Shown here: positions 1-64,000 of the stretch, in pieces
Layout: each line of letters starts with the position of its first letter
Position numbering within the stretch: position 1 is the first letter of the stretch
Assembly: GCF_011516645.4 (NCBI RefSeq)
Contig: NZ_CP088285.1
Span: forward strand, 9,132,501-9,196,500
Direction: 5' to 3'
DNA length: 64,000 bases
Origin: Bradyrhizobium septentrionale
GTDB taxonomy: Bacteria > Pseudomonadota > Alphaproteobacteria > Rhizobiales > Xanthobacteraceae
The notes under the pieces: model-generated
Databases searched by the model: none
The model's input: the letters and a program-made list of their open reading frames with translations, nothing else
Told to the model about the DNA's origin: nothing
Made by a program: the position numbers and the translations under genes

Positions 1-371
1 GCCGGATAGTCGGCGGTCGGGTCGTTGTTGGCGAGCGAGCCGCCGATGGTGCCGCGGTGGCGCACGGCGGGATCGCCGATCATGCCGGCAAGCTCGGCCA
101 GCGCCGGGATCGCCTCGCCCACGATCGCTGAGTTCGCGACCTCGGCGTGCTTTGCGGTGGCGCCGATCACCAGCGAGCGGCCCTTCATCTCGATCGTGTC
201 GAGACCTTCGATATGGGAGAGGTCGACCAGATGCGGCGGGCTCGCCAGCCGCTGCTTCATCACCGGCACCAGCGTGTGACCGCCGGCGATCAGCTTGGCG
301 TCCTCGTTCTTCACCAGCAGATTGGCGGCCTGCCGCACGGTGCCGGGACGATGATATTTGAATTCGTACAT
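1..371 (-). CDS. FAD-binding subunit of a xanthine/CO dehydrogenase-type hydroxylase (partial)
   Basis: Medium (FAD) subunit of a molybdenum hydroxylase of the aerobic CO dehydrogenase/xanthine dehydrogenase family, a cytoplasmic enzyme in which FAD accepts electrons from the 2Fe-2S subunit. The window edge cuts the gene, leaving about the first 123 residues. It begins [19 protein letters not shown] and shows both FAD-contact segments expected in the family: AGGHTLVP (residues 29-36) and [16 protein letters not shown] next to the cut. It starts 37 bp after the 2Fe-2S subunit gene on the same strand, so the two are surely co-transcribed. The molybdopterin large subunit should lie outside the window. 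Substrate cannot be told from this piece; many rhizobial cox-like sets do not oxidise CO. Confidence 0.88.
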
Positions 372-408
372 TGGAATGTCCTGATCGCTTGCCGCGACGA
401 ATTGCTGA

Positions 409-894
409 TTAGGCGAGGTCCGATTTGGCCATCGCCTTGGCGCCGGCGGCGATCGAAGCGACGATGTTCTGGTAGCCGGTGCAGCGGCACAGATTGCCTT
501 CCAGCTCCTCGCGGATCACCTCGTCGGTGAGCTCGTGGCCCTTGCGATGGACCAGGTCGACCGCGGTCATGATCATGCCCGGCGTGCAGAAGCCGCACTG
601 CAGGCCGTGATGCTCGCGAAAGGCCTCCTGCATCGGATGCAGCGGCGCACCGTCGGCCGCCAGCCCCTCGATGGTCTTGACCTCATGACCGTCGGCCATC
701 ACCGCAAGCGTCGTGCAGGACTTCACCGCCTTGCCGTCCAGATGCACGACACAGGCGCCGCACTGCGAGGTGTCGCAGCCGACATGCGTGCCGGTCAGCC
801 GCAGATTTTCGCGGAGAAACTGGACCAGAAGGGTACGGGGGTCGACATTCGCGTTCACGGGGTTGCCGTTCACGATCATTGAAATCTTGGCCAT
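409..894 (-). CDS. (2Fe-2S)-binding subunit of a CO/xanthine dehydrogenase-type hydroxylase
   Basis: Small iron-sulfur subunit (161 aa, usual size) that relays electrons from the molybdenum centre to FAD. The plant-ferredoxin-type cluster ligands are visible as CDTSQCGAC (C40, C45, C48) with C60. The second cluster has C100 and C103 (CGFCTPGM) plus C135 and C137 (NLCRCTGY), the hallmark of the family. The ATG at 894 was chosen because the protein then begins [13 protein letters not shown], where homologues start; an upstream in-frame start would add 36 unrelated residues. Order on the minus strand is coxG-like, 2Fe-2S, FAD subunit. Substrate is not determined. Confidence 0.93.
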
Positions 895-1049
895 CAGCAC
901 TCTCTTATCTGCGCCACCGCATATCGGCGAAGCAGGCGGTTTAAAATCATTCCAGACGGCATAATATGGGTGCGCCCCGCGATGGGCAACCTTTCGAGCC
1001 ACCCATCCAGAGCATGGCGGGGCCTGGACGATCCGGCCCGTGAGCAGAG

Positions 1050-1496
1050 CTAACCCTGCACCGCCTTGGCGAAATTTGCAAAAAATTCATCGGCCAGCTT
1101 CTTGGCGGCGCCGTTGATCAGGCGCTGGCCGAGCTGGGCGAGCTTGCCGCCGATCTGCGCTTCCACGTTGTAGCTCAGCAGCGTGCCGCCATCCTTGTCG
1201 GCAAGGCCGACGGTGGCGCCGCCCTTGGCGAAGCCGGCGACCCCGCCCTCGCCTTCGCCCGAAATCTTGTAGCCGTTCGGCGGGTCGAGATCGCTCAATG
1301 TGACCTTGCCCTTGAAGCGGGCGGAGACCGGGCCGACCTTCATCTTGGCGGTGGCGCGGAAGCCGCCCTCGTCGGTCTTCTCCAGCTCTTCGCAGCCGGG
1401 AATGCAGGCCTTCAGCACCTCGGGATCGTTGAGCTTGTCCCACACAGCCTGGCGCGGCGCCGCAAGCTGGACTTCGCTGGTCATTGTCATGGCCAT
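1050..1496 (-). CDS. CoxG-like SRPBCC (START-fold) protein
   Basis: A 148-aa carbon monoxide dehydrogenase subunit G-type protein. Members of this SRPBCC family help membrane attachment or maturation of cox-type molybdenum hydroxylases. The sequence shows the family pattern: a hydrophobic-strand start ([20 protein letters not shown]), then CIPGCEEL around residues 32-39, [12 protein letters not shown], and a [12 protein letters not shown] segment before the C-terminal helix. A strong Shine-Dalgarno GGAGG lies 6 bp before the ATG. It sits 155 bp upstream of the 2Fe-2S subunit on the same strand, and is divergent from pcaB across 211 bp that must hold both promoters. Confidence 0.9.
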
Positions 1497-1707
1497 GGGG
1501 GACCTCCTCGATCGTGAGAAACCTTTTCCCCCAAGTAAAGCAGCCGGGGCGCAAAGGAAAGGGCACCTTGGGAGGATGAGCGATGCATATTCGCAACTGC
1601 AGCAAGACGCGTCCGCCGTTCACAAAATCGCGCGATCGGCGCTGTCGAAAATGGCGGCAGCGGCGGGGCATTGGCAGGAGCGCGCGACAGTGGTTAGGTC
1701 GCGCGCC

Positions 1708-3063
1708 ATGAGCACAGCCCTCTCCCCCCTGCTTGCGCCGATGCTGTCGAGCGCCGCGATGCGCGCGGTGTGCGACGATGCCGCCACCCTGCAGAACATG
1801 CTGGATTTCGAGGCCGCGCTGGCCCGCGCCGAGGTGGCCTGCGGGGTGATTCCTGCCGCTGCCGCCGGCCCGATCGCCGCCGCCTGCAAGGCCGAATCAT
1901 TCGACCTGGCCGCGCTGGCGGACGCCGCGACGCGGTCGGGCAATCTGGCGATCCCGCTCGTGAAGGCCCTGACCGCCAACGTCGCCAAGGCGGATGCCGA
2001 GGCTTCGCGCTATGTGCATTGGGGCGCGACCAGCCAGGACGTCATCGACACCGCGACGATGCTGAGCTTGCGTGCCGGGATCGATGCGCTGCTCGCCGAC
2101 CTCAACCGCGCCGTTGCCGGGTTTGCCACCCTGGCGCGCGCCCATCGCAATACTGCGGTGGTGGCACGGACCTGGTTGCAGCACGCGCTGCCGATGCCGT
2201 TCGGACTAAAACTCGCCGAATATGCCGCGGCCCTGCATCGCTCCCGCAAGCGGCTGCAACGGCTGCGCCGCGAGACGCTGGCGCTGCAATTCGGCGGCGC
2301 CGCCGGCACGCTCGCCGCACTCGGCAACAGGGGCCTCGCAGTCGCCACGCAGCTTGCCAAGGAGTTGGACCTGCCGTTGCCGGATGCGCCCTGGCATACC
2401 CATCGCGACCGCATCGCGGAGGCTGCGTCGGTGTTTGCCATCCTCGCCGGCAGCTGCGGCAAGATCGCACGCGACGTCTCGCTGATGATGCAAACCGATG
2501 TCGGCGAGGCGTTCGAGCCGGCCGGCGCCGGCCGCGGCGGCTCTTCCACCATGCCGCACAAGCGCAATCCGGTCGCCGCCGCCAGTGCGCTGGGCGCCGC
2601 GACCATGGCGCCGAACCTCGCCGCCACGATCTTTGCCGCGCAGGTACAGGATCACGAGCGCAGCGCCGGCCCGTGGCATGCGGAATGGCCGACATTGCCT
2701 AGCCTGATGCTGGTGACGTCAGGCGCGCTCGCCGCGATAGTCGATCTCGCCGAGGGGCTCGAGGTCGATGCGGCGCGGATGCGCTCCAATCTGGAGACGA
2801 CCGGCGGGCTGATTATGGCGGAGGCGGTCGCGATGGCGCTGGCCGAGACGATCGGCAAGAGCGACGCCCATCATCTGATCGAGGCCGCCAGCAAGAAAGC
2901 GGTCGCCGAGAACAAGCATCTGCGCGACGTGCTGTCATCAGATGCAAAGATCACCGCGCATCTCGACGCCAGGCGAATCGCAGAACTGTTCGAGCCGAGG
3001 GCCTATCAGGGCGCCTCACAAGCGCTGATCGACCGATTGCTTGCGACGCTGGACGAAAATTAG
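1708..3063 (+). CDS. pcaB: 3-carboxy-cis,cis-muconate cycloisomerase
   Basis: Cycloisomerase of the protocatechuate branch of the beta-ketoadipate pathway: 3-carboxy-cis,cis-muconate to 4-carboxymuconolactone, in the cytoplasm. The 451-aa product belongs to the fumarase/aspartase superfamily; the signature loop GSSTMPHKRNP is at about residues 278-288, and HWGATSQDVIDTA (around 110) is the conserved second region. The ATG at 1708 (MSTALSPLLAPMLSS) was preferred to in-frame starts far upstream, which would overlap the divergent coxG-like gene. The next genes are pcaD and pcaC, which fixes this as the Pca enzyme and not adenylosuccinate lyase. The ring-cleavage genes pcaGH are not in the window. 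Confidence 0.94.
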   Translation: MSTALSPLLAPMLSSAAMRAVCDDAATLQNMLDFEAALARAEVACGVIPAAAAGPIAAACKAESFDLAALADAATRSGNLAIPLVKALTANVAKADAEASRYVHWGATSQDVIDTATMLSLRAGIDALLADLNRAVAGFATLARAHRNTAVVARTWLQHALPMPFGLKLAEYAAALHRSRKRLQRLRRETLALQFGGAAGTLAALGNRGLAVATQLAKELDLPLPDAPWHTHRDRIAEAASVFAILAGSCGKIARDVSLMMQTDVGEAFEPAGAGRGGSSTMPHKRNPVAAASALGAATMAPNLAATIFAAQVQDHERSAGPWHAEWPTLPSLMLVTSGALAAIVDLAEGLEVDAARMRSNLETTGGLIMAEAVAMALAETIGKSDAHHLIEAASKKAVAENKHLRDVLSSDAKITAHLDARRIAELFEPRAYQGASQALIDRLLATLDEN

Positions 3064-3070
3064 CACGGAT

Positions 3071-3138
3071 GTCATTGCCGGGCTTGACCCGGCAATCCAT
3101 CATCGCAGATGGATGCGCGGATCAAGTCCGCGCATGAC
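3071..3138. repeat. Palindromic REP-like repeat (family A) in the pcaB-pcaD gap
   Basis: Two hairpin units back to back. The first has arms TGCCGGG and CCCGGCA, the second GCGCGGA and TCCGCGC, and the whole is bounded by GTCAT and ATGAC. Related elements are at 13706-13793 and 58836-58856. It fills most of the 89-bp gap and stops exactly at the Shine-Dalgarno GAGGGG of pcaD (3139-3144). Confidence 0.8.
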
Positions 3139-3152
3139 GAGGGGAAAAATCG

Positions 3153-3935
3153 ATGCCTATGATCAACGCCGACGGGTGCCTGCTCAACGTCCAGGTAGAC
3201 GGCCGCGACGGCGGACCGACCCTGATGCTGTCGAACTCGCTTGGCTGCACGCTGCAGATGTGGGAGCCGCAGATGCCGGCGCTGACGCAGATGTTCCGCG
3301 TCATCCGCTACGACCGCAGGGGTCACGGCAAATCCGGCGTGCCGGCGGGCCCCTACTCCATGGAGCGCTTCGGCCGCGACGTGCTTGATATCCTCGACGA
3401 CCTCAACATCGACAAGGTGCATTGGTGCGGGCTGTCGATGGGCGGCATGGTCGGGCAATGGCTCGGCGCCAACGCGCCTGAGAGATTCGGCAAGATCATC
3501 CTCGCCAACACCGCCTGCTACTATCCCGATCCGACCAACTGGCTGAACCGCATCAAGGCGGTGAAGGAAGGCGGCATCGCCGCCGTCGCCGACACCGTGA
3601 TCGCGGGCTGGCTGACCGCTGACTTCCGCGAGCGCGAGCCGGAGACCACCGCACGCATGAAGGCGATGCTGATAGCCTCGCCGGTCGAAGGCTATCTCGC
3701 CTGCTGCGAGGCGCTGTCGACGCTCGACCAGCGCGCGCTGCTGCCTGGGATCAAGAGCCCGACCCTGGTGATCGCAGGAAAGCAGGACATGGCGACGCCG
3801 GTGTCGGCCGGCGAAATGATCCGCAGCGGCATTCCCGGCGCCAGCATGACGCTGCTCGATGCCGCGCACATCTCCAATGTCGAACAATCGCACGCCTTCA
3901 CCGAAGCCGTGGTCGGCTTCCTGACGCAACGGTGA
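3153..3935 (+). CDS. pcaD: 3-oxoadipate enol-lactonase
   Basis: Alpha/beta hydrolase (260 aa) that opens 3-oxoadipate enol-lactone to 3-oxoadipate. The catalytic triad is visible: Ser95 in GLSMGG, Asp212 in AGKQDMATP and His239 in DAAHIS. The oxyanion-side motif LSNSLGC and the RYDRRGHGKS strand are typical of PcaD. Length is normal for a stand-alone PcaD, so it is not the PcaDC fusion; pcaC follows as its own gene. A GAGGGG ribosome-binding site lies 8 bp before the ATG, directly beside the upstream repeat. Confidence 0.93.
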   Translation: MPMINADGCLLNVQVDGRDGGPTLMLSNSLGCTLQMWEPQMPALTQMFRVIRYDRRGHGKSGVPAGPYSMERFGRDVLDILDDLNIDKVHWCGLSMGGMVGQWLGANAPERFGKIILANTACYYPDPTNWLNRIKAVKEGGIAAVADTVIAGWLTADFREREPETTARMKAMLIASPVEGYLACCEALSTLDQRALLPGIKSPTLVIAGKQDMATPVSAGEMIRSGIPGASMTLLDAAHISNVEQSHAFTEAVVGFLTQR

Positions 3936-3945
3936 CAACAAAGAT

Positions 3946-4029
3946 CGTCATTGCGAGCGAAGCGAAGCAATCCATGTCACCGCTTGCCTAGGCATGGATT
4001 GCTTCGTCGCTTCGCTCCTCGCAATGACG
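3946..4029. repeat. Long palindromic repeat (family B) in the pcaD-pcaC gap
   Basis: An 84-bp element able to form one long hairpin: arms begin CGTCATTGCGAGCGAAGCGA and end in its near-complement CGCTCCTCGCAATGACG. A second copy of the same length is at 11770-11853. It ends at the GGGAGGAG ribosome-binding site of pcaC. Confidence 0.88.
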
Positions 4030-4042
4030 GGAGGAGACATCA

Positions 4043-4435
4043 ATGGACGACAATCAACGCCGCGACGACGGCATGACGCAGCGCCGCAAGGTGCTGGGCA
4101 ATGAATGGGTCGACAAGTCGATCACAAATCGCAACGCCTTCAACACCGACTTCCAGGACCTGATCACCCGCTATGCGTGGGGCGACATCTGGACCCGGCC
4201 GCATTTCGATCATCGCACGCGGCGGGTGCTGGTGATCGGCACCATGGTCGCGCTCGGCCAGTGGGACGAATTCCGCCTGCATGTGCGCGCGGCCCTCAGC
4301 GAAGGCGGCTTCACCCCTGAAGACATCAAGGAGATCCTGCTGCAGCAGGCGATCTATTGCGGCGTGCCCGCGGCCAATCACGCCGTCAAGGAAGCCGGCG
4401 CGATCATTGCCGAACTAGGGCTGCTGAAGGGATAG
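4043..4435 (+). CDS. pcaC: 4-carboxymuconolactone decarboxylase
   Basis: Decarboxylates 4-carboxymuconolactone to 3-oxoadipate enol-lactone, the step between PcaB and PcaD. The 130-aa product matches the family size. It carries the conserved RYAWGDIWTRPHFDHRTRR segment (about residues 42-60) and the HVRAAL...EGGFTPEDIKEILLQ...YCGVPAAN region of the AhpD-like fold. A perfect-looking GGGAGGAG Shine-Dalgarno lies 7 bp before the ATG. It overlaps the 3' end of the convergent membrane-protein gene by 21 bp. Confidence 0.94.
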   Translation: MDDNQRRDDGMTQRRKVLGNEWVDKSITNRNAFNTDFQDLITRYAWGDIWTRPHFDHRTRRVLVIGTMVALGQWDEFRLHVRAALSEGGFTPEDIKEILLQQAIYCGVPAANHAVKEAGAIIAELGLLKG

Positions 4436-4945
4436 CTCGCTCGCCGGCGCGCTCGCCTCGGTGGCGGGCGCCTCGGCAGTTCGCTTCGGCGAGGTCTCGA
4501 ACAGCATCACGATCGCGGTGCCGAGCAGCATCAAGAGCTCCGCGGCATGCGTGCGCAGCGCTTCGATCTCGCCGACTTTGGATGCCATCATCATGCTGGC
4601 GAAGCTCAGCACGCTGCCGAGGCAGAGCGCCACCGCAAGCGCCTCGTCGCTGCCGCTGCCGCGGCTCTTGCGGAACGGCGCAAAGGCGGCCATCGCGAGG
4701 AACACCGCGAAGAACGCCACCACGGTGATCCGTGCCAGCGCCAGCAGCCATGCGAGCCGCACCGTCGCCATCTTGGCAAGGTGCAGATGGTCGCTCGCAT
4801 ACAGCGCGATCGACACGCTCGGCCGCTCATAGAGGCCGTGGATCGGCGACACCATGATGGTGAAGGCGATGATGGTCCAGACCGGAATGAAATAGGCCGC
4901 AAGCAGCGCGCCGTTGAAGGAGCTGATCCGCCAGTTACTCGACAT
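4415..4945 (-). CDS. Conserved hypothetical membrane protein
   Basis: Predicted 176-aa inner-membrane protein of unknown function. Four hydrophobic stretches are visible: residues about 13-33 (GALLAAYFIPVWTIIAFTIM), 63-90 (VRLAWLLALARITVVAFFAV), 100-120 and 133-148. A polar Ala/Thr/Glu-rich C-terminal tail follows. No catalytic motif is recognised. It converges on pcaC and overlaps its last 21 bp, and faces a long intergenic region on its 5' side, so it is probably monocistronic. Confidence 0.7.
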   Translation of the reverse strand: MSSNWRISSFNGALLAAYFIPVWTIIAFTIMVSPIHGLYERPSVSIALYASDHLHLAKMATVRLAWLLALARITVVAFFAVFLAMAAFAPFRKSRGSGSDEALAVALCLGSVLSFASMMMASKVGEIEALRTHAAELLMLLGTAIVMLFETSPKRTAEAPATEASAPASELSLQQP

Positions 4946-5461
4946 TGCCGCTTCCCGTGGTTCCGACGCCTTATCAGAATGGCGACGGTTCAGCCTGCGA
5001 GGTAACGCCGATCAATTGCCGGCGGCAATTTAAACCCTTTGTTTACCTTAACTGGGCTGGGGATTGCTTGGGGACGGCCAAGGCCGTGCCAAAACGGCGC
5101 GGAAAAAAGGGCCCCGCCCTTCCGCTCGCGAGACCGTCAGTGACGCAGTTGCGCGGGGAACACGGGTTCCGGCGTGATCATTGCAGGGCAACGGCGTGTC
5201 GGCCCTGTGACATCGGAACCGCACCCGCCGAAGTAGTTATGTACAAGCCCTTTCGGCGGCAGCCAGCACTGTTGCCGCCGCCGGGGTTCCACTGTTAGAA
5301 AATGACACGACGCGACGGATCAGGCTGCCGGGGGCCTCGCCGCGTCACCCTCGACGTAGCGTTTTCGAGCGAAGTGGGAACCGGTTCGCGTGAAGAAAAC
5401 GCGTCCAAATCAACACGAGAGCCCGCTCGGTTCTCAACCGAACAGGCTCTAACGGCAGCGC
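4946..5461. other. 516-bp intergenic region upstream of livH
   Basis: No convincing gene. Open frames here lack a plausible ribosome-binding site and resemble no family. It must hold the promoters of the divergent membrane-protein gene and the liv operon. A small inverted repeat (GGCGGCA and TGCCGCC) lies around 5260-5284, and a family E repeat copy is at 5359-5413, about 50 bp before livH. Confidence 0.6.
5359..5413. repeat. Dispersed repeat, family E (copy 1)
   Basis: Contains GCGTTTTCGAGCGAAGTGG, then ACCGGTTCGCGTGAAGAAAA and CGCGTC. The same unit appears inverted at 51440-51495 and 56288-56340, and truncated by the window edge at 63976-64000. It is about 55 bp long and internally palindromic (GCGTTTTC near one end, GAAAACGC at the other). 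Confidence 0.85.
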
Positions 5462-6379
5462 ATGGATTATTTCGCCCAGCAACTGATCAACGGCCTCGTG
5501 CTCGGTTCGATCTACGGCCTGATCGCCATCGGCTACACGATGGTCTACGGCATCGTCGGCATGATCAACTTCGCCCACGGCGACATCTTCATGATCGGCG
5601 GCTTCATCGCGCTGATCTCCTTCCTGGTGCTGGTGTCGCTCGGCCTCACCGCGATCCCCCTCATCCTGCTGATCGTGCTGCTGGTCTCGATGGCGATCAC
5701 CGCGCTCTATGGCTGGACCATCGAGCGCATCGCCTATCGTCCCTTGCGGCATTCGTTCCGCCTGGCGCCGATGCTGTCGGCAATCGGCATGTCGTTCGTG
5801 CTGACCAACTTCTCGCAGGTGTCGCAGGGCGCGCGGGTGAAGCCGGTGCCGCCGATCATCACCGGCGGCTACACGCTGCATGAAGGCCCGGCGGGATTTG
5901 CCGTGCAGCTCTCCAACGTCCAGATCATGGTCGTGCTCGCCACCATCGTGGTGCTTGCGCTGTTCACCTGGCTGGTGTCGCGCACCCGGCTCGGACGCGA
6001 CATGCGCGCCTGCGAGCAGGACCAGACCATGGCCGCGCTGCTCGGCGTCGACGTCGACCGCACCATCTCGATGACCTTCGTGATCGGCGCCGCGCTCGCC
6101 GCCGTCGCCGGCATGATGTACCTGCTGTATTACGGCCTGGTCGATTTCTTCATGGGCTTCGTCGCCGGCATCAAGGCGTTCACCGCCGCGGTGCTCGGCG
6201 GTATCGGCTCGCTGCCGGGCGCGATGCTCGGCGGGCTCGCGATCGGCCTGATCGAGACGATGTGGTCGGCCTATTTCTCCGTGGAGTACAAGGACGTCGC
6301 CGCGTTCTCGATCCTGATCGTGGTGCTGATCTTCATGCCGACCGGCCTGCTTGGCCGTCCCGAAGTCGAAAAAGTCTGA
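5462..6379 (+). CDS. livH: Branched-chain amino acid ABC transporter permease LivH
   Basis: Inner-membrane permease (305 aa) of a high-affinity branched-chain/hydrophobic amino acid ABC importer. It starts MDYFAQQLINGLVLGSIYGL, followed by AIGYTMVYGIVGMINFAHGD, the standard LivH N-terminal motif, and ends with the IGLIETMWSAYFSVEYKD helix typical of the family. About eight hydrophobic segments are evident. It is the first gene of livH-livM-livG-livF followed by a binding protein. The true ligand of such systems in rhizobia varies (amino acids, amides, aromatic acids). Confidence 0.95.
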   Translation: MDYFAQQLINGLVLGSIYGLIAIGYTMVYGIVGMINFAHGDIFMIGGFIALISFLVLVSLGLTAIPLILLIVLLVSMAITALYGWTIERIAYRPLRHSFRLAPMLSAIGMSFVLTNFSQVSQGARVKPVPPIITGGYTLHEGPAGFAVQLSNVQIMVVLATIVVLALFTWLVSRTRLGRDMRACEQDQTMAALLGVDVDRTISMTFVIGAALAAVAGMMYLLYYGLVDFFMGFVAGIKAFTAAVLGGIGSLPGAMLGGLAIGLIETMWSAYFSVEYKDVAAFSILIVVLIFMPTGLLGRPEVEKV

Positions 6380-6389
6380 CAGGCACTTC

Positions 6390-7715
6390 GTGAGCGCGAC
6401 CTCAGCCCGCCCATCGCCCGCCGCGCAGCCCTCGGGCGGCGCCTTCATTCTCAAGAAAGCCCTGATCAGCGCCGCCGTCGCGCTGGTGCTGTTCTCGCTG
6501 ATGATCGGCGTGCGCACCGAGGCCGGACCGCAAGGCGGCCTGATCTACTGGACGCGGTTCGGCGACCTCGCCGCCATGGTCGGCACCGTATTCGGCGGCA
6601 GCATCATCGTCGAGCTGCTGCGGCAATGGTGGGGGCCGATCGACAAGGACCGCATCGTGCCGAAACCGGTGCAATCAGCGATGTCGTTCGCCGGACGATG
6701 GCTCGCCCCCGCGCTGCTGGTGTTCGCCTTCCTCGTGCCGGTCATCTTCTACAACCAGCGCTACATTCTCGACCTTTCGATCCTGGTCCTGACCTATGTG
6801 ATGCTGGGATGGGGATTGAACGTCGTGGTCGGCCTCGCCGGACTGCTCGACCTCGGCTATGTCGCCTTCTATGCGGTCGGCGCCTATTCCTACGCCCTGC
6901 TGGCCACCAATTTCGGATTGTCGTTCTGGGTCTGCCTGCCGCTCGCCGGTATCCTGGCGGCGTTCTGGGGCGTGCTGCTCGGCTTCCCGGTGCTGCGGCT
7001 GCGCGGCGACTATCTCGCGATCGTGACGCTCGCCTTCGGCGAGATCATCCGCCTCGTCATCATCAACTGGCAGAGCCTGACCGGCGGCCCCAACGGCGTC
7101 TCGGGGATTCCGCGCCCGACCATGTTCGGCATTCCGCTGACGCCGGGCGATGATGGGCTCGCCGCCAGGCTCGGCATCGAGTTTTCGCCGACCCACCGCC
7201 TCGTCTTCCTGTTCTATCTGATCCTGGCGATGGCGCTGCTCACCAACTGGGTGACGATCCGGCTGCGGCGGCTGCCGATCGGCCGCGCCTGGGAGGCGCT
7301 GCGCGAGGACGAGGTCGCCTGCCGCGCGCTCGGCATCAACACCACGACCACCAAGCTGACGGCGTTCGCGACGGGAGCGATGTTCGGCGGCCTCGCCGGC
7401 GCGTTCTTCGCCACGCGGCAGGGCTTCATCAGTCCGGAATCCTTCACCTTCCAGGAATCGGCGCTGGTGCTGGCGATCGTCGTGCTCGGCGGCATGGGCT
7501 CGCAGCTCGGCGTCGCGCTCGCCGCGCTGACCATGATCGGCGGCTTCGAACTGTTCCGCGGCTTCGATCAATACCGCATGCTGGTGTTCGGCATGGCCAT
7601 GGTGGTGTTGATGATCTGGCGGCCGCGTGGGCTGATCGGCCATCGCGCGCCGACCGTGTTCCTGGAACGCAACCAGGCGATCTCGTCCGACCTCGTCAAG
7701 GAGGGCCACGGATGA
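6390..7715 (+). CDS. livM: Branched-chain amino acid ABC transporter permease LivM
   Basis: Second permease subunit (441 aa from the GTG at 6390, 10 bp after the livH stop). The N-terminal part, about 110 residues with two membrane spans (ALISAAVALVLFSLMIGV; GTVFGGSIIVELL), matches the extra N-terminal domain seen in LivM. The core then shows VMLGWGLNVVVGLAGLLDLG and the long cytoplasmic loop RLPIGRAWEALREDEVACRA, which contacts the ATPases. An in-frame TTG at 6351 would add 13 residues and overlap livH; GTG is preferred but not proven. The stop overlaps the livG start by 4 nt. Confidence 0.92.
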   Translation: MSATSARPSPAAQPSGGAFILKKALISAAVALVLFSLMIGVRTEAGPQGGLIYWTRFGDLAAMVGTVFGGSIIVELLRQWWGPIDKDRIVPKPVQSAMSFAGRWLAPALLVFAFLVPVIFYNQRYILDLSILVLTYVMLGWGLNVVVGLAGLLDLGYVAFYAVGAYSYALLATNFGLSFWVCLPLAGILAAFWGVLLGFPVLRLRGDYLAIVTLAFGEIIRLVIINWQSLTGGPNGVSGIPRPTMFGIPLTPGDDGLAARLGIEFSPTHRLVFLFYLILAMALLTNWVTIRLRRLPIGRAWEALREDEVACRALGINTTTTKLTAFATGAMFGGLAGAFFATRQGFISPESFTFQESALVLAIVVLGGMGSQLGVALAALTMIGGFELFRGFDQYRMLVFGMAMVVLMIWRPRGLIGHRAPTVFLERNQAISSDLVKEGHG

Positions 7716-8541
7716 GCGCCGACCACATCCTCAGCGTCGACCGCCTGATGATGCGCTTCGGCGGCATCGTCGCGGTCAACGAACTCTCCTTCGCGGCCGA
7801 GCGGCGCAAGATCACCGCGCTGATCGGGCCGAACGGCGCCGGCAAGACCACCGTCTTCAACTGCATCACCGGTTTCTACCGGCCGAGCGGCGGCACAATC
7901 CGCCTCACCCACGACGACGGCCGCAGCATCCAGCTCGAGCGGCTGAACGATTTCCGCATCTCCAAGCAGGCCAAGGTGGCCCGCACGTTCCAGAACATCC
8001 GGTTGTTTCCCGGCATGACCGCGCTGGAAAATCTGATGGTCGCCCAGCACAACGCGCTGATGCGCGCCTCGGGCCTGACCCTGCTCGGCCTGCTCGGTCT
8101 GCCATCCTGGCGCGAGGCCGAGCAGCGCGCCATCGAACTGGCGCGGACCTGGCTCGAGCGCGTCGGCCTGCTCGACCGCGCCGACGATGCCGCGGGCAAT
8201 TTGCCCTATGGCGACCAGCGGCGGCTCGAGATCGCGCGCGCGATGTGCACCGAGCCTGCGCTGCTCTGCCTCGACGAGCCGGCGGCGGGGTTGAACGCGC
8301 GCGAGAGCGGCGGGCTCAACGAGCTCCTGCTGTCGATCCGCAACGAACAGGGCACCTCGATCCTGCTGATCGAGCACGACATGTCGGTGGTGATGGAGAT
8401 CTCCGATCACGTCGTGGTCATGGACTATGGCGTCAAGATCGCCGAGGGCACGCCGCAGGCCGTGCGCGACGACCCCAAGGTGATCGCCGCCTATCTCGGC
8501 GCCGACGAGGAAGAGGCGATCGCCGTGATGGAGAGCGGCAC

Positions 8542-8545
<4 letters not shown>
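7712..8545 (+). CDS. livG: Branched-chain amino acid ABC transporter ATP-binding protein LivG
   Basis: ATPase subunit (277 aa) powering the Liv importer. Walker A GPNGAGKTT is at residues 39-47, the Q-loop region at RTFQNIRLFP, the ABC signature appears in the Liv-type form YGDQRRLEIARAM, Walker B is LLCLDEPAAGL, and the switch histidine is in LLIEHDMSVV. The ATG overlaps the livM stop (ATGA), indicating translational coupling, and its own stop overlaps the livF start. All subunits of one importer are therefore made from one message. Confidence 0.95.
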
Positions 8546-9291
<746 letters not shown>

Positions 9292-9391
9292 CGCCGCCCC
9301 GAGCAGCAAGATGCGGCGGATGCAGCGTCGATTTGCCTGAAAATTGCCGGTGACTTCGCCGCGAAATCAGCCGAGAATGCCCGCGGTTTTG

Positions 9392-9411
9392 GGGCCCGGC
9401 GTGCCGGGCCC
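9392..9411. other. GC-rich hairpin between livF and the binding-protein gene
   Basis: Perfect inverted repeat with arms GGGCCCGGC and GCCGGGCCC separated by 2 nt, in the 154-bp gap. There is no T-tract, so it is more likely an mRNA-stabilising or attenuating stem that sets the binding-protein to permease ratio than a full terminator. Confidence 0.5.
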
Positions 9412-9445
9412 TTCCGCTAGAGGCAATGACCACGAGGGACGTCTC

Positions 9446-10564
9446 ATGAAATCACTGAAGCTGATCGGCCTGGCATTGGGCGCTTCGTTCGCATTATCGG
9501 CGAGCGCGTTCGCGCAAGACATCACGATCGCCGTCGCGGGCCCGATGACGGGCTCCGAATCCGCTTTCGGCCGGCAGATGAAGAACGGCGCCGAACAGGC
9601 AGTCGCCGACATCAACGCCGCCGGCGGCGTGCTCGGCAAGAAGCTCGCGCTGGAATCCAATGACGACGCCTGCGATCCGAAGCAGGCGCGCTCGATCGCG
9701 GAAAAGATCGGCTCCTCGAAGATCCCGTTCGTGGCCGGCCATTTCTGCTCGTCGTCCTCGATCCCGGCCTCCGAGGCCTATGCCGACGCCAACGTGCTGC
9801 AAATCACCCCGGCCTCGACCAACCCGCTGTTCACCGAGCGCAAGCTCTGGAACGTGGCGCGGGTCTGCGGCCGTGACGACCAGCAGGGCCTCGTCGCCGC
9901 CGACTACATCGCGAAGGCCTACAAGGGCAAGAACATCGCGATCCTGAACGACAAGACCACCTACGGCAAAGGCCTCGCCGACGAGACCAAGAAGGCGCTC
10001 AACAAGGCCGGCATCACCGAGAAGGTCAACGAGTCCTACAACAAGGGCGACAAGGACTTCAACGCGATCGTCTCGCGCCTGAAGAAGGAGAGCATCGATC
10101 TGGTCTATGTCGGCGGCTACCATCAGGAAGCCGGCCTGATCCTGCGCCAGATGCGTGACCAGGGCCTGCAGGCGGTGCTGATGGCGGGCGACGCCATGAA
10201 CGACAAGGAGTTCGCCTCGATCGCCGGCCCGGCCGCTGAAGGCACGCTGTTCACCTTCGGTCCCGACCCGCGCAACAAGCCGACCGCGAAGGCGATCGTC
10301 GAGAAGTTCAAGGCCAAGAACATCGATCCCGAAGGCTACACGCTCTACACCTACGCGGCGATGCAGGTCTGGACCCAGGCTGCGGCCAAGGCCAAGACCA
10401 CCGACGCCAAGAAGGTGATGGAGACCATCAAGGCCGGCGAGTGGGACACCGTGCTCGGCAAGATGGCCTTCGACGCCAAGGGCGACATCAAGGCGATCGA
10501 CTACGTCGTCTACAAGTGGGACGCCAAGGGCAATTACACCGAGATCAATCCGAAGGGCTCCTGA
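9446..10564 (+). CDS. Branched-chain amino acid ABC transporter substrate-binding protein
   Basis: Periplasmic LivJ/LivK-type binding protein (372 aa). It begins with a classical signal peptide (MKSLKLIGLALGASFALSA, cleavage after SAFA at about residue 23). The mature part starts DITIAVAGPMTGSESAFGRQ, the type I periplasmic binding fold, with the family segment ITPASTNPLFTER around residues 117-129. The ATG at 9446 has a GAGGG ribosome-binding site. It is last in the liv operon, after a 154-bp gap with a hairpin, and followed by a strong terminator. Confidence 0.93.
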   Translation: MKSLKLIGLALGASFALSASAFAQDITIAVAGPMTGSESAFGRQMKNGAEQAVADINAAGGVLGKKLALESNDDACDPKQARSIAEKIGSSKIPFVAGHFCSSSSIPASEAYADANVLQITPASTNPLFTERKLWNVARVCGRDDQQGLVAADYIAKAYKGKNIAILNDKTTYGKGLADETKKALNKAGITEKVNESYNKGDKDFNAIVSRLKKESIDLVYVGGYHQEAGLILRQMRDQGLQAVLMAGDAMNDKEFASIAGPAAEGTLFTFGPDPRNKPTAKAIVEKFKAKNIDPEGYTLYTYAAMQVWTQAAAKAKTTDAKKVMETIKAGEWDTVLGKMAFDAKGDIKAIDYVVYKWDAKGNYTEINPKGS

Positions 10565-10596
10565 GCCGCTCGCATCTAATCTGAATCCGAGAACAA

Positions 10597-10623
10597 CGCC
10601 CCGGTTCGCCGGGGCGTTTTTTT
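10597..10623 (+). terminator. Rho-independent terminator of the liv operon
   Basis: Stem arms CGCCCCGG and CCGGGGCG around a TTCG tetraloop, followed at once by seven T residues, 32 bp after the binding-protein stop codon. Confidence 0.95.
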
Positions 10624-10741
10624 GACCTGAGGCCTGCAAGTCTTACCGCAAGTCGCCGCTAGCGCGTGCACCGACGCGGTTGATGCATCCGCGGCGGCTG
10701 CTATACCGGATCGATCGGACAGCAGGCGGACGGACGCAATC

Positions 10742-11737
10742 GTGAAAAACCTTCTCACCGATATTGCCGGCGTCAGCGTCGGCCATGCCGACGACACGGT
10801 GATCGCTTCCGGCGTCACCGCCATTCTGTTCGAGCGGCCGGCTGTCGCCTCGATCGATGTCCGCGGCGGCGGTCCCGGCACCCGCGAGGACGCCCTCCTT
10901 TCCCCCCATAACGTCGTCGAGGCGATCGACGCCATCACGCTGTCGGGCGGCTCCGCGCTCGGGCTCGATGCCGCAGGCGGCGTGCAGGCCTGGCTCGCCG
11001 AGCGCGGCCGCGGCTTTCGCGTCCGCGACGCGGTGATCCCGATCGTGCCCGGCGCGATCTGCTTCGATCTGCTCAACGGCGGCAATAAGGCGTGGGGGCG
11101 CTTTCCGCCCTATCGCGACCTCGGCTATGCGGCTGCGAATGCCGCCTCTGACACCTTCGAGCTCGGCAGCGTCGGCGCCGGCATGGGCGCGACCACCGCC
11201 AATTTGAAAGGCGGCCTCGGCTCGGCGTCTGACGTGACCGACGACGGCGTCAAGGTCGCGGCGCTCGCGGTGGTCAACGCGGTCGGCAGCGTGACGGTCG
11301 GCGGCGGCCCGTGGTTCTGGGCGGCGCCGTTCGAGGTCGATAGCGAGTTCGGCGGCCGCGGCCTGCCGCCGTCGTTCACGCAGGACATGCTGAAGGTGCG
11401 GCTCAAGGGCGGCGCGGACGCCACCGCTGCCGAGAACACCACGCTGGTCGTGGTCGTGACCGATGCGCAGCTGACCAAGCCGCAGGCGCGGCGCCTTGCG
11501 ATGATCGCGCAGACCGGCATGGCGCGCGCGATCTATCCGGTGCACGCTCCGCTCGATGGCGATGTGGTGTTTGCCGCCGCGACCGGCGCCAAGCCGATCG
11601 ATCCGCTGTTCGGGCTGACCAAGCTCGGTGCGATCGCGGCCAACACGGTGGCGCGCGCGATCGCCCGCGGCGTCCATTCGGCGACCGCCCTGCCCTTCCC
11701 CGGCGCGCTGCCGAGCTGGCGGGACAGGTTTGGTTAG
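10742..11737 (+). CDS. P1-family peptidase (DmpA-like N-terminal nucleophile hydrolase)
   Basis: Member (331 aa) of the DmpA/endotype 6-aminohexanoate hydrolase family, self-processing aminopeptidases or amidases. Family blocks seen: an N-terminal ITDI-like start (LLTDIAGVSVGHAD), RGGGPGTRE (41-49), LSGGSALGLDAA (68-79), GSVGAGMGATTANLKGGLGS (142-161), and ENTTLVVVVTDA (231-242), where family members cleave themselves to expose the nucleophile. Here that residue would be Thr233 or Thr234, not Ser as in DmpA. The start is GTG. No signal peptide, so cytoplasmic. Natural substrate unknown. Confidence 0.88.
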   Translation: MKNLLTDIAGVSVGHADDTVIASGVTAILFERPAVASIDVRGGGPGTREDALLSPHNVVEAIDAITLSGGSALGLDAAGGVQAWLAERGRGFRVRDAVIPIVPGAICFDLLNGGNKAWGRFPPYRDLGYAAANAASDTFELGSVGAGMGATTANLKGGLGSASDVTDDGVKVAALAVVNAVGSVTVGGGPWFWAAPFEVDSEFGGRGLPPSFTQDMLKVRLKGGADATAAENTTLVVVVTDAQLTKPQARRLAMIAQTGMARAIYPVHAPLDGDVVFAAATGAKPIDPLFGLTKLGAIAANTVARAIARGVHSATALPFPGALPSWRDRFG

Positions 11738-11769
11738 CCATAAGAGATTCGTTCGCGCAGCCCTATCAT

Positions 11770-11853
11770 CGTCATTGCGAGCGAAGCGAAGCAATCCACA
11801 GCGCCGCTTGCCGAGATATGGATTGCTTCGTCGCTGCGCTCCTCGCAATGACG
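11770..11853. repeat. Long palindromic repeat, family B (copy 2)
   Basis: Same 84-bp element as at 3946-4029: it opens CGTCATTGCGAGCGAAGCGA and closes CCTCGCAATGACG, with only the central loop differing. It lies between the convergent ends of the P1 peptidase and the EF-hand gene, where it could act as a bidirectional stem. Confidence 0.88.
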
Positions 11854-11871
11854 GCTACTAGCAAATCCACC

Positions 11872-12687
11872 TTACGCGCTGACCGACACGCTCGAGGAAG
11901 CCTGCGCGGAGATCGCCTGCGCCTGGCGCTGGATCAGCTGCTCGATGAAATTGTAGGACGAGGTCGCGCTGCTGCTGGCGGAGGACGAGGTCGTGCTGCT
12001 GGTGGTGGAGGCCGCCGCCGGCGATGTCATCGACACCTTCGAGCCGTCGGCATAGGTCATCGTGGTGGTGGTCGAGCCGTCGCTGTTGGTCACCGAGGTC
12101 GAGGTTGCGCCGTCGAGCGCCTGCATCAAGGGATCGGAGCTCGATCCGCTGCTGGAGCCGGACCCATCGGTCGCGCCGCCGGCGGCGTGATGGTGATGAT
12201 GGCCGCCGCCCTTGTGGCCCTGCAGCGCCTGCGACATCTCGTCGAGGCTGACGCTGCCGTCGCCATTGGCATCGAGCTTGGCGAACACGTCGTCGGCCTG
12301 TGCGGTGTTGGTGCCGCCGGCGCCGAGCGCATTCTCGAATTCGGACTGGGTGATCTGGCCGTTGCCGTCGGCGTCGATCTGCGAGAACAGGTCCTGCAGC
12401 GCGTCCGACCGGCTGGTCGGGGTCGTGCTGGTGGAGGACGTGGTCTGCGATTGGCTCTGCGCGGCGAGTAGTGCGCTCATTGTCTCCGCCGAAATCTGCG
12501 TCGAGCCAGAGCCCGATCCAGCGCTGGTGCTCGTGCTGGTCGACGTCGAGGTGCTGGTCGCGGGCGCGAACAGGCCGGTCGACGGACTTCCCGAACTGGA
12601 GCTGCCCGTCTGCGCCGTCGACTTCGACGACATCAGCGAGCTGAGAAGATCGATGGCGGACGACGCAGCGCCTAACGCAAATAGCAT
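11872..12687 (-). CDS. EF-hand calcium-binding, Ser/Thr- and His-rich low-complexity protein
   Basis: A 271-aa protein with two canonical EF-hand loops, DADGNGQITQSE (residues 105-116) and DANGDGSVSLDE (139-150), each with D/N/D and a terminal Glu, so calcium binding is likely. Around them is low-complexity sequence: an STSTST run at about 45-55, GHKGGGHHHHH at 157-167 and long Ser/Thr/Ala stretches at the C-terminus. There is no clear cleavable signal peptide, though the first 20 residues are hydrophobic. Similar EF-hand proteins in this group are sometimes compared with the XopAW-type type III effector; that link is not shown here. Its function is unknown. Confidence 0.82.
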   Translation of the reverse strand: MLFALGAASSAIDLLSSLMSSKSTAQTGSSSSGSPSTGLFAPATSTSTSTSTSTSAGSGSGSTQISAETMSALLAAQSQSQTTSSTSTTPTSRSDALQDLFSQIDADGNGQITQSEFENALGAGGTNTAQADDVFAKLDANGDGSVSLDEMSQALQGHKGGGHHHHHAAGGATDGSGSSSGSSSDPLMQALDGATSTSVTNSDGSTTTTMTYADGSKVSMTSPAAASTTSSTTSSSASSSATSSYNFIEQLIQRQAQAISAQASSSVSVSA

Positions 12688-12939
12688 GGCAATACTCCAA
12701 CAAGGCCGCGGCCCCGCGGCTCAAACGCTTGTCAGTGGCTCAGCAAGGGGTGTGCCATGGCAAAAACCCAATAAAACCAGGCCTTGGCGCACCGATGCGG
12801 GTTCCGCGCACCCGGCAAGAGCTGCCGCCAGGGGCAGATTTTTCCGGTCTCCGAGCGCCGTCCGCTCGCATTGCCCGCCACGCGTCCGCATGTTAGGCGG
12901 GATCACCCGTCGCCCCCTGAAGTCTTTCGGAACTGCGCT

Positions 12940-13641
12940 ATGACTCAGTCATTCACCCCGCGTCCCCTCGTTATCGCGCCGTCGATCCTGGCGTCGGATT
13001 TCTCAAAGCTCGGCGAGGAGGTCCGTGCCGTCGACCAGGCCGGCGCCGACTGGATCCATCTCGACGTGATGGACGGCCACTTTGTGCCGAACATCTCGTA
13101 TGGCCCCGACGTCATCAAGGCGATGCGGCCGCACACCAAGAAGATCTTCGACGCCCATCTGATGATCTCGCCCTGCGACCCCTATCTCGAAGCCTTCGCC
13201 AAGGCGGGCTGCGATCACATCACCGTCCATGCCGAGGCCGGCCCACATCTGCATCGCTCGCTGCAGGCGATCCGCGCGCTCGGCAAGAAGGCCGGCGTCT
13301 CGCTCAATCCGGGCACGCCGCCGAGCGCGATCGAATATGTGCTCGACCTGATCGACCTCGTGCTGGTCATGTCGGTCAATCCCGGCTTCGGTGGCCAGGC
13401 CTTCATCCGCTCGGCGATCGGCAAGATCTCTGACGTCAGGGCAATGACGGCCGGCCGGCCGATCGACATCGAGGTCGATGGCGGCGTTGCGCCCGACGTC
13501 GCGGGCCAGCTTGCCGCCGCAGGCGCCAACGCCTTTGTCGCGGGCTCCGCGGTGTTCAAGGGCGGCACGGTCGAGGCCTACAAGACCAACATCGCCGCGA
13601 TCCGCAACGCCGCCGCCGAGGCGCGCGGCGAAGCGATCTAG
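12940..13641 (+). CDS. rpe: Ribulose-phosphate 3-epimerase
   Basis: Interconverts ribulose 5-phosphate and xylulose 5-phosphate (pentose phosphate and Calvin cycles). The 233-aa TIM barrel shows all family blocks: [15 protein letters not shown], the metal and catalytic segment [16 protein letters not shown] (His/Asp pair at about 42-47), DAHLMI, the HAEA segment, [13 protein letters not shown], and IEVDGGV followed by the phosphate-binding [10 protein letters not shown]. The ATG at 12940 ([15 protein letters not shown]) was preferred over upstream in-frame starts that add unrelated residues. The 252-bp region before it is shared with the divergent EF-hand gene. Confidence 0.96.
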
Positions 13642-13705
13642 CCGCGGCAAGCAGGATCACTCCGCAGGTTCGGAGCGCCTGATCCGATCGGTCGTCCCAC
13701 AGACT

Positions 13706-13793
13706 CGTCATGCCCGGGCTTGTCCCGGGCATCCACGTCTTGGTTTCTCGACGAAGAAAGACGTGGATGGCCGGGACAAGCCCGGCCATGACG
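13706..13793. repeat. Palindromic REP-like repeat, family A (copy 2)
   Basis: Double hairpin: arms TGCCCGGGC and GCCCGGGCA-like at 13710-13732, then GGCCGGGACAAGCCCGGCC, bounded by CGTCATG and CATGACG; an internal CCACGTCTT/AAGACGTGG pair joins the halves. Lies between the convergent rpe and kinase genes. Confidence 0.85.
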
Positions 13794-13815
13794 ATGAGAT
13801 ATTGGCGGCAGCCGA

Positions 13816-15276
13816 TTAGAACAACGCGGGCGGCGTGACCGCGGCATCCGCCGCGTCGTCGCCCGCATCCGTCGCCGGCGCCAGCCGCGACGGCCGCACC
13901 ACCGTTACCGTGCACGGCGCTTCCGCGGCGACCTTGGCGGAGACGCTGCCGAGCAGCGCGCGCCGCATCGAGGTCTGCCGCGCGCCGATGATGATGTGAT
14001 CGACCAGATTGACATCGGCGAATTCCAGGATCGCCGCCGCCGGATCGATCGCCTCCAACACATGCACGGTCAGCCGGCTCTCCTCCAGCCTGAACGGCCG
14101 CGCCCAGTGCTGCAGCGCCACCAGGCGGTCGATGTGCTTGTTCTGGCCCTGCTCGTCATGGGTGCGATCGATCGCCAGCCGATTGAGCTTCAGCACGTTG
14201 ACGCAGGCGAGCCGCGCCGACGGCGACGTCGACAGCACCCGCTCGGCAGTGATCCGGATGGTGTCATTCAGCGTCTCGGCGCCCTCGCCGAGATCGAGCG
14301 CGACGGCAACGATCGGGCTCGAGGCGAGTTGCGCCGCGACATCGGACTTCGGCTGCGGCGGCGCCGCACCGAGATTGAAGCGGCGGCGCCAGACCGTGCT
14401 AAGTGGATCGCGGTTGAGCCGCTGCGCCCGCGCCGTCAACTTGACCTGCTCGGGGTGGCCGAGATCGAAGGCAAGCTGCGCCGCGGTCGGATAGCGCGCG
14501 GCCGGGTCGATCTCGAGACACCGCAGCACGATCTCCTGCAGCCACGGCGGATAATCGGGCCTCAGTTCGCGCGGCGGATACGGATCGCGCCACAGCCGCC
14601 GGCGCATCCCGCGCAGGGTCTCGGTCTCGCCGAACGGGCGGACGCCGGTGGTAAAGAAATAGAGCAGCACGCCGAGCGAAAACAGGTCGCTGCGTGGATC
14701 GTCGCGCACCCCGAGCAGACGCTCCGGCGCCATGTAGGGCGCGGTGCCGTAAGGCAGCCGAAACTCCTCCTGCAGCAAGTCGGGCAGATGGTTGTGATGC
14801 GAGAGACCGAAATCGATCAGCACCGCCTCTCCGCGCTCGCGGAACATGATGCTGCTCGGCTTGATGTCGTGATGGATGACGTTCTGCCGGTGCAGGCTGG
14901 CGAGCGCGCTGGCGACCTTGCCGCCGATCACCCTCGCCTCGTCATAGGGCAGCGGCAGATCGCCGAGCCGCTTGTAGAGCGTCTGGCCTGGAATGCGCTC
15001 CATCACCACAAAGGCCTGGCGCTCGAAGTCGCCGGTGCCGAAACAGGCCGGCACGTGCAGCCCGGACAGCCGCGGCAGGATCATCTGCTCCATCTCGAAG
15101 CTGACGATCGCGGCCGGATCCTCGCCCTCCGAGGTGAGCGGCACCTTCATCAGGAGCGGCACGGTGATGCCGGGATGGGTGACGCTCCACAGCGTCGCCA
15201 TGCCGCCGCGGTGCACCCGATCGCCGATGGTGAAGCCATCGATCTCGGCGCCCGGCCGCATCGTCAGCGCCGCCAT
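13816..15276 (-). CDS. Serine/threonine protein kinase with C-terminal universal-stress (UspA) domain
   Basis: A 486-aa cytoplasmic fusion. Residues about 12-275 form a Hanks-type kinase: Gly-rich loop VHRGGMATLW, lysine in LLMKVP (K44), catalytic HHDIKPSSIMF (D137), DFG at 155-157 and PYMAPERL. Residues about 330-470 form a UspA domain ending with the ATP-binding pattern GARQ...LLGSVSAKVA and a TVTVVRP strand. No transmembrane segment or extracellular sensor is present, unlike PknB. The ATG at 15276 was chosen because residues further upstream would lie inside the phosphoesterase gene. It is 5 bp after that gene, so the two form one operon. The phospho-target is unknown. Confidence 0.92.
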   Translation of the reverse strand: MAALTMRPGAEIDGFTIGDRVHRGGMATLWSVTHPGITVPLLMKVPLTSEGEDPAAIVSFEMEQMILPRLSGLHVPACFGTGDFERQAFVVMERIPGQTLYKRLGDLPLPYDEARVIGGKVASALASLHRQNVIHHDIKPSSIMFRERGEAVLIDFGLSHHNHLPDLLQEEFRLPYGTAPYMAPERLLGVRDDPRSDLFSLGVLLYFFTTGVRPFGETETLRGMRRRLWRDPYPPRELRPDYPPWLQEIVLRCLEIDPAARYPTAAQLAFDLGHPEQVKLTARAQRLNRDPLSTVWRRRFNLGAAPPQPKSDVAAQLASSPIVAVALDLGEGAETLNDTIRITAERVLSTSPSARLACVNVLKLNRLAIDRTHDEQGQNKHIDRLVALQHWARPFRLEESRLTVHVLEAIDPAAAILEFADVNLVDHIIIGARQTSMRRALLGSVSAKVAAEAPCTVTVVRPSRLAPATDAGDDAADAAVTPPALF

Positions 15277-15281
15277 GTCAG

Positions 15282-16022
15282 TCACCGGCCGATCGGCAGA
15301 CGGTCGGCCAGCCAGTGCGGCAGGCCACTCGCCTTGATCCGCGCTGCGGCGGTCGCGACGTCGTAGGGCACCCGCAGATAGGTGATCTCGCGGCTTGCGG
15401 TGTCGAACATCGCAAACGACGCCGCGGGATCGCCATCGCGCGGCTGGCCGACCGAGCCGAGCACCGCAAGCCAGCGCCGCCCGGTCAGCAATTGCACCGG
15501 GACGCCCGCGGTCGGAACGAAGCTCGTCATCTTCGCGGTCGACGACATCGAGTAGAGCCCGGGACGATGGATGTGGCCGCAGAACGTGATCTGCAGCTCG
15601 GTCGCCATCATGCTGCGCGCGGCGTCCGACGTGTCGCGGACATAGCGCCACTTCGCCGGATCGGACGCCTCCGAATGCACGTAGAGCCGGTTGTCCTCCT
15701 CGCGGCTGATCGGCAGGCCGGCCAGGAAGGCCTTCTGGGGGGCGCTGAGCCGCTCGCGGGTCCAGTCGATGGCGGCCTGCGCATCGGCATTCATGCTGTC
15801 GCTCGGCACACCGATCGCATTGTCATGATTGCCGCGCACCGCGATCGCGCCGCGGGCCGCGAGGTCCATCACCGTATCGACGGCCCATTCGGGATCGGCA
15901 CCGTAGCCGACGATATCGCCGAGGCAGATCAGCCGCTCGGCGCCGCGCGCACGCGCAGCGTCGAGACAGGCGGCGAAGGCCTGCCGGTTGGCATGAACAT
16001 CGGCAAACAGTGCAAGCCGCAT
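15282..16022 (-). CDS. Calcineurin-like metallophosphoesterase
   Basis: A 246-aa dinuclear metal phosphoesterase, cytoplasmic. All metal-ligand motifs are present: DVHAN (D8, H10), GDIVGYG (D36), GNHDN (N65, H66), YVHSEA and GHIHRP. This pattern is of the YfcE/MJ0936-type subfamily, acting on phosphodiesters or phosphoproteins. It is the first gene of a two-gene operon with the kinase-UspA protein (gap 5 bp), which suggests an opposing kinase/phosphatase pair or nucleotide-signal turnover; neither is demonstrated. Confidence 0.92.
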   Translation of the reverse strand: MRLALFADVHANRQAFAACLDAARARGAERLICLGDIVGYGADPEWAVDTVMDLAARGAIAVRGNHDNAIGVPSDSMNADAQAAIDWTRERLSAPQKAFLAGLPISREEDNRLYVHSEASDPAKWRYVRDTSDAARSMMATELQITFCGHIHRPGLYSMSSTAKMTSFVPTAGVPVQLLTGRRWLAVLGSVGQPRDGDPAASFAMFDTASREITYLRVPYDVATAAARIKASGLPHWLADRLPIGR

Positions 16023-16116
16023 CGTGGTCCTCGTCCGACATCAAGCACATGCGGCCCCGGGCTCGCAATCGGGCCGAAGGCATCGGACGTTCAGGGGATA
16101 TGGGAAGAAGCGCTGG

Positions 16117-16710
16117 CTAGTGCTTGCAGGCCTGAAGCCCCTTCATCAGCAAGCTGATCAGGGCGTCGATCCGCGACGGGCATTCCGGCTTGGCCCATTC
16201 CTCGGCATGCGCCGGGTGATGGTAGCGGACGGTGGCGTCGAACACGGCACGCGCGGTTGCCTTGACGTTGTCGATCTCGAACACGCCTTGCGAAACGCCG
16301 TCGGACAGGATTTTCGCGACCAGATCGACCTGCTTGTCCTTATAGGCCTCGACCACCTCGCGCGCCTCCTGGGCCAGCGCGAGATAGGTCGCGAACATCT
16401 CGGGATCGTCGCAGACCTTCTTCTGCTTGATCGCAAACATGGTCCGCAGCCACTGCTCCAGCCGCTCCGGCGCCGGGCCCGAGGCGGCCGCCAGCTTGCA
16501 GAGGGGTTCGTTGGCGCGGTCGAGCCAGCGTTTGGCGACCGCGTCGCGGAGCGAGGCTTTGCTGGGGAAATGACGGTAGACGCTGCCGTGGCTGACATCC
16601 AGCGCACGGGCAACGTCGACAACGGTGGCCTTGGCGAGCCCGAAGCGCCTCAAAACATCCTCGGTTGCTTCGAGGATCCGCTCGGGTGTCAAAACCACCG
16701 CCTCGTTCAT
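16117..16710 (-). CDS. TetR-family transcriptional regulator
   Basis: A 197-aa repressor-type regulator. The N-terminal helix-turn-helix is typical: RILEATEDVLRRFGLAKATV, then DVARALDVSHGSVYRHFPSK (about residues 30-50). The C-terminal half should bind a ligand and dimerise; no ligand is inferred. The ATG overlaps the stop of the upstream 44-aa ORF (ATGA), and a palindrome around the likely -35 box upstream (16952-16975) suggests autoregulation. Confidence 0.93.
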   Translation of the reverse strand: MNEAVVLTPERILEATEDVLRRFGLAKATVVDVARALDVSHGSVYRHFPSKASLRDAVAKRWLDRANEPLCKLAAASGPAPERLEQWLRTMFAIKQKKVCDDPEMFATYLALAQEAREVVEAYKDKQVDLVAKILSDGVSQGVFEIDNVKATARAVFDATVRYHHPAHAEEWAKPECPSRIDALISLLMKGLQACKH

Positions 16711-16841
16711 GCGTTTACCGTCTGGTTATCGCTGTCCTGGCCGCGGCTGAACTTGGCGGCCTGGGCGGCCAAGTGGCGGGCGACGCGAAGATTGAGCCAC
16801 TGTTGAATCTGGGCGGTCAATTGAAAGATTTCTATCGTCAT
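16707..16841 (-). CDS. Small 44-aa ORF translationally coupled to the TetR regulator
   Basis: Starts ATG at 16841 with an AAGGA ribosome-binding site 8 bp upstream, and stops in an ATGA overlap with the TetR start. The peptide begins MTIEIFQLTAQIQQWLNLRV, continues with an Ala/Lys/Arg-rich helix (ARHLAAQAAKF) and has a polar tail. It looks amphipathic and soluble, not a membrane span. No family is recognised. The coupling and ribosome-binding site argue that it is translated; it may be a regulatory partner or merely a leader that boosts TetR translation. Confidence 0.55.
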   Translation of the reverse strand: MTIEIFQLTAQIQQWLNLRVARHLAAQAAKFSRGQDSDNQTVNA

Positions 16842-16933
16842 GGAGGTAGTCCTTCGAGGTAGTCAAATTACGTCCGGCTCTCCCGGCCAAACGCCGGAAC
16901 AACCACTAGGCGCCCTCCTCCCTTGGGCTGTTG

Positions 16934-16965
16934 ATTATATACACCATCCCGCTGACAGATTTCAA
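16934..16965 (-). promoter_or_regulatory. Putative sigma-70 promoter of the small ORF-tetR operon
   Basis: Read on the minus strand: TTGAAA (16960-16965) and TATAAT (16934-16939) with 20 bp between, or TATATA (16936-16941) with 18 bp. It is about 95 bp upstream of the 44-aa ORF, and the -35 hexamer lies in the centre of the palindrome at 16952-16975. Confidence 0.5.
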
Positions 16966-16975
16966 TATCTGTCAG
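16952..16975. promoter_or_regulatory. Palindromic operator candidate for the TetR regulator
   Basis: Perfect inverted repeat, arms CTGACAGAT and ATCTGTCAG, spacer of 6 bp. Size and symmetry suit a TetR dimer, and the site covers the -35 box of the regulator's own promoter. Confidence 0.55.
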
Positions 16976-17252
16976 ACACTATCCTGAGGATGACAGCTAT
17001 GCACGGAACGCGCCTGCTGCGGGACATGCGGGGCGGACTTGGGGTCGGATCTGGGGCAGGAATCGAAAGGGGCCGCTTCACGCAGCGGCCCCTTTGCCGG
17101 GAAAAATGGCTTCGGGATAAAATCTAGCCCCGGTTGTCCACAGACTACACGGTTCAGGGAGTTGAGGAATTCCGGATGATTACTGTCCACCCCGCTGACT
17201 GATTATTGGCGATCCCTATTTTTGTGCCACTCCTCTGAATGGTGCGCGTCCC
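16976..17252. other. Intergenic region with a stable hairpin
   Basis: No credible gene. The main feature is a stem at 17068-17093 (arms AGGGGCCGC and GCGGCCCCT, 8-nt loop), which has a short T-run and may end transcripts. Near 17189 a phrase resembling the flank of the operator (CCCGCTGACTGATT) recurs without its palindromic partner. Confidence 0.4.
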
Positions 17253-17861
17253 CTATTGCTGCTCGTCCTTGGGGGGCATCCGGGGCGGCGGCAGCGGCGT
17301 AAAGACCGCCCCCTGCGCGCCCGCCGGCGGGGGCACGAAGGTGCCCGTCGTGGAATCGCCGCCTGTGGTCTCGAGGATCGTCTTCGGCGTGATGTACTCC
17401 CTGACGAGGTCCATGATGGTGCCGTCGCCACCGCCGAAATCGGCCGCACGTCCGCCCTGCGGATGCCCGGCCTTGATCTCGTTCTCGGCGGTGTGGGTCT
17501 GCTCGGCCAAGGCGTCGCTGTAGGGAACGCGGAAGGCGCGCGGCACCGCGCTCGGCCGGTTGTCCTCGTCGAGCTCCTCGACCCAGAGATAGATCGAGCC
17601 CGGGTCGCTTTCCAGCGAATGCGGCTCCACGATCCGCGAATACAGCAGCTTGAAGTTTGCCGGCAATCTTTCCGCGGACGCCCAGCCGAGCAGGCCGCGC
17701 ATGCCGCCGAAGCTGACGAAATAGAACGCGCTGGTCACGACGATGACGAACGCCTTCAGCGACCAGTGCAGCCGCGCATAGACCAGCACGATCAAGAGCA
17801 GCGCGCCGATCACCGCATAGGCGACCGCAAGCGTGAGGACGATCGACTGCAGGCTATTCAC
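17253..17861 (-). CDS. Membrane-anchored protein of unknown function, third gene of a TolQ-like operon
   Basis: A 202-aa protein with two N-terminal membrane segments (about residues 5-28, IVLTLAVAYAVIGALLLIVLV, and 35-55, LKAFVIVVTSAFYFVSFGGM). A soluble domain follows, with a Pro/Gly-rich C-terminal tail (VPPPAGAQGAVFTPLPPPRM). The GTG at 17861 overlaps the previous gene by 8 nt and was preferred to a start 12 codons upstream. No known domain is recognised. Overlap with the partner genes says it belongs to the same complex as the TolQ/ExbB-like channel protein. Confidence 0.75.
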   Translation of the reverse strand: MNSLQSIVLTLAVAYAVIGALLLIVLVYARLHWSLKAFVIVVTSAFYFVSFGGMRGLLGWASAERLPANFKLLYSRIVEPHSLESDPGSIYLWVEELDEDNRPSAVPRAFRVPYSDALAEQTHTAENEIKAGHPQGGRAADFGGGDGTIMDLVREYITPKTILETTGGDSTTGTFVPPPAGAQGAVFTPLPPPRMPPKDEQQ

Positions 17862-18528
17862 GGCGGATCTCCCTGACGCCGGTTTTCGGATCGACATCGG
17901 CGCCGTTGCGCCAGCTGCTGCGGAAGGTCTCGAGCAACGATTTCGGCCGCCGGTCGACGTTGATCACCTTGCCTTCGGCATCGAGACGAAACCGCACCGC
18001 GGTCTTCTCGTCGCCGGTGTGATCGACTGTTAGCTTGTCGTCGAAGATCACCTGCGCGGTCGGATTGAGCTTCTGCACCTTGACATTGGCCTGCACCGGC
18101 TCGCCGGTCGTCGCCACGAAATGCGAGATGTTGACGGTGTATTCGCCAGCGACGATGCCGCGCAGCGTGACGATCTCCTCGCGGATCGGCGAGGCGATCT
18201 TCTTGCCGTTGACGATGATGAAGTCGTTGGCGCCGCCGCGATCATCGCGGTCGAGCGTCAGGAAACCGGCCTCGCGATGCCGGTACCAGGCGATGTTGCC
18301 GGCCGGATCCTGCACGAACAGGTCGAGATCGTCAGGATGATTGTCCGGCCAGTCCATCGTGATGATGAACTCGGCCTTGGATTCGATCTTGCCTTCCTTG
18401 GAGTCCGGCGACACCGCCAGCAGCGCCAGGAAGAACAGGAAGGCGATCACCTGCAGCGCCTTGAACAGCATGACGCCGAGCGGATCGAACGGCTCCTCGC
18501 GCGGATAGAGGCCGAACTCATCCATCAT
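17854..18528 (-). CDS. Single-span periplasmic protein, probable ExbD-like partner of unknown family
   Basis: A 224-aa protein with a short cytoplasmic N-terminus, one membrane helix (about residues 19-40, MLFKALQVIAFLFFLALLAV) and a large periplasmic part. That topology is like ExbD/TolR, but the periplasmic domain is different: it holds NHPDDLDLFVQDPAGNIAWY and a beta-rich region (AGEYTVNISHFVATTGEPVQ) resembling extracellular beta-sandwich domains. Its ATG overlaps the channel gene's stop by 4 nt. It could transduce proton flow to an envelope target; function not known. Confidence 0.78.
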   Translation of the reverse strand: MMDEFGLYPREEPFDPLGVMLFKALQVIAFLFFLALLAVSPDSKEGKIESKAEFIITMDWPDNHPDDLDLFVQDPAGNIAWYRHREAGFLTLDRDDRGGANDFIIVNGKKIASPIREEIVTLRGIVAGEYTVNISHFVATTGEPVQANVKVQKLNPTAQVIFDDKLTVDHTGDEKTAVRFRLDAEGKVINVDRRPKSLLETFRSSWRNGADVDPKTGVREIRRE

Positions 18529-19292
18529 GTCGGCGTTCCAAGGCGACGCTCCAAAGCCGGGGTGACGTGCGTCTCAGTCAGCACGACGGCATCGGAAAAC
18601 ACCCGCTGGGTCGCGGAATCGAGCATGTAGTACTGGATCCGGACCAGGATCGATCCGATCAGCCCGGCCAGCGTCGTGTACATCGCGACCGCCATGCCGT
18701 CGCTCATCAGGCCCATCGAGGATTTCATCGCGACCTTGTCGGCGGCATCGAGCGAGGCGATCGGCGCCAGCATGATGATGAATCCGATGATGGTGCCGAG
18801 CAGGCCGAGCTTCATCAGCGTGTCGGAAACAAAGGCGCCGAAGCCGTTGGAACCGCGCAGGCGGTCGGCCAGCGTCCGCAGCAGCAGGGTCTGGTCGATG
18901 CGGCCTTTGGCCTGGGCCTCGGCCTTCTGCACCAGGCTCTTGATGTGATCGGTGACGAGGCCACCGGGCAGGCCGCGCGTATCTGACACAAGCGCCCTGG
19001 CGCCATCGGGCGCCGCGAGGATCGCGCGGCAGCCGCGCGCCACCTCGCCTTCCCGCGCAATTGCCCGCGTCCGCCAGAAGCAATGGATGCAGGTGAGGAT
19101 GTAGAGCACGGCGATGACGCTGGAAATGTAGGTGCGGTCGGACGACACCATCAGGCGGATCAGCCCGTAGCGCCACAGCAGGAAGGCGGCGAACACCGAA
19201 AGGCCGGTGAAGATCATCCAGAGCAGCAGGACGCTGCGCTCCGCCGCCTCCGGGCCGGCCGATGCGGCCACAGCTTCGACCTTGGCATCCAT
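18525..19292 (-). CDS. MotA/TolQ/ExbB-family proton channel protein
   Basis: A 255-aa inner-membrane protein. Hydrophobic segments lie at about residues 20-42, 53-72, 158-180 and 195-216. The last two carry the family's channel motif (SDTLMKLGLLGTIIGFIIML, then AMYTTLAGLIGSILVRIQYY) flanking a large cytoplasmic loop. Such proteins form pentamers converting proton flux into work on a single-span partner. Here the partners are the two overlapping genes downstream and not exbD/tolR/motB homologues, so this is a non-standard system. Confidence 0.85.
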   Translation of the reverse strand: MDAKVEAVAASAGPEAAERSVLLLWMIFTGLSVFAAFLLWRYGLIRLMVSSDRTYISSVIAVLYILTCIHCFWRTRAIAREGEVARGCRAILAAPDGARALVSDTRGLPGGLVTDHIKSLVQKAEAQAKGRIDQTLLLRTLADRLRGSNGFGAFVSDTLMKLGLLGTIIGFIIMLAPIASLDAADKVAMKSSMGLMSDGMAVAMYTTLAGLIGSILVRIQYYMLDSATQRVFSDAVVLTETHVTPALERRLGTPT

Positions 19293-19570
19293 ACTGCGCT
19301 CGCTCCCTGTGTTCCATGAGGCTCTGCGAGGGCCTCATTTGCCGTTAGAGCAGAGCCGGCCGGTGCCGTCCAAAGACATCTGCCCAAGTTTCGTCGGGCA
19401 AATTTCCCGACCTGCATAGCTTCGCATGCTTGCGATTGGCGGGGAATACCGGTGCTGTTAGCATCGCTCTCTCGTTTGAGCACGACCTCCGCGCACACGC
19501 GTTCCGCGTTTGTCGCGAGGGAAACCGGCTCACGCTTTTCCGGATCATGTTCCGGCCGTGGAGTGATCGC

Positions 19571-20944
19571 ATGCGCCTCGTGCTTCAACTGGTCGCCCGC
19601 CTGCTCGTCATCGTCGCGCTGTGCCTCGGCGCCGCCACCGTCTGGGCCACGATCGACGCCTATCGCAGCGTCGATCGCGCCACCGCGGCGTCCGCCGAGC
19701 GGGTCTCGCAGGCGCTCGAGGCGCTGTACTGGCGCGAATTGCTGCTGCGCAGCAACCGGATGCGCGAGCAATTGCTGCCGGCGCCGGAGTGGCGCACCAT
19801 CGAAACCATGGGCCTGATCGCGCCCGGGATCTGCGTGCAATTCGAACCGGCCGGCGCGTTCGAGAAGCCGCTGTGCGGCCAGAGCAAGGGCATCGGCAAC
19901 GCGCCGCCGCGCTGGTTCGCGGCGGGAGTGCAGATGGTGCTCGGCGATCACGCCACCGTCGACCGGCCGATCAGCGCCCGCACCGCGACCGCGGGAACCG
20001 TCCGCGCGACCTCCGATCCGGATGCCGCCACCGCGCTCGCCTGGCAGCACATCCTGGACAACATCCATGTCGCGCTGCTGATGGCGCTCGCCATCGCGCT
20101 GCTCGCCTCGCTTGCCATCGCGCATACGCTGGCGCCGGCCCACGCGATCGTGTCAGCGCTGCGGCGCATGGCTGACGGCGAGTACCGCACCCCGCTGCCG
20201 CGCGTCCGCTCGATGGATCTCGCGATGATCGGCCGCGCCGTCGGCGATCTCGGCGACCGCCTCGCGCAGGCCGAGGAGGAACGCACGGTGCTGACGCGGC
20301 GGCTGCTCGAAATCCGCAACGACGAACGCCGCACACTGGCGCGCGAGCTGCACGACGAGTTCGGCCAGAACCTCACCGCGATCCTCGCCTTCGCCAACAC
20401 GATCGAGGCAAGCGCCGGGGACAAATACGCCGCCGGGACCGAAATTGCGCAGGACGCGCGGATGATCTCGCAGGCGACGCGCCGCATCATGGCCTGCCTG
20501 CGCGATACGCTGAACCGGCTGCGCCATCCGCCGGCCGAGGAGCTTGGGCTGGAGGCAAGCCTGGTCAATCTGGTCGACAGCTGGCGGTCGCGCACCGCGA
20601 CGCAGCCGCTGATCCAGCTCGATATGCAGGGCGACCTTGCCGATATCAGCGGCACGGTCGCAGCCACCGCCTATCGCGTCGCGCAGGAGTGCCTCACCAA
20701 CGCGCTGCGCCACAGCGACGCGCGCGAGATCGTGCTGCGGATCGAGCGGCGGACCGGAGCCGAGAACGCGCTGTTGGTGCGGGTCGAGGACGATGGCGGC
20801 GGCGACGCCGCCAAGGTGGCGCTGTCGGCGGGCTTCGGCCTCACCGGCGTCAGCGAGCGCGTCGCGGCGCTCGGCGGTTCGCTGTCGATCGCACGCGCCC
20901 GCCGCGGCCTCTCCGTCGCCGCCACGATTCCGCTTGCCGCCTGA
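19571..20944 (+). CDS. NarL-type sensor histidine kinase
   Basis: A 457-aa membrane sensor kinase. There are two membrane helices (about residues 4-24 and 158-180) around a periplasmic sensing domain of roughly 130 residues, then a HAMP-like linker (ALRRMADGEY). The HisKA_3 box is ERRTLARELHDEFGQNLTA with the phospho-accepting His; the ATPase has QECLTNALRHSDARE (N-box) and a GFGLTGVSERV G-box. The ATG at 19571 has GGAG 7 bp upstream; in-frame starts further up lack one. The cognate regulator follows 1 bp after the stop. Signal unknown. Confidence 0.92.
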   Translation: MRLVLQLVARLLVIVALCLGAATVWATIDAYRSVDRATAASAERVSQALEALYWRELLLRSNRMREQLLPAPEWRTIETMGLIAPGICVQFEPAGAFEKPLCGQSKGIGNAPPRWFAAGVQMVLGDHATVDRPISARTATAGTVRATSDPDAATALAWQHILDNIHVALLMALAIALLASLAIAHTLAPAHAIVSALRRMADGEYRTPLPRVRSMDLAMIGRAVGDLGDRLAQAEEERTVLTRRLLEIRNDERRTLARELHDEFGQNLTAILAFANTIEASAGDKYAAGTEIAQDARMISQATRRIMACLRDTLNRLRHPPAEELGLEASLVNLVDSWRSRTATQPLIQLDMQGDLADISGTVAATAYRVAQECLTNALRHSDAREIVLRIERRTGAENALLVRVEDDGGGDAAKVALSAGFGLTGVSERVAALGGSLSIARARRGLSVAATIPLAA

Positions 20945-20945
20945 G

Positions 20946-21614
20946 ATGACGACCGCGAAGACCCCAACCTTGAAGACTCGGGGCATCTCGATCCTCTTGG
21001 TCGACGATCATCCCGTCGTCCGCCAGGGCTACCGGCGCGTGCTCGAGCACCAGGACGATTTCCGCGTGGTCGCCGAGGCCGACAACGCCGCCAATGCCTA
21101 CCGGGAGTTCAAGTCGCACACGCCCGACGTCGTCGTGATGGACATCTCGATGCCGGGCGCGAGCGGGCTGGAAGCGATCCGCAACATCCGCGCGCGCGAC
21201 GCTGATGCCCGCATCCTCGTCTTCAGCATGCACAGCGAGGCGGCCCAGGTGAAGGCGGCGTTCAGCGCCGGCGCCAGCGGCTTTGTCACCAAGGGCAGCG
21301 AGCCGGCCGAGCTGATCGCGGCGATCCGCTCGGTGGCGCGCGGCGAGCCCGCCATGAGCGACGACGTCGCCCGGGTGCTCGCGCTGGAAAGCCTGGTGCC
21401 GACCAGATCGGCGCTCGACCAGCTCGGCGAGCGGGAGATCGAGATCCTCCGCCAGCTCGCGGCCGGCAACACCAAGGAGCAGATCGCGGCCAACCTCAAC
21501 CTCAGCACCAAGACCGTGCAGAACTACCACTACCTGATCAAGGCCAAGACCGGCCTGCGGACCGACGCCCAGCTGGTCCGCCTGGCCGTCGAATGCGGCC
21601 TGGCGAACCTGTAG
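20946..21614 (+). CDS. NarL/LuxR-family response regulator
   Basis: A 222-aa DNA-binding regulator paired with the kinase just upstream. The receiver domain has acidic residues D20/D21, the phosphorylated Asp66 in VVVMDISMPG, and Lys in GFVTKGSE. The LuxR helix-turn-helix is LGEREIEILRQLAAGNTKEQ, then IAANLNLSTKTVQNYHY. It starts 1 bp after the kinase stop, so they are one operon. Targets are not identifiable from sequence. Confidence 0.94.
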   Translation: MTTAKTPTLKTRGISILLVDDHPVVRQGYRRVLEHQDDFRVVAEADNAANAYREFKSHTPDVVVMDISMPGASGLEAIRNIRARDADARILVFSMHSEAAQVKAAFSAGASGFVTKGSEPAELIAAIRSVARGEPAMSDDVARVLALESLVPTRSALDQLGEREIEILRQLAAGNTKEQIAANLNLSTKTVQNYHYLIKAKTGLRTDAQLVRLAVECGLANL

Positions 21615-21622
21615 CGGGACCG

Positions 21623-21772
21623 CTCCCTCGCCCCGCTCTTGCGGGGAGAGAGCTGGGGTGAGGGGCTGTTTCCGCAGATTCGGTAACAGCGAGATTCGCG
21701 GAGACTCCCCCTCACCCGGAACGCATCTTGCGATGCGTTCCGACCTCTCCCCGCACGCGGGGCGAGGTGAAG
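21623..21772. repeat. Dispersed repeat, family D (copy 1)
   Basis: Long imperfect palindrome downstream of the response regulator. Outer arms are CCTCGCCCCGC and GCGGGGCGAGG-like, with an inner hairpin GGAACGCATCTTGCGATGCG. A related element is at 24644-24769. It fills most of the 320-bp gap before purB, where no gene is seen. Confidence 0.8.
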
Positions 21773-21934
21773 GGGAGCCGGGCTCAACCGGTCTTTTGCC
21801 TCCCGAAACAGCCGGTTTTCCCCTCCAAATGCCCCGAATGGGTGGCCTCCCCCGGCCCGATTTGCTAAAGCACGGCGTAAAAAACAATTCGGCCGGGAGC
21901 AGCCTTTGCACCCCGCCCCGCTTCGGAGTTTTCG

Positions 21935-23242
21935 ATGATCCCCCGCTATACCCGCCCGGAAATGGCTTCCATCTGGGAGCCGCAGACGCGTTTCAAGATC
22001 TGGTTCGAGATCGAGGCGCATGCCGCCGACGCGCTGGCCGAGCTCGGGGTGATCCCCAAGGAAGCCGCCAGGACGATCTGGGCCAAGGGCAAGGACGCCA
22101 CCTTCAACGTCGAGCGGATCGACGAGATCGAGCGTGAGACCAAGCACGACGTCATCGCCTTCCTGACCCATCTCGCCGAGATCGTCGGTCCCGAGGCCCG
22201 CTTCGTGCACCAGGGCATGACCTCCTCCGACGTGCTCGACACCTGCCTCAACGTCCAGCTCAAGCGCGCCGCCGACCTCTTGATCGCCGATCTCGACCGG
22301 GTGCTGGCGGCGCTGAAGACGCGCGCCTTCGAGCACAAGATGACACCGACCATCGGCCGCTCCCACGGCATCCATGCCGAGCCGGTCACCTTCGGCCTCA
22401 AGCTCGCCTATGCCCATGCCGAGTTCGCACGCGCCCGCGCCCGCCTGGTCGCCGCGCGCGACGAGATCTCGACCTGCGCGATCTCCGGCGCGGTCGGCAC
22501 CTTCGCCCAGATCGATCCGCGGGTCGAAGAGCACGTCGCGAAAGCGATGGGGCTGCGGCCAGAGCCGGTCTCGACGCAAGTCATCCCGCGCGACCGCCAC
22601 GCGATGTATTTTGCCACCCTCGGCGTGATCGCCGCCTCGGTCGAGCGGCTCGCGGTGGAGGTGCGCCATTTGCAGCGCACCGAGGTGCTGGAAGCGGAAG
22701 AGTTCTTCTCCGAAGGCCAGAAGGGCTCCTCGGCGATGCCGCACAAGCGCAATCCGGTGCTGTCGGAAAATCTCTCCGGCCTGTCGCGCATGGTGCGCGC
22801 CTATGTGACGCCGGCCCTGGAGAACGTCGCACTGTGGCACGAGCGCGATATCTCGCATTCCTCGGCCGAGCGCATGATGGGCCCCGATGCCACCGTGACA
22901 CTCGACTTCGCGCTGGTTCGCCTCGCCGGTCTGATCGAGAAGCTCCTGGTCTATCCGCAGAACATGCAGAAGAACCTCGACCGGCTCGGCGGCCTGGTGC
23001 ATTCGCAGCGCGTCCTGATCGCGCTGACCCAGAAGGGCGCCAGCCGCGAGGACGCCTACAAATTCGTGCAGCGCAACGCGATGCCGGTGTGGCGCGGCGA
23101 AGGCGACTTCCAGACGCTGCTGAAGCAGGACGCGGACGTGAAGAAATACATGACCGATGCCGAGATCGAGGAGAAGTTCGACCTCGGCTATCACCTCAAG
23201 CATGTCGACACGATCTTCAAGCGGGTGTTCGGCGAGAGCTGA
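21935..23242 (+). CDS. purB: Adenylosuccinate lyase
   Basis: Fumarase-superfamily enzyme (435 aa) acting twice in purine synthesis: SAICAR to AICAR, and adenylosuccinate to AMP. It starts MIPRYTRPEMASIWEPQTRF as in other bacterial PurB. It holds HQGMTSSDVLDTCLN (around 89), GRSHGIHAEPVTFGLK (catalytic His region) and the superfamily loop GSSAMPHKRNP. Length is standard. The other purine gene in the window is purL at 61058-63277, unlinked to it. Confidence 0.96.
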   Translation: MIPRYTRPEMASIWEPQTRFKIWFEIEAHAADALAELGVIPKEAARTIWAKGKDATFNVERIDEIERETKHDVIAFLTHLAEIVGPEARFVHQGMTSSDVLDTCLNVQLKRAADLLIADLDRVLAALKTRAFEHKMTPTIGRSHGIHAEPVTFGLKLAYAHAEFARARARLVAARDEISTCAISGAVGTFAQIDPRVEEHVAKAMGLRPEPVSTQVIPRDRHAMYFATLGVIAASVERLAVEVRHLQRTEVLEAEEFFSEGQKGSSAMPHKRNPVLSENLSGLSRMVRAYVTPALENVALWHERDISHSSAERMMGPDATVTLDFALVRLAGLIEKLLVYPQNMQKNLDRLGGLVHSQRVLIALTQKGASREDAYKFVQRNAMPVWRGEGDFQTLLKQDADVKKYMTDAEIEEKFDLGYHLKHVDTIFKRVFGES

Positions 23243-23252
23243 AGACCTTCTC

Positions 23253-23349
23253 CGTCATTCCGGGGCACGCGCACCGCGCGTGAACCCGGAATCTTGTGCC
23301 CCGATCTCGAGATTCCGGGTTCGATGCTGCGCTTCGCCCCGGAATGACA
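23253..23349. repeat. Palindromic repeat (family C) downstream of purB
   Basis: About 97 bp bounded by CGTCATTCCGGGG and CCCCGGAATGAC, with an inner palindrome (AACCCGGAATC and GATTCCGGGTT). One long hairpin can form. Only one copy is in the window, but its architecture matches families A and B. Confidence 0.8.
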
Positions 23350-23426
23350 GTCGCTTTTCCGTGACAAAGCGGCGGGTTACGCTACGCTGACCCGCCCTAC
23401 GAATGACAAGAAAACGGACGGTCCCC

Positions 23427-24599
23427 ATGCCCATCGTCAATCGCGTTGCCGCCCTCTCGGATGAAATGGCCGCCTGGCGCCACGACTTCCACGAGAACCC
23501 CGAACTGCTCTACGAGGTCCACCGCACCGCCGGCATCGTCGCCGACAGACTGCGCGAGTTCGGCTGCGACGAGGTGGTGACGGGGATCGGGCGCACCGGC
23601 GTGGTCGGCGTGATCCGCGGCCGCAAGTCCACCTCTGGAAAGACCATCGGGCTGCGCGCCGACATGGACGCGCTGCCGATCGCAGAAGCCTCGGGCGTCG
23701 CCTACGCCTCCAAGATTCCCGGCAAGATGCATGCCTGCGGCCATGACGGTCACACCGCGATGCTCTTGGGCGCCGCGAAATATCTCACCGAGACGCGCAA
23801 TTTCGACGGCACCGCGATCGTGATCTTCCAGCCCGCCGAGGAAGGCGGCGCCGGCGGCAAGGCGATGGTCGACGACGGGCTGATGACCCGCTGGGGCATC
23901 CAGGAGGTCTATGGCCTGCACAACATGCCGGGCTTGCCCGAGGGTTATTTCGCGACCACGCCGGGCCCGATGCTGGCCTCGTCGGACACGTTGAAAATCG
24001 TCGTGCACGGCAAGGGCGGCCACGCCGGCGCCGCCCCGCACGAGGCGGTCGACAGCGTGCTGATCGGCGCCCAGATCATCAATGCGCTGCAATCGATCGT
24101 GTCGCGCAATGTCGATCCGCTGAAATCCGCCGTCATCTCGATCACGATGTTCGAAGCCGGCACCGCGTTCAACGTGATCCCGGAGACCGTCACGCTGGGC
24201 GGCACCGTGCGCACGCTTGATCCGGGAGTGCGCGATCTGGTCGAGCGCCGGATCGGCGAGGTCGCCTCCAGCATAGCCAAAGCCTATGGCGGATCGGCCG
24301 AGACCGACTATGGGCGGATGTATCCGGTGACGCTGAACCACGCGCGCGAGGCCGGCGTCGCCGCCGAGGTCGCCCGCGATGTGGTCGGCGCCGACCGCGT
24401 CAATGACAATCTGGTGCCGGTGATGGGCGCCGAGGATTTTGCCTTCATGCTGGAAGCGCGCCCCGGCGCGTTCATGTTCCTCGGCATGGGCGACGGCCCG
24501 ATGTGCCACCACCCGGCCTACAAGTTCAACGACAACATCCTCGGCCACGGCGCGTCCTACTGGGTGCGGCTGGTCGAGAAGCAGATGCCGGCGGGCTAG
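23427..24599 (+). CDS. M20-family amidohydrolase (hippurate/N-acyl amino acid hydrolase type)
   Basis: Zinc-dependent amidohydrolase (390 aa) cleaving N-acyl or N-carbamoyl amino acids. Metal ligands are visible: HACGHDGHTAML, the glutamates in FQPAEEGGAGG, HNMPGLPEG, and a C-terminal His in GDGPMCHHPAY. The lid-domain motif GKGGHAGAAPHEAVD is also present. The ATG at 23427 (MPIVNRVAALSDEMAAWRHD) is preferred; an ATG 8 codons earlier is also possible. Exact substrate is not predictable. Confidence 0.9.
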   Translation: MPIVNRVAALSDEMAAWRHDFHENPELLYEVHRTAGIVADRLREFGCDEVVTGIGRTGVVGVIRGRKSTSGKTIGLRADMDALPIAEASGVAYASKIPGKMHACGHDGHTAMLLGAAKYLTETRNFDGTAIVIFQPAEEGGAGGKAMVDDGLMTRWGIQEVYGLHNMPGLPEGYFATTPGPMLASSDTLKIVVHGKGGHAGAAPHEAVDSVLIGAQIINALQSIVSRNVDPLKSAVISITMFEAGTAFNVIPETVTLGGTVRTLDPGVRDLVERRIGEVASSIAKAYGGSAETDYGRMYPVTLNHAREAGVAAEVARDVVGADRVNDNLVPVMGAEDFAFMLEARPGAFMFLGMGDGPMCHHPAYKFNDNILGHGASYWVRLVEKQMPAG

Positions 24600-24643
24600 C
24601 TCAGCATGAGCCTAGGTTGAATAGCGGCCGCGAAGGCGACCTG

Positions 24644-24769
24644 CTCCCTCTCCCGCTTGCGGGGGAGGGCTGGGGTGGGGGCTCTCTCCGCGAGTCACAT
24701 TGTGGAGAGAGCCCCCACCCGCATCGCATCTTCAATGCGATGCGACCTCCCCCGCAAGCGGGAGAGGTG
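24644..24769. repeat. Dispersed repeat, family D (copy 2)
   Basis: Outer arms CTCTCCCGCTTGCGGGGGAG and CCCCCGCAAGCGGGAGAG, middle arms GGGGGCTCTCTCC and GGAGAGAGCCCCC, and an inner GCATCGCATC/GATGCGATGC. It occupies most of the 281-bp gap between the convergent amidohydrolase and agmatine-deiminase-like genes. Confidence 0.85.
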
Positions 24770-24880
24770 CATGCAGTCTGCCGCAAGATCGATCCAAACC
24801 GAATCCATCATGCGCTAGCTAAAGCCCGCTTAGCGCACGACATCACGCATATCAGCGGCTCGCGGCCGTGACCGCTGGTG

Positions 24881-25906
24881 TCACGGCCGCGGCTGCTGTT
24901 GCGTCGTGCAGTGAATGCCGCCGCCGCCGGCGGCGATGCCGTCGATGTTGAGCTGGATGATTTCCCGGTCCGGAAACAGCGCGCGCAACGTGTCGCGCGC
25001 GTTGCGGTCCGCGATCGCGTCGCCGAATTCAGGCGCGATCACGGCGCCGTTGCAAACATAGAAATTGATGTATCCGGCGGCGAAGTCCTTGTTGACCTTT
25101 GGCCGCACCGTCGACGGCCCCTGCAGCACCACGACCTCCAGGCGCCGGCCCTTCGCATCGACAGCGCCGCGCAGGAGGTCGAGGTGCCGCCTCGTCACCG
25201 CATGGTCAAACGACGACGGGTCCATCTCCAGTCCGGCCACGACAACGCCGGGACTGGCAAAGCGTGCATAGAAATCGGTATGCCCGTCGGTGATGTCCTT
25301 GCCGGCAATGCCAGGCAGCCAGATGATCTTGTCCAGCCCGAGCAGGCGAGACAATTCGGCCTCGCATTCGTCCCGGGACACACCCGGATTGCGATTTGGA
25401 TTGAGGACGCAGCTTTCGGTGATGATGGCAGTCCCCTCGCCGTCGACTTCGATCCCGCCGCCTTCCAGCACCAGGCGGGCCTTGATGAACACGGCTTTTG
25501 CGGCCCGGGCCACGTTCGCGGCGACCTCGGCATCGAGCGCATGGCGTTGCTTGTTGCCCCAGCCGTTGAAGTTGAAACCGACGGCGCCGAGTTGCCCCGA
25601 CGGATCCCTGACAAAAACCGGCCCGGTATCGCGCATCCACACGTCGTCGATCGCTTGAACGACGAGGCTGACCGAGGGGCCGCACAGCCGCGCGGCGATC
25701 TCCTGATCCTCCTCGCGCACCAGCATGTTGACGCGTTCATAGGCCGCGATCGCCTTGGCAATGCCGGCGAGATTTTCCCGCGCGACCGGAAGCAGCTTGC
25801 CACCCCAGATCGCGGCGCTGGCGCCAAAGGCCATCCAGGTCGCGGCATGCGGAGCGCCCTCGTCCGGCATCCGCCAGTTCGCATGATCCTGCGCCAATTG
25901 ATCCAC
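24881..25906 (-). CDS. Agmatine deiminase family protein
   Basis: A 341-aa guanidine-modifying enzyme of the peptidyl-arginine deiminase (PPAD/AguA) fold, expected to convert agmatine to N-carbamoylputrescine. Substrate and catalytic blocks: WMRDTGPVFV (about 91-100), LEGGGIEVDGEGT, TDGHTDFYARF and the terminal nucleophile motif GGGGIHCTTQQQP, the usual site of the catalytic Cys. No signal peptide. Polyamine genes are not adjacent, so agmatine is the family default, not proven. Confidence 0.88.
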   Translation of the reverse strand: MDQLAQDHANWRMPDEGAPHAATWMAFGASAAIWGGKLLPVARENLAGIAKAIAAYERVNMLVREEDQEIAARLCGPSVSLVVQAIDDVWMRDTGPVFVRDPSGQLGAVGFNFNGWGNKQRHALDAEVAANVARAAKAVFIKARLVLEGGGIEVDGEGTAIITESCVLNPNRNPGVSRDECEAELSRLLGLDKIIWLPGIAGKDITDGHTDFYARFASPGVVVAGLEMDPSSFDHAVTRRHLDLLRGAVDAKGRRLEVVVLQGPSTVRPKVNKDFAAGYINFYVCNGAVIAPEFGDAIADRNARDTLRALFPDREIIQLNIDGIAAGGGGIHCTTQQQPRP

Positions 25907-26013
25907 GAGCGCTCCGGCCGCGGTGGCCCTCCCTGTTTGTCACAAGGTAGCGCAGTTAGCCTCGCACGCGTGACCAATTTGGGACGCCCGGAGCCGCGGG
26001 CCGCCGCGAGGCT

Positions 26014-26577
26014 CTAGCGGGCGCCGTCCGCCTCACCCGCCCCCGCCATCCGTGCCACGACGCGGTCGCGCCTGACGAAATGATGGAAGGCGACCGCCGC
26101 GAGGTGCAGCACGATCAGCGCGAGCAGCACGTAGGCAAAGAAGATGTGGCGATCCTCATAGGCATCCGCCGCCGCCTTGTCGGGCGAGGTGATCTGGGGC
26201 ACGTGAAACAGGCCGAAGAAATCAGAATAATTCTGCGCGCGGGCGCCGGAATGCGCCCAGCCCAGCATCGCCACCAGGATGGTGACGGCATAGAGCGCAC
26301 CGTGGCTGATGCGGGCGGCGATCCGCTGCCAGGAGGGCGTGTCGGCCGGCAGCGCCGGCGTCGGATTGACGCCGCGCCAGACCAGCCTCAGCACCGTGAG
26401 CAGCAACACCAGATAGCCGATGTCGGCATGGATCGACCGATAGAAGAACTTGTCCGCCCGTGCCGGGATGTGGTTCATCCACCAGCCATAGGCCAGCATG
26501 CCGATGATGGTGATGCCCAGCACCCAGTGGAACGCACGGGCAAGCGAGCCCCAGCTCGCGGTGGTATTGCGGATCAT
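26014..26577 (-). CDS. Cytochrome b561 (CybB-like)
   Basis: A 187-aa diheme inner-membrane cytochrome, about four membrane helices. Heme-ligand histidines sit in the expected places: SLARAFHWVLG (helix 1), RSIHADIGYLVL (helix 2), RISHGALYAVT (helix 3) and VLHLAAVAFHHFVR (helix 4). Such proteins accept electrons from quinol or superoxide; partner unknown. The ATG at 26577 gives the normal start MIRNTTASWGS; the longer in-frame extension crosses murI antisense and is rejected. Divergent from murI across 183 bp. Confidence 0.9.
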   Translation of the reverse strand: MIRNTTASWGSLARAFHWVLGITIIGMLAYGWWMNHIPARADKFFYRSIHADIGYLVLLLTVLRLVWRGVNPTPALPADTPSWQRIAARISHGALYAVTILVAMLGWAHSGARAQNYSDFFGLFHVPQITSPDKAAADAYEDRHIFFAYVLLALIVLHLAAVAFHHFVRRDRVVARMAGAGEADGAR

Positions 26578-26760
26578 GGTGGATTGGTCCCCGGCGGCCC
26601 CGTTTGGATTTCGCACGTCGCAGCAATAGCTTGCCCTGATACTTGCAGGTATCTGCCAAAGCCATATGAAATTCCCGCCCTTCACCGCCTTTTGTCGGCC
26701 CAACTCGCCGGATAGCCAAAAACAACTGAATGGTAACCCTGGTTCGGATAGAATTTCCGC

Positions 26761-27558
26761 GTGTCCAATCCCCCAACCATCCTTGTCTTCGATTCCGGCC
26801 TCGGCGGCCTCACCGTGCTGCGCGAGGTCGTCCGCGCCCGGCCCGACGCGCACTACGTCTATGTCGCCGACGACGCGTTCTTCCCCTATGGCCACCACAG
26901 CGAGGACGAGATCGTCGCCCGCGTGGTGCCGCTGGTCGGCGAGCTGATCGAGGCCCATGCGCCCGACCTCGTCGTGATCGCCTGCAACACCGCGTCGACG
27001 CTGGTCATGTCGCATCTGCGCGATGCCTATCCCTTGCCCTTCGTCGGCACGGTGCCGGCGATCAAGCCGGCCTGCGCCTCGTCGAGAACCCGGCGCGTCT
27101 CGGTGCTCGGCACCAGGGGCACCGTGAAGCGGGAATATACCCGCAAGCTGATCTCGGATTTTGCGCAGGGCTGCGAGGTGACGCTGGTCGGCTCCGGCGA
27201 GCTCGCCTCGCTGGCGGAGGCCGCGCTGAGCGGGCAGAAGGTGCGCGACGAGGACATCGCGGCCGAGCTCGCGCCCTGCTTCGTCGGCGATGGCGCTGAC
27301 GACCCCGCCCGCACCGACACCGTCGTGCTCGCCTGCACGCATTACCCGCTGCTGCTGGAACGGCTGACCAGGCTCGCGCCCTGGCCGGTCGACTGGATCG
27401 ATCCGGCACCGGCGATCGCCCGCCGCGTCGCCGATTTGCTCGGCCCGGCCGGCTCGGAGAGCGACGAGGCCGGTGCCGAGATGATCTTCACCTCGAAGCG
27501 CCCGCACAGGCTGACCGAAGCGCTGACGCCGTTCTTCGGCGGCCGCGTCCCGGCCTGA
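26761..27558 (+). CDS. murI: Glutamate racemase
   Basis: Cofactor-independent racemase (265 aa) supplying D-glutamate for peptidoglycan. Both catalytic cysteines are present, in VVIACNTASTL and VVLACTHYPLL, together with the N-terminal FDSGLGGLTVL and YVADDAFFPYG blocks of the family. The start is GTG at 26761. An inverted repeat (GATAC, GTATC) sits at about 26637-26652 in the upstream region, of unknown meaning. Confidence 0.94.
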   Translation: MSNPPTILVFDSGLGGLTVLREVVRARPDAHYVYVADDAFFPYGHHSEDEIVARVVPLVGELIEAHAPDLVVIACNTASTLVMSHLRDAYPLPFVGTVPAIKPACASSRTRRVSVLGTRGTVKREYTRKLISDFAQGCEVTLVGSGELASLAEAALSGQKVRDEDIAAELAPCFVGDGADDPARTDTVVLACTHYPLLLERLTRLAPWPVDWIDPAPAIARRVADLLGPAGSESDEAGAEMIFTSKRPHRLTEALTPFFGGRVPA

Positions 27559-27618
27559 TGCTTTTCGCCGTCACCATGTGCTGCTAGCTTCCGCTCGCCT
27601 CATCGAGGGAGCACTGCA

Positions 27619-28395
27619 TTGACTTCAGCATCGCTGCCGCCGCTCAACCGCCTGCGCCAGGCGTGGCGCGACAAGCGCCCGACCTTCGGCGCGATCGCGA
27701 CCATTCCGAGCATCCAGACCGTACAGATCATGGCGCAGTCGCTGGACTGGATCATCGTCGATCTCGAGCACGGCCCGATCGATCTCGGCACCGCGCATGC
27801 GATGATCGTCGCCACCTCGGGCACACCCTGCGTGCCGATGGTGCGGATCGCCGCCAACGAGCCCTATCTAGCCAAGGCGCCGATGGACATCGGCGCGCTC
27901 GGCATCAATTTCCCGATGATCTGCAATCGCGGCGACGCCGAGAAGGCGGTGCGCAGCGTGCGCTATCCGCCGAATGGCGACCGGCTCTGGGGGCCGTTCC
28001 ATGCGCCGTTCCGCTGGGGCGTCTCGATGAACGACTACATGGCGACCGCCGACGACGACATGATCTGCATGATCACGATCGAGCATGTCGAGGCCGTGAA
28101 CCGTATCGACGAGATCATGGCAACGCCCGGGATCGACCTCGCGGTGATCGGGCCCGGCGATCTCGCCACCTCGATCGACAAGCGCGGCCTGCCGGACGAT
28201 CCCGAAGTGGTCGCGCTGATGCAGCGCGCCGAAGCAGGCATCATGAGGAGCGGCGTGCCGATCGGCGGCGTCGCCCGCACCGCCGAGCAGGCCAATGCGA
28301 TGATCGACCGCGGTTACCTCGCGCTCGCGCTCGGCTTCGACTGGTCGCTGTTCCAGCGCGGCATCGCCGCCGCATTCGCCGGGATCAGGCGGTAA
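27619..28395 (+). CDS. HpcH/HpaI-family aldolase
   Basis: Metal-dependent pyruvate aldolase (258 aa) of the class that includes 4-hydroxy-2-oxoheptanedioate and 2-dehydro-3-deoxyglucarate aldolases. Blocks seen: WIIVDLEHGPID (base and metal region), PMVRIAANEPYL, NFPMICNRGDAEKAV, RYPPNGDRLWGPF and the C-terminal VIGPGDLATS. The start is TTG at 27619 with GAGGGA upstream. Precise substrate is undetermined; it stands alone between murI and the convergent binding-protein gene. Confidence 0.88.
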   Translation: MTSASLPPLNRLRQAWRDKRPTFGAIATIPSIQTVQIMAQSLDWIIVDLEHGPIDLGTAHAMIVATSGTPCVPMVRIAANEPYLAKAPMDIGALGINFPMICNRGDAEKAVRSVRYPPNGDRLWGPFHAPFRWGVSMNDYMATADDDMICMITIEHVEAVNRIDEIMATPGIDLAVIGPGDLATSIDKRGLPDDPEVVALMQRAEAGIMRSGVPIGGVARTAEQANAMIDRGYLALALGFDWSLFQRGIAAAFAGIRR

Positions 28396-28402
28396 GAAGA
28401 CG

Positions 28403-29419
28403 CTAGACTGTCGCGAGATAAAGGCTCGGATCGAAATATTGCGTGGCCGGCGTCGCGGCTGCGATCGGCGCCTCGGTCAGGAAGAAATCGCTGACCTGCT
28501 GCAGCCATCGGGCCACGGAGCCGTCGGCATAGAGCCGTTTCCACTCCCGCGACGAGAACATCTTCTGCGCGGCCAGCGCCTCCTCGATATCGGCGATCGT
28601 GGCTTGCGGATAATGCTTCTTCTGCAACGCGCCGGCCACCGCCTTGCCGTTGCGCAGCATGTGGTCGTTGGCGTCGGCCCAGCCGCGGATGATCCGGGCG
28701 AACACGTCGCGGTTGGCGGCAAAATAGTCCTGGCGGGAGACCCAGCCGCCGACGACGGCGGATTGCGGATAGTAGGCGGATGCGTCGACCAGCTTGACGG
28801 CGCCGGGCGCCTTTTCACGCACCGTGATATTGAACGGAACCCACAGCGCGACGGCGGGCACCTCGCCTGCGACGAACGCGTTCACCGCCGCGGACATGCT
28901 GCTGTTTGCGATTTCGACGTCGGCTGGCGCGAGCCCGTTGGCGCGCAGCGCGCGATCCAGGAAGATGTGGGCGGTCGTCATCCTGGTGGTCGCAATGCGC
29001 TTGCCGCGCAGGTCGGCGAATGTCGTGACGCCCTTGTCCGGCCGCACCCAGAGCTGAGCGGTCGCGATCTCGATATCGTTGACAAGGAACGCGGTGTAAC
29101 CGCCGCGCGGCAGCAGGCTCGAGATGACGCCGCCGGCCGAGAGCACGTCGAGCTTGCCGGCGGCCATCGCCTCTACCACCTCGAAACCGGTGTTGTACTC
29201 GACCAGATCGAAATCGATTCCTTCCCGGTCGAACGAGCCGCGGTCGAGGCCGGTGAGAATCTGGCCGTCGACGGCGACGACATGGAGATAGCCGAGCCGC
29301 AGCCGGGCTCGCTCGCGCGCGATCGCAGGCGTCCCGAGCGCGGCAGCGCCGAGCGCGGCCCTGAGGAGAAAGCGCCGCCGGCTGGTCCTGCGAGACAATA
29401 GCCTGGCCCCGACCTGCAT
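28403..29419 (-). CDS. NMT1/SsuA-type periplasmic substrate-binding protein (Tat-exported)
   Basis: A 338-aa binding protein of the thiamine-precursor/sulfonate/nitrate type. The N-terminus has a strong Tat motif, SRRRFLLRAALGAAALG, cleaved near AIA. The mature part shows LRLGYLHVVAVDGQILTGLD, the VEAMAAGKLDVLSAG strand that shapes the binding cleft, and VAGEVPAVALWVPF. No permease or ATPase gene is nearby. Its ATG follows the cyclase stop by 1 bp, so it is the last gene of the sulfatase/cyclase block and may be a sensory rather than transport protein. Confidence 0.85.
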   Translation of the reverse strand: MQVGARLLSRRTSRRRFLLRAALGAAALGTPAIARERARLRLGYLHVVAVDGQILTGLDRGSFDREGIDFDLVEYNTGFEVVEAMAAGKLDVLSAGGVISSLLPRGGYTAFLVNDIEIATAQLWVRPDKGVTTFADLRGKRIATTRMTTAHIFLDRALRANGLAPADVEIANSSMSAAVNAFVAGEVPAVALWVPFNITVREKAPGAVKLVDASAYYPQSAVVGGWVSRQDYFAANRDVFARIIRGWADANDHMLRNGKAVAGALQKKHYPQATIADIEEALAAQKMFSSREWKRLYADGSVARWLQQVSDFFLTEAPIAAATPATQYFDPSLYLATV

Positions 29420-29420
29420 C

Positions 29421-31523
29421 TCAGTGCACCGGATGATCGAGCAGCGGTTGCGGGAAGACCTCACGCAGCCGTTCGGCGTGGTATTGCGCGACGCCATCCC
29501 CGGGATATTCGGCCAGGAAGTCGGCAATGTGCAGCAGCGCCGTGGCGGGCTCGGCGCCGCGGATCGCAGCGTAGACGGCCTCCCAGCACGCGCAGAACGT
29601 CAGCTCGGATTCGCCGCGCGCGCCGCGGAGCTCGTAGACCGTGATTGCCTCGGCAAAGCCCTTCGGCCGGATCTGGTCGACGCTGCGGAACGCGAATTTG
29701 TGTTCGGCGCGCGCCCGCACCGCGGCGCTGACCAGCACCTGCGTGCCGTAATTCTTGTTGAGGCCCTCGAGCCGCGAGGCGAGATTGATGGTGGCGCCGA
29801 GCGCGGTGTAGTTCATGCGGTCGGCGGAGCCGACATTGCCGACCACAGCGTCGCCGAGATGCAGACCGAACCGTGTGGTGTAGGCCGGCCAACCCTCGCT
29901 GCGGAACGCCTTGTTCAGCTCAGCGTTGCGCTGAAGGCAGTCCAGCACGGCCTCGCAGGCGTGAATGGCGTGATCGGGATCCTGGTCGGGCGCATTCCAT
30001 AGTGCCATCACAGCGTCGCCGATGAATTTGTCGATGGTGCCATGGTGTTTCATGATCGCCTCCGACATCGCGGCGAAATAGCGCGAGGTGAAGATCATGA
30101 CCTGCGACGGATCGGCTTTCTCCGTCTTCGCGGTGAAGTCGGCGACGTCGGTGAAGAGCACCGTGACCTCGCGCCTGACGCCGCCGAGCTTCAGCGATGC
30201 GCCGGACGCCATCAGCTGGCGCACGATCGGCTGCGGAATGAAGCTGGAGAAGTTTCGCACGACGGTGCGCATCGTGAACACCGAACGGCCGAGCTCGTCG
30301 AGCTCGCCGATCGCCGATCGCATCCGCGGCCGGTCGGCGAGCTGAAAGCGCTGGATCTCGTCGGTCTGCCGCGCCAGCTCGCGCAGCGAGCGGGCGAGCA
30401 GCGAGCCGAGCCAGAATGCGAACGGCAGCATCGCGGCCACGAAGCCGAGCGCGATGGCAAACAGCGCGCGCCGCTCCGAGATGATCTGGGCAAAGAATTC
30501 GTCGAGCGGGGCGACCACCGCAAGGCGGATGTTGGCCGTCCCGGCGGTCTCGATGCGGTGAAAGGCCGCCACCAAAGTTCGCCCGTCCGCATCGGCGAAG
30601 AACTGCTGCGCGCGTCCGTCGCTGCGCCAGGACTGGATCGCCGCGGACAGGCCGGGAAGCTTCAGGGCCTCGATCCGCGGCAACGCGTCGCGGCGCTCGG
30701 CCATCAGATCGCGCATCTCGGGATGGCCGACGATGCGGTCGGCGTCGTTGAACAGAAAGGCCAGCCCGGATTTGCCGAGCTTTTGCCGGCTCAGCATCTC
30801 CTCCAGCCGGTTGAGCAGGAGGTCGGCGGCCACCACCCCGCGGCGGCCCTCCTTGAGCGGGATGCGCAACGTATAACCGGGCTCGCCGGTCGCATAGAAC
30901 ACATAGGGGCCAGTGAGCAGCGTCTTGCGGTCCTTGAAGGCCTCGACATACCAGGGCCGCTGCCGCGGATCATAGCTGTCCGGCCCCGCCACCTCGCCGA
31001 CCTGGATCAGGTTCTCCGACAGGAACAGTGTCACCGGCGCAGCCACAGCCGCTCCGGTGCGCGCAATCACCACGACGCGGTAGACCGCGTCGGCATCGAC
31101 ATTGAGCGCCGCGCGGAATTGCGGCTTGGCGCGGTCGATGACGTCCATCTCCAGGAACGAGCCGTCTTCGTAGCCGACATAGAGATTGAAGATCTGCGGA
31201 TTGTTGCGCAGCATCGAGGCCAGCAGGGCGTAGAGCCGGCTGTTGTCGGCGATGTCGGCCTCCTGGATCGCCGGCAGCCCGGCCAGGATGTCGAGATTGT
31301 CGCGCACGTTCTTGAACTGCGCGTCGATGCGGTCGGCGCCGAGCTGTCCCACCTTGTCGATGAAGGTGCTCGCGGCCATCTGCGTGATCGACGAAACCCG
31401 CCTGAAGCTGAGATAGACCAGCGTCAGACCGACCACCAGCACGGCGGCGATGAACACCGCGATGATCGAGGTACGGAAGCCGATCCGAACCGGCCTCCGG
31501 CTGGTCGCACGCACGTCACTCAT
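29421..31523 (-). CDS. Class III adenylate/guanylate cyclase with Cache sensor domain
   Basis: A 700-aa membrane cyclase. Helix 1 is at about residues 19-43; a periplasmic dCache-type sensor follows, with the hallmark DPRQRPWYVEAFKDRK; helix 2 is at about 350-375, then a HAMP-like linker. The catalytic domain (about 450-630) has metal aspartates in TVLFTDVADFT and FIGDAVMALW and the transition-state Asn/Arg in NLASRLEGLN. At the position that usually reads GDTVN it has LGATIN, so the purine-selecting Asp is absent and nucleotide preference is unsure. It lies 21 bp after the porin gene and 1 bp before the binding protein. Confidence 0.9.
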   Translation of the reverse strand: MSDVRATSRRPVRIGFRTSIIAVFIAAVLVVGLTLVYLSFRRVSSITQMAASTFIDKVGQLGADRIDAQFKNVRDNLDILAGLPAIQEADIADNSRLYALLASMLRNNPQIFNLYVGYEDGSFLEMDVIDRAKPQFRAALNVDADAVYRVVVIARTGAAVAAPVTLFLSENLIQVGEVAGPDSYDPRQRPWYVEAFKDRKTLLTGPYVFYATGEPGYTLRIPLKEGRRGVVAADLLLNRLEEMLSRQKLGKSGLAFLFNDADRIVGHPEMRDLMAERRDALPRIEALKLPGLSAAIQSWRSDGRAQQFFADADGRTLVAAFHRIETAGTANIRLAVVAPLDEFFAQIISERRALFAIALGFVAAMLPFAFWLGSLLARSLRELARQTDEIQRFQLADRPRMRSAIGELDELGRSVFTMRTVVRNFSSFIPQPIVRQLMASGASLKLGGVRREVTVLFTDVADFTAKTEKADPSQVMIFTSRYFAAMSEAIMKHHGTIDKFIGDAVMALWNAPDQDPDHAIHACEAVLDCLQRNAELNKAFRSEGWPAYTTRFGLHLGDAVVGNVGSADRMNYTALGATINLASRLEGLNKNYGTQVLVSAAVRARAEHKFAFRSVDQIRPKGFAEAITVYELRGARGESELTFCACWEAVYAAIRGAEPATALLHIADFLAEYPGDGVAQYHAERLREVFPQPLLDHPVH

Positions 31524-31544
31524 CGGGCTTGTTGTCCGCCTCCC

Positions 31545-32573
31545 CTAATACTTCCGAACGATCGGCTTCGCCGGCGCCGTCTCGGGCGGCGCTGGCGAGA
31601 TCGCGAAGGTGACCCATGTGCTCCAGCCGCTCGGCCGGTTCTCCGTCGCGAGATCCTTGTAGCCCTTGAGGTTCAAGTAGCCTTGGTAGCCTTCGGACAG
31701 GTTCGGAAACAGGAATCCAACTTGCGGGCCGATGCCGACCGTCATGCCTCTGAAGCCTCCGAGGACCGCGCCTGGACCACTGTCGTCGGTCAGTTGCTGG
31801 AAGTAGTAGCCGACAACGCCGATCTGGAACGTCTTGGTGAGGAATTTCGAGGCCGCCCAATCGATATGGAAGTCGATGCCGTTCTGGTACTGCAGATCCC
31901 GGTTAGGGGCGCTGTAGGTCAGGCCGGCGACGACGGAGAACTCGTTGCCGGCCTTGGGGTCGAAATAGGTGTAGCCGGCGCCGGCATCGATGGCGGCGAA
32001 GCCGAGACTGAGGTTGGCAAGGCGATTCGCATCGTAGGTGCCGCTCGGGATGTTGCCGGTGACGTAGACCATCTCGTTGTGGACGCCCTGGTTCCATTTG
32101 AGCGTCCCCTGATAGAACACGTCGGCGAAGGTGGTGCGGTTGTCGGTCCGGACGCCCGAGACGGTGTTGCCGAGCGGGCCCGTCAGCGTGGCGCCGACGC
32201 CGACGCCAACGTTGCCCGGCGCGCCGAGGATCGTGAGCGCCGCCTGGCCACCGAGCACCGGCAACGCCGAGGTGTAGGTGATGCCCTGGACCAGGGCGTC
32301 GGCATGATCGGTGAGGCCGACGGCCACCGCGCCACGGCCGCCGCCGGGAAGCACGAAGTTGGCCCCTCGGCCGCCGCTCGACTGCAGATGCAGGTAGATC
32401 GTGGCATAGGACCATCCCGGCACCGCTGGCGCGGCGGCAAGACTTCCGAACGCGCCGGGAAGCCAGAAGCTCAATCCACCGGCATCGGCCAACGCTGTGC
32501 GCGGCATCGTCGCCAGCGCCAGTGTGCCAACAATGCCGAGTATGGCGCACCTGTGATGTTTGACCATCGTCAT
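31545..32573 (-). CDS. SphA / meta-pathway-type outer-membrane porin
   Basis: A 342-aa secreted beta-barrel protein. Signal peptide about 1-30 (ILGIVGTLALATMPRTALA), then the family opening GGLSFWLPGAFGSLAAAPAV. Alternating aromatic/glycine strands follow (TIYLHLQSSGG, GAGYTYFDPKAGNEFSVVAG, GIGPQVGFLF). Proteins of this type sit in aromatic-degradation and sphingosine-uptake loci as outer-membrane channels for hydrophobic compounds. The C-terminus is not the classic aromatic end, and runs on to a Pro-rich tail. It sits between the DUF1254 genes (49 bp) and the cyclase (21 bp). Confidence 0.82.
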   Translation of the reverse strand: MTMVKHHRCAILGIVGTLALATMPRTALADAGGLSFWLPGAFGSLAAAPAVPGWSYATIYLHLQSSGGRGANFVLPGGGRGAVAVGLTDHADALVQGITYTSALPVLGGQAALTILGAPGNVGVGVGATLTGPLGNTVSGVRTDNRTTFADVFYQGTLKWNQGVHNEMVYVTGNIPSGTYDANRLANLSLGFAAIDAGAGYTYFDPKAGNEFSVVAGLTYSAPNRDLQYQNGIDFHIDWAASKFLTKTFQIGVVGYYFQQLTDDSGPGAVLGGFRGMTVGIGPQVGFLFPNLSEGYQGYLNLKGYKDLATENRPSGWSTWVTFAISPAPPETAPAKPIVRKY

Positions 32574-32622
32574 CCCGACATCCCCACTTCGTTCACAACA
32601 GCGTAGCGGATTCGCGTGCGCC

Positions 32623-33642
32623 TTAGTTCACCGCCTGCGCCTCCGGGAATTTCCACTTCCCATTCAGGATCTCCGGGCGCGGCCGATAGAGCCGGACCGT
32701 GTAGTTCCATCCCTTCATGATCGGCAGGCAGTTCGGCAGCTTGCCGTCGCAGCCGCCGAACTGGATCGCGATCGAACCGTCGGCGGATTTCTTCGCCGTG
32801 ATGTTGTTCAGCGTATACGCATCGTAGGGATTCTTCTCGAAGTATCCCTTCGCGTTGTAGACGCTGATCGACCAGAACGCGTCGACGGGAACGTCCCTGA
32901 CGGCCAACTTGTAGACCGTGGTGCCGTCGTTCCTGGTGGGCGTGATGCTGAGATAGGACGCGTCCTTGTCGGGATTCCCGCCCCAGCCGGCAGCGGTGGC
33001 GATCAAGTGCCTGACAGGGTCGACCTGCCCCTTGGGCCCGAACGCATGGGCGAATCCGCCGGTATAGTCATTCAACGCCAGAAGCGCGTCGCGAATGTTC
33101 TTCTGGCTGGCCTGGTCCCAGTTCGGAAGATCGAGTTTGCCCGTACCTTTCTGGTCAACCTTGATGGCATCCTGCAAGGCATGCACTTGCGCGAGGTCCT
33201 TCGGATCGTTCGGATCGACCAGCGTACGAATCCCAGCCACCACGTAGCGCGTGCCGACATTCTCTCGCGTCAATTTGCGTTTTCCGGCGCCGTAATACAC
33301 CGCGGGCACGTAGTGATCTTCGTTGATCACCTGCAGCGACATGAAGCGTTTGCCGGGATCCGGCATCGTGACCGTCACCGGACCTGCGTCGAGGTCGAAC
33401 ACGCCGGATGTATAGAGCGTGTCGCGATTGAGCCGGATGACGGACTGCTTGTCGATGCTGGCCGGTTCGCGGCGATGACTGAGCTTGCCGAGGCCGGCGT
33501 CCTTGACGAGGTTGTTCATGTAGAGATCGGACTCGGCGCGGGCGAAATTATCAACTGTCACCGGGACCGGCGCTTGTGCGAATGCAGACGAAACCGCAAG
33601 GCAGGAACCGGCAACCATCGTAAGCAAGAACTTGACCTTCAT
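32623..33642 (-). CDS. Exported DUF1254/DUF1214 protein (short form)
   Basis: A 339-aa exported protein of unknown activity. Signal peptide MKVKFLLTMVAGSCLAVSS, cleaved at AFA-Q. The DUF1254 part includes IRLNRDTLYTSGVFDLDAG and FMSLQVINEDHYVP. The C-terminal DUF1214 part has AFWSISVYNAKGYFEKN, the family's signature Trp-Ser-hydrophobic-Tyr block, and NYTVRLYRPRPEILNGKW. Shorter than the two paralogues in the same operon. The ATG at 33642 begins the signal peptide; a start 11 codons earlier is unlikely. Periplasmic. Confidence 0.85.
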   Translation of the reverse strand: MKVKFLLTMVAGSCLAVSSAFAQAPVPVTVDNFARAESDLYMNNLVKDAGLGKLSHRREPASIDKQSVIRLNRDTLYTSGVFDLDAGPVTVTMPDPGKRFMSLQVINEDHYVPAVYYGAGKRKLTRENVGTRYVVAGIRTLVDPNDPKDLAQVHALQDAIKVDQKGTGKLDLPNWDQASQKNIRDALLALNDYTGGFAHAFGPKGQVDPVRHLIATAAGWGGNPDKDASYLSITPTRNDGTTVYKLAVRDVPVDAFWSISVYNAKGYFEKNPYDAYTLNNITAKKSADGSIAIQFGGCDGKLPNCLPIMKGWNYTVRLYRPRPEILNGKWKFPEAQAVN

Positions 33643-33671
33643 GGTAATGCTCCGCAGCTGATTGTGGCGCG

Positions 33672-35099
33672 TCATCGCGTTGACCCGCCAACCGTGGCGG
33701 CGAGGCGCTCGACGTCGGGCAATGTCCAGCCGTGATCGAACAGCGCCTTCGTTGGCGCATAGGCACGGAACATCAGCTCGAACTTGCGCGCCGGATCGGT
33801 CGGCACCCAGTTGGCCTCCTTGCCCGCCGGCGCGGCCGGGGCGAAATAGACATCGACCGAACCGTCGGCGTTCTTCTGCATGTCGGCGATCTGGGACGAG
33901 CGGCTGGCGCGTGACATATTCTTGATCAGCGCGTGGGTCTGCCTATCGTACGCCGTGACGGACCAGTACTGCTCGACCGGCGCATTGGGCGGCACCGTCA
34001 GGCGGTAGGTCCCGCCTCCTTCGAACGGTCGGCCATCCTTATCCCTAATCGAGATCAGGTAGAACTGGCCGGCCCCAAGGCGCTTGATCCCTATGTAGGC
34101 ATAGCTGTAGGCCATACCGCGGTTATCGATCGGATACACGTCTGGATCGGCGTAAGCTTCCTGAGCCGCCTTGACGAGGTCGGCCGGAGCCGGGAGTGTC
34201 CAGCGGCTCGTCTCGGAGAAGAACGGCGGAAGTCCGGCGTCGTATTTCGCCTCGAGCAGAGCACCAGCCTCGCGCGCGGCCGACGTCAGCAAGGCCTTGA
34301 TGGCGTCGCTTGGACTGAACGGCTTGCCCTTTTCGATGCCGACCGTCTTGAGCGGATCGATCATCGCCCGGTCAGGTTGCAGCCACGGCTCGTTCTGCAC
34401 GATCCGATCGAGATGCTCGAAGAAGCTCGAATCATAGCGGATCGTCGAGTCGTAGCCGATGTCCTTGACGTCGGTGAACACGGTCGGCGGAGGGTTGTCC
34501 GCCTGCGCCAACGGATAGATCTTCAGCTGCTTGCCGTATGCGATCGACCTGACGACGTCGTCGGCGCCATGGCTCCGAAGGTTCGAGCGCAGCAACATGT
34601 AACCACCGAACGTGTCGGATTGCAGCGCGATGTAGCCGTCGGGCGCCTTCCCCGTGTATCCCGGCGGCAGGATCAGATATTTTCCACCTTTGCCCTTGTC
34701 CGCGCCAAGCAGCCCGGCGTCTTCCAGCGGCATTTGCCAGACGGTGACGATATTGCCGTTGAACGAGCCATTGGCATCACCCGATGGCAGGTCGAGCACG
34801 ACCGGACCATCCTTGGTGTTGAAGAACACCATGAAATAGAGGGCATCGGGATTGGGCGTGAGTGTTTGATTGTGCCAATCCAGCGGACGCCCCCAATAGA
34901 TGGCTTGTCCGACCTTCCCGGCAGTCTTGCTTAGCATCTCCTGAAGCATGAGATCGTAGTTCACTGCAGGCATCGCCCAGATCACAGCTTCAACTGCGCG
35001 GCGATGAACGTTGCGTGCAGCGATATCGTCGGGCGTTTGGGCTTGCGCGGCCACGATCGAGAGCACGAGCGCAACTCCTGCCGTGAGCAAACGTCTCAT
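33672..35099 (-). CDS. Exported DUF1254/DUF1214 protein (long form 1)
   Basis: A 475-aa exported protein. Signal peptide MRRLLTAGVALVLSIVAAQA. DUF1254 region about 45-170: MPAVNYDLMLQEML, QTLTPNPDALYFMVFFNTKD, PVVLDLPSG. DUF1214 region about 365-460, with PVEQYWSVTAYDRQTHALIK and VDVYFAPAAPAGKEANWVPT. The fold recurs in secreted proteins of unknown role, often in sets as here. No catalytic residue can be assigned. It is 13 bp after the DUF3302-HlyD remnant and 29 bp before the short form. Confidence 0.87.
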   Translation of the reverse strand: MRRLLTAGVALVLSIVAAQAQTPDDIAARNVHRRAVEAVIWAMPAVNYDLMLQEMLSKTAGKVGQAIYWGRPLDWHNQTLTPNPDALYFMVFFNTKDGPVVLDLPSGDANGSFNGNIVTVWQMPLEDAGLLGADKGKGGKYLILPPGYTGKAPDGYIALQSDTFGGYMLLRSNLRSHGADDVVRSIAYGKQLKIYPLAQADNPPPTVFTDVKDIGYDSTIRYDSSFFEHLDRIVQNEPWLQPDRAMIDPLKTVGIEKGKPFSPSDAIKALLTSAAREAGALLEAKYDAGLPPFFSETSRWTLPAPADLVKAAQEAYADPDVYPIDNRGMAYSYAYIGIKRLGAGQFYLISIRDKDGRPFEGGGTYRLTVPPNAPVEQYWSVTAYDRQTHALIKNMSRASRSSQIADMQKNADGSVDVYFAPAAPAGKEANWVPTDPARKFELMFRAYAPTKALFDHGWTLPDVERLAATVGGSTR

Positions 35100-35112
35100 G
35101 ATGATCTCCCGC

Positions 35113-35400
35113 TCAAAACGGATTCACGTAGTTGACGATCGCGACTTGGCGCAGGATCACGCGGCGCACGACGTGGGTCGGCTTCAAATGGTCGGTGTAG
35201 ATTGCGGCCGTGCCGGCCGATCCGGCCGGCAAGCGATTGGCGAACGCGGCATCGTCGAGCTTGACGCGCACGACGAAGGGAACGGCCTCGATTGCTTTCG
35301 CGATATGCCCGGGCAGCCAGCCGGCGATGCAGAACACGCCGATCGCGCTCGCGACCAGGATAAGCAGCACGATCCAGGCGAAGATGTCGTAGCCGCTCAT
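35113..35400 (-). pseudogene. In-frame chimera of a DUF3302 protein N-terminus and an HlyD/MFP C-terminus
   Basis: This 95-aa frame joins two pieces normally encoded by neighbouring genes. Residues 1-36 (MSGYDIFAWIVLLILVASAI, then GWLPGHIAKA) look like the start of a DUF3302 inner-membrane protein. Residues 37-95 (VVRVKLDDAAFANRLPAGSA, TAAIYTDHLKP, RVILRQVAIVNYVNPF) look like the last strand and C-terminus of a HlyD-type membrane-fusion protein. The parsimonious reading is an internal deletion fusing the two. The frame is still open and spaced 9 and 13 bp from its neighbours, so a short membrane protein may still be made, but it cannot work as an efflux adaptor. Confidence 0.7.
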
Positions 35401-35409
35401 GGTTCGATC

Positions 35410-36732
35410 CTATCGCGTCTTCACCAGAGGCGGCGGGAAGTAAGTGCCGTTCGCCACACCGCCGATCGGCCCGTAGAAGCGGAATGTCAGGCGATAACCC
35501 GAGCCCTTCGGCGTCGGCAGCCAGTTGCCATCGGGTGCGTTGGCAGGCTTCTCGGCGGCGAAATACAGCGTGAGCGAGCCGTCGCTGGCGTATTCCGGCT
35601 TGGTCTCGCGGTTCAGCAGGTAGCGCCCTCTCGGATTCGGCAGCACGCGGTAATGCACGGGATCGACTGCGATCACCGACCAGAAGTATTTCGCAAGGGA
35701 CTGCGGCAACTCGCCCTTCGGAAAGGTCATGGTATAGCTGCTGTCGCCGGAGAGCGTTGCGCCGGTGCCGTCCGTGCCGGCGCGGTAATAGAGGACTTCA
35801 GGCATCACATTGGCCCAGATGCCGCCAAAGGTGACCAGCGTACGAGCGATGAAGTCGATGTTGTAATTGCCGACCACCGCGGGGCGCGCCCAGCCGTTGT
35901 AGATCACGCCGTGCCCGATGGTGTTGCCGAACTTTGCATATTCAGGATAGGTCTGCTCGCGCACGACCTTCGCGACTCTCTCGCGCTCGGCCTGGTCCTT
36001 GATCGCCTTGCCGATCGCCCGCGCATCCGCGGCCTGTTTCTCCAGCCCCGGATTGAGGTCGGGTTCGCTGTCGAGCGCGATATCGGCATAGTCGAAGAGT
36101 TCGACACCGGGCAGCCGCTCGAGGTCGAAGATCGGCGTCTTCGGAATGTCGGGCAGTTTCGGTGAACCGGTGGCCCGGAACGCAAAGGCCTGCTGGAGGC
36201 GGACCGCATCGTCCCAATTGTCTCCCAGTTCGACCCGCAGCAGCACGCGCGCATATTTGACCGGCAGATCAACACGTCGGACATCGGCAGGAAGTGTCAC
36301 ATTGGCGCCCCGCAGACAGTACGCGAACTCGCCATCCGGCTTGTTTGGGAAGAGCCGCTCATTGATGTTGGCGAGCGTCTCGTCCCATCCGTTCAGGAAT
36401 TGCACCGTATAGTAGCGATCGACGATCTTCGGCACGGTGACGATCGTGCAACTCGTCTCGTCCACCGCGACCCAGGCTTCCGAATAGGCGACGTCGAGAT
36501 TCGGATTGGGCCAGTCCACCGCGCCGGGCTTGCGGTGCCGCAGTTCGTTCCATTTGAAGCCTTCCTGAAAATCGAGCTGTTGCTGCCGCAACACGAGGAT
36601 GCGCGTGAACAGGTAAATCCAGGAATCGCTGATCTCCTGATCCGATGGCGTTCCGGCGCGGTTCGGCGCCTGAGCGACGGCGACGCCGGCCAGGCAGGAC
36701 ATTGCAAGCGCGACAACCAGTGCTGTCTTCAT
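35410..36732 (-). CDS. Exported DUF1254/DUF1214 protein (long form 2)
   Basis: A 440-aa exported protein. Signal peptide MKTALVVALAMSCLAGVAVA. DUF1254 part: KPGAVDWPNPNLDVAYSEAW, PKIVDRYYTVQFLNGWDETL. Central helical region with RERVAKVVREQTYPEYAKFG. DUF1214 part: LAKYFWSVIAVDPVHYRVLP, SLTLYFAAEKPANAPDGNWL. Sequence is quite unlike the other two paralogues, so the set is old or was recruited separately. Ten bp separates it from the HAD gene upstream. Role unknown. Confidence 0.86.
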   Translation of the reverse strand: MKTALVVALAMSCLAGVAVAQAPNRAGTPSDQEISDSWIYLFTRILVLRQQQLDFQEGFKWNELRHRKPGAVDWPNPNLDVAYSEAWVAVDETSCTIVTVPKIVDRYYTVQFLNGWDETLANINERLFPNKPDGEFAYCLRGANVTLPADVRRVDLPVKYARVLLRVELGDNWDDAVRLQQAFAFRATGSPKLPDIPKTPIFDLERLPGVELFDYADIALDSEPDLNPGLEKQAADARAIGKAIKDQAERERVAKVVREQTYPEYAKFGNTIGHGVIYNGWARPAVVGNYNIDFIARTLVTFGGIWANVMPEVLYYRAGTDGTGATLSGDSSYTMTFPKGELPQSLAKYFWSVIAVDPVHYRVLPNPRGRYLLNRETKPEYASDGSLTLYFAAEKPANAPDGNWLPTPKGSGYRLTFRFYGPIGGVANGTYFPPPLVKTR

Positions 36733-36742
36733 CTGAACATCC

Positions 36743-37774
36743 TCAAGGGCTGTCCGGAAACATGGTCTTCCAGTCCTGCTTCATGTCGACCACGGTCCAG
36801 CCACCGGCCGCGGCCGCATCGAGCGTCTTGTCGAGCTTGCCGATCTTCGATTGCCGGTCGTAGGCGTATTCGCGCTCGGCATCGGTGTGGTGCACGATGC
36901 CGGCGAAACGCGCGCCCTGCCCCGCCGCGGTCCATTGCAGCATTTGCAGGTCGCCGTCCGAATTGCCGAACGCAAAGATCGGACGGCGGCCGATGAAGCG
37001 GTTGATACCGACCGGCTTGCCCGGGCCGTCATCGATGAACTCGACCTTGGCTTCCTTCATCAGCACGGGCTTGCCGTCAGCACCGATCTGGAATTTCACC
37101 ACGCCCGACGAGCCGACCACCTGCTCCGGCGGAATGCCGTAGACCCGCTCCGTCCACGGCCGCATGAACTCGATGCCGCCGCCTGAGACGATAAAGGTCT
37201 TGAAGCCGTTGGCCCTGAGGTAGGCGAGCAGCTCCAGCATCGGCTGGTAGACCAGGCTGTCATAGGGACGTTTGAAGCGCGGATGCCTTGCGGTCGCGAG
37301 CCAGTCGCGGACAGACTGCGCGAACACATTCGTGGTCATGCCGGCATGCGTGACCGCCAGGATCTGCATCACCCCCTTCTCTCCAGTGGCGGCAAGCGCC
37401 TTGGTATCCTTCTCCAGAAGGGCCTTGAAGGGTTGCCGCGTCTTCCAGTCCGGATGCTCCGGCGCCATTGCCTTGACGCGGTCGAACGCGAAGGCGAGCT
37501 GGAAATAGATTGGCTGCTCGGTCCACAGCGTGCCGTCATTGTCGACGGTGGCGATGCGCTCGGCCGGCGGCACGAAATCCGCTCCGCCTTGCGTCGTCAC
37601 GCGCGCGACGAAACCGGTGATCGACTTCTTCGCCGCGCCGTCGTTCCAGGACGGCAGCGGGTCGGATTGGGCGCGCGCGCCGACAACGCTGCACAACACG
37701 ACAACCGCGACGAGCGCCGCAAGGCAGGCTCGTCGCTTCAGTCTTGTGCATTTGTCCATCACCGCAATCCGCAA
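36743..37774 (-). CDS. Secreted HAD-superfamily (phosphoserine-phosphatase-like) hydrolase
   Basis: A 343-aa HAD-fold protein with an N-terminal export signal (RRACLAALVAVVVLCSVVGA). Motif I is ATVDNDGTLW with the nucleophile Asp, motif II TFIVSGGG, and motif III/IV AFGNSDGDLQML, so all catalytic residues are in place and phosphatase activity in the periplasm is plausible. The start is probably TTG at 37774, with AGGGG 8 bp upstream; an ATG 5 codons in also fits. It stands 36 bp after the first sulfatase gene and 10 bp before a DUF1254 gene. Confidence 0.85.
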   Translation of the reverse strand: MRIAVMDKCTRLKRRACLAALVAVVVLCSVVGARAQSDPLPSWNDGAAKKSITGFVARVTTQGGADFVPPAERIATVDNDGTLWTEQPIYFQLAFAFDRVKAMAPEHPDWKTRQPFKALLEKDTKALAATGEKGVMQILAVTHAGMTTNVFAQSVRDWLATARHPRFKRPYDSLVYQPMLELLAYLRANGFKTFIVSGGGIEFMRPWTERVYGIPPEQVVGSSGVVKFQIGADGKPVLMKEAKVEFIDDGPGKPVGINRFIGRRPIFAFGNSDGDLQMLQWTAAGQGARFAGIVHHTDAEREYAYDRQSKIGKLDKTLDAAAAGGWTVVDMKQDWKTMFPDSP

Positions 37775-37810
37775 CGGATTTCCCCTACCACCTCTCGTTG
37801 AGCTTCATGC

Positions 37811-39523
37811 CTATTGGGTCACCTCGAAGCTCTTCTGCATCTTCTCGACCAACTGGTCGATGCTGAAGCTCGATGGCCGCTGGCTCGGAGGATAATCCTT
37901 GAAAGTCGCGAGAAAGTCTCCGACGACCGCCGAGGACGCCAGGAATGCGCCGGCAGCGTCCGACATGAACCAGTCGTAGTAAGTGTTAGAGGTGACGTCC
38001 GCACGTTCGTACGGATCGGAACGCAGATTGAAAAATTTCGGCACCCGCAGCTTCGTGAAGGGCTCCGCCCAGATCCGCATGGTGCCGTTGACGCGCTGCT
38101 CTTCGAACACCGCTTTCCAGTTCTCATAACGCATCGCCACGACATCGCCGTCGTCGTTGAAGTAGATGAATTCCTTGCGGGCGCCGCGATCCTGCTGGCC
38201 GGTGAGATATGGAAGCTGGTTGTAACCGTCGAGGTGAACCTTGAATGTCTTGCCACCGACGTTATAGCCGTTGAGCAGCTTCTGCTTGATCTCAGTGTCG
38301 CCGGCCGCGGCCATGAGTGTGGGGAACCAGTCGAGTCCGCTGACCATTTCGTTCGAGACCGAACCCGGCTGGATTCGTCCCGGCCAGCGGATCATGCAGG
38401 GCACGCGGAACGCGCCTTCCCAGTTGGTGTTCTTCTCGCTGCGGAACGGCGTCGTGCCCGCGTCCGGCCAGGAGTTCTGATGCGGGCCGTTGTCGGTCGT
38501 GTAGAGAACGATCGTATCATTGGCGACGCCGAGATCGTCCAGGGCCTTGAGGATCGTGCCGATCGTCGCATCGTGCTCGATCATCCCGTCGGCATATTCA
38601 GTCCGTGAAGTCAGGCCCGGCTTGTCGCGATGCTCCGCCCGCACATGGGTACGGAAGTGCATGCGGGTGGAGTTGAACCAGCAGAAGAACGGCGTGTTCG
38701 CCTGAACCTGACGCCGCATGAAATCGACCGCCGCGGCCGACGTCTCATCGTCGATGGTTTCCATGCGCTTCTTGGAGAGCGGCCCGGTGTCCTCGATGGT
38801 CTGCTTGCCAACCCTGCCCCAGCGTGGCTGCTCGGTCGGGTCGTCGCGCTCGGATGCCTTGCACCGCAGTACGCCGCGTGGTCCGAACTTGTCGAAGAAG
38901 CCGGGGTCTTTCGGGTAGAACCAGTTCTCGGGGTCTTCTTCGGCGTTAAGGTGATAGAGGTTGCCGTAGAACTCATCGAAGCCGTGCACTGTCGGCAAAT
39001 ATTCGTTGCGGTCCCCAAGGTGGTTCTTGCCGAACTGGCCGGTGGCGTAGCCCAGCGGCTTGAGCACTTGGGCGATCGTGACGTCCCTGGCCTGCAGGCC
39101 AACCGTCGCACCGGGGACGCCAACCTTCGACAGGCCGGTTCGCAACGTGCATTGGCCGGTGATGAAGGATGATCGCCCTGCCGTGCAGCTTTGCTCGGCA
39201 TAATAGTCGGTAAACATCATGCCTTCTTTGGCAACGCGATCGATATTCGGCGTGCGATAGCCCATCAGGCCGAATGAATAGGCGCTCAGGTTGGTCTGGC
39301 CGATATCATCGCCGAAGATGATGAGAATATTCGGCTTGCGCCCCGAGGCCGCCGCAGCGGCCGGACTTGCAGCCGGCGCCGGGGCAGCCTTCTGCGCCTG
39401 TGCCAGCGCGTCCGATGTCAACGCCGCTGCTGCGACCAGCGAGGATGTACCGAGTAGCAAATTTCGGCGATTGATCGCCTGTTCCGCTTCGGTCTGGCTC
39501 CTGTTCCTGGTTTCATTGCTCAT
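37811..39523 (-). CDS. Arylsulfatase-type sulfatase 1 (Tat-exported)
   Basis: Type I sulfatase (570 aa) hydrolysing sulfate esters in the periplasm. A Tat-like leader INRRNLLLGTSSLVAAAALT is followed by an Ala/Pro linker. Catalytic core: metal aspartates in IIFGDDIGQTN (about 72-73), the formylglycine motif CTAGRSSF with Cys113 (C-x-A-x-R form), GKNHLGD and TTDNGPHQN. Length is usual for the family. The FGE needed to convert Cys113 is encoded two genes upstream. The natural sulfate ester is unknown. Confidence 0.93.
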   Translation of the reverse strand: MSNETRNRSQTEAEQAINRRNLLLGTSSLVAAAALTSDALAQAQKAAPAPAASPAAAAASGRKPNILIIFGDDIGQTNLSAYSFGLMGYRTPNIDRVAKEGMMFTDYYAEQSCTAGRSSFITGQCTLRTGLSKVGVPGATVGLQARDVTIAQVLKPLGYATGQFGKNHLGDRNEYLPTVHGFDEFYGNLYHLNAEEDPENWFYPKDPGFFDKFGPRGVLRCKASERDDPTEQPRWGRVGKQTIEDTGPLSKKRMETIDDETSAAAVDFMRRQVQANTPFFCWFNSTRMHFRTHVRAEHRDKPGLTSRTEYADGMIEHDATIGTILKALDDLGVANDTIVLYTTDNGPHQNSWPDAGTTPFRSEKNTNWEGAFRVPCMIRWPGRIQPGSVSNEMVSGLDWFPTLMAAAGDTEIKQKLLNGYNVGGKTFKVHLDGYNQLPYLTGQQDRGARKEFIYFNDDGDVVAMRYENWKAVFEEQRVNGTMRIWAEPFTKLRVPKFFNLRSDPYERADVTSNTYYDWFMSDAAGAFLASSAVVGDFLATFKDYPPSQRPSSFSIDQLVEKMQKSFEVTQ

Positions 39524-39609
39524 TCGACACTCCTTACTTTTCAGAAGGCCGTTGCGACGGTCGAGAGACGGCAGGCCGGCTCACCGAAGGATGAGCCGGG
39601 TGCACAGAG

Positions 39610-41412
39610 TTAGCGATTTTGCAGTTGCTGCTGGATGATCCGGTTCAGTCCGGCGCGGACCTTGTCGATATCCATTCCTTCGGTTAGCGCCTTCTTCTGC
39701 TTGATCCCGTCCATCATGCCTTCCAGGATGTTGGCGGGATTGAAGCTCGGCGGGAAGGCGCGCGGCGGAAACTCCTTGAACGTCGCGACGAACTGGAACA
39801 CCTCATCCATCATGCCGTAGGCGCTGCCGACATGATTCAGATTCCAGTCCCAAAAGGTGTTGGAGGTGATGTCGGCGCGCTCGAAGGGGTCCTGCATCAG
39901 GTTGAATATCTTCTGCAGGCGGAGCGTGGTGAAGGGTTCGGCCCACAGCCCCATCGTCCCTTCCTTGCGCTGCTCGGAGAAGACGTATTTGTAGTCGCCC
40001 TGCCGGAAGCACACCAACAGGCCGTCATCGTCCGAGTAAAAAAACTTGTCGCGCGCGCTCTTGGTGCCGTTGTTGTTTGCGGCGGTCCCGCTGACGTTCC
40101 GGAGGAACGCCGACTGGTCGTAGCCGTCGAGATGGACCTTGTAGTTGATGCCGTTCGCGGTGTAGCCGGATTTAAGCTTGTTGACGATGTCGGGTTCGCC
40201 GGCAATCGCGCACAGCGTTGGGATCCAGTCGTTGTGGCTCATGAGTTCGTTGCTGACCGTACCGGGCTTGATCACACCGGGCCAGCGGACAAGGCAAGGC
40301 ACGCGGAAAGCGCCCTCCCAATTGGTGTTCTTCTCGGAACGGAACCAGGTCATCGCACCGTCGGGCCAGGTGTTCATGTGGGGCCCGTTGTCGCTCGAAT
40401 AGACCACAATGGTGTCGTTCGCGATTCCCAGATCGTCCAGCGCCTTGAGCAGTGAGCCGACGGTGTCGTCGTGCTCCATCATGCCGTCGATGTACTCGCT
40501 GTCGCCGTGGGTGTAGCGGCCCCGATGGTCGGCGCGCACGTGCGTGCGCAGATGCATGCGCGTCGCATTGAACCAGCAGAAGAACGGCTTGCCGGCCGCC
40601 TGCTGCCGCTTGATGAAATCGATCGCCGCCGCGGACGTTTCGTCATCGACCGTCTCCATGCGCTTCTTGGTCAGGGCGCCGGTATCCTCGATGGTCTGCT
40701 TTCCGATCTTGCCGAACCGCGGATCGACCGTGGGATCGTCACGATCCGTCGCCTTGCAGCGCAGCACGCCGCGCGGGCCGAACTTGGCGCGGTAGGCCGG
40801 ATCCTTGGGATAGTCGGGCAGCTCCGGCTCTTCCTCGGCATTGAGATGGTAGAGGTTGCCGAAGAACTCGTCGAAGCCGTTCACGGTCGGCAGCGATTCG
40901 TTGCGGTCGCCGACGTGATTCTTGCCGAACTGACCGGTGGTATAGCCGAGATTCTTGAGCAGACCGCCGACCGACGGATCGAGCTGGCTCATCCCCATTG
41001 GCGCACCGGGAAAGCCGACCTTGGTCAGGCCGGAACGAATACCATGCTGGCCGGTGAGAAACGCTGCGCGGCCGGCCGTGCAAGACTGCTCGCCGTAATA
41101 ATGCTGCATCTTGAGGCCTTCGCGCGCAATGCGGTCGATGCTTGGCGTCTCGTATCCCATCAAGCCATTCGAATAGGCGCTGATGTTCGCGATGCCGATG
41201 TCGTCACCCCAGATCACCAGGATATTCGGCTTGCGGCCCGAGGTCGCCGCAGGCGACGGACTTGCAGCCGACGCAGGCGCTGCCTTCTGCGCCTGCGCGA
41301 ACGCATCGGACGTCAATGTCGCCGCGGCCACCAGGGTGGATGTGCCCAGCAAGAGATTGCGACGGTCGATAGCCTTGTCGGCCTGTTTCTTGTTCTCGGC
41401 GTCGTTACTCAT
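39610..41412 (-). CDS. Arylsulfatase-type sulfatase 2 (Tat-exported)
   Basis: Close paralogue of the neighbouring sulfatase (600 aa). Leader AIDRRNLLLGTSTLVAAATL. Catalytic motifs: VIWGDDIGIAN, CTAGRAAF with Cys111 as the formylglycine precursor, GKNHVGD, YSSDNGPHMN. It is longer by a C-terminal region (MMDEVFQFVATFKEFPPRAF and beyond). The two sulfatases share many identical blocks but differ around the substrate loops, as expected after a tandem duplication with divergence. The ATG at 41412 (MSNDAENKKQ) matches the paralogue's start; a start 7 codons up is unlikely. 27 bp after the FGE gene. Confidence 0.93.
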   Translation of the reverse strand: MSNDAENKKQADKAIDRRNLLLGTSTLVAAATLTSDAFAQAQKAAPASAASPSPAATSGRKPNILVIWGDDIGIANISAYSNGLMGYETPSIDRIAREGLKMQHYYGEQSCTAGRAAFLTGQHGIRSGLTKVGFPGAPMGMSQLDPSVGGLLKNLGYTTGQFGKNHVGDRNESLPTVNGFDEFFGNLYHLNAEEEPELPDYPKDPAYRAKFGPRGVLRCKATDRDDPTVDPRFGKIGKQTIEDTGALTKKRMETVDDETSAAAIDFIKRQQAAGKPFFCWFNATRMHLRTHVRADHRGRYTHGDSEYIDGMMEHDDTVGSLLKALDDLGIANDTIVVYSSDNGPHMNTWPDGAMTWFRSEKNTNWEGAFRVPCLVRWPGVIKPGTVSNELMSHNDWIPTLCAIAGEPDIVNKLKSGYTANGINYKVHLDGYDQSAFLRNVSGTAANNNGTKSARDKFFYSDDDGLLVCFRQGDYKYVFSEQRKEGTMGLWAEPFTTLRLQKIFNLMQDPFERADITSNTFWDWNLNHVGSAYGMMDEVFQFVATFKEFPPRAFPPSFNPANILEGMMDGIKQKKALTEGMDIDKVRAGLNRIIQQQLQNR

Positions 41413-41439
41413 AAGAAACTCCTTACATTGCAAAGGCCT

Positions 41440-42441
41440 TCACTTCGTCGGGTGAGAAACGGCTGGCGACGACCGCACCACGCAGCGGAATCCGACATGG
41501 CTGGTCGACGTATCGACCGGCTCGGCATGGCGCGCGGCCGGGCGATAGCGGCGGCAATAATTCGGCGCACAGAGATGCGAGCCGCCTTTCAGCACCTTGC
41601 GCGGAATCCTGATCGCCGGCTGACAGGTGTCGTAGCTCGCCTCCTCGCGGCCGCCGCGCGGATTCTGCGGGATGCAGCAGGGTTTTGCGGCGCCGGCCTC
41701 ATGGCGGGCCGACCACCAGTCGGCGGTCCACTCCCAGACATTGCCGATCATGTCGTGGACGCCGTAGCCGTTCGGCGGGAACGCGGTGACGGGCGAGGTT
41801 CGGTCAAAACCGTCCTCGCAGAGATTCTGCAGCGGGAAATTGCCCTGCCAGGTGTTGGCCATGTGCTTGCCGCCGGGCGTCAGGGCATTGCCCCAGGCAT
41901 ATTCCTCATCCTCGAGCCCGCCGCGCGCCGCGAACTCCCACTCCGCTTCGGTCGCAAGCTCCTTGCCGGCCCATTTGGCGTAGGCGAGCGCATCGGCATA
42001 GGCGACGTGGACGACCGGATGGCTGCCGAGCACATTGATGTTGCTGCGCGGGCCATAGGGGCGGCGCCAGTTTGCGCCCCGCAGGAAGGTCCACCATTGG
42101 CTCCAGTCGCGCAGGGTGTGGACGCGGCGCGGCGGAGAAAACACCAGCGAGCCGGCGTACAGCATGTGCGGCAGCGCGCCGGGATATTGCGCGGGATCGG
42201 GCGGCCGCTCGGCGAACGTGATGTGGCCGGTCTCCCGCACGAAGTCGCGGAATTGGGCGTTGGTCACCGGCGTGCGGTCGATCCAGAAGCCATCGACCGA
42301 CGCCCGATGCGACGGCGCTTCCTCGGGATAATGCTGGTCCGATCCCATGCGGAACGTGCCGCCGGGAATCCAGACCATGTCGTCGGTCTGCATGCGGTCG
42401 TCCGGCTCTGCTTCAGCGGAAGCGATCTCGGCCCGGGACAT
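41440..42441 (-). CDS. Formylglycine-generating enzyme (sulfatase-modifying factor)
   Basis: A 333-aa SUMF1-fold oxidase converting the active-site Cys of sulfatases to formylglycine. Family opening MVWIPGGTFRMGSD, middle PVTNAQFRDFVRETGH, WEFAARGG and NVWEWTADWW. Crucially the copper-binding cysteines of true FGEs are present as Cys291 and Cys296 in GSHLCAPNYCRRYRPAAR, followed by GFRCV. No signal peptide, so it acts in the cytoplasm before Tat export. First recognised enzyme of the block, directly upstream of both its likely substrates. Confidence 0.93.
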   Translation of the reverse strand: MSRAEIASAEAEPDDRMQTDDMVWIPGGTFRMGSDQHYPEEAPSHRASVDGFWIDRTPVTNAQFRDFVRETGHITFAERPPDPAQYPGALPHMLYAGSLVFSPPRRVHTLRDWSQWWTFLRGANWRRPYGPRSNINVLGSHPVVHVAYADALAYAKWAGKELATEAEWEFAARGGLEDEEYAWGNALTPGGKHMANTWQGNFPLQNLCEDGFDRTSPVTAFPPNGYGVHDMIGNVWEWTADWWSARHEAGAAKPCCIPQNPRGGREEASYDTCQPAIRIPRKVLKGGSHLCAPNYCRRYRPAARHAEPVDTSTSHVGFRCVVRSSPAVSHPTK

Positions 42442-42462
42442 GGCGATACACCTGTTCGCGCA

Positions 42463-42609
42463 TTACCGCGGGCAACAGTCCCAAAAACCCTGTGTTCTCG
42501 ACGGGTCGGTGATTTCGTTGAGTGCTACGCGGAAGATCTTGCTGAAGATCGCAGGCTTGAAGATCGCAGGATTGGCTTCTCGGTGATCGAACGTCGTGCT
42601 CGATTGCAT
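42463..42609 (-). CDS. Putative 48-aa peptide directly upstream of the FGE gene
   Basis: A short open frame starting ATG with GGAAGG about 8 bp upstream, ending 21 bp before the FGE start. The peptide begins MQSSTTFDHREANPAIFKPA, and ends SRTQGFWDCCPR. It resembles no family known to me. The ribosome-binding site and position favour translation, as leader or product. The C-terminal CCPR is close to, but not, the C-x-P-x-R motif recognised by FGEs. Confidence 0.38.
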   Translation of the reverse strand: MQSSTTFDHREANPAIFKPAIFSKIFRVALNEITDPSRTQGFWDCCPR

Positions 42610-43548
42610 TGTCGCGCCCTTCCATTTTTTGATGCTGCACTTTTTCGGCAGCGTTGATTGCGTCAGGCCTTCTTCCCTTTCTCTCCTCGTCGCCATCTAC
42701 GCGAACGCTCGCGTGCGCAACCGCTCTCGCGGCGCGTGATCCGTCCCGCCGGACGTCGTCACGAGCTGTTTCGCTTTGAGATCAAACGATAGCGCAACGC
42801 GTTATGCGTGGCATGTGCACTTTGTGCCAATCTCAACCCCAAGGCGTGCAGCCTTAACGAACGATGTCCCAATTCCATCAATCCGATGCCGCCGCCAGGA
42901 AAACTTTCTCGAAAAACAGGCGAAAACTGCACGTTTGCGAGAGCTGCCCTACGGTCTCGCCATGCGTATTCGACCGACCGAGGCACGATGTCGCAGGGCC
43001 GGTGTTGCACTGGCCGCAATCACGCGGATTCGTCGCAGACGCCAACTAACGTCGCAGCGATGACGGCCAACGAGCCAGTCTCCCGCCGCTTCGGCGATCT
43101 CGGAGCTGGAACAATGTGGCGCTTCGCAAGCAAGCGAAGTCGCTGGGTCGGCATCTGCGCTTCAGTGCCCCCGATCTGCTGAGCAATCCCGTCGTCGCGT
43201 CGCCCCAAGCCATGGGCCTGAGGGGCTTTTTTTCGCGCGCGCTCAGCGGCTCCGCCGATGTCGTCACTGTGCGAACATGGCAAACGCGACGATGACAACT
43301 GGGCTTAAGCCCAGGATCACAGCGCAGAATCGAAAGAATATGTCATCCAACATGACACAACCCCACGTAGACGAGAAATCTACGCCGGGAAAACTCGGCA
43401 GTTCCAGTGCAGTTTGTGCCAGTTGCTACCCACCGAAATATAATACCCGCGGGCAGCGCAGTACGAGCCGGCGTAGCCCGAAATCGCGATCACTGAGTTG
43501 TCCGACGTGGCAGGCTCCAGCGGCTGCCGAAGGACTGGCAGTGAATTT
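42610..43548. other. 939-bp region without a convincing gene
   Basis: Several open frames occur on both strands but none has a good ribosome-binding site together with a plausible protein. It must hold the promoter for the FGE/sulfatase block (minus strand). The stretch 42750-42900 is less GC-rich than its surroundings. A likely terminator on the plus strand lies at 43202-43233 with no gene in front of it, so a non-coding transcript is possible. Confidence 0.5.
43202..43233 (+). terminator. Possible Rho-independent terminator without an assigned gene
   Basis: Stem GCCCC with GGGGC, with an interrupted inner pairing (GCC/GGC), followed by seven T residues. The T-run is unusual in this GC-rich sequence. 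No coding gene on the plus strand precedes it. Confidence 0.5.
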
Positions 43549-44082
43549 CTACAAAAGCGCCACCAAGCCAACCGACGAGGCGGTCAACGACACCAGCGCA
43601 GCGCCGAGGATCATCCATAGCGTGTCGAGCTTCGTCGTGAACAACAGTATGAAGCACACAATGGCGATTGCCCACGTGACTGGACCCGTCAAGCCGTCGT
43701 GACCGAGCGGAATGGCGGCGGCAAGCAACAGGCCTGCGCTGGCGATGACGATGGTCTGCAGGATCGACTTGACGCGAGGATGTCCCATCTTGCGGCCGAC
43801 GAAGTGCACAAGCGGAATGATCAAGAGCGCCGGCGTGATCATGGCAAGCCAACCCGCGATGGCACCCGGCAAACCGGCGGCGAAATAGCCAGCACTGACA
43901 ACCCAAAGCCCGACCGGCCCCGGGGAGCTTCGCGTGATCACGACCGCCTCGTTCAGCTGCTCGTTGGTCAGCACGTGGTACTGATTGACCAAGCTCTCCT
44001 GAATGACCGGCAGCGAGGCCAACCCGGCGAATGCGGTGGCGGTGCCCTTCAACAGCAGGAGATAGAGCAGCACGATGTTCAT
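43549..44082 (-). CDS. Chromate transporter family protein, second half
   Basis: A 177-aa membrane protein, one domain of a split ChrA-type (CHR family) transporter. It begins MNIVLLYLLLLKGTATAFAG with five to six hydrophobic segments, and carries the family pattern NEQLNEAVVITRSSPGPVGL. The other half is encoded just upstream with a 4-nt overlap. Short-chain ChrA pairs work together and extrude chromate, or in some cases have other anion roles; no chrB regulator gene is present here. Confidence 0.88.
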   Translation of the reverse strand: MNIVLLYLLLLKGTATAFAGLASLPVIQESLVNQYHVLTNEQLNEAVVITRSSPGPVGLWVVSAGYFAAGLPGAIAGWLAMITPALLIIPLVHFVGRKMGHPRVKSILQTIVIASAGLLLAAAIPLGHDGLTGPVTWAIAIVCFILLFTTKLDTLWMILGAALVSLTASSVGLVALL

Positions 44083-44621
44083 GACCTCGCCTCCGGCAGG
44101 AAGATGCCAACGATGGCCGCGAGCAACAGCACCTCAATTGGCGACAGGCCGATCAGGACATTCAGGATGAAGGCCGCTGCGCCGACCAGCGCGACGCGAA
44201 GACGGTTGCCCGCCGTGAAGTACGGGTGCGCGATTGTCCACACCGTTTTGACGGTAATGGCGACGGCAGCGGCGATAGCGCCCTTGATGGCTGCCTGCGC
44301 GTAGGGATTTTCCTGCCACTTGGAGAACAGCACCGTTATGACGATGACGATAAGTGTGCAGGGTATTGAGGCCGCGAGGAGCACGACGACAGCACCTGGC
44401 CACCGGCGCAACATCCAGCCAATGCCAACGCAGAAGGCAAGAACGTTGGTGCCCGGCGTCAATCGGCCAAGAGCGAACGATAACGCAAACTGCTCCTCAG
44501 TCACCCAGCGGCGCTTGGCAACGATTTCACCATGGATGACGGCCGTGGTGGCGCTCCCGCCGCCAAGCGTGAAGTTGGCGTAGCGGATAAAAACGCTGGC
44601 GATGTCGGCAAGTCGGATCAT
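44079..44621 (-). CDS. Chromate transporter family protein, first half
   Basis: A 180-aa membrane protein, the partner of the downstream short-chain ChrA domain. It shows FTLGGGSATTAVIHGEIVAK, RRWVTEEQFALSFALGRLTP and PGTNVLAFCVGIGWMLRRWP, the conserved N-terminal face of the CHR family. The ATG at 44621 (MIRLADIASVFIRYANF) is where such proteins start; an extension of 101 residues upstream is unrelated sequence and rejected. It overlaps the next gene by 4 nt (ATGA). Confidence 0.87.
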   Translation of the reverse strand: MIRLADIASVFIRYANFTLGGGSATTAVIHGEIVAKRRWVTEEQFALSFALGRLTPGTNVLAFCVGIGWMLRRWPGAVVVLLAASIPCTLIVIVITVLFSKWQENPYAQAAIKGAIAAAVAITVKTVWTIAHPYFTAGNRLRVALVGAAAFILNVLIGLSPIEVLLLAAIVGIFLPEARS

Positions 44622-44889
44622 GGCAGCCACGACGGTTAAGGCGCTGCGCGCGCCGGTACCTGAACGGTGCCCGTCATCCGTCGTGGCGGTGTGCTTCACG
44701 ATCCGCTTACGGCGGGCCGTGGGGCAGAGGCGATGTAACTGGATGAGCGCAGGACTGTCCAGCGAAATGCCGATGCGTGGCGCTTTTGGTTCAAAGCCGT
44801 CACCCGCGCGACGGACTGTGTGAAGCCTTTCGGCACACCGCAGCCAGGCGTGACGGAGAGCGATCCCGTCAGCGTCGCTGCACGCCGAC
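44622..44889. other. Gap upstream of the chromate transporter pair
   Basis: No gene recognised. It should contain the chromate-transporter promoter on the minus strand. A roughly 50-codon frame on the plus strand (ending near 44895) looks protein-like in composition but lacks a start and a ribosome-binding site. Confidence 0.4.
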
Positions 44890-45345
44890 GGTAGCCCGAC
44901 GGGCAACTCAGCAAAACGCGTCAAGCCTTCACCGCAAAAATATTTCTGTTTATCGGCACACCCAACTCAGTGTATAGATTTGCCCGTCTCACCCGATCGA
45001 GGGGCGCTTGCGCATCGTCACGGGTGTTGCGGTGAGATGCGGTGGACGCTGAGGTCACGACCGACGAAACGTGATCGATGCGGACGGCGAAATCGTGTGG
45101 TCCTGACGCCCTAGCGGCAGGTGTCTCGTCGCAATATGCGAAAGCGTTTTGCGAGGGCGGTGACAAGCAAGCCCAGTCTCGCCGGGGAGAGCACGTATAA
45201 GCCGTAAAGCCATCGCGCAGGGAAAGCCGGAATGTCCCGGTTACACCTGTGGTCCTATCTCCCGTGCTTTTTGTTGCACGGGACCCATGGGTGCGATCGG
45301 CACCCGGCTTTCCCTGCGCCCTCTGATAATCGAGGGCGGACAAAT
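44890..45345. repeat. Long structured dispersed repeat of the Bradyrhizobium/Rhodopseudomonas type
   Basis: About 450 bp resembling, from memory, a multicopy element of these genomes. Landmarks: GTAGCCCGACGGGCAACTC at the left, GTGTGGTCCTGACGCCCTAG in the middle, GCCGTAAAGCC, and then a 16-bp perfect inverted repeat GCGCAGGGAAAGCCGG (45215-45230) with CCGGCTTTCCCTGCGC (45304-45319). The right end is an AATCGAGGGCGGA-like stretch. Translated open frames across it are spurious. Confidence 0.65.
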
Positions 45346-45477
45346 GATGCAGAAACTCGGGTGCTTGGCGCCGCGAGATGAACGGACTTATCCGAACGTC
45401 GCAAGCGCACATCACACTTCGCAGGCTTTCCGCGGCGAGTCCGCGCTGCTAGGCTTAGGCGCCTTGGGAGGAAATGC

Positions 45478-45867
45478 ATGTTCAGGAAATTGCTGATTGG
45501 TCTCACCGTGATTGCCTTTGCCGGTGCCGGCGCTGCTGTTGCGCAGCAGAGCGGCATCAAGCGCACGCCGCTGCAAAAGGTCGATTTCCCGGCGGGCTAC
45601 AACACGGTGACCGCGATCGCCGAGGTTCCGGCCGGGGGTGCGTCGGGGCGTCACAGCCATCCCGGTGCTGAAACCGGCTATGTGCTCGAAGGCGAGCTCG
45701 AACTTGTGATCGATGGCCAGCCGCCGTTGAAAGTGAAGGCGGGCGATTCCTACCAGATCCCGGAAGGTGCGGTGCACGACGCCAAGGCCTCCGGCGACAA
45801 GCCGCTCAAGGTGCTCGGAGTCTACGTGGTCAAGGCCGGCGAGCCCCTGGCAAAACCGGCGCCATGA
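45478..45867 (+). CDS. Exported small cupin-domain protein
   Basis: A 129-aa single-domain cupin with a signal peptide (MFRKLLIGLTVIAFAGAGAA, cleavage near VAQ). Cupin motif 1 is GGASGRHSHPGAETGYVLEG, with metal-ligand His, His and Glu; motif 2 is GDSYQIPEGAVHDAKASG with His. A metal ion is therefore likely. Small periplasmic cupins of this type have no agreed function. The ribosome-binding site GGGAGG precedes the ATG. Confidence 0.88.
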   Translation: MFRKLLIGLTVIAFAGAGAAVAQQSGIKRTPLQKVDFPAGYNTVTAIAEVPAGGASGRHSHPGAETGYVLEGELELVIDGQPPLKVKAGDSYQIPEGAVHDAKASGDKPLKVLGVYVVKAGEPLAKPAP

Positions 45868-45871
45868 GCAG

Positions 45872-45898
45872 AACCAATTGGCTTTCCGCCAGTTGGTT
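45872..45898 (+). terminator. Hairpin downstream of the cupin gene
   Basis: Arms AACCAATTGGC and GCCAGTTGGTT with a 5-nt loop, starting 4 bp after the stop codon. There is only a weak T-run after it, so the terminator role is tentative. Confidence 0.5.
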
Positions 45899-45986
45899 CA
45901 TCTGAGCTTCAGGTACGGCGCGAGCGACAATTTGCGCTCGCTGGAGATTGATATTTTGCCGGTTTGCAGGGACTTGAACTGAACGG

Positions 45987-46565
45987 ATGCGCGGTCGATT
46001 TCGTCGAATTTCATTGCCGCGCCGCCTCGTCGCCGATCTGATGTACGCGTCGGCCGGCATGCCGTTTGTTTCCCTGACACGCTCCCTGAACGTCCGCGCC
46101 GTGGTCGAGGCCCGCGCTGGCACGGCGCAGGCGCCCGGCTGGACGGCCATCTTCGTCAAGGCATTCGCGCTGGTCGCCAAGACCGAGCCGACCCTGCGCA
46201 CGCTGCACATCAAATGGCCCTGGCCGTGCCTCTACGAGCTGCCGCGCAGCGTCGGCATGGTGGCGATTGCGCGCGTTGAGAAGGGTGAGGACTGCGTGCT
46301 GTTCGAGCGCGTCTGCGCCGCCGACGAGATGGCGCTGACCGATGTCGACGCGCGCTGGGACCATCTGGTCTGCGACGCGGCCCTGATCGCCCGGACCTTG
46401 GCCCGGCTCGAGCAGGTATTGAGCGGCGTGATTGCCCCCGAATTGGGCGCGATCCGGCCGGAAAGCCGCGCCCGGCCGGTCCGCGCGGCGGCAACCAGGC
46501 TTCGAGGGGCGAAAACAGCCGATTTTGGCGTCGATTCGGCCCAAATCGCCCCGCGTTTTGTTTGA
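45987..46565 (+). CDS. Hypothetical protein resembling the catalytic domain of 2-oxoacid dehydrogenase E2
   Basis: A 192-aa protein of uncertain function. The stretch RRLVADLMYASAGMPFVSLT, then RSLNVRAVVEARA and GWTAIFVKAFALVAKTEPTL, follows the order of the E2 acyltransferase (CAT-fold) core, but the C-terminal His-x-x-x-Asp active site of true E2 enzymes is not found and no lipoyl domain is present. It could be a non-catalytic relative or a trimming remnant. An Arg/Ala-rich tail follows. Start site uncertain. Upstream of rpsD on the same strand. Confidence 0.65.
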   Translation: MRGRFRRISLPRRLVADLMYASAGMPFVSLTRSLNVRAVVEARAGTAQAPGWTAIFVKAFALVAKTEPTLRTLHIKWPWPCLYELPRSVGMVAIARVEKGEDCVLFERVCAADEMALTDVDARWDHLVCDAALIARTLARLEQVLSGVIAPELGAIRPESRARPVRAAATRLRGAKTADFGVDSAQIAPRFV

Positions 46566-46589
46566 CAGACCCGGACTTTCTCCTTAAGA
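46562..46589 (+). promoter_or_regulatory. Candidate rpsD promoter
   Basis: TTGACA at 46562-46567 and TTAAGA at 46584-46589, spacing 16 bp, overlapping the stop codon of the preceding gene and about 185 bp upstream of rpsD. A consensus -35 is rare in this sequence. Confidence 0.45.
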
Positions 46590-46775
46590 CCACCCTTGCT
46601 CGCGGGCCGGTTTCGGCCCGCGATGCGTTTCGCGACCCGTGGTTCTCCCCGAGCTTTCGAGGCGGACCTGTCGGTACAGGCCTTTTGGCCGGTACACAGG
46701 AGGGCGCGTCTCCTCAAACCTGAAACTGACAAAACGCCGGGCGCCAGGGTGCGACGGCTATACAAAGAGGACGCG

Positions 46776-47393
46776 ATGACAAAGCGCAGTGAGGCGAAGT
46801 ACAAGATCGATCGCCGCATGGGCCAGAATATCTGGGGCCGCCCGAAGAGCCCCGTGAACCGCCGCGAATACGGCCCCGGCCAGCACGGCCAGCGCCGCAA
46901 GGGCAAGCTCTCCGACTTCGGCGTGCAGCTCCGCGCCAAGCAGAAGCTCAAGGGCTACTACGCCAACATTTCCGAGCGCCAGTTCCACGGCATCTATGTC
47001 GAAGCCAGCCGCCTCAAGGGCGACACCGGCGAGAACCTGATCGGCCTGCTGGAGCGCCGTCTCGACACCGTGGTCTACCGCGCCAAGTTCGTCGCCACGA
47101 TGTTCGCCGCGCGCCAGTTCATCAACCACGGCCACGTCAAGGTGAACGGCCGCAAGGTCAACATCGGCAGCTACAAGCTGAAGGTCGGCGACAGCATCGA
47201 GGTCAAGGAAGCGTCCAAGCAGCTCACCCCGGTGCTGGAAGCCGCCCAGCTGCCCGAGCGCGACGTGCCCGACTTCCTCGAGGTCGATCACGGCAAGATG
47301 ACCGCGAAGTTCGCCCGCATCCCGGCGCTCGGCGACGTGCCGTTCCCGGTGCAGATGGAGCCGCATCTGATCGTCGAATTCTATTCGCGCTGA
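46776..47393 (+). CDS. rpsD: 30S ribosomal protein S4
   Basis: Primary rRNA-binding protein of the small ribosomal subunit (205 aa). [20 protein letters not shown] is the typical alphaproteobacterial start; the S4 RNA-binding domain contains [40 protein letters not shown] and [12 protein letters not shown], ending in [11 protein letters not shown] longer frame starting at 46596 is not used. A good terminator follows. Confidence 0.97.
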
Positions 47394-47416
47394 TCACAGC
47401 ACGCATGCGAGATCCG

Positions 47417-47445
47417 AAAGGCCCCGGTTTTGCCGGGGCCTTTTT
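47417..47445 (+). terminator. Rho-independent terminator of rpsD
   Basis: Stem arms AAAGGCCCCGG and CCGGGGCCTTT with a 5-nt loop and a T-rich tail, 24 bp after the rpsD stop. Confidence 0.92.
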
Positions 47446-47485
47446 GTTTGGCTAAAGTCAGTGCACATCGACCGAGAGAACCATC

Positions 47486-48553
47486 ATGCACTACACCCCT
47501 GCCCCGCCCGATCCGAAGGCGCCGCCCGTCCGCATCAACCTGCTGTCGGACACCCAGACCAGGCCGACGCCGGCGATGCGCGAGGCGATGGCGAAGGCTG
47601 TGGTCGGCGACGAGCAGGTCGGCGACGATCCGACCACCAATGAGCTCTGCGCCCGCGTCGCCGATCTGCTCGGCAAGGAGGCCGCCGTGTTCATGCCGTC
47701 AGGCACGATGTGCAACATCGCGGCGACGCTGGCCTATTGCCGCCCCGGTGACGAGATCCTGGCGCATGCCACCGCACATATCATCGCACGCGAGGGCGGC
47801 GCGCATGCGGCGCTCGGCGGCTTCCAGATCACGCAGCTCCCAGGCGACGACGGCCAGTTCACGCCGGACACCTTCCGCGCCGCGCTGCATCCACGCACCC
47901 GCTACCAGCCGCCGCAAGTGCTCGTCAGCGTCGAGCAGACCGCCAATATCGGCGGCGGCACGATCTGGAAGAAGGCCGCGCTGGACGAGGTCGTGCGCAT
48001 CGCCAAGGCCCATGGGCTCGTCACCCATATGGACGGCGCGCGGCTGCTGAACGCCACCGTCGCCTCGGGCATCTCGCCGCGCGACATGACCGCGGGCTGG
48101 GATTCCGCCTGGATCGATTTCTCCAAGGGCCTGGGCGCGCCGATCGGCGGCGTGATCGCCGGCACCCGCGCCTTCATCGACGACGTCTGGCGCTGGAAGC
48201 AGCGGCTCGGCGGCTCGATGCGGCAGTCCGGCGTCTGCGCCGCCGCCTGCATCCATGCGCTCGATCACCACGTCGACCGCCTCGCCGACGACCATGCAAA
48301 TGCACGGGCGCTGGCGCGCGGGCTGTCGCAGATCAACGGCATCGCCGTGCAGGCGCCGGAGACCAACCTCGTCTTCTTCAAGCCCGATGGCGCCGGCGTA
48401 TCCGGCGAGAAGATGGTCGCCGAGCTGCGCAAGCGCGGCGTGACGCTGGCGATGATGGACGGCCGGATCAGGGCCTGCACGCATCTCGATGTGTCAGCCT
48501 CGATGATCGAGGAGATGATCGGCCACGTCAGGGATATCGTGCGCGCAGCGTAG
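47486..48553 (+). CDS. Low-specificity L-threonine aldolase family protein
   Basis: PLP-dependent fold-type I enzyme (355 aa) cleaving threonine or allo-threonine to glycine and acetaldehyde. Conserved parts: NLLSDTQTRPTPAMREAMAK, MPSGTMCNIAATLAY, SVEQTANIGGGTIW, HMDGARLLNA (PLP-binding Asp), and DFSKGLGAPIGG, with the Schiff-base lysine. Tail region for substrate: RACTHLDVSASMI. Length is normal. Single gene between terminators. Confidence 0.92.
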   Translation: MHYTPAPPDPKAPPVRINLLSDTQTRPTPAMREAMAKAVVGDEQVGDDPTTNELCARVADLLGKEAAVFMPSGTMCNIAATLAYCRPGDEILAHATAHIIAREGGAHAALGGFQITQLPGDDGQFTPDTFRAALHPRTRYQPPQVLVSVEQTANIGGGTIWKKAALDEVVRIAKAHGLVTHMDGARLLNATVASGISPRDMTAGWDSAWIDFSKGLGAPIGGVIAGTRAFIDDVWRWKQRLGGSMRQSGVCAAACIHALDHHVDRLADDHANARALARGLSQINGIAVQAPETNLVFFKPDGAGVSGEKMVAELRKRGVTLAMMDGRIRACTHLDVSASMIEEMIGHVRDIVRAA

Positions 48554-48560
48554 CCCCCGT

Positions 48561-48591
48561 AGCCCGGATCGAGCTCCACAAAATCCGGGCT
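48561..48591. terminator. Hairpin between convergent genes
   Basis: Arms AGCCCGGAT and ATCCGGGCT with a 13-nt loop, lying between the convergent threonine-aldolase and serine-hydrolase genes. Lacks a T-run; may serve both directions. Confidence 0.5.
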
Positions 48592-48597
48592 GCCAAA

Positions 48598-50112
48598 CTA
48601 CGGCAGCCGTTTTCCGACGTAATCAGTTCCTTCCTGGTGAAAGGTCACTTGCATTGCGGCGTTCTGGCCATCGGTGTCGAATGACAGCACGGCATCGACG
48701 ACCTTGAAGAAGAACTCGCGATCGCTGGTGGCGAAGATTTCGCGCCGCTCTTGCCCTGTCGCCTCGCTGAACAGGCGATCGCCCTCCCTTGTAACCTGGA
48801 TCGAAAATTCGGGCGTGAAGCGATAGGTCCCGACCAGACGATCCAGGGCCTGCGGGCTCACCGCGATGAACTTCCCGACCTTGGCCTGGCGATCCGACCA
48901 GCGGTACTCGGCCGCGATGCTGCGCAGGATTTCGTCGACCAGGATCCGACCGCCCCAGCCATTGGTCATGACAACAGCGCCATCGCCATTCTCGAAAATG
49001 ACCATGGTGTCGATGAAGCCCTCGTTCACCCCGTTGTGCCAGAATTGCCGGTTGGGCGCCGAGCCGCGAACCAGCCAGCCCATCCCACGCCGTCCTGTCC
49101 CCGGCGGTAGCCCGTCGGCACTGCCCAGAACCGGCGAGAGCATCTCGGCCGTCATCGATTGCGACAGAACGGGATTGCTCCGACCGGCCAGCGAATCCAG
49201 CATGGCGAGCAAGAGACGGGCGAGATCGCTCGGCGTCGTCCATAATCCCGCCGCGGCCAGTTCGGGATAGACATGCGCCCCGCCGGGCACCGGCGCGCCG
49301 TCCGGCCGGTACGGAGTGGCGGCCATCGACAAACGGTCCGCAGGCAATGGCTGCGCGAAGCTGGAATGCGTCATGGCGAGCGGCTTGAAGACAATGTCAT
49401 CGAGCAGCGCAGGAAACGGCCGCCCCGTCACGTCGATGAGCAATTGCTGAACGATGGTGTAACCGCCGCCGGAATATTCGGTCTGCTTGCCGGGTTCGTG
49501 CTCGACGCGAACGGGCGCAGTGTTCGCAGGCGGCGTGCCGTCGAGGATCTCGACAAGCGAGGGGACCGGCTGGCCGACCTGATAGCCCGGGTAGAAGGAC
49601 ACGTTCGTCCCGGCCGTATGGCTCAGCAACCGCCGAACCGTCACCCGGGATGGGGAATACGGATAGTCCGGGATCTTCCAGCCCTTGAGCGCGACATTGA
49701 CGTCGGCATCGAGATCGAGCTTGCCGGCCTGAACGAGCGCGAGCGCGGCAATGGCGGTCACCGGCTTGCTGATCGAGGCGGCCTGGAACAGCGTTTCCGG
49801 CACCACGGGCGGACCTCCGATGGCGACAGAGCCAAAACCGCGCGCCCATTCGATGGCGCCGCCATGAATCACCGCGATGCTGACACCGGAAACGTGCAGT
49901 TCGTTCATGCGATCGGACAGCGTCATCGACGCATCGCCGTCGACGACGATCGCGGTCCTCAGGCCGTTTACGACGTGATCGATCCGCTGCATGACGTCGG
50001 CATCACCCCGGCGGAGAGGTTGTTCGGCCAGAACGGGCCGGCACGCGATCACGGCAGCAAGCGTGACGGCCACCAGGATCGGCTTGCGGAAGGTGAATGT
50101 CATTGCCTGCAT
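48598..50112 (-). CDS. Exported beta-lactamase-fold serine hydrolase 1
   Basis: A 504-aa class C beta-lactamase/esterase-type hydrolase. Signal peptide RKPILVAVTLAAVIACRPVL. Active-site SISK (SxxK) in AASISKPVTAIAAL, second motif Tyr in TEYSGGGYTIVQQ, and HNGVNEGFIDT for the third. The last about 100 residues form an extra C-terminal beta domain as in DUF3471-type relatives. The ATG at 50112 with GGAGG 5 bp upstream was chosen. Periplasmic; substrate (peptide, ester or D-amino acid) unknown. Confidence 0.88.
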   Translation of the reverse strand: MQAMTFTFRKPILVAVTLAAVIACRPVLAEQPLRRGDADVMQRIDHVVNGLRTAIVVDGDASMTLSDRMNELHVSGVSIAVIHGGAIEWARGFGSVAIGGPPVVPETLFQAASISKPVTAIAALALVQAGKLDLDADVNVALKGWKIPDYPYSPSRVTVRRLLSHTAGTNVSFYPGYQVGQPVPSLVEILDGTPPANTAPVRVEHEPGKQTEYSGGGYTIVQQLLIDVTGRPFPALLDDIVFKPLAMTHSSFAQPLPADRLSMAATPYRPDGAPVPGGAHVYPELAAAGLWTTPSDLARLLLAMLDSLAGRSNPVLSQSMTAEMLSPVLGSADGLPPGTGRRGMGWLVRGSAPNRQFWHNGVNEGFIDTMVIFENGDGAVVMTNGWGGRILVDEILRSIAAEYRWSDRQAKVGKFIAVSPQALDRLVGTYRFTPEFSIQVTREGDRLFSEATGQERREIFATSDREFFFKVVDAVLSFDTDGQNAAMQVTFHQEGTDYVGKRLP

Positions 50113-50134
50113 CACCACCTCCGCCTGCCACCCT

Positions 50135-51397
50135 CTAGCGCCCCATCGCCTGGTAGATCAGCAGCTTGAGCTCCTGCTGGATCCGGCCGCGCTGTGATGG
50201 CGTCTGCACCATGAAGATTCCGAACAGATCGTCTGCGGGATCGATGAAGAAGAACGTGCCGCCGACGCCGTCCCAGCGATACTCGCCCAGCGGCCATGAC
50301 GTGTTCGGCGGCACCGAGGTACGGACCGCGAAGCCGAGGCCGAAGCCGGAGTTCGGACCCGGATAATAGTTCTTGTCGCGCACGACCCCGGTCTCCGGAC
50401 CGATATGGTCCGACGCCATCAGCGCGATGGTCTCCGGCTTCAGATAGCGCCGGCCGTCATAGCTGCCGCCGTTCAAGAGCATCTGCGAGAAGCGCGCATA
50501 GTCGCCGATGGTGCCGACCATGCCACCGCCGCCGGATTCCCAGCGCAGCGGCTTGCGCGGGTCGCGAACCTCGGCCACCGGGCTGATGGTGCGATCCTTC
50601 GGCATCGGCTCGGCGATCAGCGGCCATTTCGCCCGATCGGCGACATAGAATGCGGTCTCGTTCATCCCGAGCGGGCCGAGCAGCCGCTCCTTCTCGACCT
50701 GAAGCAGGGATTTTCCTGTGATCACCTCGATGATGCGGCCGAGCACGTCGGTGGAATGGCCATAGTCCCATTGCGTGCCGGGCTGTTCGGCAAGCGGCAG
50801 CGCCGCGAGCCGCGCCACGAACTCGGCATTGTCGGGATCGTTGTTGAACAGGCCGGCATCGGCGTAGGTCGTGTTCACCACACCGCCACCGTAATAGCCG
50901 TAAGGCAGGCCGGCGGTGTGGCGCATCAGGTCCTCGATGGTGACGGGACGCTTGAGCGGCGCCAGCGTCATCGTCGCCTTGCCCTCATCGCCGCGCTGTT
51001 CCACGCCGACCTTCATGCCGGCAAAGGCCGGGATGTATTTCGACACGGGATCGCTGAGCGCGAGCTTGCCTTCCTCGACCAGCATCATCGCGATGACGGT
51101 GGTGATCGGCTTCGACATTGAATAGAGGCGGAAGATGGTATCCGCGCTCATCGAGAGCTCGGTGGCGACGTCGCGAACCCCGAACTTCTCGTAATACACC
51201 GGCTTGCCGTGCTGCTGCAGCAGCAGGATCGCGCCGGGAATCTTGCCGGTTACGATCTCGTTCCTGACATAGTCGGAGACCTTGGCGAGGCCTTCCGGCG
51301 AGAAGCTGTGCGCGGCCGGCCCCGCGGAGCCGGCCTTCGCACCCGTTGCGACCAACACGACCGCGAGTGCCGCGACGACCGCGCGGCACCCACGCAT
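50135..51397 (-). CDS. Exported beta-lactamase-fold serine hydrolase 2
   Basis: A 420-aa serine hydrolase. Signal peptide RAVVAALAVVLVATGAKA. SxxK is YSMSKPITTVIAMML; second motif WDYGHSTDVLGR (Tyr as base); later GGGGMVGTIGDYARFSQML. The closest relative in the window is serine hydrolase 3, sharing the same order of blocks throughout. The ATG at 51397 puts the signal peptide at the N-terminus; the frame stays open upstream, but only because it runs through a family E repeat (51440-51495) and its flanking palindrome. 22 bp before hydrolase 1, so probably co-transcribed. Confidence 0.87.
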   Translation of the reverse strand: MRGCRAVVAALAVVLVATGAKAGSAGPAAHSFSPEGLAKVSDYVRNEIVTGKIPGAILLLQQHGKPVYYEKFGVRDVATELSMSADTIFRLYSMSKPITTVIAMMLVEEGKLALSDPVSKYIPAFAGMKVGVEQRGDEGKATMTLAPLKRPVTIEDLMRHTAGLPYGYYGGGVVNTTYADAGLFNNDPDNAEFVARLAALPLAEQPGTQWDYGHSTDVLGRIIEVITGKSLLQVEKERLLGPLGMNETAFYVADRAKWPLIAEPMPKDRTISPVAEVRDPRKPLRWESGGGGMVGTIGDYARFSQMLLNGGSYDGRRYLKPETIALMASDHIGPETGVVRDKNYYPGPNSGFGLGFAVRTSVPPNTSWPLGEYRWDGVGGTFFFIDPADDLFGIFMVQTPSQRGRIQQELKLLIYQAMGR

Positions 51398-51400
51398 GTA

Positions 51401-51437
51401 AGAGCATGACCGATTGAATCGGATCATGCTCTTGTTC
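51401..51437. repeat. Inverted repeat flanking the family E repeat
   Basis: Palindrome with arms GAGCATGACCGATT and AATCGGATCATGCTC, immediately next to the family E unit at 51440. The pair together forms a composite element about 95 bp long. Confidence 0.75.
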
Positions 51438-51439
51438 CT

Positions 51440-51495
51440 TTGTTTTGACGCGTTTTCTTCACGCGAACCGGTATCCATTTCGCTCGAAAACGCTC
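51440..51495. repeat. Dispersed repeat, family E (copy 2)
   Basis: TTTTGACGCGTTTTCTTCAC, then GCGAACCGGTATCCATTTCG and CTCGAAAACGCT, inverted relative to copy 1. It runs up to the TAG stop of serine hydrolase 3 (51495-51497). Confidence 0.87.
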
Positions 51496-52775
51496 TAGTT
51501 TTCCATGGCTTCATAGACGAGCAGCTTCAGCGTCCGCTGGACGCGCTGGCGCTCGGTCGGCGTCTGCTCCAGGAGGATGAAGAAGAAGTCCTGCTTGCGG
51601 TCGATGACGAAATAGCAGCCGCTGGCGCCATCCCATTTCAGTTCGCCGAGATCGCCGGGCGGCGGCGGCTTGGCGTTGCCGGGATCGGTGCGCACCCCGA
51701 TCCCGAGCCCGAAACCGAACCCGTCGCCGGGGAAGTAGAAAACGTCGCGTCCGACGCCGGAGCCCGGGCCGACCTGGTCGGTCGTCAGTTGCTTGAACGT
51801 CTCGGGCTTCAAGATGGTCTTGCCGTCGAAGGCGCCGCCGTTGAGCAGCATCTGCGCGAAGCGCGAATAGTCCGCCATGGTCGAGACCATGCCGCCGCTG
51901 GCAGACTCCCATTTCTTGACCTTGGTCGGATCGTTGACCCGGCCGACCCGGAAATCGCTGTCGTTCGGCAGCGGCTCGGCCATCAGCTTCTGCTTCTCGG
52001 GATCGGTGACGAAGAAGCGGGTGTCGTTCATGCCGAGCGGATCGAGCAGCTTCTCGCGCTCGATCGTCAGCAGCGGCTTGCCGGTGACCACTTCCATCAC
52101 GCGGGCCAGAATGTCGGTGGAATGGCCGTATTGCCAGAGCGCGCCGGGCTGGTTGTGCAGCGGCAGCTTGGCAATCCGCTCGGCGAATTCGGCGAGGTCG
52201 AAGTCGCCGCCATAGATGTTGGCTTCCTTATAGGCCTTGCGGACCAGGCTATCGCCATAGAAGCCGTAAGTGATGCCGGAGGTGTGCCGCATCAGGTCGA
52301 GGATCGTGATCGGCCGCTCCAGCGGAACCAGCTCGAGCGTCTTGGTGCCGTCCTCGGCCTTCTTCTCGACGCCGACCTTCACATTGGCAAAGGACGGGAT
52401 ATATTTCGAGACGGGATCGTCGAGCTTGTACTTGCCCTCTTCCAGGAGTTGCATCGACACCACAGCGGTGATCGCCTTGGTCATCGAAGCCAAACGGAAG
52501 ATGGTCTTGTCCGTGATCGGTGCCTTGCTGACCACGTCCTGCACGCCGAAGGACTCGTGATAGACGGGCTTGCCGTGCTGCTGGATCAGGACGATGGCGC
52601 CGGGAATCTTTCCGGTCGCGACCTCGTTCTTGAAAAACTCGCCGATCTTGGCGAGCTTGTCGGGATTGAAATGCGCACCCGCCGGAATCTCATAGGTGCC
52701 CTCGGCGCGGGCCAGCGGCGCCGCAAGCACCACCGCGGCGGCCGCGGCCACCCGCCAAAATCCAAATAAACTCAT
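51495..52775 (-). CDS. Exported beta-lactamase-fold serine hydrolase 3
   Basis: A 426-aa serine hydrolase with signal peptide FWRVAAAAAVVLAAPLARA. Active site LASMTKAITAVVSMQLLEEG (SxxK), WQYGHSTDILARV (second motif), and SASGGMVSTMADYSRFAQML. Parallels serine hydrolase 2 block by block, so the pair is a tandem duplication. The ATG at 52775 has GGGAGGG upstream; the longer in-frame start is rejected. First of three same-strand hydrolase genes. Confidence 0.88.
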   Translation of the reverse strand: MSLFGFWRVAAAAAVVLAAPLARAEGTYEIPAGAHFNPDKLAKIGEFFKNEVATGKIPGAIVLIQQHGKPVYHESFGVQDVVSKAPITDKTIFRLASMTKAITAVVSMQLLEEGKYKLDDPVSKYIPSFANVKVGVEKKAEDGTKTLELVPLERPITILDLMRHTSGITYGFYGDSLVRKAYKEANIYGGDFDLAEFAERIAKLPLHNQPGALWQYGHSTDILARVMEVVTGKPLLTIEREKLLDPLGMNDTRFFVTDPEKQKLMAEPLPNDSDFRVGRVNDPTKVKKWESASGGMVSTMADYSRFAQMLLNGGAFDGKTILKPETFKQLTTDQVGPGSGVGRDVFYFPGDGFGFGLGIGVRTDPGNAKPPPPGDLGELKWDGASGCYFVIDRKQDFFFILLEQTPTERQRVQRTLKLLVYEAMEN

Positions 52776-52824
52776 TCGGTTTATCCCTCCCCGGAAATCA
52801 CGTGGAAGTGTAGCGGCCGTGCCA

Positions 52825-53373
52825 TCAGGCACAAGGGCTGCCAAAGGTGTCTAGAACCTTCTGATGAAGCTCGCCGCTCGGGGCCGAGAAGCAGCAGAAG
52901 GTCACCTGCGTGAGGTCGGGTGCCGCCGCCAGGGCGTCGACGACGGCCTTGACCGCGATACCGGCGGCGCGGTCCGGCGGGAAGTGGTAGACGCCGGTCG
53001 AGATGGCAGGAAATGCGACCGAGCCGAGACGGTTGGCGTGGCAAAGCTCGATGCCGCGGCGATAGCAGGATGCGAGCAGCGTGTCCTCGTTTTGGGTGCC
53101 GCCATTCCACACCGGGCCGACCGCATGGATGACGTGCTTGGCAGGCAGCAGCCGATACCCTTTGGTGATCTTGGCATCACCGGTCTTGCAGCCATGGAGC
53201 GTGCGGCATTCGGCGAGGAGCTCCGGGCCCGCGGCGCGATGGATCGCGCCGTCGACGCCGCCACCACCGAGCAGCGACGAATTGGCCGCGTTGACGATGG
53301 CGTCAACGCGCAGGGTCGTTATGTCGGTAACGATGACGTCGAGCCGCGCCTTGCCGATCTGGCGCGCGGTCAA
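52825..53373 (-). CDS. Macro-domain protein (O-acetyl-ADP-ribose deacetylase type)
   Basis: A 182-aa YmdB-like macro domain that removes acetyl or ADP-ribose modifications. Ligand loops are present: [20 protein letters not shown] (the AAN motif with Asn/Asp) and [20 protein letters not shown] (phosphate-binding loop). The start is TTG 2 bp after the glutaredoxin stop, a coupling arrangement; the ribosome-binding site is not obvious. Cytoplasmic. Confidence 0.88.
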
Positions 53374-53375
53374 GG

Positions 53376-53708
53376 TCAGGCAGCCACGTCGACCGGGATG
53401 CCCTTGTCGGCAAACAGCTGCTGCAATTCACCGGCCTGGAACATCTCGCGGATGATGTCGCAACCGCCGACGAACTCGCCCTTCACATAGAGCTGCGGAA
53501 TCGTCGGCCAGTTCGAATAGACCTTGATGCCGTCGCGCAGTTCGGCCGACTCGAGAACGTTGAGGCCCTTATAGCCGACACCGATGTGGTCGAGGATCTG
53601 CACGACCTGACCGGAAAACCCGCACTGCGGGAATTGCGGCGTGCCCTTCATGAACAGCACGACGTCGTTGGACTTCACTTCGTTGTCGATGAATTGCTCG
53701 ATGCTCAT
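53376..53708 (-). CDS. grxD: Monothiol glutaredoxin, Grx4 type
   Basis: CGFS-type glutaredoxin (110 aa) that carries 2Fe-2S clusters together with BolA proteins. The active-site CGFS is at residues 29-32; the GSH-binding parts are [20 protein letters not shown]. Its usual partner gene bolA is also in the window (57989-58225) but some 4.3 kb away. The ATG at 53708 gives [20 protein letters not shown], the standard start. Divergent from egtB across about 295 bp. Confidence 0.94.
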
Positions 53709-54003
53709 TTTCGCTTCCTTCGGCGGCGGCGCTCTCAAGCCCTGACGGGCCGGCCCGCCCTTCTAACCCGTGACTGGCTATATATGTAGCTCAAACCATT
53801 GTGCATCCAAAGCAAAATGGCGGAAATCTGGCATGCGGCGGGAGCCGGGCGGCGCCCCAAAAAGGGCCGGGATTACCTGACGACCCCAATATCATCATGG
53901 GGGGGAGGCTTTTTTCCTGTAACCGAACCCCTATCTAGGACGAACTGTCCGTCTGGAACCAGTTTGCCGAAGCAACGTTCTCCCCTTGAATCGGAGACCA
54001 TCG

Positions 54004-55257
54004 TTGACGAAACCAGCCTCTGCCGCGGCCGCCATTCCCGGCGCCTCCCCGTCATTGTCCTCCGAATCCGGGTCGTCAGCCCAGCGCCTGGTGGATGCCT
54101 ATCGCGCGGTCCGTGACGAGACCGAGCGCCGGGCCGCGCCGCTGTCCGCGGAAGACCAGCTGATCCAGTCGATGCCCGATGCGAGCCCCGCCAAGTGGCA
54201 CCGCGCCCATACGACCTGGTTCTTCGAGCAGTTTCTGCTCGGCGAGCACGTCAAGGGCTACACGCCCTTCCACCCGGACTACGCCTATCTGTTCAATTCC
54301 TATTACGTCAGCGCCGGCCCCCGGCACGCACGCCATCAGCGCGGCCATCTGACCCGCCCGACATCAGACGAAGTCACCGCCTACCGCCGCCATGTCGACA
54401 CCGAAGTGGTGAAATTCTTCCAGACCGCCGCAGCGGATAAGCTCGAGGCGCTGGTGCCGCTGGTCGAGGTCGGCCTCAATCACGAGCAGCAGCATCAGGA
54501 GCTGATGTACACGGACATCCTGCATGCTTTCGCCCAGAACCCGATCCCGCCGGCCTACGATCCGGCCTGGCGCTTCCCGGCGTCGCAGCGCGGCACAGAG
54601 GAATGGGTGACGCTGAACGAAGGCATCCACACCGTGGGCCACCCCGACGACAGCTTCCATTTCGACAATGAGAAGCCCGCGCATCGCGCTCTGGTCGGCC
54701 CAGTCAAGCTCGCCAGAAATCTCGTCACCAATGCCGACTGGCTCGCCTTCATGAAGGACGGCGGCTATTCCACCGCCACGCTTTGGCTGATGGACGGCTT
54801 CGGCGCCGTGAGCAACGAGGGCTGGCAGGCGCCCGGCCACTGGCGCGAGATCGACGGCGAATGGAAGATCATGACGCTGGGCGGCCTGCAGCCGATCGAT
54901 CCGGCAGCGCCGGTTTGCCATGTCAGCTATTACGAGGCTGACGCCTTCGCCCGCTGGGCCGGCAAGCATCTGCCGACCGAGATGGAATGGGAGGTCGCCG
55001 CCCGCGCCGGCCTGCTCAACGATGCCTACGGCATCGTCTGGCAGTGGACCCGCAGCTCGTATTCGCCGTACCCGGGCTATCGCGCGATCGAGGGCGCGCT
55101 CGGCGAATACAACGGCAAGTTCATGGTCAACCAGCTGGTGCTGCGCGGCTCGTCGCTGGCGACGCCATCAGGTCATAGCCGTGTCACCTACCGCAACTTC
55201 TTCTATCCGCACCATCGCTGGCAATTCACGGGGTTACGCCTCGCCGACTATGCCTGA
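54004..55257 (+). CDS. egtB: Ergothioneine biosynthesis sulfoxide synthase EgtB
   Basis: Non-heme iron enzyme (417 aa) joining trimethylhistidine (hercynine) to a thiol in ergothioneine synthesis. The DinB-like N-terminal domain has the iron ligands His69 (in KWHRAHTTWFFEQFL), His160 and His164 (in LNHEQQHQELMYTDILH). The C-terminal FGE-like domain contains GHPDDSFHFDNEKPAHRALV, WAGKHLPTEMEWEVAA and HHRWQFTGLRLADYA. Start TTG at 54004 with GGAG upstream. egtD follows; egtA, egtC and egtE are not seen, so the thiol donor (Cys or gamma-Glu-Cys) cannot be told. Confidence 0.93.
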   Translation: MTKPASAAAAIPGASPSLSSESGSSAQRLVDAYRAVRDETERRAAPLSAEDQLIQSMPDASPAKWHRAHTTWFFEQFLLGEHVKGYTPFHPDYAYLFNSYYVSAGPRHARHQRGHLTRPTSDEVTAYRRHVDTEVVKFFQTAAADKLEALVPLVEVGLNHEQQHQELMYTDILHAFAQNPIPPAYDPAWRFPASQRGTEEWVTLNEGIHTVGHPDDSFHFDNEKPAHRALVGPVKLARNLVTNADWLAFMKDGGYSTATLWLMDGFGAVSNEGWQAPGHWREIDGEWKIMTLGGLQPIDPAAPVCHVSYYEADAFARWAGKHLPTEMEWEVAARAGLLNDAYGIVWQWTRSSYSPYPGYRAIEGALGEYNGKFMVNQLVLRGSSLATPSGHSRVTYRNFFYPHHRWQFTGLRLADYA

Positions 55258-55310
55258 TTGAGTCCTGTCGACATCAATACCGCGCCGGTAAGCGCGTTCG
55301 GGAGAGTATC

Positions 55311-56279
55311 ATGAATGTGCATGCCGCCGCTTTGGCCAAAGCGTATCCGTTCGACGAAGCGACCTCGGCGTTTGCCGGCGATGTCATCGGCGATCTCGCT
55401 CGTCACCCGAAGCGGCTGTCGCCGAAATATTTCTACGACGCCACCGGCTCGGAGCTGTTCGAGCAGATCACGGTGCTGCCGGAATATTATCCGACGCGCA
55501 CCGAGCTCGGCATCCTGCGCGACCGCGGCGACGAGATCGCCGCGATCATTCCGGAAGGTGCTGCGCTGGTCGAGTTCGGCGCCGGCGCGACCACCAAGGT
55601 GCGCCTGCTGCTCGAGCACTGCGAATTCGGCGCTTACGTGCCAGTCGATATCTCCGGCGATTTCCTCAAGGCCCAGGCCGATGGCCTGCGCAAGGATTTC
55701 CCCGGTCTCGGCATCTACCCGGTCGCGGCCGATTTCACCACGCCGTTCGCGCTGCCCGAGGCCGTCGCCGGCATGCCGAAGGTCGGCTTCTTCCCCGGCT
55801 CGACGCTCGGCAATTTCGAGCCGAGCGAGGCGTTGGCCTTCCTGCGCAGCGCACGAAAGATCCTCGGCCACGGCGCGCAGATGATCATCGGCGTCGACCT
55901 CGAGAAGGACGAACGCGTGCTTTACAACGCCTACAACGACGCGGCCGGCGTCACCGCGCGCTTCAACCTCAATGTGCTGGTGCGGATCAACCGCGAGCTC
56001 GGCGGCAATTTCGACCTGTCGGGCTTCACCCACCGCTCGATCTACAACCGCGACCGCCATCGCATCGAGATGCACCTGATCAGCCGCAAGGCGCAGACCG
56101 TGCGCATCCTCGGCAACACCTTCGCATTCCGCCCCGGCGAGAGCATTCATACCGAGAACAGCTATAAATACTCGCTCGAGCGTTTCACCGCGCTGGCCCG
56201 CAGCGCCGGCTGGACGGTGCGCAACAGCTGGACCGACGCCAACACGATGTTCTCGGTGCACGCACTGGTCGCGGATTAG
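55311..56279 (+). CDS. egtD: L-histidine N-alpha-methyltransferase EgtD
   Basis: SAM-dependent enzyme (322 aa) making hercynine from histidine, the first ergothioneine step. Characteristic parts: YFYDATGSELFEQITVLPEY, the SAM-binding LVEFGAGATTKVRLLLE, YVPVDISGDFL, FFPGSTLGNFEPSEA and IGVDLEKDERVLYNAYNDA. The ribosome-binding site GGGAGAG precedes the ATG. 53 bp after egtB, so one operon. Confidence 0.95.
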   Translation: MNVHAAALAKAYPFDEATSAFAGDVIGDLARHPKRLSPKYFYDATGSELFEQITVLPEYYPTRTELGILRDRGDEIAAIIPEGAALVEFGAGATTKVRLLLEHCEFGAYVPVDISGDFLKAQADGLRKDFPGLGIYPVAADFTTPFALPEAVAGMPKVGFFPGSTLGNFEPSEALAFLRSARKILGHGAQMIIGVDLEKDERVLYNAYNDAAGVTARFNLNVLVRINRELGGNFDLSGFTHRSIYNRDRHRIEMHLISRKAQTVRILGNTFAFRPGESIHTENSYKYSLERFTALARSAGWTVRNSWTDANTMFSVHALVAD

Positions 56280-56287
56280 CCATGTTA

Positions 56288-56340
56288 ATTTTGACGCGTT
56301 TTCTTCACGCGAACCGGCATCCACTTCGCTCGAAAACGCT
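56288..56340. repeat. Dispersed repeat, family E (copy 3)
   Basis: TTTTGACGCGTTTTCTTCAC followed by GCGAACCGGCATCCACTTCG and CTCGAAAACGCT, same orientation as copy 2. It fills the gap after egtD and ends directly against an ATG. Confidence 0.87.
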
Positions 56341-56367
56341 ATGAACGCAGGGGATGGGGCAACGACC

Positions 56368-56763
56368 ATGGGCAGGCGTGCGCTGCAGATCGCAACGGGC
56401 TTGCTCGCCCTCGTCCCGATCCTGACCGGCATCATCACGATGCTCGGCGTCAGCGATCCGCTCTACGCCTCGTCGGGCGTTCCGGCGCTGCCGGTGCTGG
56501 ACAGCAATCTGCGCTTCTTCGGCGGGGTCTGGCTTGGTCTCGGCCTCGCGCTGATCTGGCTGGTGCCACGCATCGAGAGCGAGAGCGTGCTGTTCCGCGT
56601 GGTCTGGGGCGGCATCTTCCTCGGCGGCGTCGGCCGACTGCTGTCGATCGTGATGGTCGGCGCCCCGCCGATCCCGTTCATCGGCTTCACCGCGCTCGAA
56701 TTGATCGGCGCGCCGCTGTTCGTCTATTGGCAGCATCTGATAGCAACAGCCGCCCGCAGGTAG
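56368..56763 (+). CDS. DUF4345-domain membrane protein
   Basis: A 131-aa protein with four membrane segments: IATGLLALVPILTGIITML, NLRFFGGVWLGLGLALIWLV, WGGIFLGGVGRLLSIVMVG and IGFTALELIGAPLFVYWQHL. This layout and the LRFFGGVWLG motif fit DUF4345. Function unknown. Start uncertain: ATG at 56341 abuts a repeat; ATG at 56368 (MGRRALQIATG) is preferred, as family members begin there and a GGGG precedes it. Confidence 0.8.
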   Translation: MGRRALQIATGLLALVPILTGIITMLGVSDPLYASSGVPALPVLDSNLRFFGGVWLGLGLALIWLVPRIESESVLFRVVWGGIFLGGVGRLLSIVMVGAPPIPFIGFTALELIGAPLFVYWQHLIATAARR

Positions 56764-56777
56764 CGCAGACCGCGCCC

Positions 56778-57959
56778 CTACTCCTCACCTTCCGTCGACC
56801 GCAGCGAGATCGATTCCCAGGCCGCGACCACGATCATGATCGCGGTGGTGACGAGCGAGAGCAGCAGCGGCGACATGTCGTGAGCAAAATAGGCCGTGAT
56901 CGCCAGCGCGACGATGCCGACGCCGTGCGAGAGCTGCAGGAAGTTGCGGATCACGAATTTGAACAGGATGGTCCCGACCAGGAACAGCGCGGGGCCGCCG
57001 ACCGAGCTCACGATGGTGTTCAGATCGGAATGGCCGCCAGGGTGCTTCAGCACCAGTTCGTCGGCGACCGCGGTGAGGATGATGCCGCCGACGATCGGCA
57101 TGTGCAGATAGGTGTAGGCGATCCGCGCCACGCGGCCGGATTGCTCGGATTTCGAGATCATCTCCGAGCCGGCCTCGGCGCCCTTGTGGAAATAGATCCA
57201 CCACATCGCGATGCTGCCGACCAGCGCCGAGACGAACGCGGCGACGTTCTCCGGCGTCCAGGTCAATTCGGCGAAGGTCGCGCCATCGACCACGATGGCC
57301 TCGCCAAGCGCGATGATGATGAAGCCGGCGCAGCGCTCGGCCATGTGGCCGCCCTCGACCGACCAGGCCTCCATCGACGAGAAGCCGAGCCCAGGGGTCC
57401 AGAAGCGGGCGGCCGGCGCGACATATTCGATTGTCAGCGCCGCGATCCACAGCCACATCCGCGTCTCGTGCTCGGCGAAGCCGCCGAGAACCCACAACAC
57501 GGCCGAACCGGACAGCCAGGTCAGGATGCGGATCGCGTTGTGGCGCACCGCCGTCCGCTGCCGCGGCGTCACCAGCAGCCAGAACGCGGTGCGGCCAACC
57601 TGCATCGCCGCATAGGTGCCGGCAAACCACAGCCCGCGCCCCTCGAAGGCGGTCGGTATCGAGGTCGACAGCAACAGCCCGCCGAGCATCAGCACGAACA
57701 GCAGCAGGCGGACCGGCGTCAGGTCGGGATTGAGCCAGTTGGTGACCCAGGTGGTGTAGACCCACACCCACCACACCGCGAGGAACAGCAGCGTGACCTG
57801 CACCGCCCCCAGCGGGGTGAAGTGGTGCAGCAGCGTATGCGACAGCTGCGTGACGGCGAAGACGAAGACGAGGTCGAAGAACAGCTCGGCATTGGTGACG
57901 CGGCTGGGCTGGTTCGGCACGATGACGCGAAACATCGCGCCGCGCGGATTATCTGCCAT
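56778..57959 (-). CDS. Low temperature requirement protein A (LtrA) family membrane protein
   Basis: A 393-aa inner-membrane protein with about eleven hydrophobic segments. The LtrA signature region VTNAELFFDLVFVFAVTQLS is near the N-terminus, and AGFIIIALGEAIVVDGATFA with LGSIAMWWIYFHKGAE-like core helices follows in the middle. LtrA is needed for growth in the cold in Listeria; in proteobacteria the role is unknown. The ATG at 57959 (MADNPRGAMFRVIVPNQPS) avoids a long unrelated extension into bolA. Convergent with the DUF4345 gene. Confidence 0.88.
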   Translation of the reverse strand: MADNPRGAMFRVIVPNQPSRVTNAELFFDLVFVFAVTQLSHTLLHHFTPLGAVQVTLLFLAVWWVWVYTTWVTNWLNPDLTPVRLLLFVLMLGGLLLSTSIPTAFEGRGLWFAGTYAAMQVGRTAFWLLVTPRQRTAVRHNAIRILTWLSGSAVLWVLGGFAEHETRMWLWIAALTIEYVAPAARFWTPGLGFSSMEAWSVEGGHMAERCAGFIIIALGEAIVVDGATFAELTWTPENVAAFVSALVGSIAMWWIYFHKGAEAGSEMISKSEQSGRVARIAYTYLHMPIVGGIILTAVADELVLKHPGGHSDLNTIVSSVGGPALFLVGTILFKFVIRNFLQLSHGVGIVALAITAYFAHDMSPLLLSLVTTAIMIVVAAWESISLRSTEGEE

Positions 57960-57988
57960 CGCCTGGGGCCCCGCCCGGTTGCCGGGGA

Positions 57989-58225
57989 CTAGCCTTCCGG
58001 CACGCCGGTTTGCAGGGCCAGCGCGTGCAGCACGCCGCCCATCTGGCCCTTCAGCGACTGGTAGACGATCTGGTGCTGCTGGACACGGGACTTGCCGCGG
58101 AATGACTCGGATATGACAGTGGCCGCATAGTGGTCGCCGTCGCCGGCCAGATCGCGGATCGTCACCTCGGCATCGGGGATCGCTGCCTTGATCATCGATT
58201 CGATATCTCGGGCGTCCATCGGCAT
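57989..58225 (-). CDS. BolA-family protein
   Basis: A 78-aa BolA/IbaG-type protein that partners CGFS glutaredoxins in 2Fe-2S handling. The family pattern DARDIESMIKAAIPDAEVTI, GDHYAATVISESFRGKSRVQ (iron/DNA-binding loop) and QHQIVYQSLKGQMGGVLHAL is complete. The ATG at 58225 has GGAGG 9 bp upstream; a second ATG two codons in is also possible. 29 bp upstream of ltrA. The partner grxD is 4.3 kb away. Confidence 0.93.
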   Translation of the reverse strand: MPMDARDIESMIKAAIPDAEVTIRDLAGDGDHYAATVISESFRGKSRVQQHQIVYQSLKGQMGGVLHALALQTGVPEG

Positions 58226-58423
58226 CCCAGTCCACCTCCGTCAGGTCGTTCGAATCAGGCCGGCTCGGCCAGGATAAAACCCAGGATAAACCTAAGATAA
58301 AACCTAGCGCTTGGGGTCTTCTAGGTCATCCCGGGCACACTATATTCCCATTCCCAGCGATTTAAACCTGCATCAATCGGTCACAAGCCATCACGCCGAA
58401 ATGACCAGAAGAGGCGCAGAATC

Positions 58424-58783
58424 ATGAAGCTCCCCGGCCCCGACCATCCGATCACGATCACGCCCAATGCCAAGCGCGTCCGCGTCACTGCCGACGGCGT
58501 CGTGATCGCCGAGACCACCCATGCGCTGACCCTGAAGGAAGCGAGCTATCCTGCCGTGCAGTATGTCCCCCGGCAGGACGCCAACATGGAGCTGTTGACC
58601 CGCACCGAGCGGACCACGCATTGCCCCTATAAGGGCGACGCAAGCTATTTCAGCATCAAGGCCAATGGCAAAACGCTGGACAACGCGATCTGGACCTATG
58701 AGGAGCCGTTTCCGGCCATGACCGAGATTGCCGGCCGCCTGGCGTTCTATCCGGACAAGGTGAAGATCGAGGAAGTCGCTTAA
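58424..58783 (+). CDS. DUF427-domain protein
   Basis: A 119-aa cytoplasmic protein of unknown function. Typical DUF427 features: HPITITPNAKRVRVTADGVV, the ATHAL-like strand, YPAVQYVPRQDANMELLTRT, TTHCPYKGDASYFSI and NAIWTYEEPFPAM. The CPYKG motif is invariant in the family. Single gene, in about 200 bp of upstream spacing from bolA. Confidence 0.9.
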   Translation: MKLPGPDHPITITPNAKRVRVTADGVVIAETTHALTLKEASYPAVQYVPRQDANMELLTRTERTTHCPYKGDASYFSIKANGKTLDNAIWTYEEPFPAMTEIAGRLAFYPDKVKIEEVA

Positions 58784-58835
58784 GGCCGTCTCGGCTGCCG
58801 CAAGCGCCTCGCGCCACCCAGCCTGAAAACGTAAA

Positions 58836-58856
58836 TGCCCGGGCCAGGCCCGGGCA
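58836..58856. repeat. Short REP-like palindrome (family A half unit)
   Basis: Arms TGCCCGGGCC and GGCCCGGGCA around a single A, followed by TGACGACGGG as in other family A copies. Lies between the convergent DUF427 and DUF1328 genes, and may serve as terminator stem. Confidence 0.75.
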
Positions 58857-58886
58857 TGACGACGGGAGTGTTCGGCCGGATCCCCG

Positions 58887-59060
58887 CTACGCTCTGAAGA
58901 TCGTGAGCCCGAGGATCAGGAGCACCAGGAAGATCACGACGAACACATAGAACAGGAAGCGGGCGATATCGGCGGACGCGGCGGAAATGCCGGTGAAGCC
59001 CAGCAAGCCCGCGATGATCGATACGACAAGGAAGATCAGCGCCCATTTCAGAAGTGTCAT
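58887..59060 (-). CDS. DUF1328 (YtjA-type) small membrane protein
   Basis: A 57-aa protein of two membrane helices. It begins [20 protein letters not shown], continues [20 protein letters not shown] and ends [10 protein letters not shown], the DUF1328/YtjA pattern with its conserved GFTGI. Abundant in rhizobia, often stress-induced, function unknown. Strand and start are clear from the single ATG at 59060. Confidence 0.9.
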
Positions 59061-59248
59061 TGCTTATTCCTCATTACCGCGCGTCCGCACGGCTGCCAGT
59101 CGTCCCGGTAACGCCCGCTACCGACCACAGTTCCAAGAACGAAACAGCTGAAATGACCGACCTCGACACCAGGGAAGCAAGACAATTGGGCCTTGCTGAA
59201 TCGAGTTCCCGATTGCAACATCCGGCGGCAGACCCGGCTGAGGGCACC

Positions 59249-60433
59249 ATGAAATCGATTGCTCACGCGGCTCCGGCCGTCGACGTCCAGGCAGCACCGA
59301 AGCTCCACAAGCGTAACGTCGCGTTGGACCGTGCGCGCACCTTCCTGACGCTGGTCGTGCTGCTGCATCACGCGGTGATCCCCTACACCCATTTCGGGCA
59401 CACCGACCCGACATCCTGGATCGGCTTCGACTGCGTGGTGCTCGCCACCGACAGCTTCTTCATGGCGATGTTCTTCTTCCTGTCGGGGCTGTTCGTCTGG
59501 CCGGGGCTCGGCCGCAAGCCGTGGCTGATCTTTCTGCGCGACCGGCTGCTGCGGCTCGGCCTGCCGTTCGTGATCTGCGCGGTCACCGTAATTCCAATCG
59601 CCTATTACGCGATCGCGCTGCGCGCGAATCCGGAGGAGACCTTCTCCGAATTCTGGCGGAAGACCATGACGTTCGGGCCGTGGCCGAGCGGCCCGATCTG
59701 GTTCGTCTATGTCCTGATGACCTTCGACCTGACCGCGAGCCTGCTGTACCGGGTGTCGCCGCATCTGCTCGATCCCATCAACCGTCTCTCGATCATGGGA
59801 TTCGAACGTCCGTCGAAGTTCTGGCTGTTCCTCGTCGTCGTCAGTGCCGCCGCCTACCTGCCCATGCTGGTCCATTACGGCCAGAACTACTGGTTCGAAC
59901 TCGGACCGTTTTCGGTGCAGGCGAGCCGCGTGCTGCTGTATGCGTCCTATTTCTTCATTGGAGCGGGGATCGGGGCGGCCAACTTCGAGAACGGCGTGCT
60001 CGGCGCGCACGGACGGCTGACCGAGCGGCGCTGGTTCTGGACGGGCATCACGGTGATTCCCTACTGCATGATGTGGGTCATGATCTACATCAAGCGCGGG
60101 ATCATCGGTAACCCCGATCCGCTGCCGGGCTGGTATCTCGCGATCTACGGCAGCTTCTTCGTGCTGTTCTCAGCCTCGATCCTGTTCGCGATCCTGGCCT
60201 ACTTCCTGCAATCGAAAGACGGCGGGCCGACGCTGCTCGACCGCATGCAGGGGGATGCCTACGGCATGTTCCTGGTGCACTATCCGATCGTGCTGTGGCT
60301 GCAATACTGGCTGTTCGATATGGATCTGCCGGCGATCGCCAAGGCCGCGATCGCGTTCTTCGCCACCGTGGCGCTGAGCTGGGCCGCCACCGCCGTGCTG
60401 CGCAAGCTGCCGGGCGCCAATTACGTGCTGTAG
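59249..60433 (+). CDS. Acyltransferase family 3 membrane protein
   Basis: A 394-aa integral membrane O-acyltransferase-like protein with about ten hydrophobic segments. It starts MKSIAHAAPAVDVQAAPKLH; the family block ALDRARTFLTLVVLLHHAVI carries the catalytic-type His, followed by SFFMAMFFFLSGLFVWPGL and RDRLLRLGLPFVICAV. Such enzymes acetylate or succinylate glycans and lipids. The ATG at 59249 with GAGGG upstream is preferred to ATG 59153 (32 residues longer). Acceptor unknown. Confidence 0.88.
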   Translation: MKSIAHAAPAVDVQAAPKLHKRNVALDRARTFLTLVVLLHHAVIPYTHFGHTDPTSWIGFDCVVLATDSFFMAMFFFLSGLFVWPGLGRKPWLIFLRDRLLRLGLPFVICAVTVIPIAYYAIALRANPEETFSEFWRKTMTFGPWPSGPIWFVYVLMTFDLTASLLYRVSPHLLDPINRLSIMGFERPSKFWLFLVVVSAAAYLPMLVHYGQNYWFELGPFSVQASRVLLYASYFFIGAGIGAANFENGVLGAHGRLTERRWFWTGITVIPYCMMWVMIYIKRGIIGNPDPLPGWYLAIYGSFFVLFSASILFAILAYFLQSKDGGPTLLDRMQGDAYGMFLVHYPIVLWLQYWLFDMDLPAIAKAAIAFFATVALSWAATAVLRKLPGANYVL

Positions 60434-60437
60434 CTTC

Positions 60438-60465
60438 GGCCATGATGCGTGATCGCATCATGGCC
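60438..60465 (+). terminator. Perfect hairpin after the acyltransferase gene
   Basis: Arms GGCCATGATGCG and CGCATCATGGCC with a 4-nt loop (TGAT), 4 bp after the stop codon. Followed by TCTCTC and not a T-run, so termination strength is unsure. Confidence 0.6.
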
Positions 60466-60627
60466 TCTCTCGTTGGTGCGCGGCCGGCGCGCATCAGCCG
60501 CGGACCCAGTGCGTTGCAGCAGGCCGGTTGTGAACCGGAATTTGCGCGCAACCTGCCTTTGGTCACATGCCGCCGGGCGATTCTCGTTTATGCTCGCCGG
60601 ACTGATTGACCTCAGGGAGTCCCAGGG

Positions 60628-60888
60628 ATGAACGACCCTCAAGTTGGATGGATCGCCGCCATCATCGTCGGCGGATTGGCCGGCTGGCTCGCCGAGATGT
60701 TCATGAAGACCGGAACCGGTATTTTCATGAATATCATCCTCGGCATCGTCGGCGCCGCGCTGGCGAACTGGCTGTTGGGTCTGCTCGGCGTGTCGCTCGG
60801 CGGAGGATGGCTCAGCTATCTCATCGCCGGCTTCATCGGCGCCTGCGTGATCATCTTTGCCTGGCGCGCGATCCGCGGTGCGACCTAA
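60628..60888 (+). CDS. GlsB/YeaQ/YmgE-family stress-response membrane protein
   Basis: An 86-aa protein with three membrane segments: VGWIAAIIVGGLAGWLAEMF, GIFMNIILGIVGAALANWLL, and LSYLIAGFIGACVIIFAWRA. This is the transglycosylase-associated (GlsB/YeaQ) family, usually induced by stress. The ribosome-binding site GGGAG precedes the ATG by 8 bp. Function unclear. Confidence 0.9.
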   Translation: MNDPQVGWIAAIIVGGLAGWLAEMFMKTGTGIFMNIILGIVGAALANWLLGLLGVSLGGGWLSYLIAGFIGACVIIFAWRAIRGAT

Positions 60889-60974
60889 AGCATGATCCGG
60901 AAAAGTGCGAAGCGGTTTTCCGGAAAGATCATGCTTAAAGAGCGCGCTAGAGCATGATCCGAAGCGATCGTGCT
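60889..60974. repeat. Dispersed repeat (family F) with a nearby partial copy
   Basis: First unit AGCATGATCCGGAAAAGTGC, then GAAGCGGTTTTCCGGAAAGA and TCATGCT (60889-60936), with arms AGCATGATC and GATCATGCT. A second, shorter unit with AGCATGATCCGA and TCGTGCT lies at 60951-60974. Starts right after the GlsB/YeaQ stop codon. The same AGCATGATC palindrome flanks family E copy 2. Confidence 0.85.
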
Positions 60975-60983
60975 TGAACGAGA

Positions 60984-61014
60984 AATAGCGCGATGATGGC
61001 TTCATCGCGCTATT
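60984..61014. terminator. Strong hairpin between convergent genes
   Basis: Arms AATAGCGCGATGA and TCATCGCGCTATT, 13 bp perfect, loop of 5. It lies between the GlsB/YeaQ-type gene and purL, whose ends converge; suitable as a bidirectional terminator stem. Confidence 0.7.
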
Positions 61015-61057
61015 GGGGTCTTGTTCGCTTGACGTTGCAGCGCCTGGTCCGCCCCGA

Positions 61058-63277
<2,220 letters not shown>

Positions 63278-63439
63278 GGGTCCCTTAATAGGTAGATCGA
63301 ACGGGGGCGAAAAGGCCTTTTACGAGGCATTTTCGGCCTGTCCAGAGCTTTGCGGCTGACGACCGCGGGGTGCGGGATTTGCACAATGGGGATGGATCGG
63401 ATTTAAGGACGCGAACCCGATAATTGAAGGCTATATTTC

Positions 63440-63919
63440 GTGAACGAACTCGCCAAAACCGCATTCAACCGCCGCCCTGACCTGCACGTCGAAACCGAGG
63501 GCGAATTCGCCGGCTGGCGGACCTGGACCCGGGACAATTTCGAGACCCATACCGGCCCCTTTTACCACCGCATGGACGAAAACGGCCGCATCAGCTGCGC
63601 GTTCCGGGTAGGTAAAAAGCACCTCAACGGCTCCGGCAATGTCCATGGCGGCTGCTTCATGACGTTTGCGGATTACTGCCTGTTCGCGCTGGCCGGCTCG
63701 GTGCTCCAGGGCCCGGGCGTCACGGTGTCGTTCGCCTCCGAATTCCTCGACGCGGCCCGCGAGGGCGACCTGATCGAATGCACCGGCGAGGTCACCCGCG
63801 CCGGCATGTCGCTGATCTTCGTTCGCGGCATGCTGACATCGGCCGAGCGGCCGCTGTTCACCTTCTCCGGCACCATCAAGCGGGTGAAGCGCAAGGCGCC
63901 GGCACAGACACCCGCGTGA
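63440..63919 (+). CDS. PaaI-type hotdog thioesterase
   Basis: A 159-aa hotdog-fold acyl-CoA thioesterase. Active-site helix block HLNGSGNVHGGCFMTFADYC, with the following strand VTVSFASEFLDAAREGDLIE, is the PaaI/YbgC-like arrangement. Start GTG at 63440 gives NELAKTAFNRRPDLHVETEG. Divergent from purL over about 160 bp. Acyl-CoA substrate unknown. Confidence 0.88.
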   Translation: MNELAKTAFNRRPDLHVETEGEFAGWRTWTRDNFETHTGPFYHRMDENGRISCAFRVGKKHLNGSGNVHGGCFMTFADYCLFALAGSVLQGPGVTVSFASEFLDAAREGDLIECTGEVTRAGMSLIFVRGMLTSAERPLFTFSGTIKRVKRKAPAQTPA

Positions 63920-63937
63920 GGCTCGCCAGAGCCATTT

Positions 63938-63960
63938 CCGTTCCGATTGAATCGGAACGG
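63938..63960. repeat. Short palindrome beside family E copy 4
   Basis: Arms CCGTTCCGATT and AATCGGAACGG around a single G. As with copy 2, a CCGATT-type palindrome lies next to a family E unit. Confidence 0.65.
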
Positions 63961-63975
63961 GGCTCAATATTTTTA

Positions 63976-64000
63976 TTTTGACGCGTTTTCTTCACGCGAA
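63976..64000. repeat. Dispersed repeat, family E (copy 4, cut by window edge)
   Basis: TTTTGACGCGTTTTCTTCAC followed by GCGAA, then the window ends. Same orientation as copies 2 and 3. Confidence 0.85.

What the first reader, a model, noticed from the sequence alone, without database searches (positions are those of the whole stretch)
28403..42609. A single dense 14-kb block couples sulfatase activation to an uncharacterised exported protein set and a signalling cyclase
Seen: eleven minus-strand genes plus a possible leader ORF, with gaps of 21, 27, 86, 36, 10, 9, 13, 29, 49, 21 and 1 bp. Order: 48-aa ORF, FGE, two sulfatases, secreted HAD hydrolase, DUF1254, DUF3302-HlyD remnant, DUF1254, DUF1254, SphA-type porin, Cache-cyclase, Tat-exported binding protein. 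Known: FGE (SUMF1 family) activates sulfatases; SphA-type porins admit hydrophobic compounds. Inferred: one transcription unit that takes in a sulfated or aromatic substrate, removes sulfate in the periplasm, modifies it with HAD and DUF1254 proteins, and reports the outcome through cyclic nucleotide. I know of no described system of this composition.
Basis: partly seen in the sequence, partly recalled or inferred. Interest (0 to 1): 0.8.

Follow-up and report, generated by a model that had tools for sequence, protein, structure and literature searches.

The report
Sulfatase operon with swappable middle genes
In Bradyrhizobium soil bacteria, a gene block that probably strips sulfate from compounds outside the cell keeps the same first gene (a sulfatase activator) and the same signalling enzyme near its end, while the exported proteins in between differ from strain to strain and the block sits at different chromosomal places.

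Summary
The block is real: ten intact genes and two relicts on one strand, gaps 1-86 bp. It is not peculiar to this strain. An orthologue of its Cache-cyclase occurs in 30 of 98 same-genus genomes. In 28 of the 30 an FGE gene lies upstream on the same contig and strand, and in one more the cyclase's contig starts inside an FGE gene. FGE and cyclase are fixed ends. In 33 complete systems 47 bp to 20.6 kb lies between them, mostly from a recurring set: sulfatases, HAD, DUF3302-HlyD, DUF1254s, porin, MoxR-Bat. The cargo is partly exchangeable: DUF1254c identity hardly tracks the cyclase (rho 0.14; FGE 0.76) and the window's porin is a divergent allele. All 14 compared relatives without the unit beside this aldolase gene rejoin the far flank, and some carry the unit elsewhere. 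The 48-aa 'leader' is a deletion relict of an exported-protein gene; the DUF3302-HlyD ORF is a 0.9-kb deletion fusion. Best reading: FGE-headed, probably Tat-exported sulfatase operon with cyclase output; substrate unknown. A new variant of a known kind.

The parts
42442..43012 (-). 5' non-coding region of the unit (probable promoter region)
   Evidence: DNA-conserved with five relatives: up to 588 bp at 80% with G069 and 561 bp at 83% with G004, shorter blocks with G076, G010, G049; no Rfam match
42463..42609 (-). 48-aa ORF, deletion relict of a small probably exported protein gene (cluster C11), not a leader peptide
   Evidence: C-terminal match to eight C11 proteins; shared internal deletion in G000, G004, G069, undeleted in G076, G010, G049
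41440..42441 (-). FGE (formylglycine-generating enzyme), fixed head gene
   Evidence: PF03781 275.5 bits; best solved relatives are human FGE structures, E 3e-74; GGSHLCAPNYC Cys pair
39610..41412 (-). sulfatase A, CTAGR active-site motif, RR-type signal by eye
   Evidence: PF00884 157.9 bits; motif
37811..39523 (-). sulfatase B, CTAGR active-site motif, RR-type signal by eye
   Evidence: PF00884 165.1 bits; PDB relatives arylsulfatases; motif
36743..37774 (-). HAD hydrolase, probably exported (start 37756 or 37774)
   Evidence: PF12710 57.2 bits; solved relative 4ovy E 3.5e-125; DNDGT and GNSDGD motifs
35410..36732 (-). DUF1254/DUF1214 protein a
35113..35400 (-). DUF3302-HlyD deletion fusion (relict)
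   Evidence: junction and 893-896 bp loss against five relatives; DUF3302 below cut-off
33672..35099 (-). DUF1254/DUF1214 protein b; solved relative VPA0735
32623..33642 (-). DUF1254/DUF1214 protein c (short type; start 33642 to 33675)
   Evidence: identity almost uncorrelated with cyclase
31545..32573 (-). PF13557 outer-membrane protein (porin), divergent allele
   Evidence: 142.8 bits; 68-70% to four relatives that are 88-94% alike
29421..31523 (-). dCache + class III cyclase, fixed tail gene
   Evidence: PF02743 and PF00211 above cut-offs; D459, K499, D503, N580, R584 invariant in ten orthologues; linkage to FGE
28403..29419 (-). periplasmic binding protein (NMT1 / SsuA-like), RR-type signal by eye
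   Evidence: PF09084 59.4 bits; SsuA family 115.6 bits, under its cut-off 163.5; taurine/sulfonate/nitrate binding proteins in PDB
28396..45367 (.). stretch absent beside the aldolase gene in relatives (about 17 kb; includes the chromate-transporter genes and other DNA upstream of 43012)
   Evidence: 14 of 14 compared loci without the unit rejoin window sequence at or beyond 45368

Best explanation
A modular, relocating operon for periplasmic cleavage of sulfate esters, coupled to a membrane cyclase. FGE (no signal peptide by eye) would convert the Cys of the CTAGR sulfatases to formylglycine in the cytoplasm; the sulfatases would then be exported folded by Tat. In the periplasm they would desulfate a substrate admitted by the porin, helped by strain-specific exported proteins (HAD, DUF1254s, HlyD/DUF3302, MoxR-Bat). 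The Cache-cyclase, and in most systems a binding protein next to it, would sense substrate or product and raise cytoplasmic cAMP. Head and tail stay fixed while the middle is gained, lost and exchanged. Shown by sequence comparison: gene families, conserved order and linkage, cargo variation, empty site, deletion relicts. Inferred: single transcript, Tat export, formylglycine formation, sulfate-ester substrate, cAMP as product, binding protein as co-sensor.
For: Family assignments. Cyclase in 30 of 98 genus genomes, FGE upstream on the same contig and strand in 28 of 30, in G089 the cyclase contig starts inside FGE. 33 complete systems with the same ends and 3 of 205 middle ORFs on the other strand. 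38 of 38 sulfatase ORFs CTAGR, 33 of 33 FGE Cys pairs. Loose twin-arginine pattern in 29 of 38 sulfatases against 0 of 70 in DUF1254 clusters and HlyD. Catalytic residues of the cyclase invariant in ten orthologues (roles recalled). In two further FGE loci a different dCache cyclase lies near the tail. Divergent AraC-type gene before FGE in 24 of 33.
Against: Eight of 33 systems have no intact sulfatase and nine no binding protein. Many FGE-sulfatase operons have no cyclase, and G330's second copy and Microvirga soli have a cyclase relative without FGE nearby. G049 has a second FGE locus with only cyclase fragments. The motif is CTAGR, not the textbook CxPxR. The twin-arginine pattern is met by only 9 of 27 binding proteins. 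No transcription, activity or nucleotide data.
Confidence: 0.5

Rival explanations
1. The sulfatases and DUF1254 proteins act on the cell's own envelope (sulfated surface glycans or lipids) rather than on nutrients; porin and cargo alleles change under phage or host pressure, and the cyclase reports envelope state.
For: All predicted cargo is exported; the porin is the fastest-swapped large protein among close relatives; DUF3302-HlyD and MoxR-Bat are envelope-type genes.
Against: No gene for making or attaching sulfated glycans was recognised in the middle of the mapped systems (not every middle ORF was scanned). The binding protein resembles nutrient binding proteins.
Confidence: 0.22
2. The FGE-cyclase(-binding protein) pair is the conserved function and the exported cargo is a changing set of passengers; FGE works mainly in trans on sulfatase-family enzymes elsewhere in the genome.
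For: Eight of 33 systems have FGE and cyclase with no intact sulfatase between. In the six of these eight that I checked, other Cys-type sulfatase-family enzymes are encoded elsewhere.
Against: 25 of 33 systems keep one or two intact sulfatases; truncated sulfatase or porin pieces in G022, G063, G083 and inoc1_29 mark the naked state as recent loss in at least those four.
Confidence: 0.2
3. Accidental neighbours: two or three unrelated transcription units that happen to lie together in this strain.
For: Terminator-like matches occur on the minus strand in the region.
Against: Those matches are at shuffle level; the same ends and order recur in 33 complete systems at several chromosomal places.
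Confidence: 0.03

Closest known systems
FGE (SUMF1 family) plus type I sulfatase operons of bacteria
   Same: Aerobic formylglycine-generating enzyme beside Cys-type sulfatases
   Different: Head of a long unit with variable exported cargo and a cyclase tail; sulfatase motif CTAGR
Receptors stimulated by ligand-loaded binding proteins (reviewed in PMC9602780, passages seen; LuxP/LuxQ recalled)
   Same: Membrane receptor with a Cache domain next to a periplasmic binding protein gene
   Different: Output is a class III cyclase; binding protein absent from 9 of 33 systems; no interaction tested
DUF1254/DUF1214 protein VPA0735 (PDB 2p3y, 3vb9)
   Same: Sequence relative of DUF1254 b, E 4e-54
   Different: Here one to four divergent copies in 20 of 33 systems; function unknown in both as far as I know
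DUF3302-HlyD pair (YiaW-YiaV of E. coli, recalled)
   Same: Adjacent overlapping DUF3302 and HlyD genes, both present in 16 of 33 complete systems
   Different: Embedded in a sulfatase operon; reduced to a 95-aa fusion in this window
MoxR-Bat clusters
   Same: MoxR AAA, DUF58, DUF4381, VWA, VWA/TPR, BatD order (G010 representatives)
   Different: In 5 of 33 complete systems, in those five between two sulfatases; not in this window

Membership tests
FGE / SUMF1 | FGE-sulfatase domain above cut-off | tested here: met
   275.5 vs 23.3 bits; human FGE structures E 3e-74
FGE / SUMF1 | catalytic Cys pair (roles recalled) | tested here: met
   GGSHLCAPN[YH]C in 33 of 33 FGEs, read by eye from the listing
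Type I sulfatase (FGly) | Sulfatase domain above cut-off | tested here: met
   165.1 and 157.9 vs 25 bits
Type I sulfatase (FGly) | Cys in C-x-P-x-R (textbook motif, recalled) | tested here: inconclusive
   Cys present but Ala for Pro: CTAGR in 38 of 38 ORFs; whether this FGE modifies CTAGR is untested
Class III adenylyl cyclase | catalytic domain with metal, base and transition-state residues (roles recalled) | tested here: met
   PF00211 67.3 vs 21.9 bits; D459, K499, D503, N580, R584 invariant in ten aligned orthologues. A regex check passed 34 of 39; G002 is a split gene, and G083, G330, G330b and Microvirga differ in one or two of the patterns
Class III adenylyl cyclase | makes cAMP rather than cGMP | not testable with these tools
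   needs an assay
SsuA aliphatic sulfonate binding protein | TIGR01728 above curated cut-off | tested here: not met
   115.6 vs 163.5 bits
Binding protein-receptor sensing pair | loaded binding protein docks on the receptor's sensor domain | not testable with these tools
   adjacency only, 24 of 33 systems
Operon (single transcription unit) | conserved co-directional order in other genomes | tested here: met
   33 systems, 3 of 205 middle ORFs opposite
Operon (single transcription unit) | one transcript | not testable with these tools
   no RNA data; consensus scan uninformative
Integrative mobile element | discrete insertion with an empty site in relatives | tested here: met
   14 of 14 compared loci without the unit
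Integrative mobile element | own recombinase or tRNA target | tested here: not met
   no recombinase among the unit proteins scanned; no tRNA in the window; flanking genes were not searched for recombinases, except that the genes at 27619-28395 and 43549-44600 were scanned

The most novel reading that the evidence does not exclude
A 'fixed ends, swappable middle' locus class: a sulfatase-maturation enzyme at the head and a Cache adenylyl cyclase, with a nearby binding protein as ligand adaptor, at the tail frame a cassette of exported proteins that is exchanged between strains and moves as a unit between chromosomal sites. The cyclase would serve as a general reporter for whatever product the current cargo makes, so that substrate range evolves by cargo exchange while the signalling output stays constant.
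Probability: 0.3. Interest if true: 0.72.

Novelty: new variant of a known kind. Interest (0 to 1): 0.5.

Why it matters
Bradyrhizobium is a dominant soil and legume-root genus, and most soil sulfur is organic (both recalled). A recurrent locus that links sulfatase maturation, exported proteins of unknown function (DUF1254, DUF3302) and a membrane cyclase gives these orphan families a genetic context in which they can be tested, and a natural series (from FGE-cyclase alone to over 20 kb of cargo) for asking what the cyclase senses. I found no description of it in the held PMC library: no paper holds DUF1254 and sulfatase; none holds formylglycine-generating enzyme, adenylate cyclase, operon and Bradyrhizobium; the listings showed no title on it (I saw listings and starts of abstracts, plus passages of PMC9602780 and PMC6710368). 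Most subscription papers are not in that library.

Tried and rejected
Leader peptide: rejected, deletion relict. Regulatory RNA: no Rfam match at E<=0.1 in 28000-44000. Remnant of the AraC gene in the window: none convincing (best tblastn E 0.057, far from the block). FGE without any client in systems lacking an intact sulfatase: rejected for the six of eight checked (G055, G061, G054, G031, G083, G022), each of which has Cys-type sulfatase-family genes elsewhere. SsuA proper: below the curated cut-off. Structure prediction and fold search were not used; they would not have decided docking or substrate.

Counting notes. The 33 complete systems are 28 of the 30 cyclase genomes of the genus sample plus G468, G421, G330, Bradyrhizobium sp. 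1 inoc1_29 and Oc8. Left out as incomplete: G028, G089, B. tropiciagri (L088), B. stylosanthis (L090), G330's second copy and Microvirga soli. Genes were called by my own codon-usage script and clustered by a 35% identity threshold, so short or frameshifted genes may be miscounted; G002's cyclase is split. For the AraC and binding-protein counts, G001 and G024 begin 207 bp before FGE at a contig end and G468's locus holds only 1.7 kb before FGE, so AraC could not be seen fully there. The FGE pattern was off by one and matched none; I read the 33 listed C-termini by eye. One search uses only systems whose gene passed a length filter (numbers there). In the tree, G028 was labelled as cyclase-linked although its link is unresolved. 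One search used 17 of the 30 aldolase loci fetched (93 genomes matched). Of 43 FGE rows I fetched 20, seven of them cut short by contig ends.
Full report
Check of the observation. Family assignments hold. Promoter-like and terminator-like matches are near shuffle level.

Two parts change meaning. The 48-aa ORF is the stump of a small protein gene: 13 of the last 14 residues compared equal those of the G011 member of cluster C11, and a DNA alignment of six systems shows the gene undeleted in G076, G010 and G049 and with the same internal deletion in the window, G004 and G069. The 95-aa ORF is a DUF3302 N-terminus fused to a HlyD C-terminus by loss of 893-896 bp, the junction at a short CGAA identity, relative to five relatives.

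Is it a unit? I searched FGE and the cyclase in the same 98 same-genus genomes. FGE (E<=1e-90) is in 60 of 98, often in several copies. The cyclase (E<=1e-160) is in 30 of 98, one match each (G002's is split, and G049 has an additional locus with cyclase fragments only). In 28 of the 30 an FGE lies upstream on the same contig and strand, 104 bp to 20.6 kb away by match coordinates. In G089 the cyclase contig begins inside an FGE gene. In G028 an FGE sits 1.5 kb from a contig end and the cyclase is on another contig. At order level the cyclase is in 6 of 397 genomes, 2 of 141 genera. In the protein database 580 relatives reach E<=1e-100 (only 7,996 candidates were scored); most of the organism names among the best 120 are Bradyrhizobium.

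Anatomy of 33 complete systems (maps). From the end of FGE to the cyclase is 47 to 20,603 bp. Intact sulfatases: two in 8 systems, one in 17, none in 8. HAD is in 17, DUF3302 and HlyD in 16, at least one DUF1254 in 20 (up to four), a porin in 17 and an inverted one in 2 more. MoxR-DUF58-(DUF4381)-VWA-VWA/TPR-BatD is in 5, in each between two sulfatases (names from G010 representatives). Of 205 middle ORFs, 3 are on the opposite strand. A divergent AraC-type gene precedes FGE in 24 of 33 and is absent in the window; the binding protein follows the cyclase in 24 of 33. All 38 sulfatase ORFs carry CTAGR and all 33 FGEs the Cys pair.

Ends versus middle. Over all pairs of systems, identity was compared with that of the cyclase: FGE rho 0.76, binding protein 0.60, HlyD 0.58, porin 0.45, HAD 0.40, DUF1254c 0.14. 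The window's FGE is 92-96% and its cyclase 89-94% identical to its nearest systems, but its porin is 68-70% identical to four porins that are 88-94% identical to each other, and G010's porin is a third type (52-57%). That is the signature of allele replacement, though gene-specific rates were not modelled. HlyD and the binding protein track the cyclase almost alike, so 'ends' and 'middle' grade into each other. Relicts of lost cargo (the two above, truncated sulfatases in G022 and G063, pieces in inoc1_29 and G083) show loss as well.

Relocation. The aldolase gene that abuts the unit is found in 93 of 98 genus genomes. I compared the DNA after it in 17 loci. Three (window, G069, G004) have the unit there; the stretch between aldolase and far flank is about 17.0, 11.4 and 14.6 kb. 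The other 14 have window sequence from 45368 or beyond after the aldolase gene instead; in G044, G049, G042, G076 and G010 it starts within 192 bp. G049, G076 and G010 carry the orthologous unit on another contig or over 1 Mb away. Other systems end beside several different neighbours. No recombinase was seen among the unit's proteins and no tRNA in the window, so I do not call it an integrative element.

Wider family. On an FGE tree of 61 sequences the cyclase label (34 rows) needs 9 changes against 20.3 in shuffles: clustered, with repeated loss or gain. FGE relatives (E<=1e-120) occur in 37 of 149 family genomes, 18 of 47 genera. In 20 such loci from other genera the same cargo families recur, mostly without the cyclase; 2 of 20 have it, one with the binding protein (seven of the 20 are short). 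In G056 and G013 a different dCache cyclase (31-33% identity) follows FGE-sulfatase-HAD cargo, on the same and on the opposite strand.

Mechanism. FGE without a signal peptide (by eye), sulfatases with a loose twin-arginine pattern in 29 of 38 and a Cys-type active site fit cytoplasmic maturation followed by Tat export. HAD, DUF1254 and porin look Sec-exported (by eye). The cyclase has a dCache domain and conserved catalytic residues. The binding protein is weakly related to nitrate, taurine and sulfonate binding proteins, has no paralogue above 28% identity among matches in its genome, and no transporter gene follows it in the window. Binding of loaded binding proteins to receptor sensor domains is an established mechanism (PMC9602780, passages), so a relay from binding protein to Cache domain to cAMP is plausible but untested. 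In G069 a full-length DUF1254 is fused to the short type (G047 has one of similar length), which hints that DUF1254 partners act together. The solved relative VPA0735 has no known function as far as I know.

Against my reading. Eight of 33 systems lack an intact sulfatase and nine the binding protein; many FGE operons lack the cyclase; G330's second copy and Microvirga soli have a cyclase relative with no FGE in reach. In the six systems checked, FGE could serve enzymes encoded elsewhere. An envelope role is open. Nothing here measures transcription, formylglycine, sulfatase activity or cyclic nucleotide.

Verdict. I file it as a new variant of the FGE-sulfatase operon.

Noticed in passing
window 43549-44600: Two chromate-transporter domain genes (PF02417) lie between the unit and the far flank; no such match upstream of FGE in the maps of G069 or G004, which share the site.
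   Followed up: partly
window 54598-55029 (+), G000:C2:9187098-9187529: A partial FGE-sulfatase domain match (92.9 bits) in a 444-aa open frame in the same window; not identified further.
   Followed up: no
G000:C2:7853136-7858945 (locus L032): A second FGE (72%) in the same genome with sulfatase, HAD and a further sulfatase downstream, no orthologous cyclase mapped beside it.
   Followed up: partly
L016/L079 (G010), L023 (G001), L020 (G024), L026 (G087), L030 (G081), L024 (G080), L247 (G545): MoxR-Bat type six-gene blocks sit inside FGE-sulfatase operons, also in cyclase-less ones.
   Followed up: partly
L012 (G069), L041 (G047): DUF1254 ORFs of 790 and 788 aa; in G069 a full-length DUF1254 fused to the short type.
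   Followed up: partly
   Followed up: no
G054 and G031 (L065, L049), G055 and G061 (L035, L070): FGE followed within 47-498 bp by the cyclase with nothing called between, natural minimal versions of the unit.
   Followed up: partly
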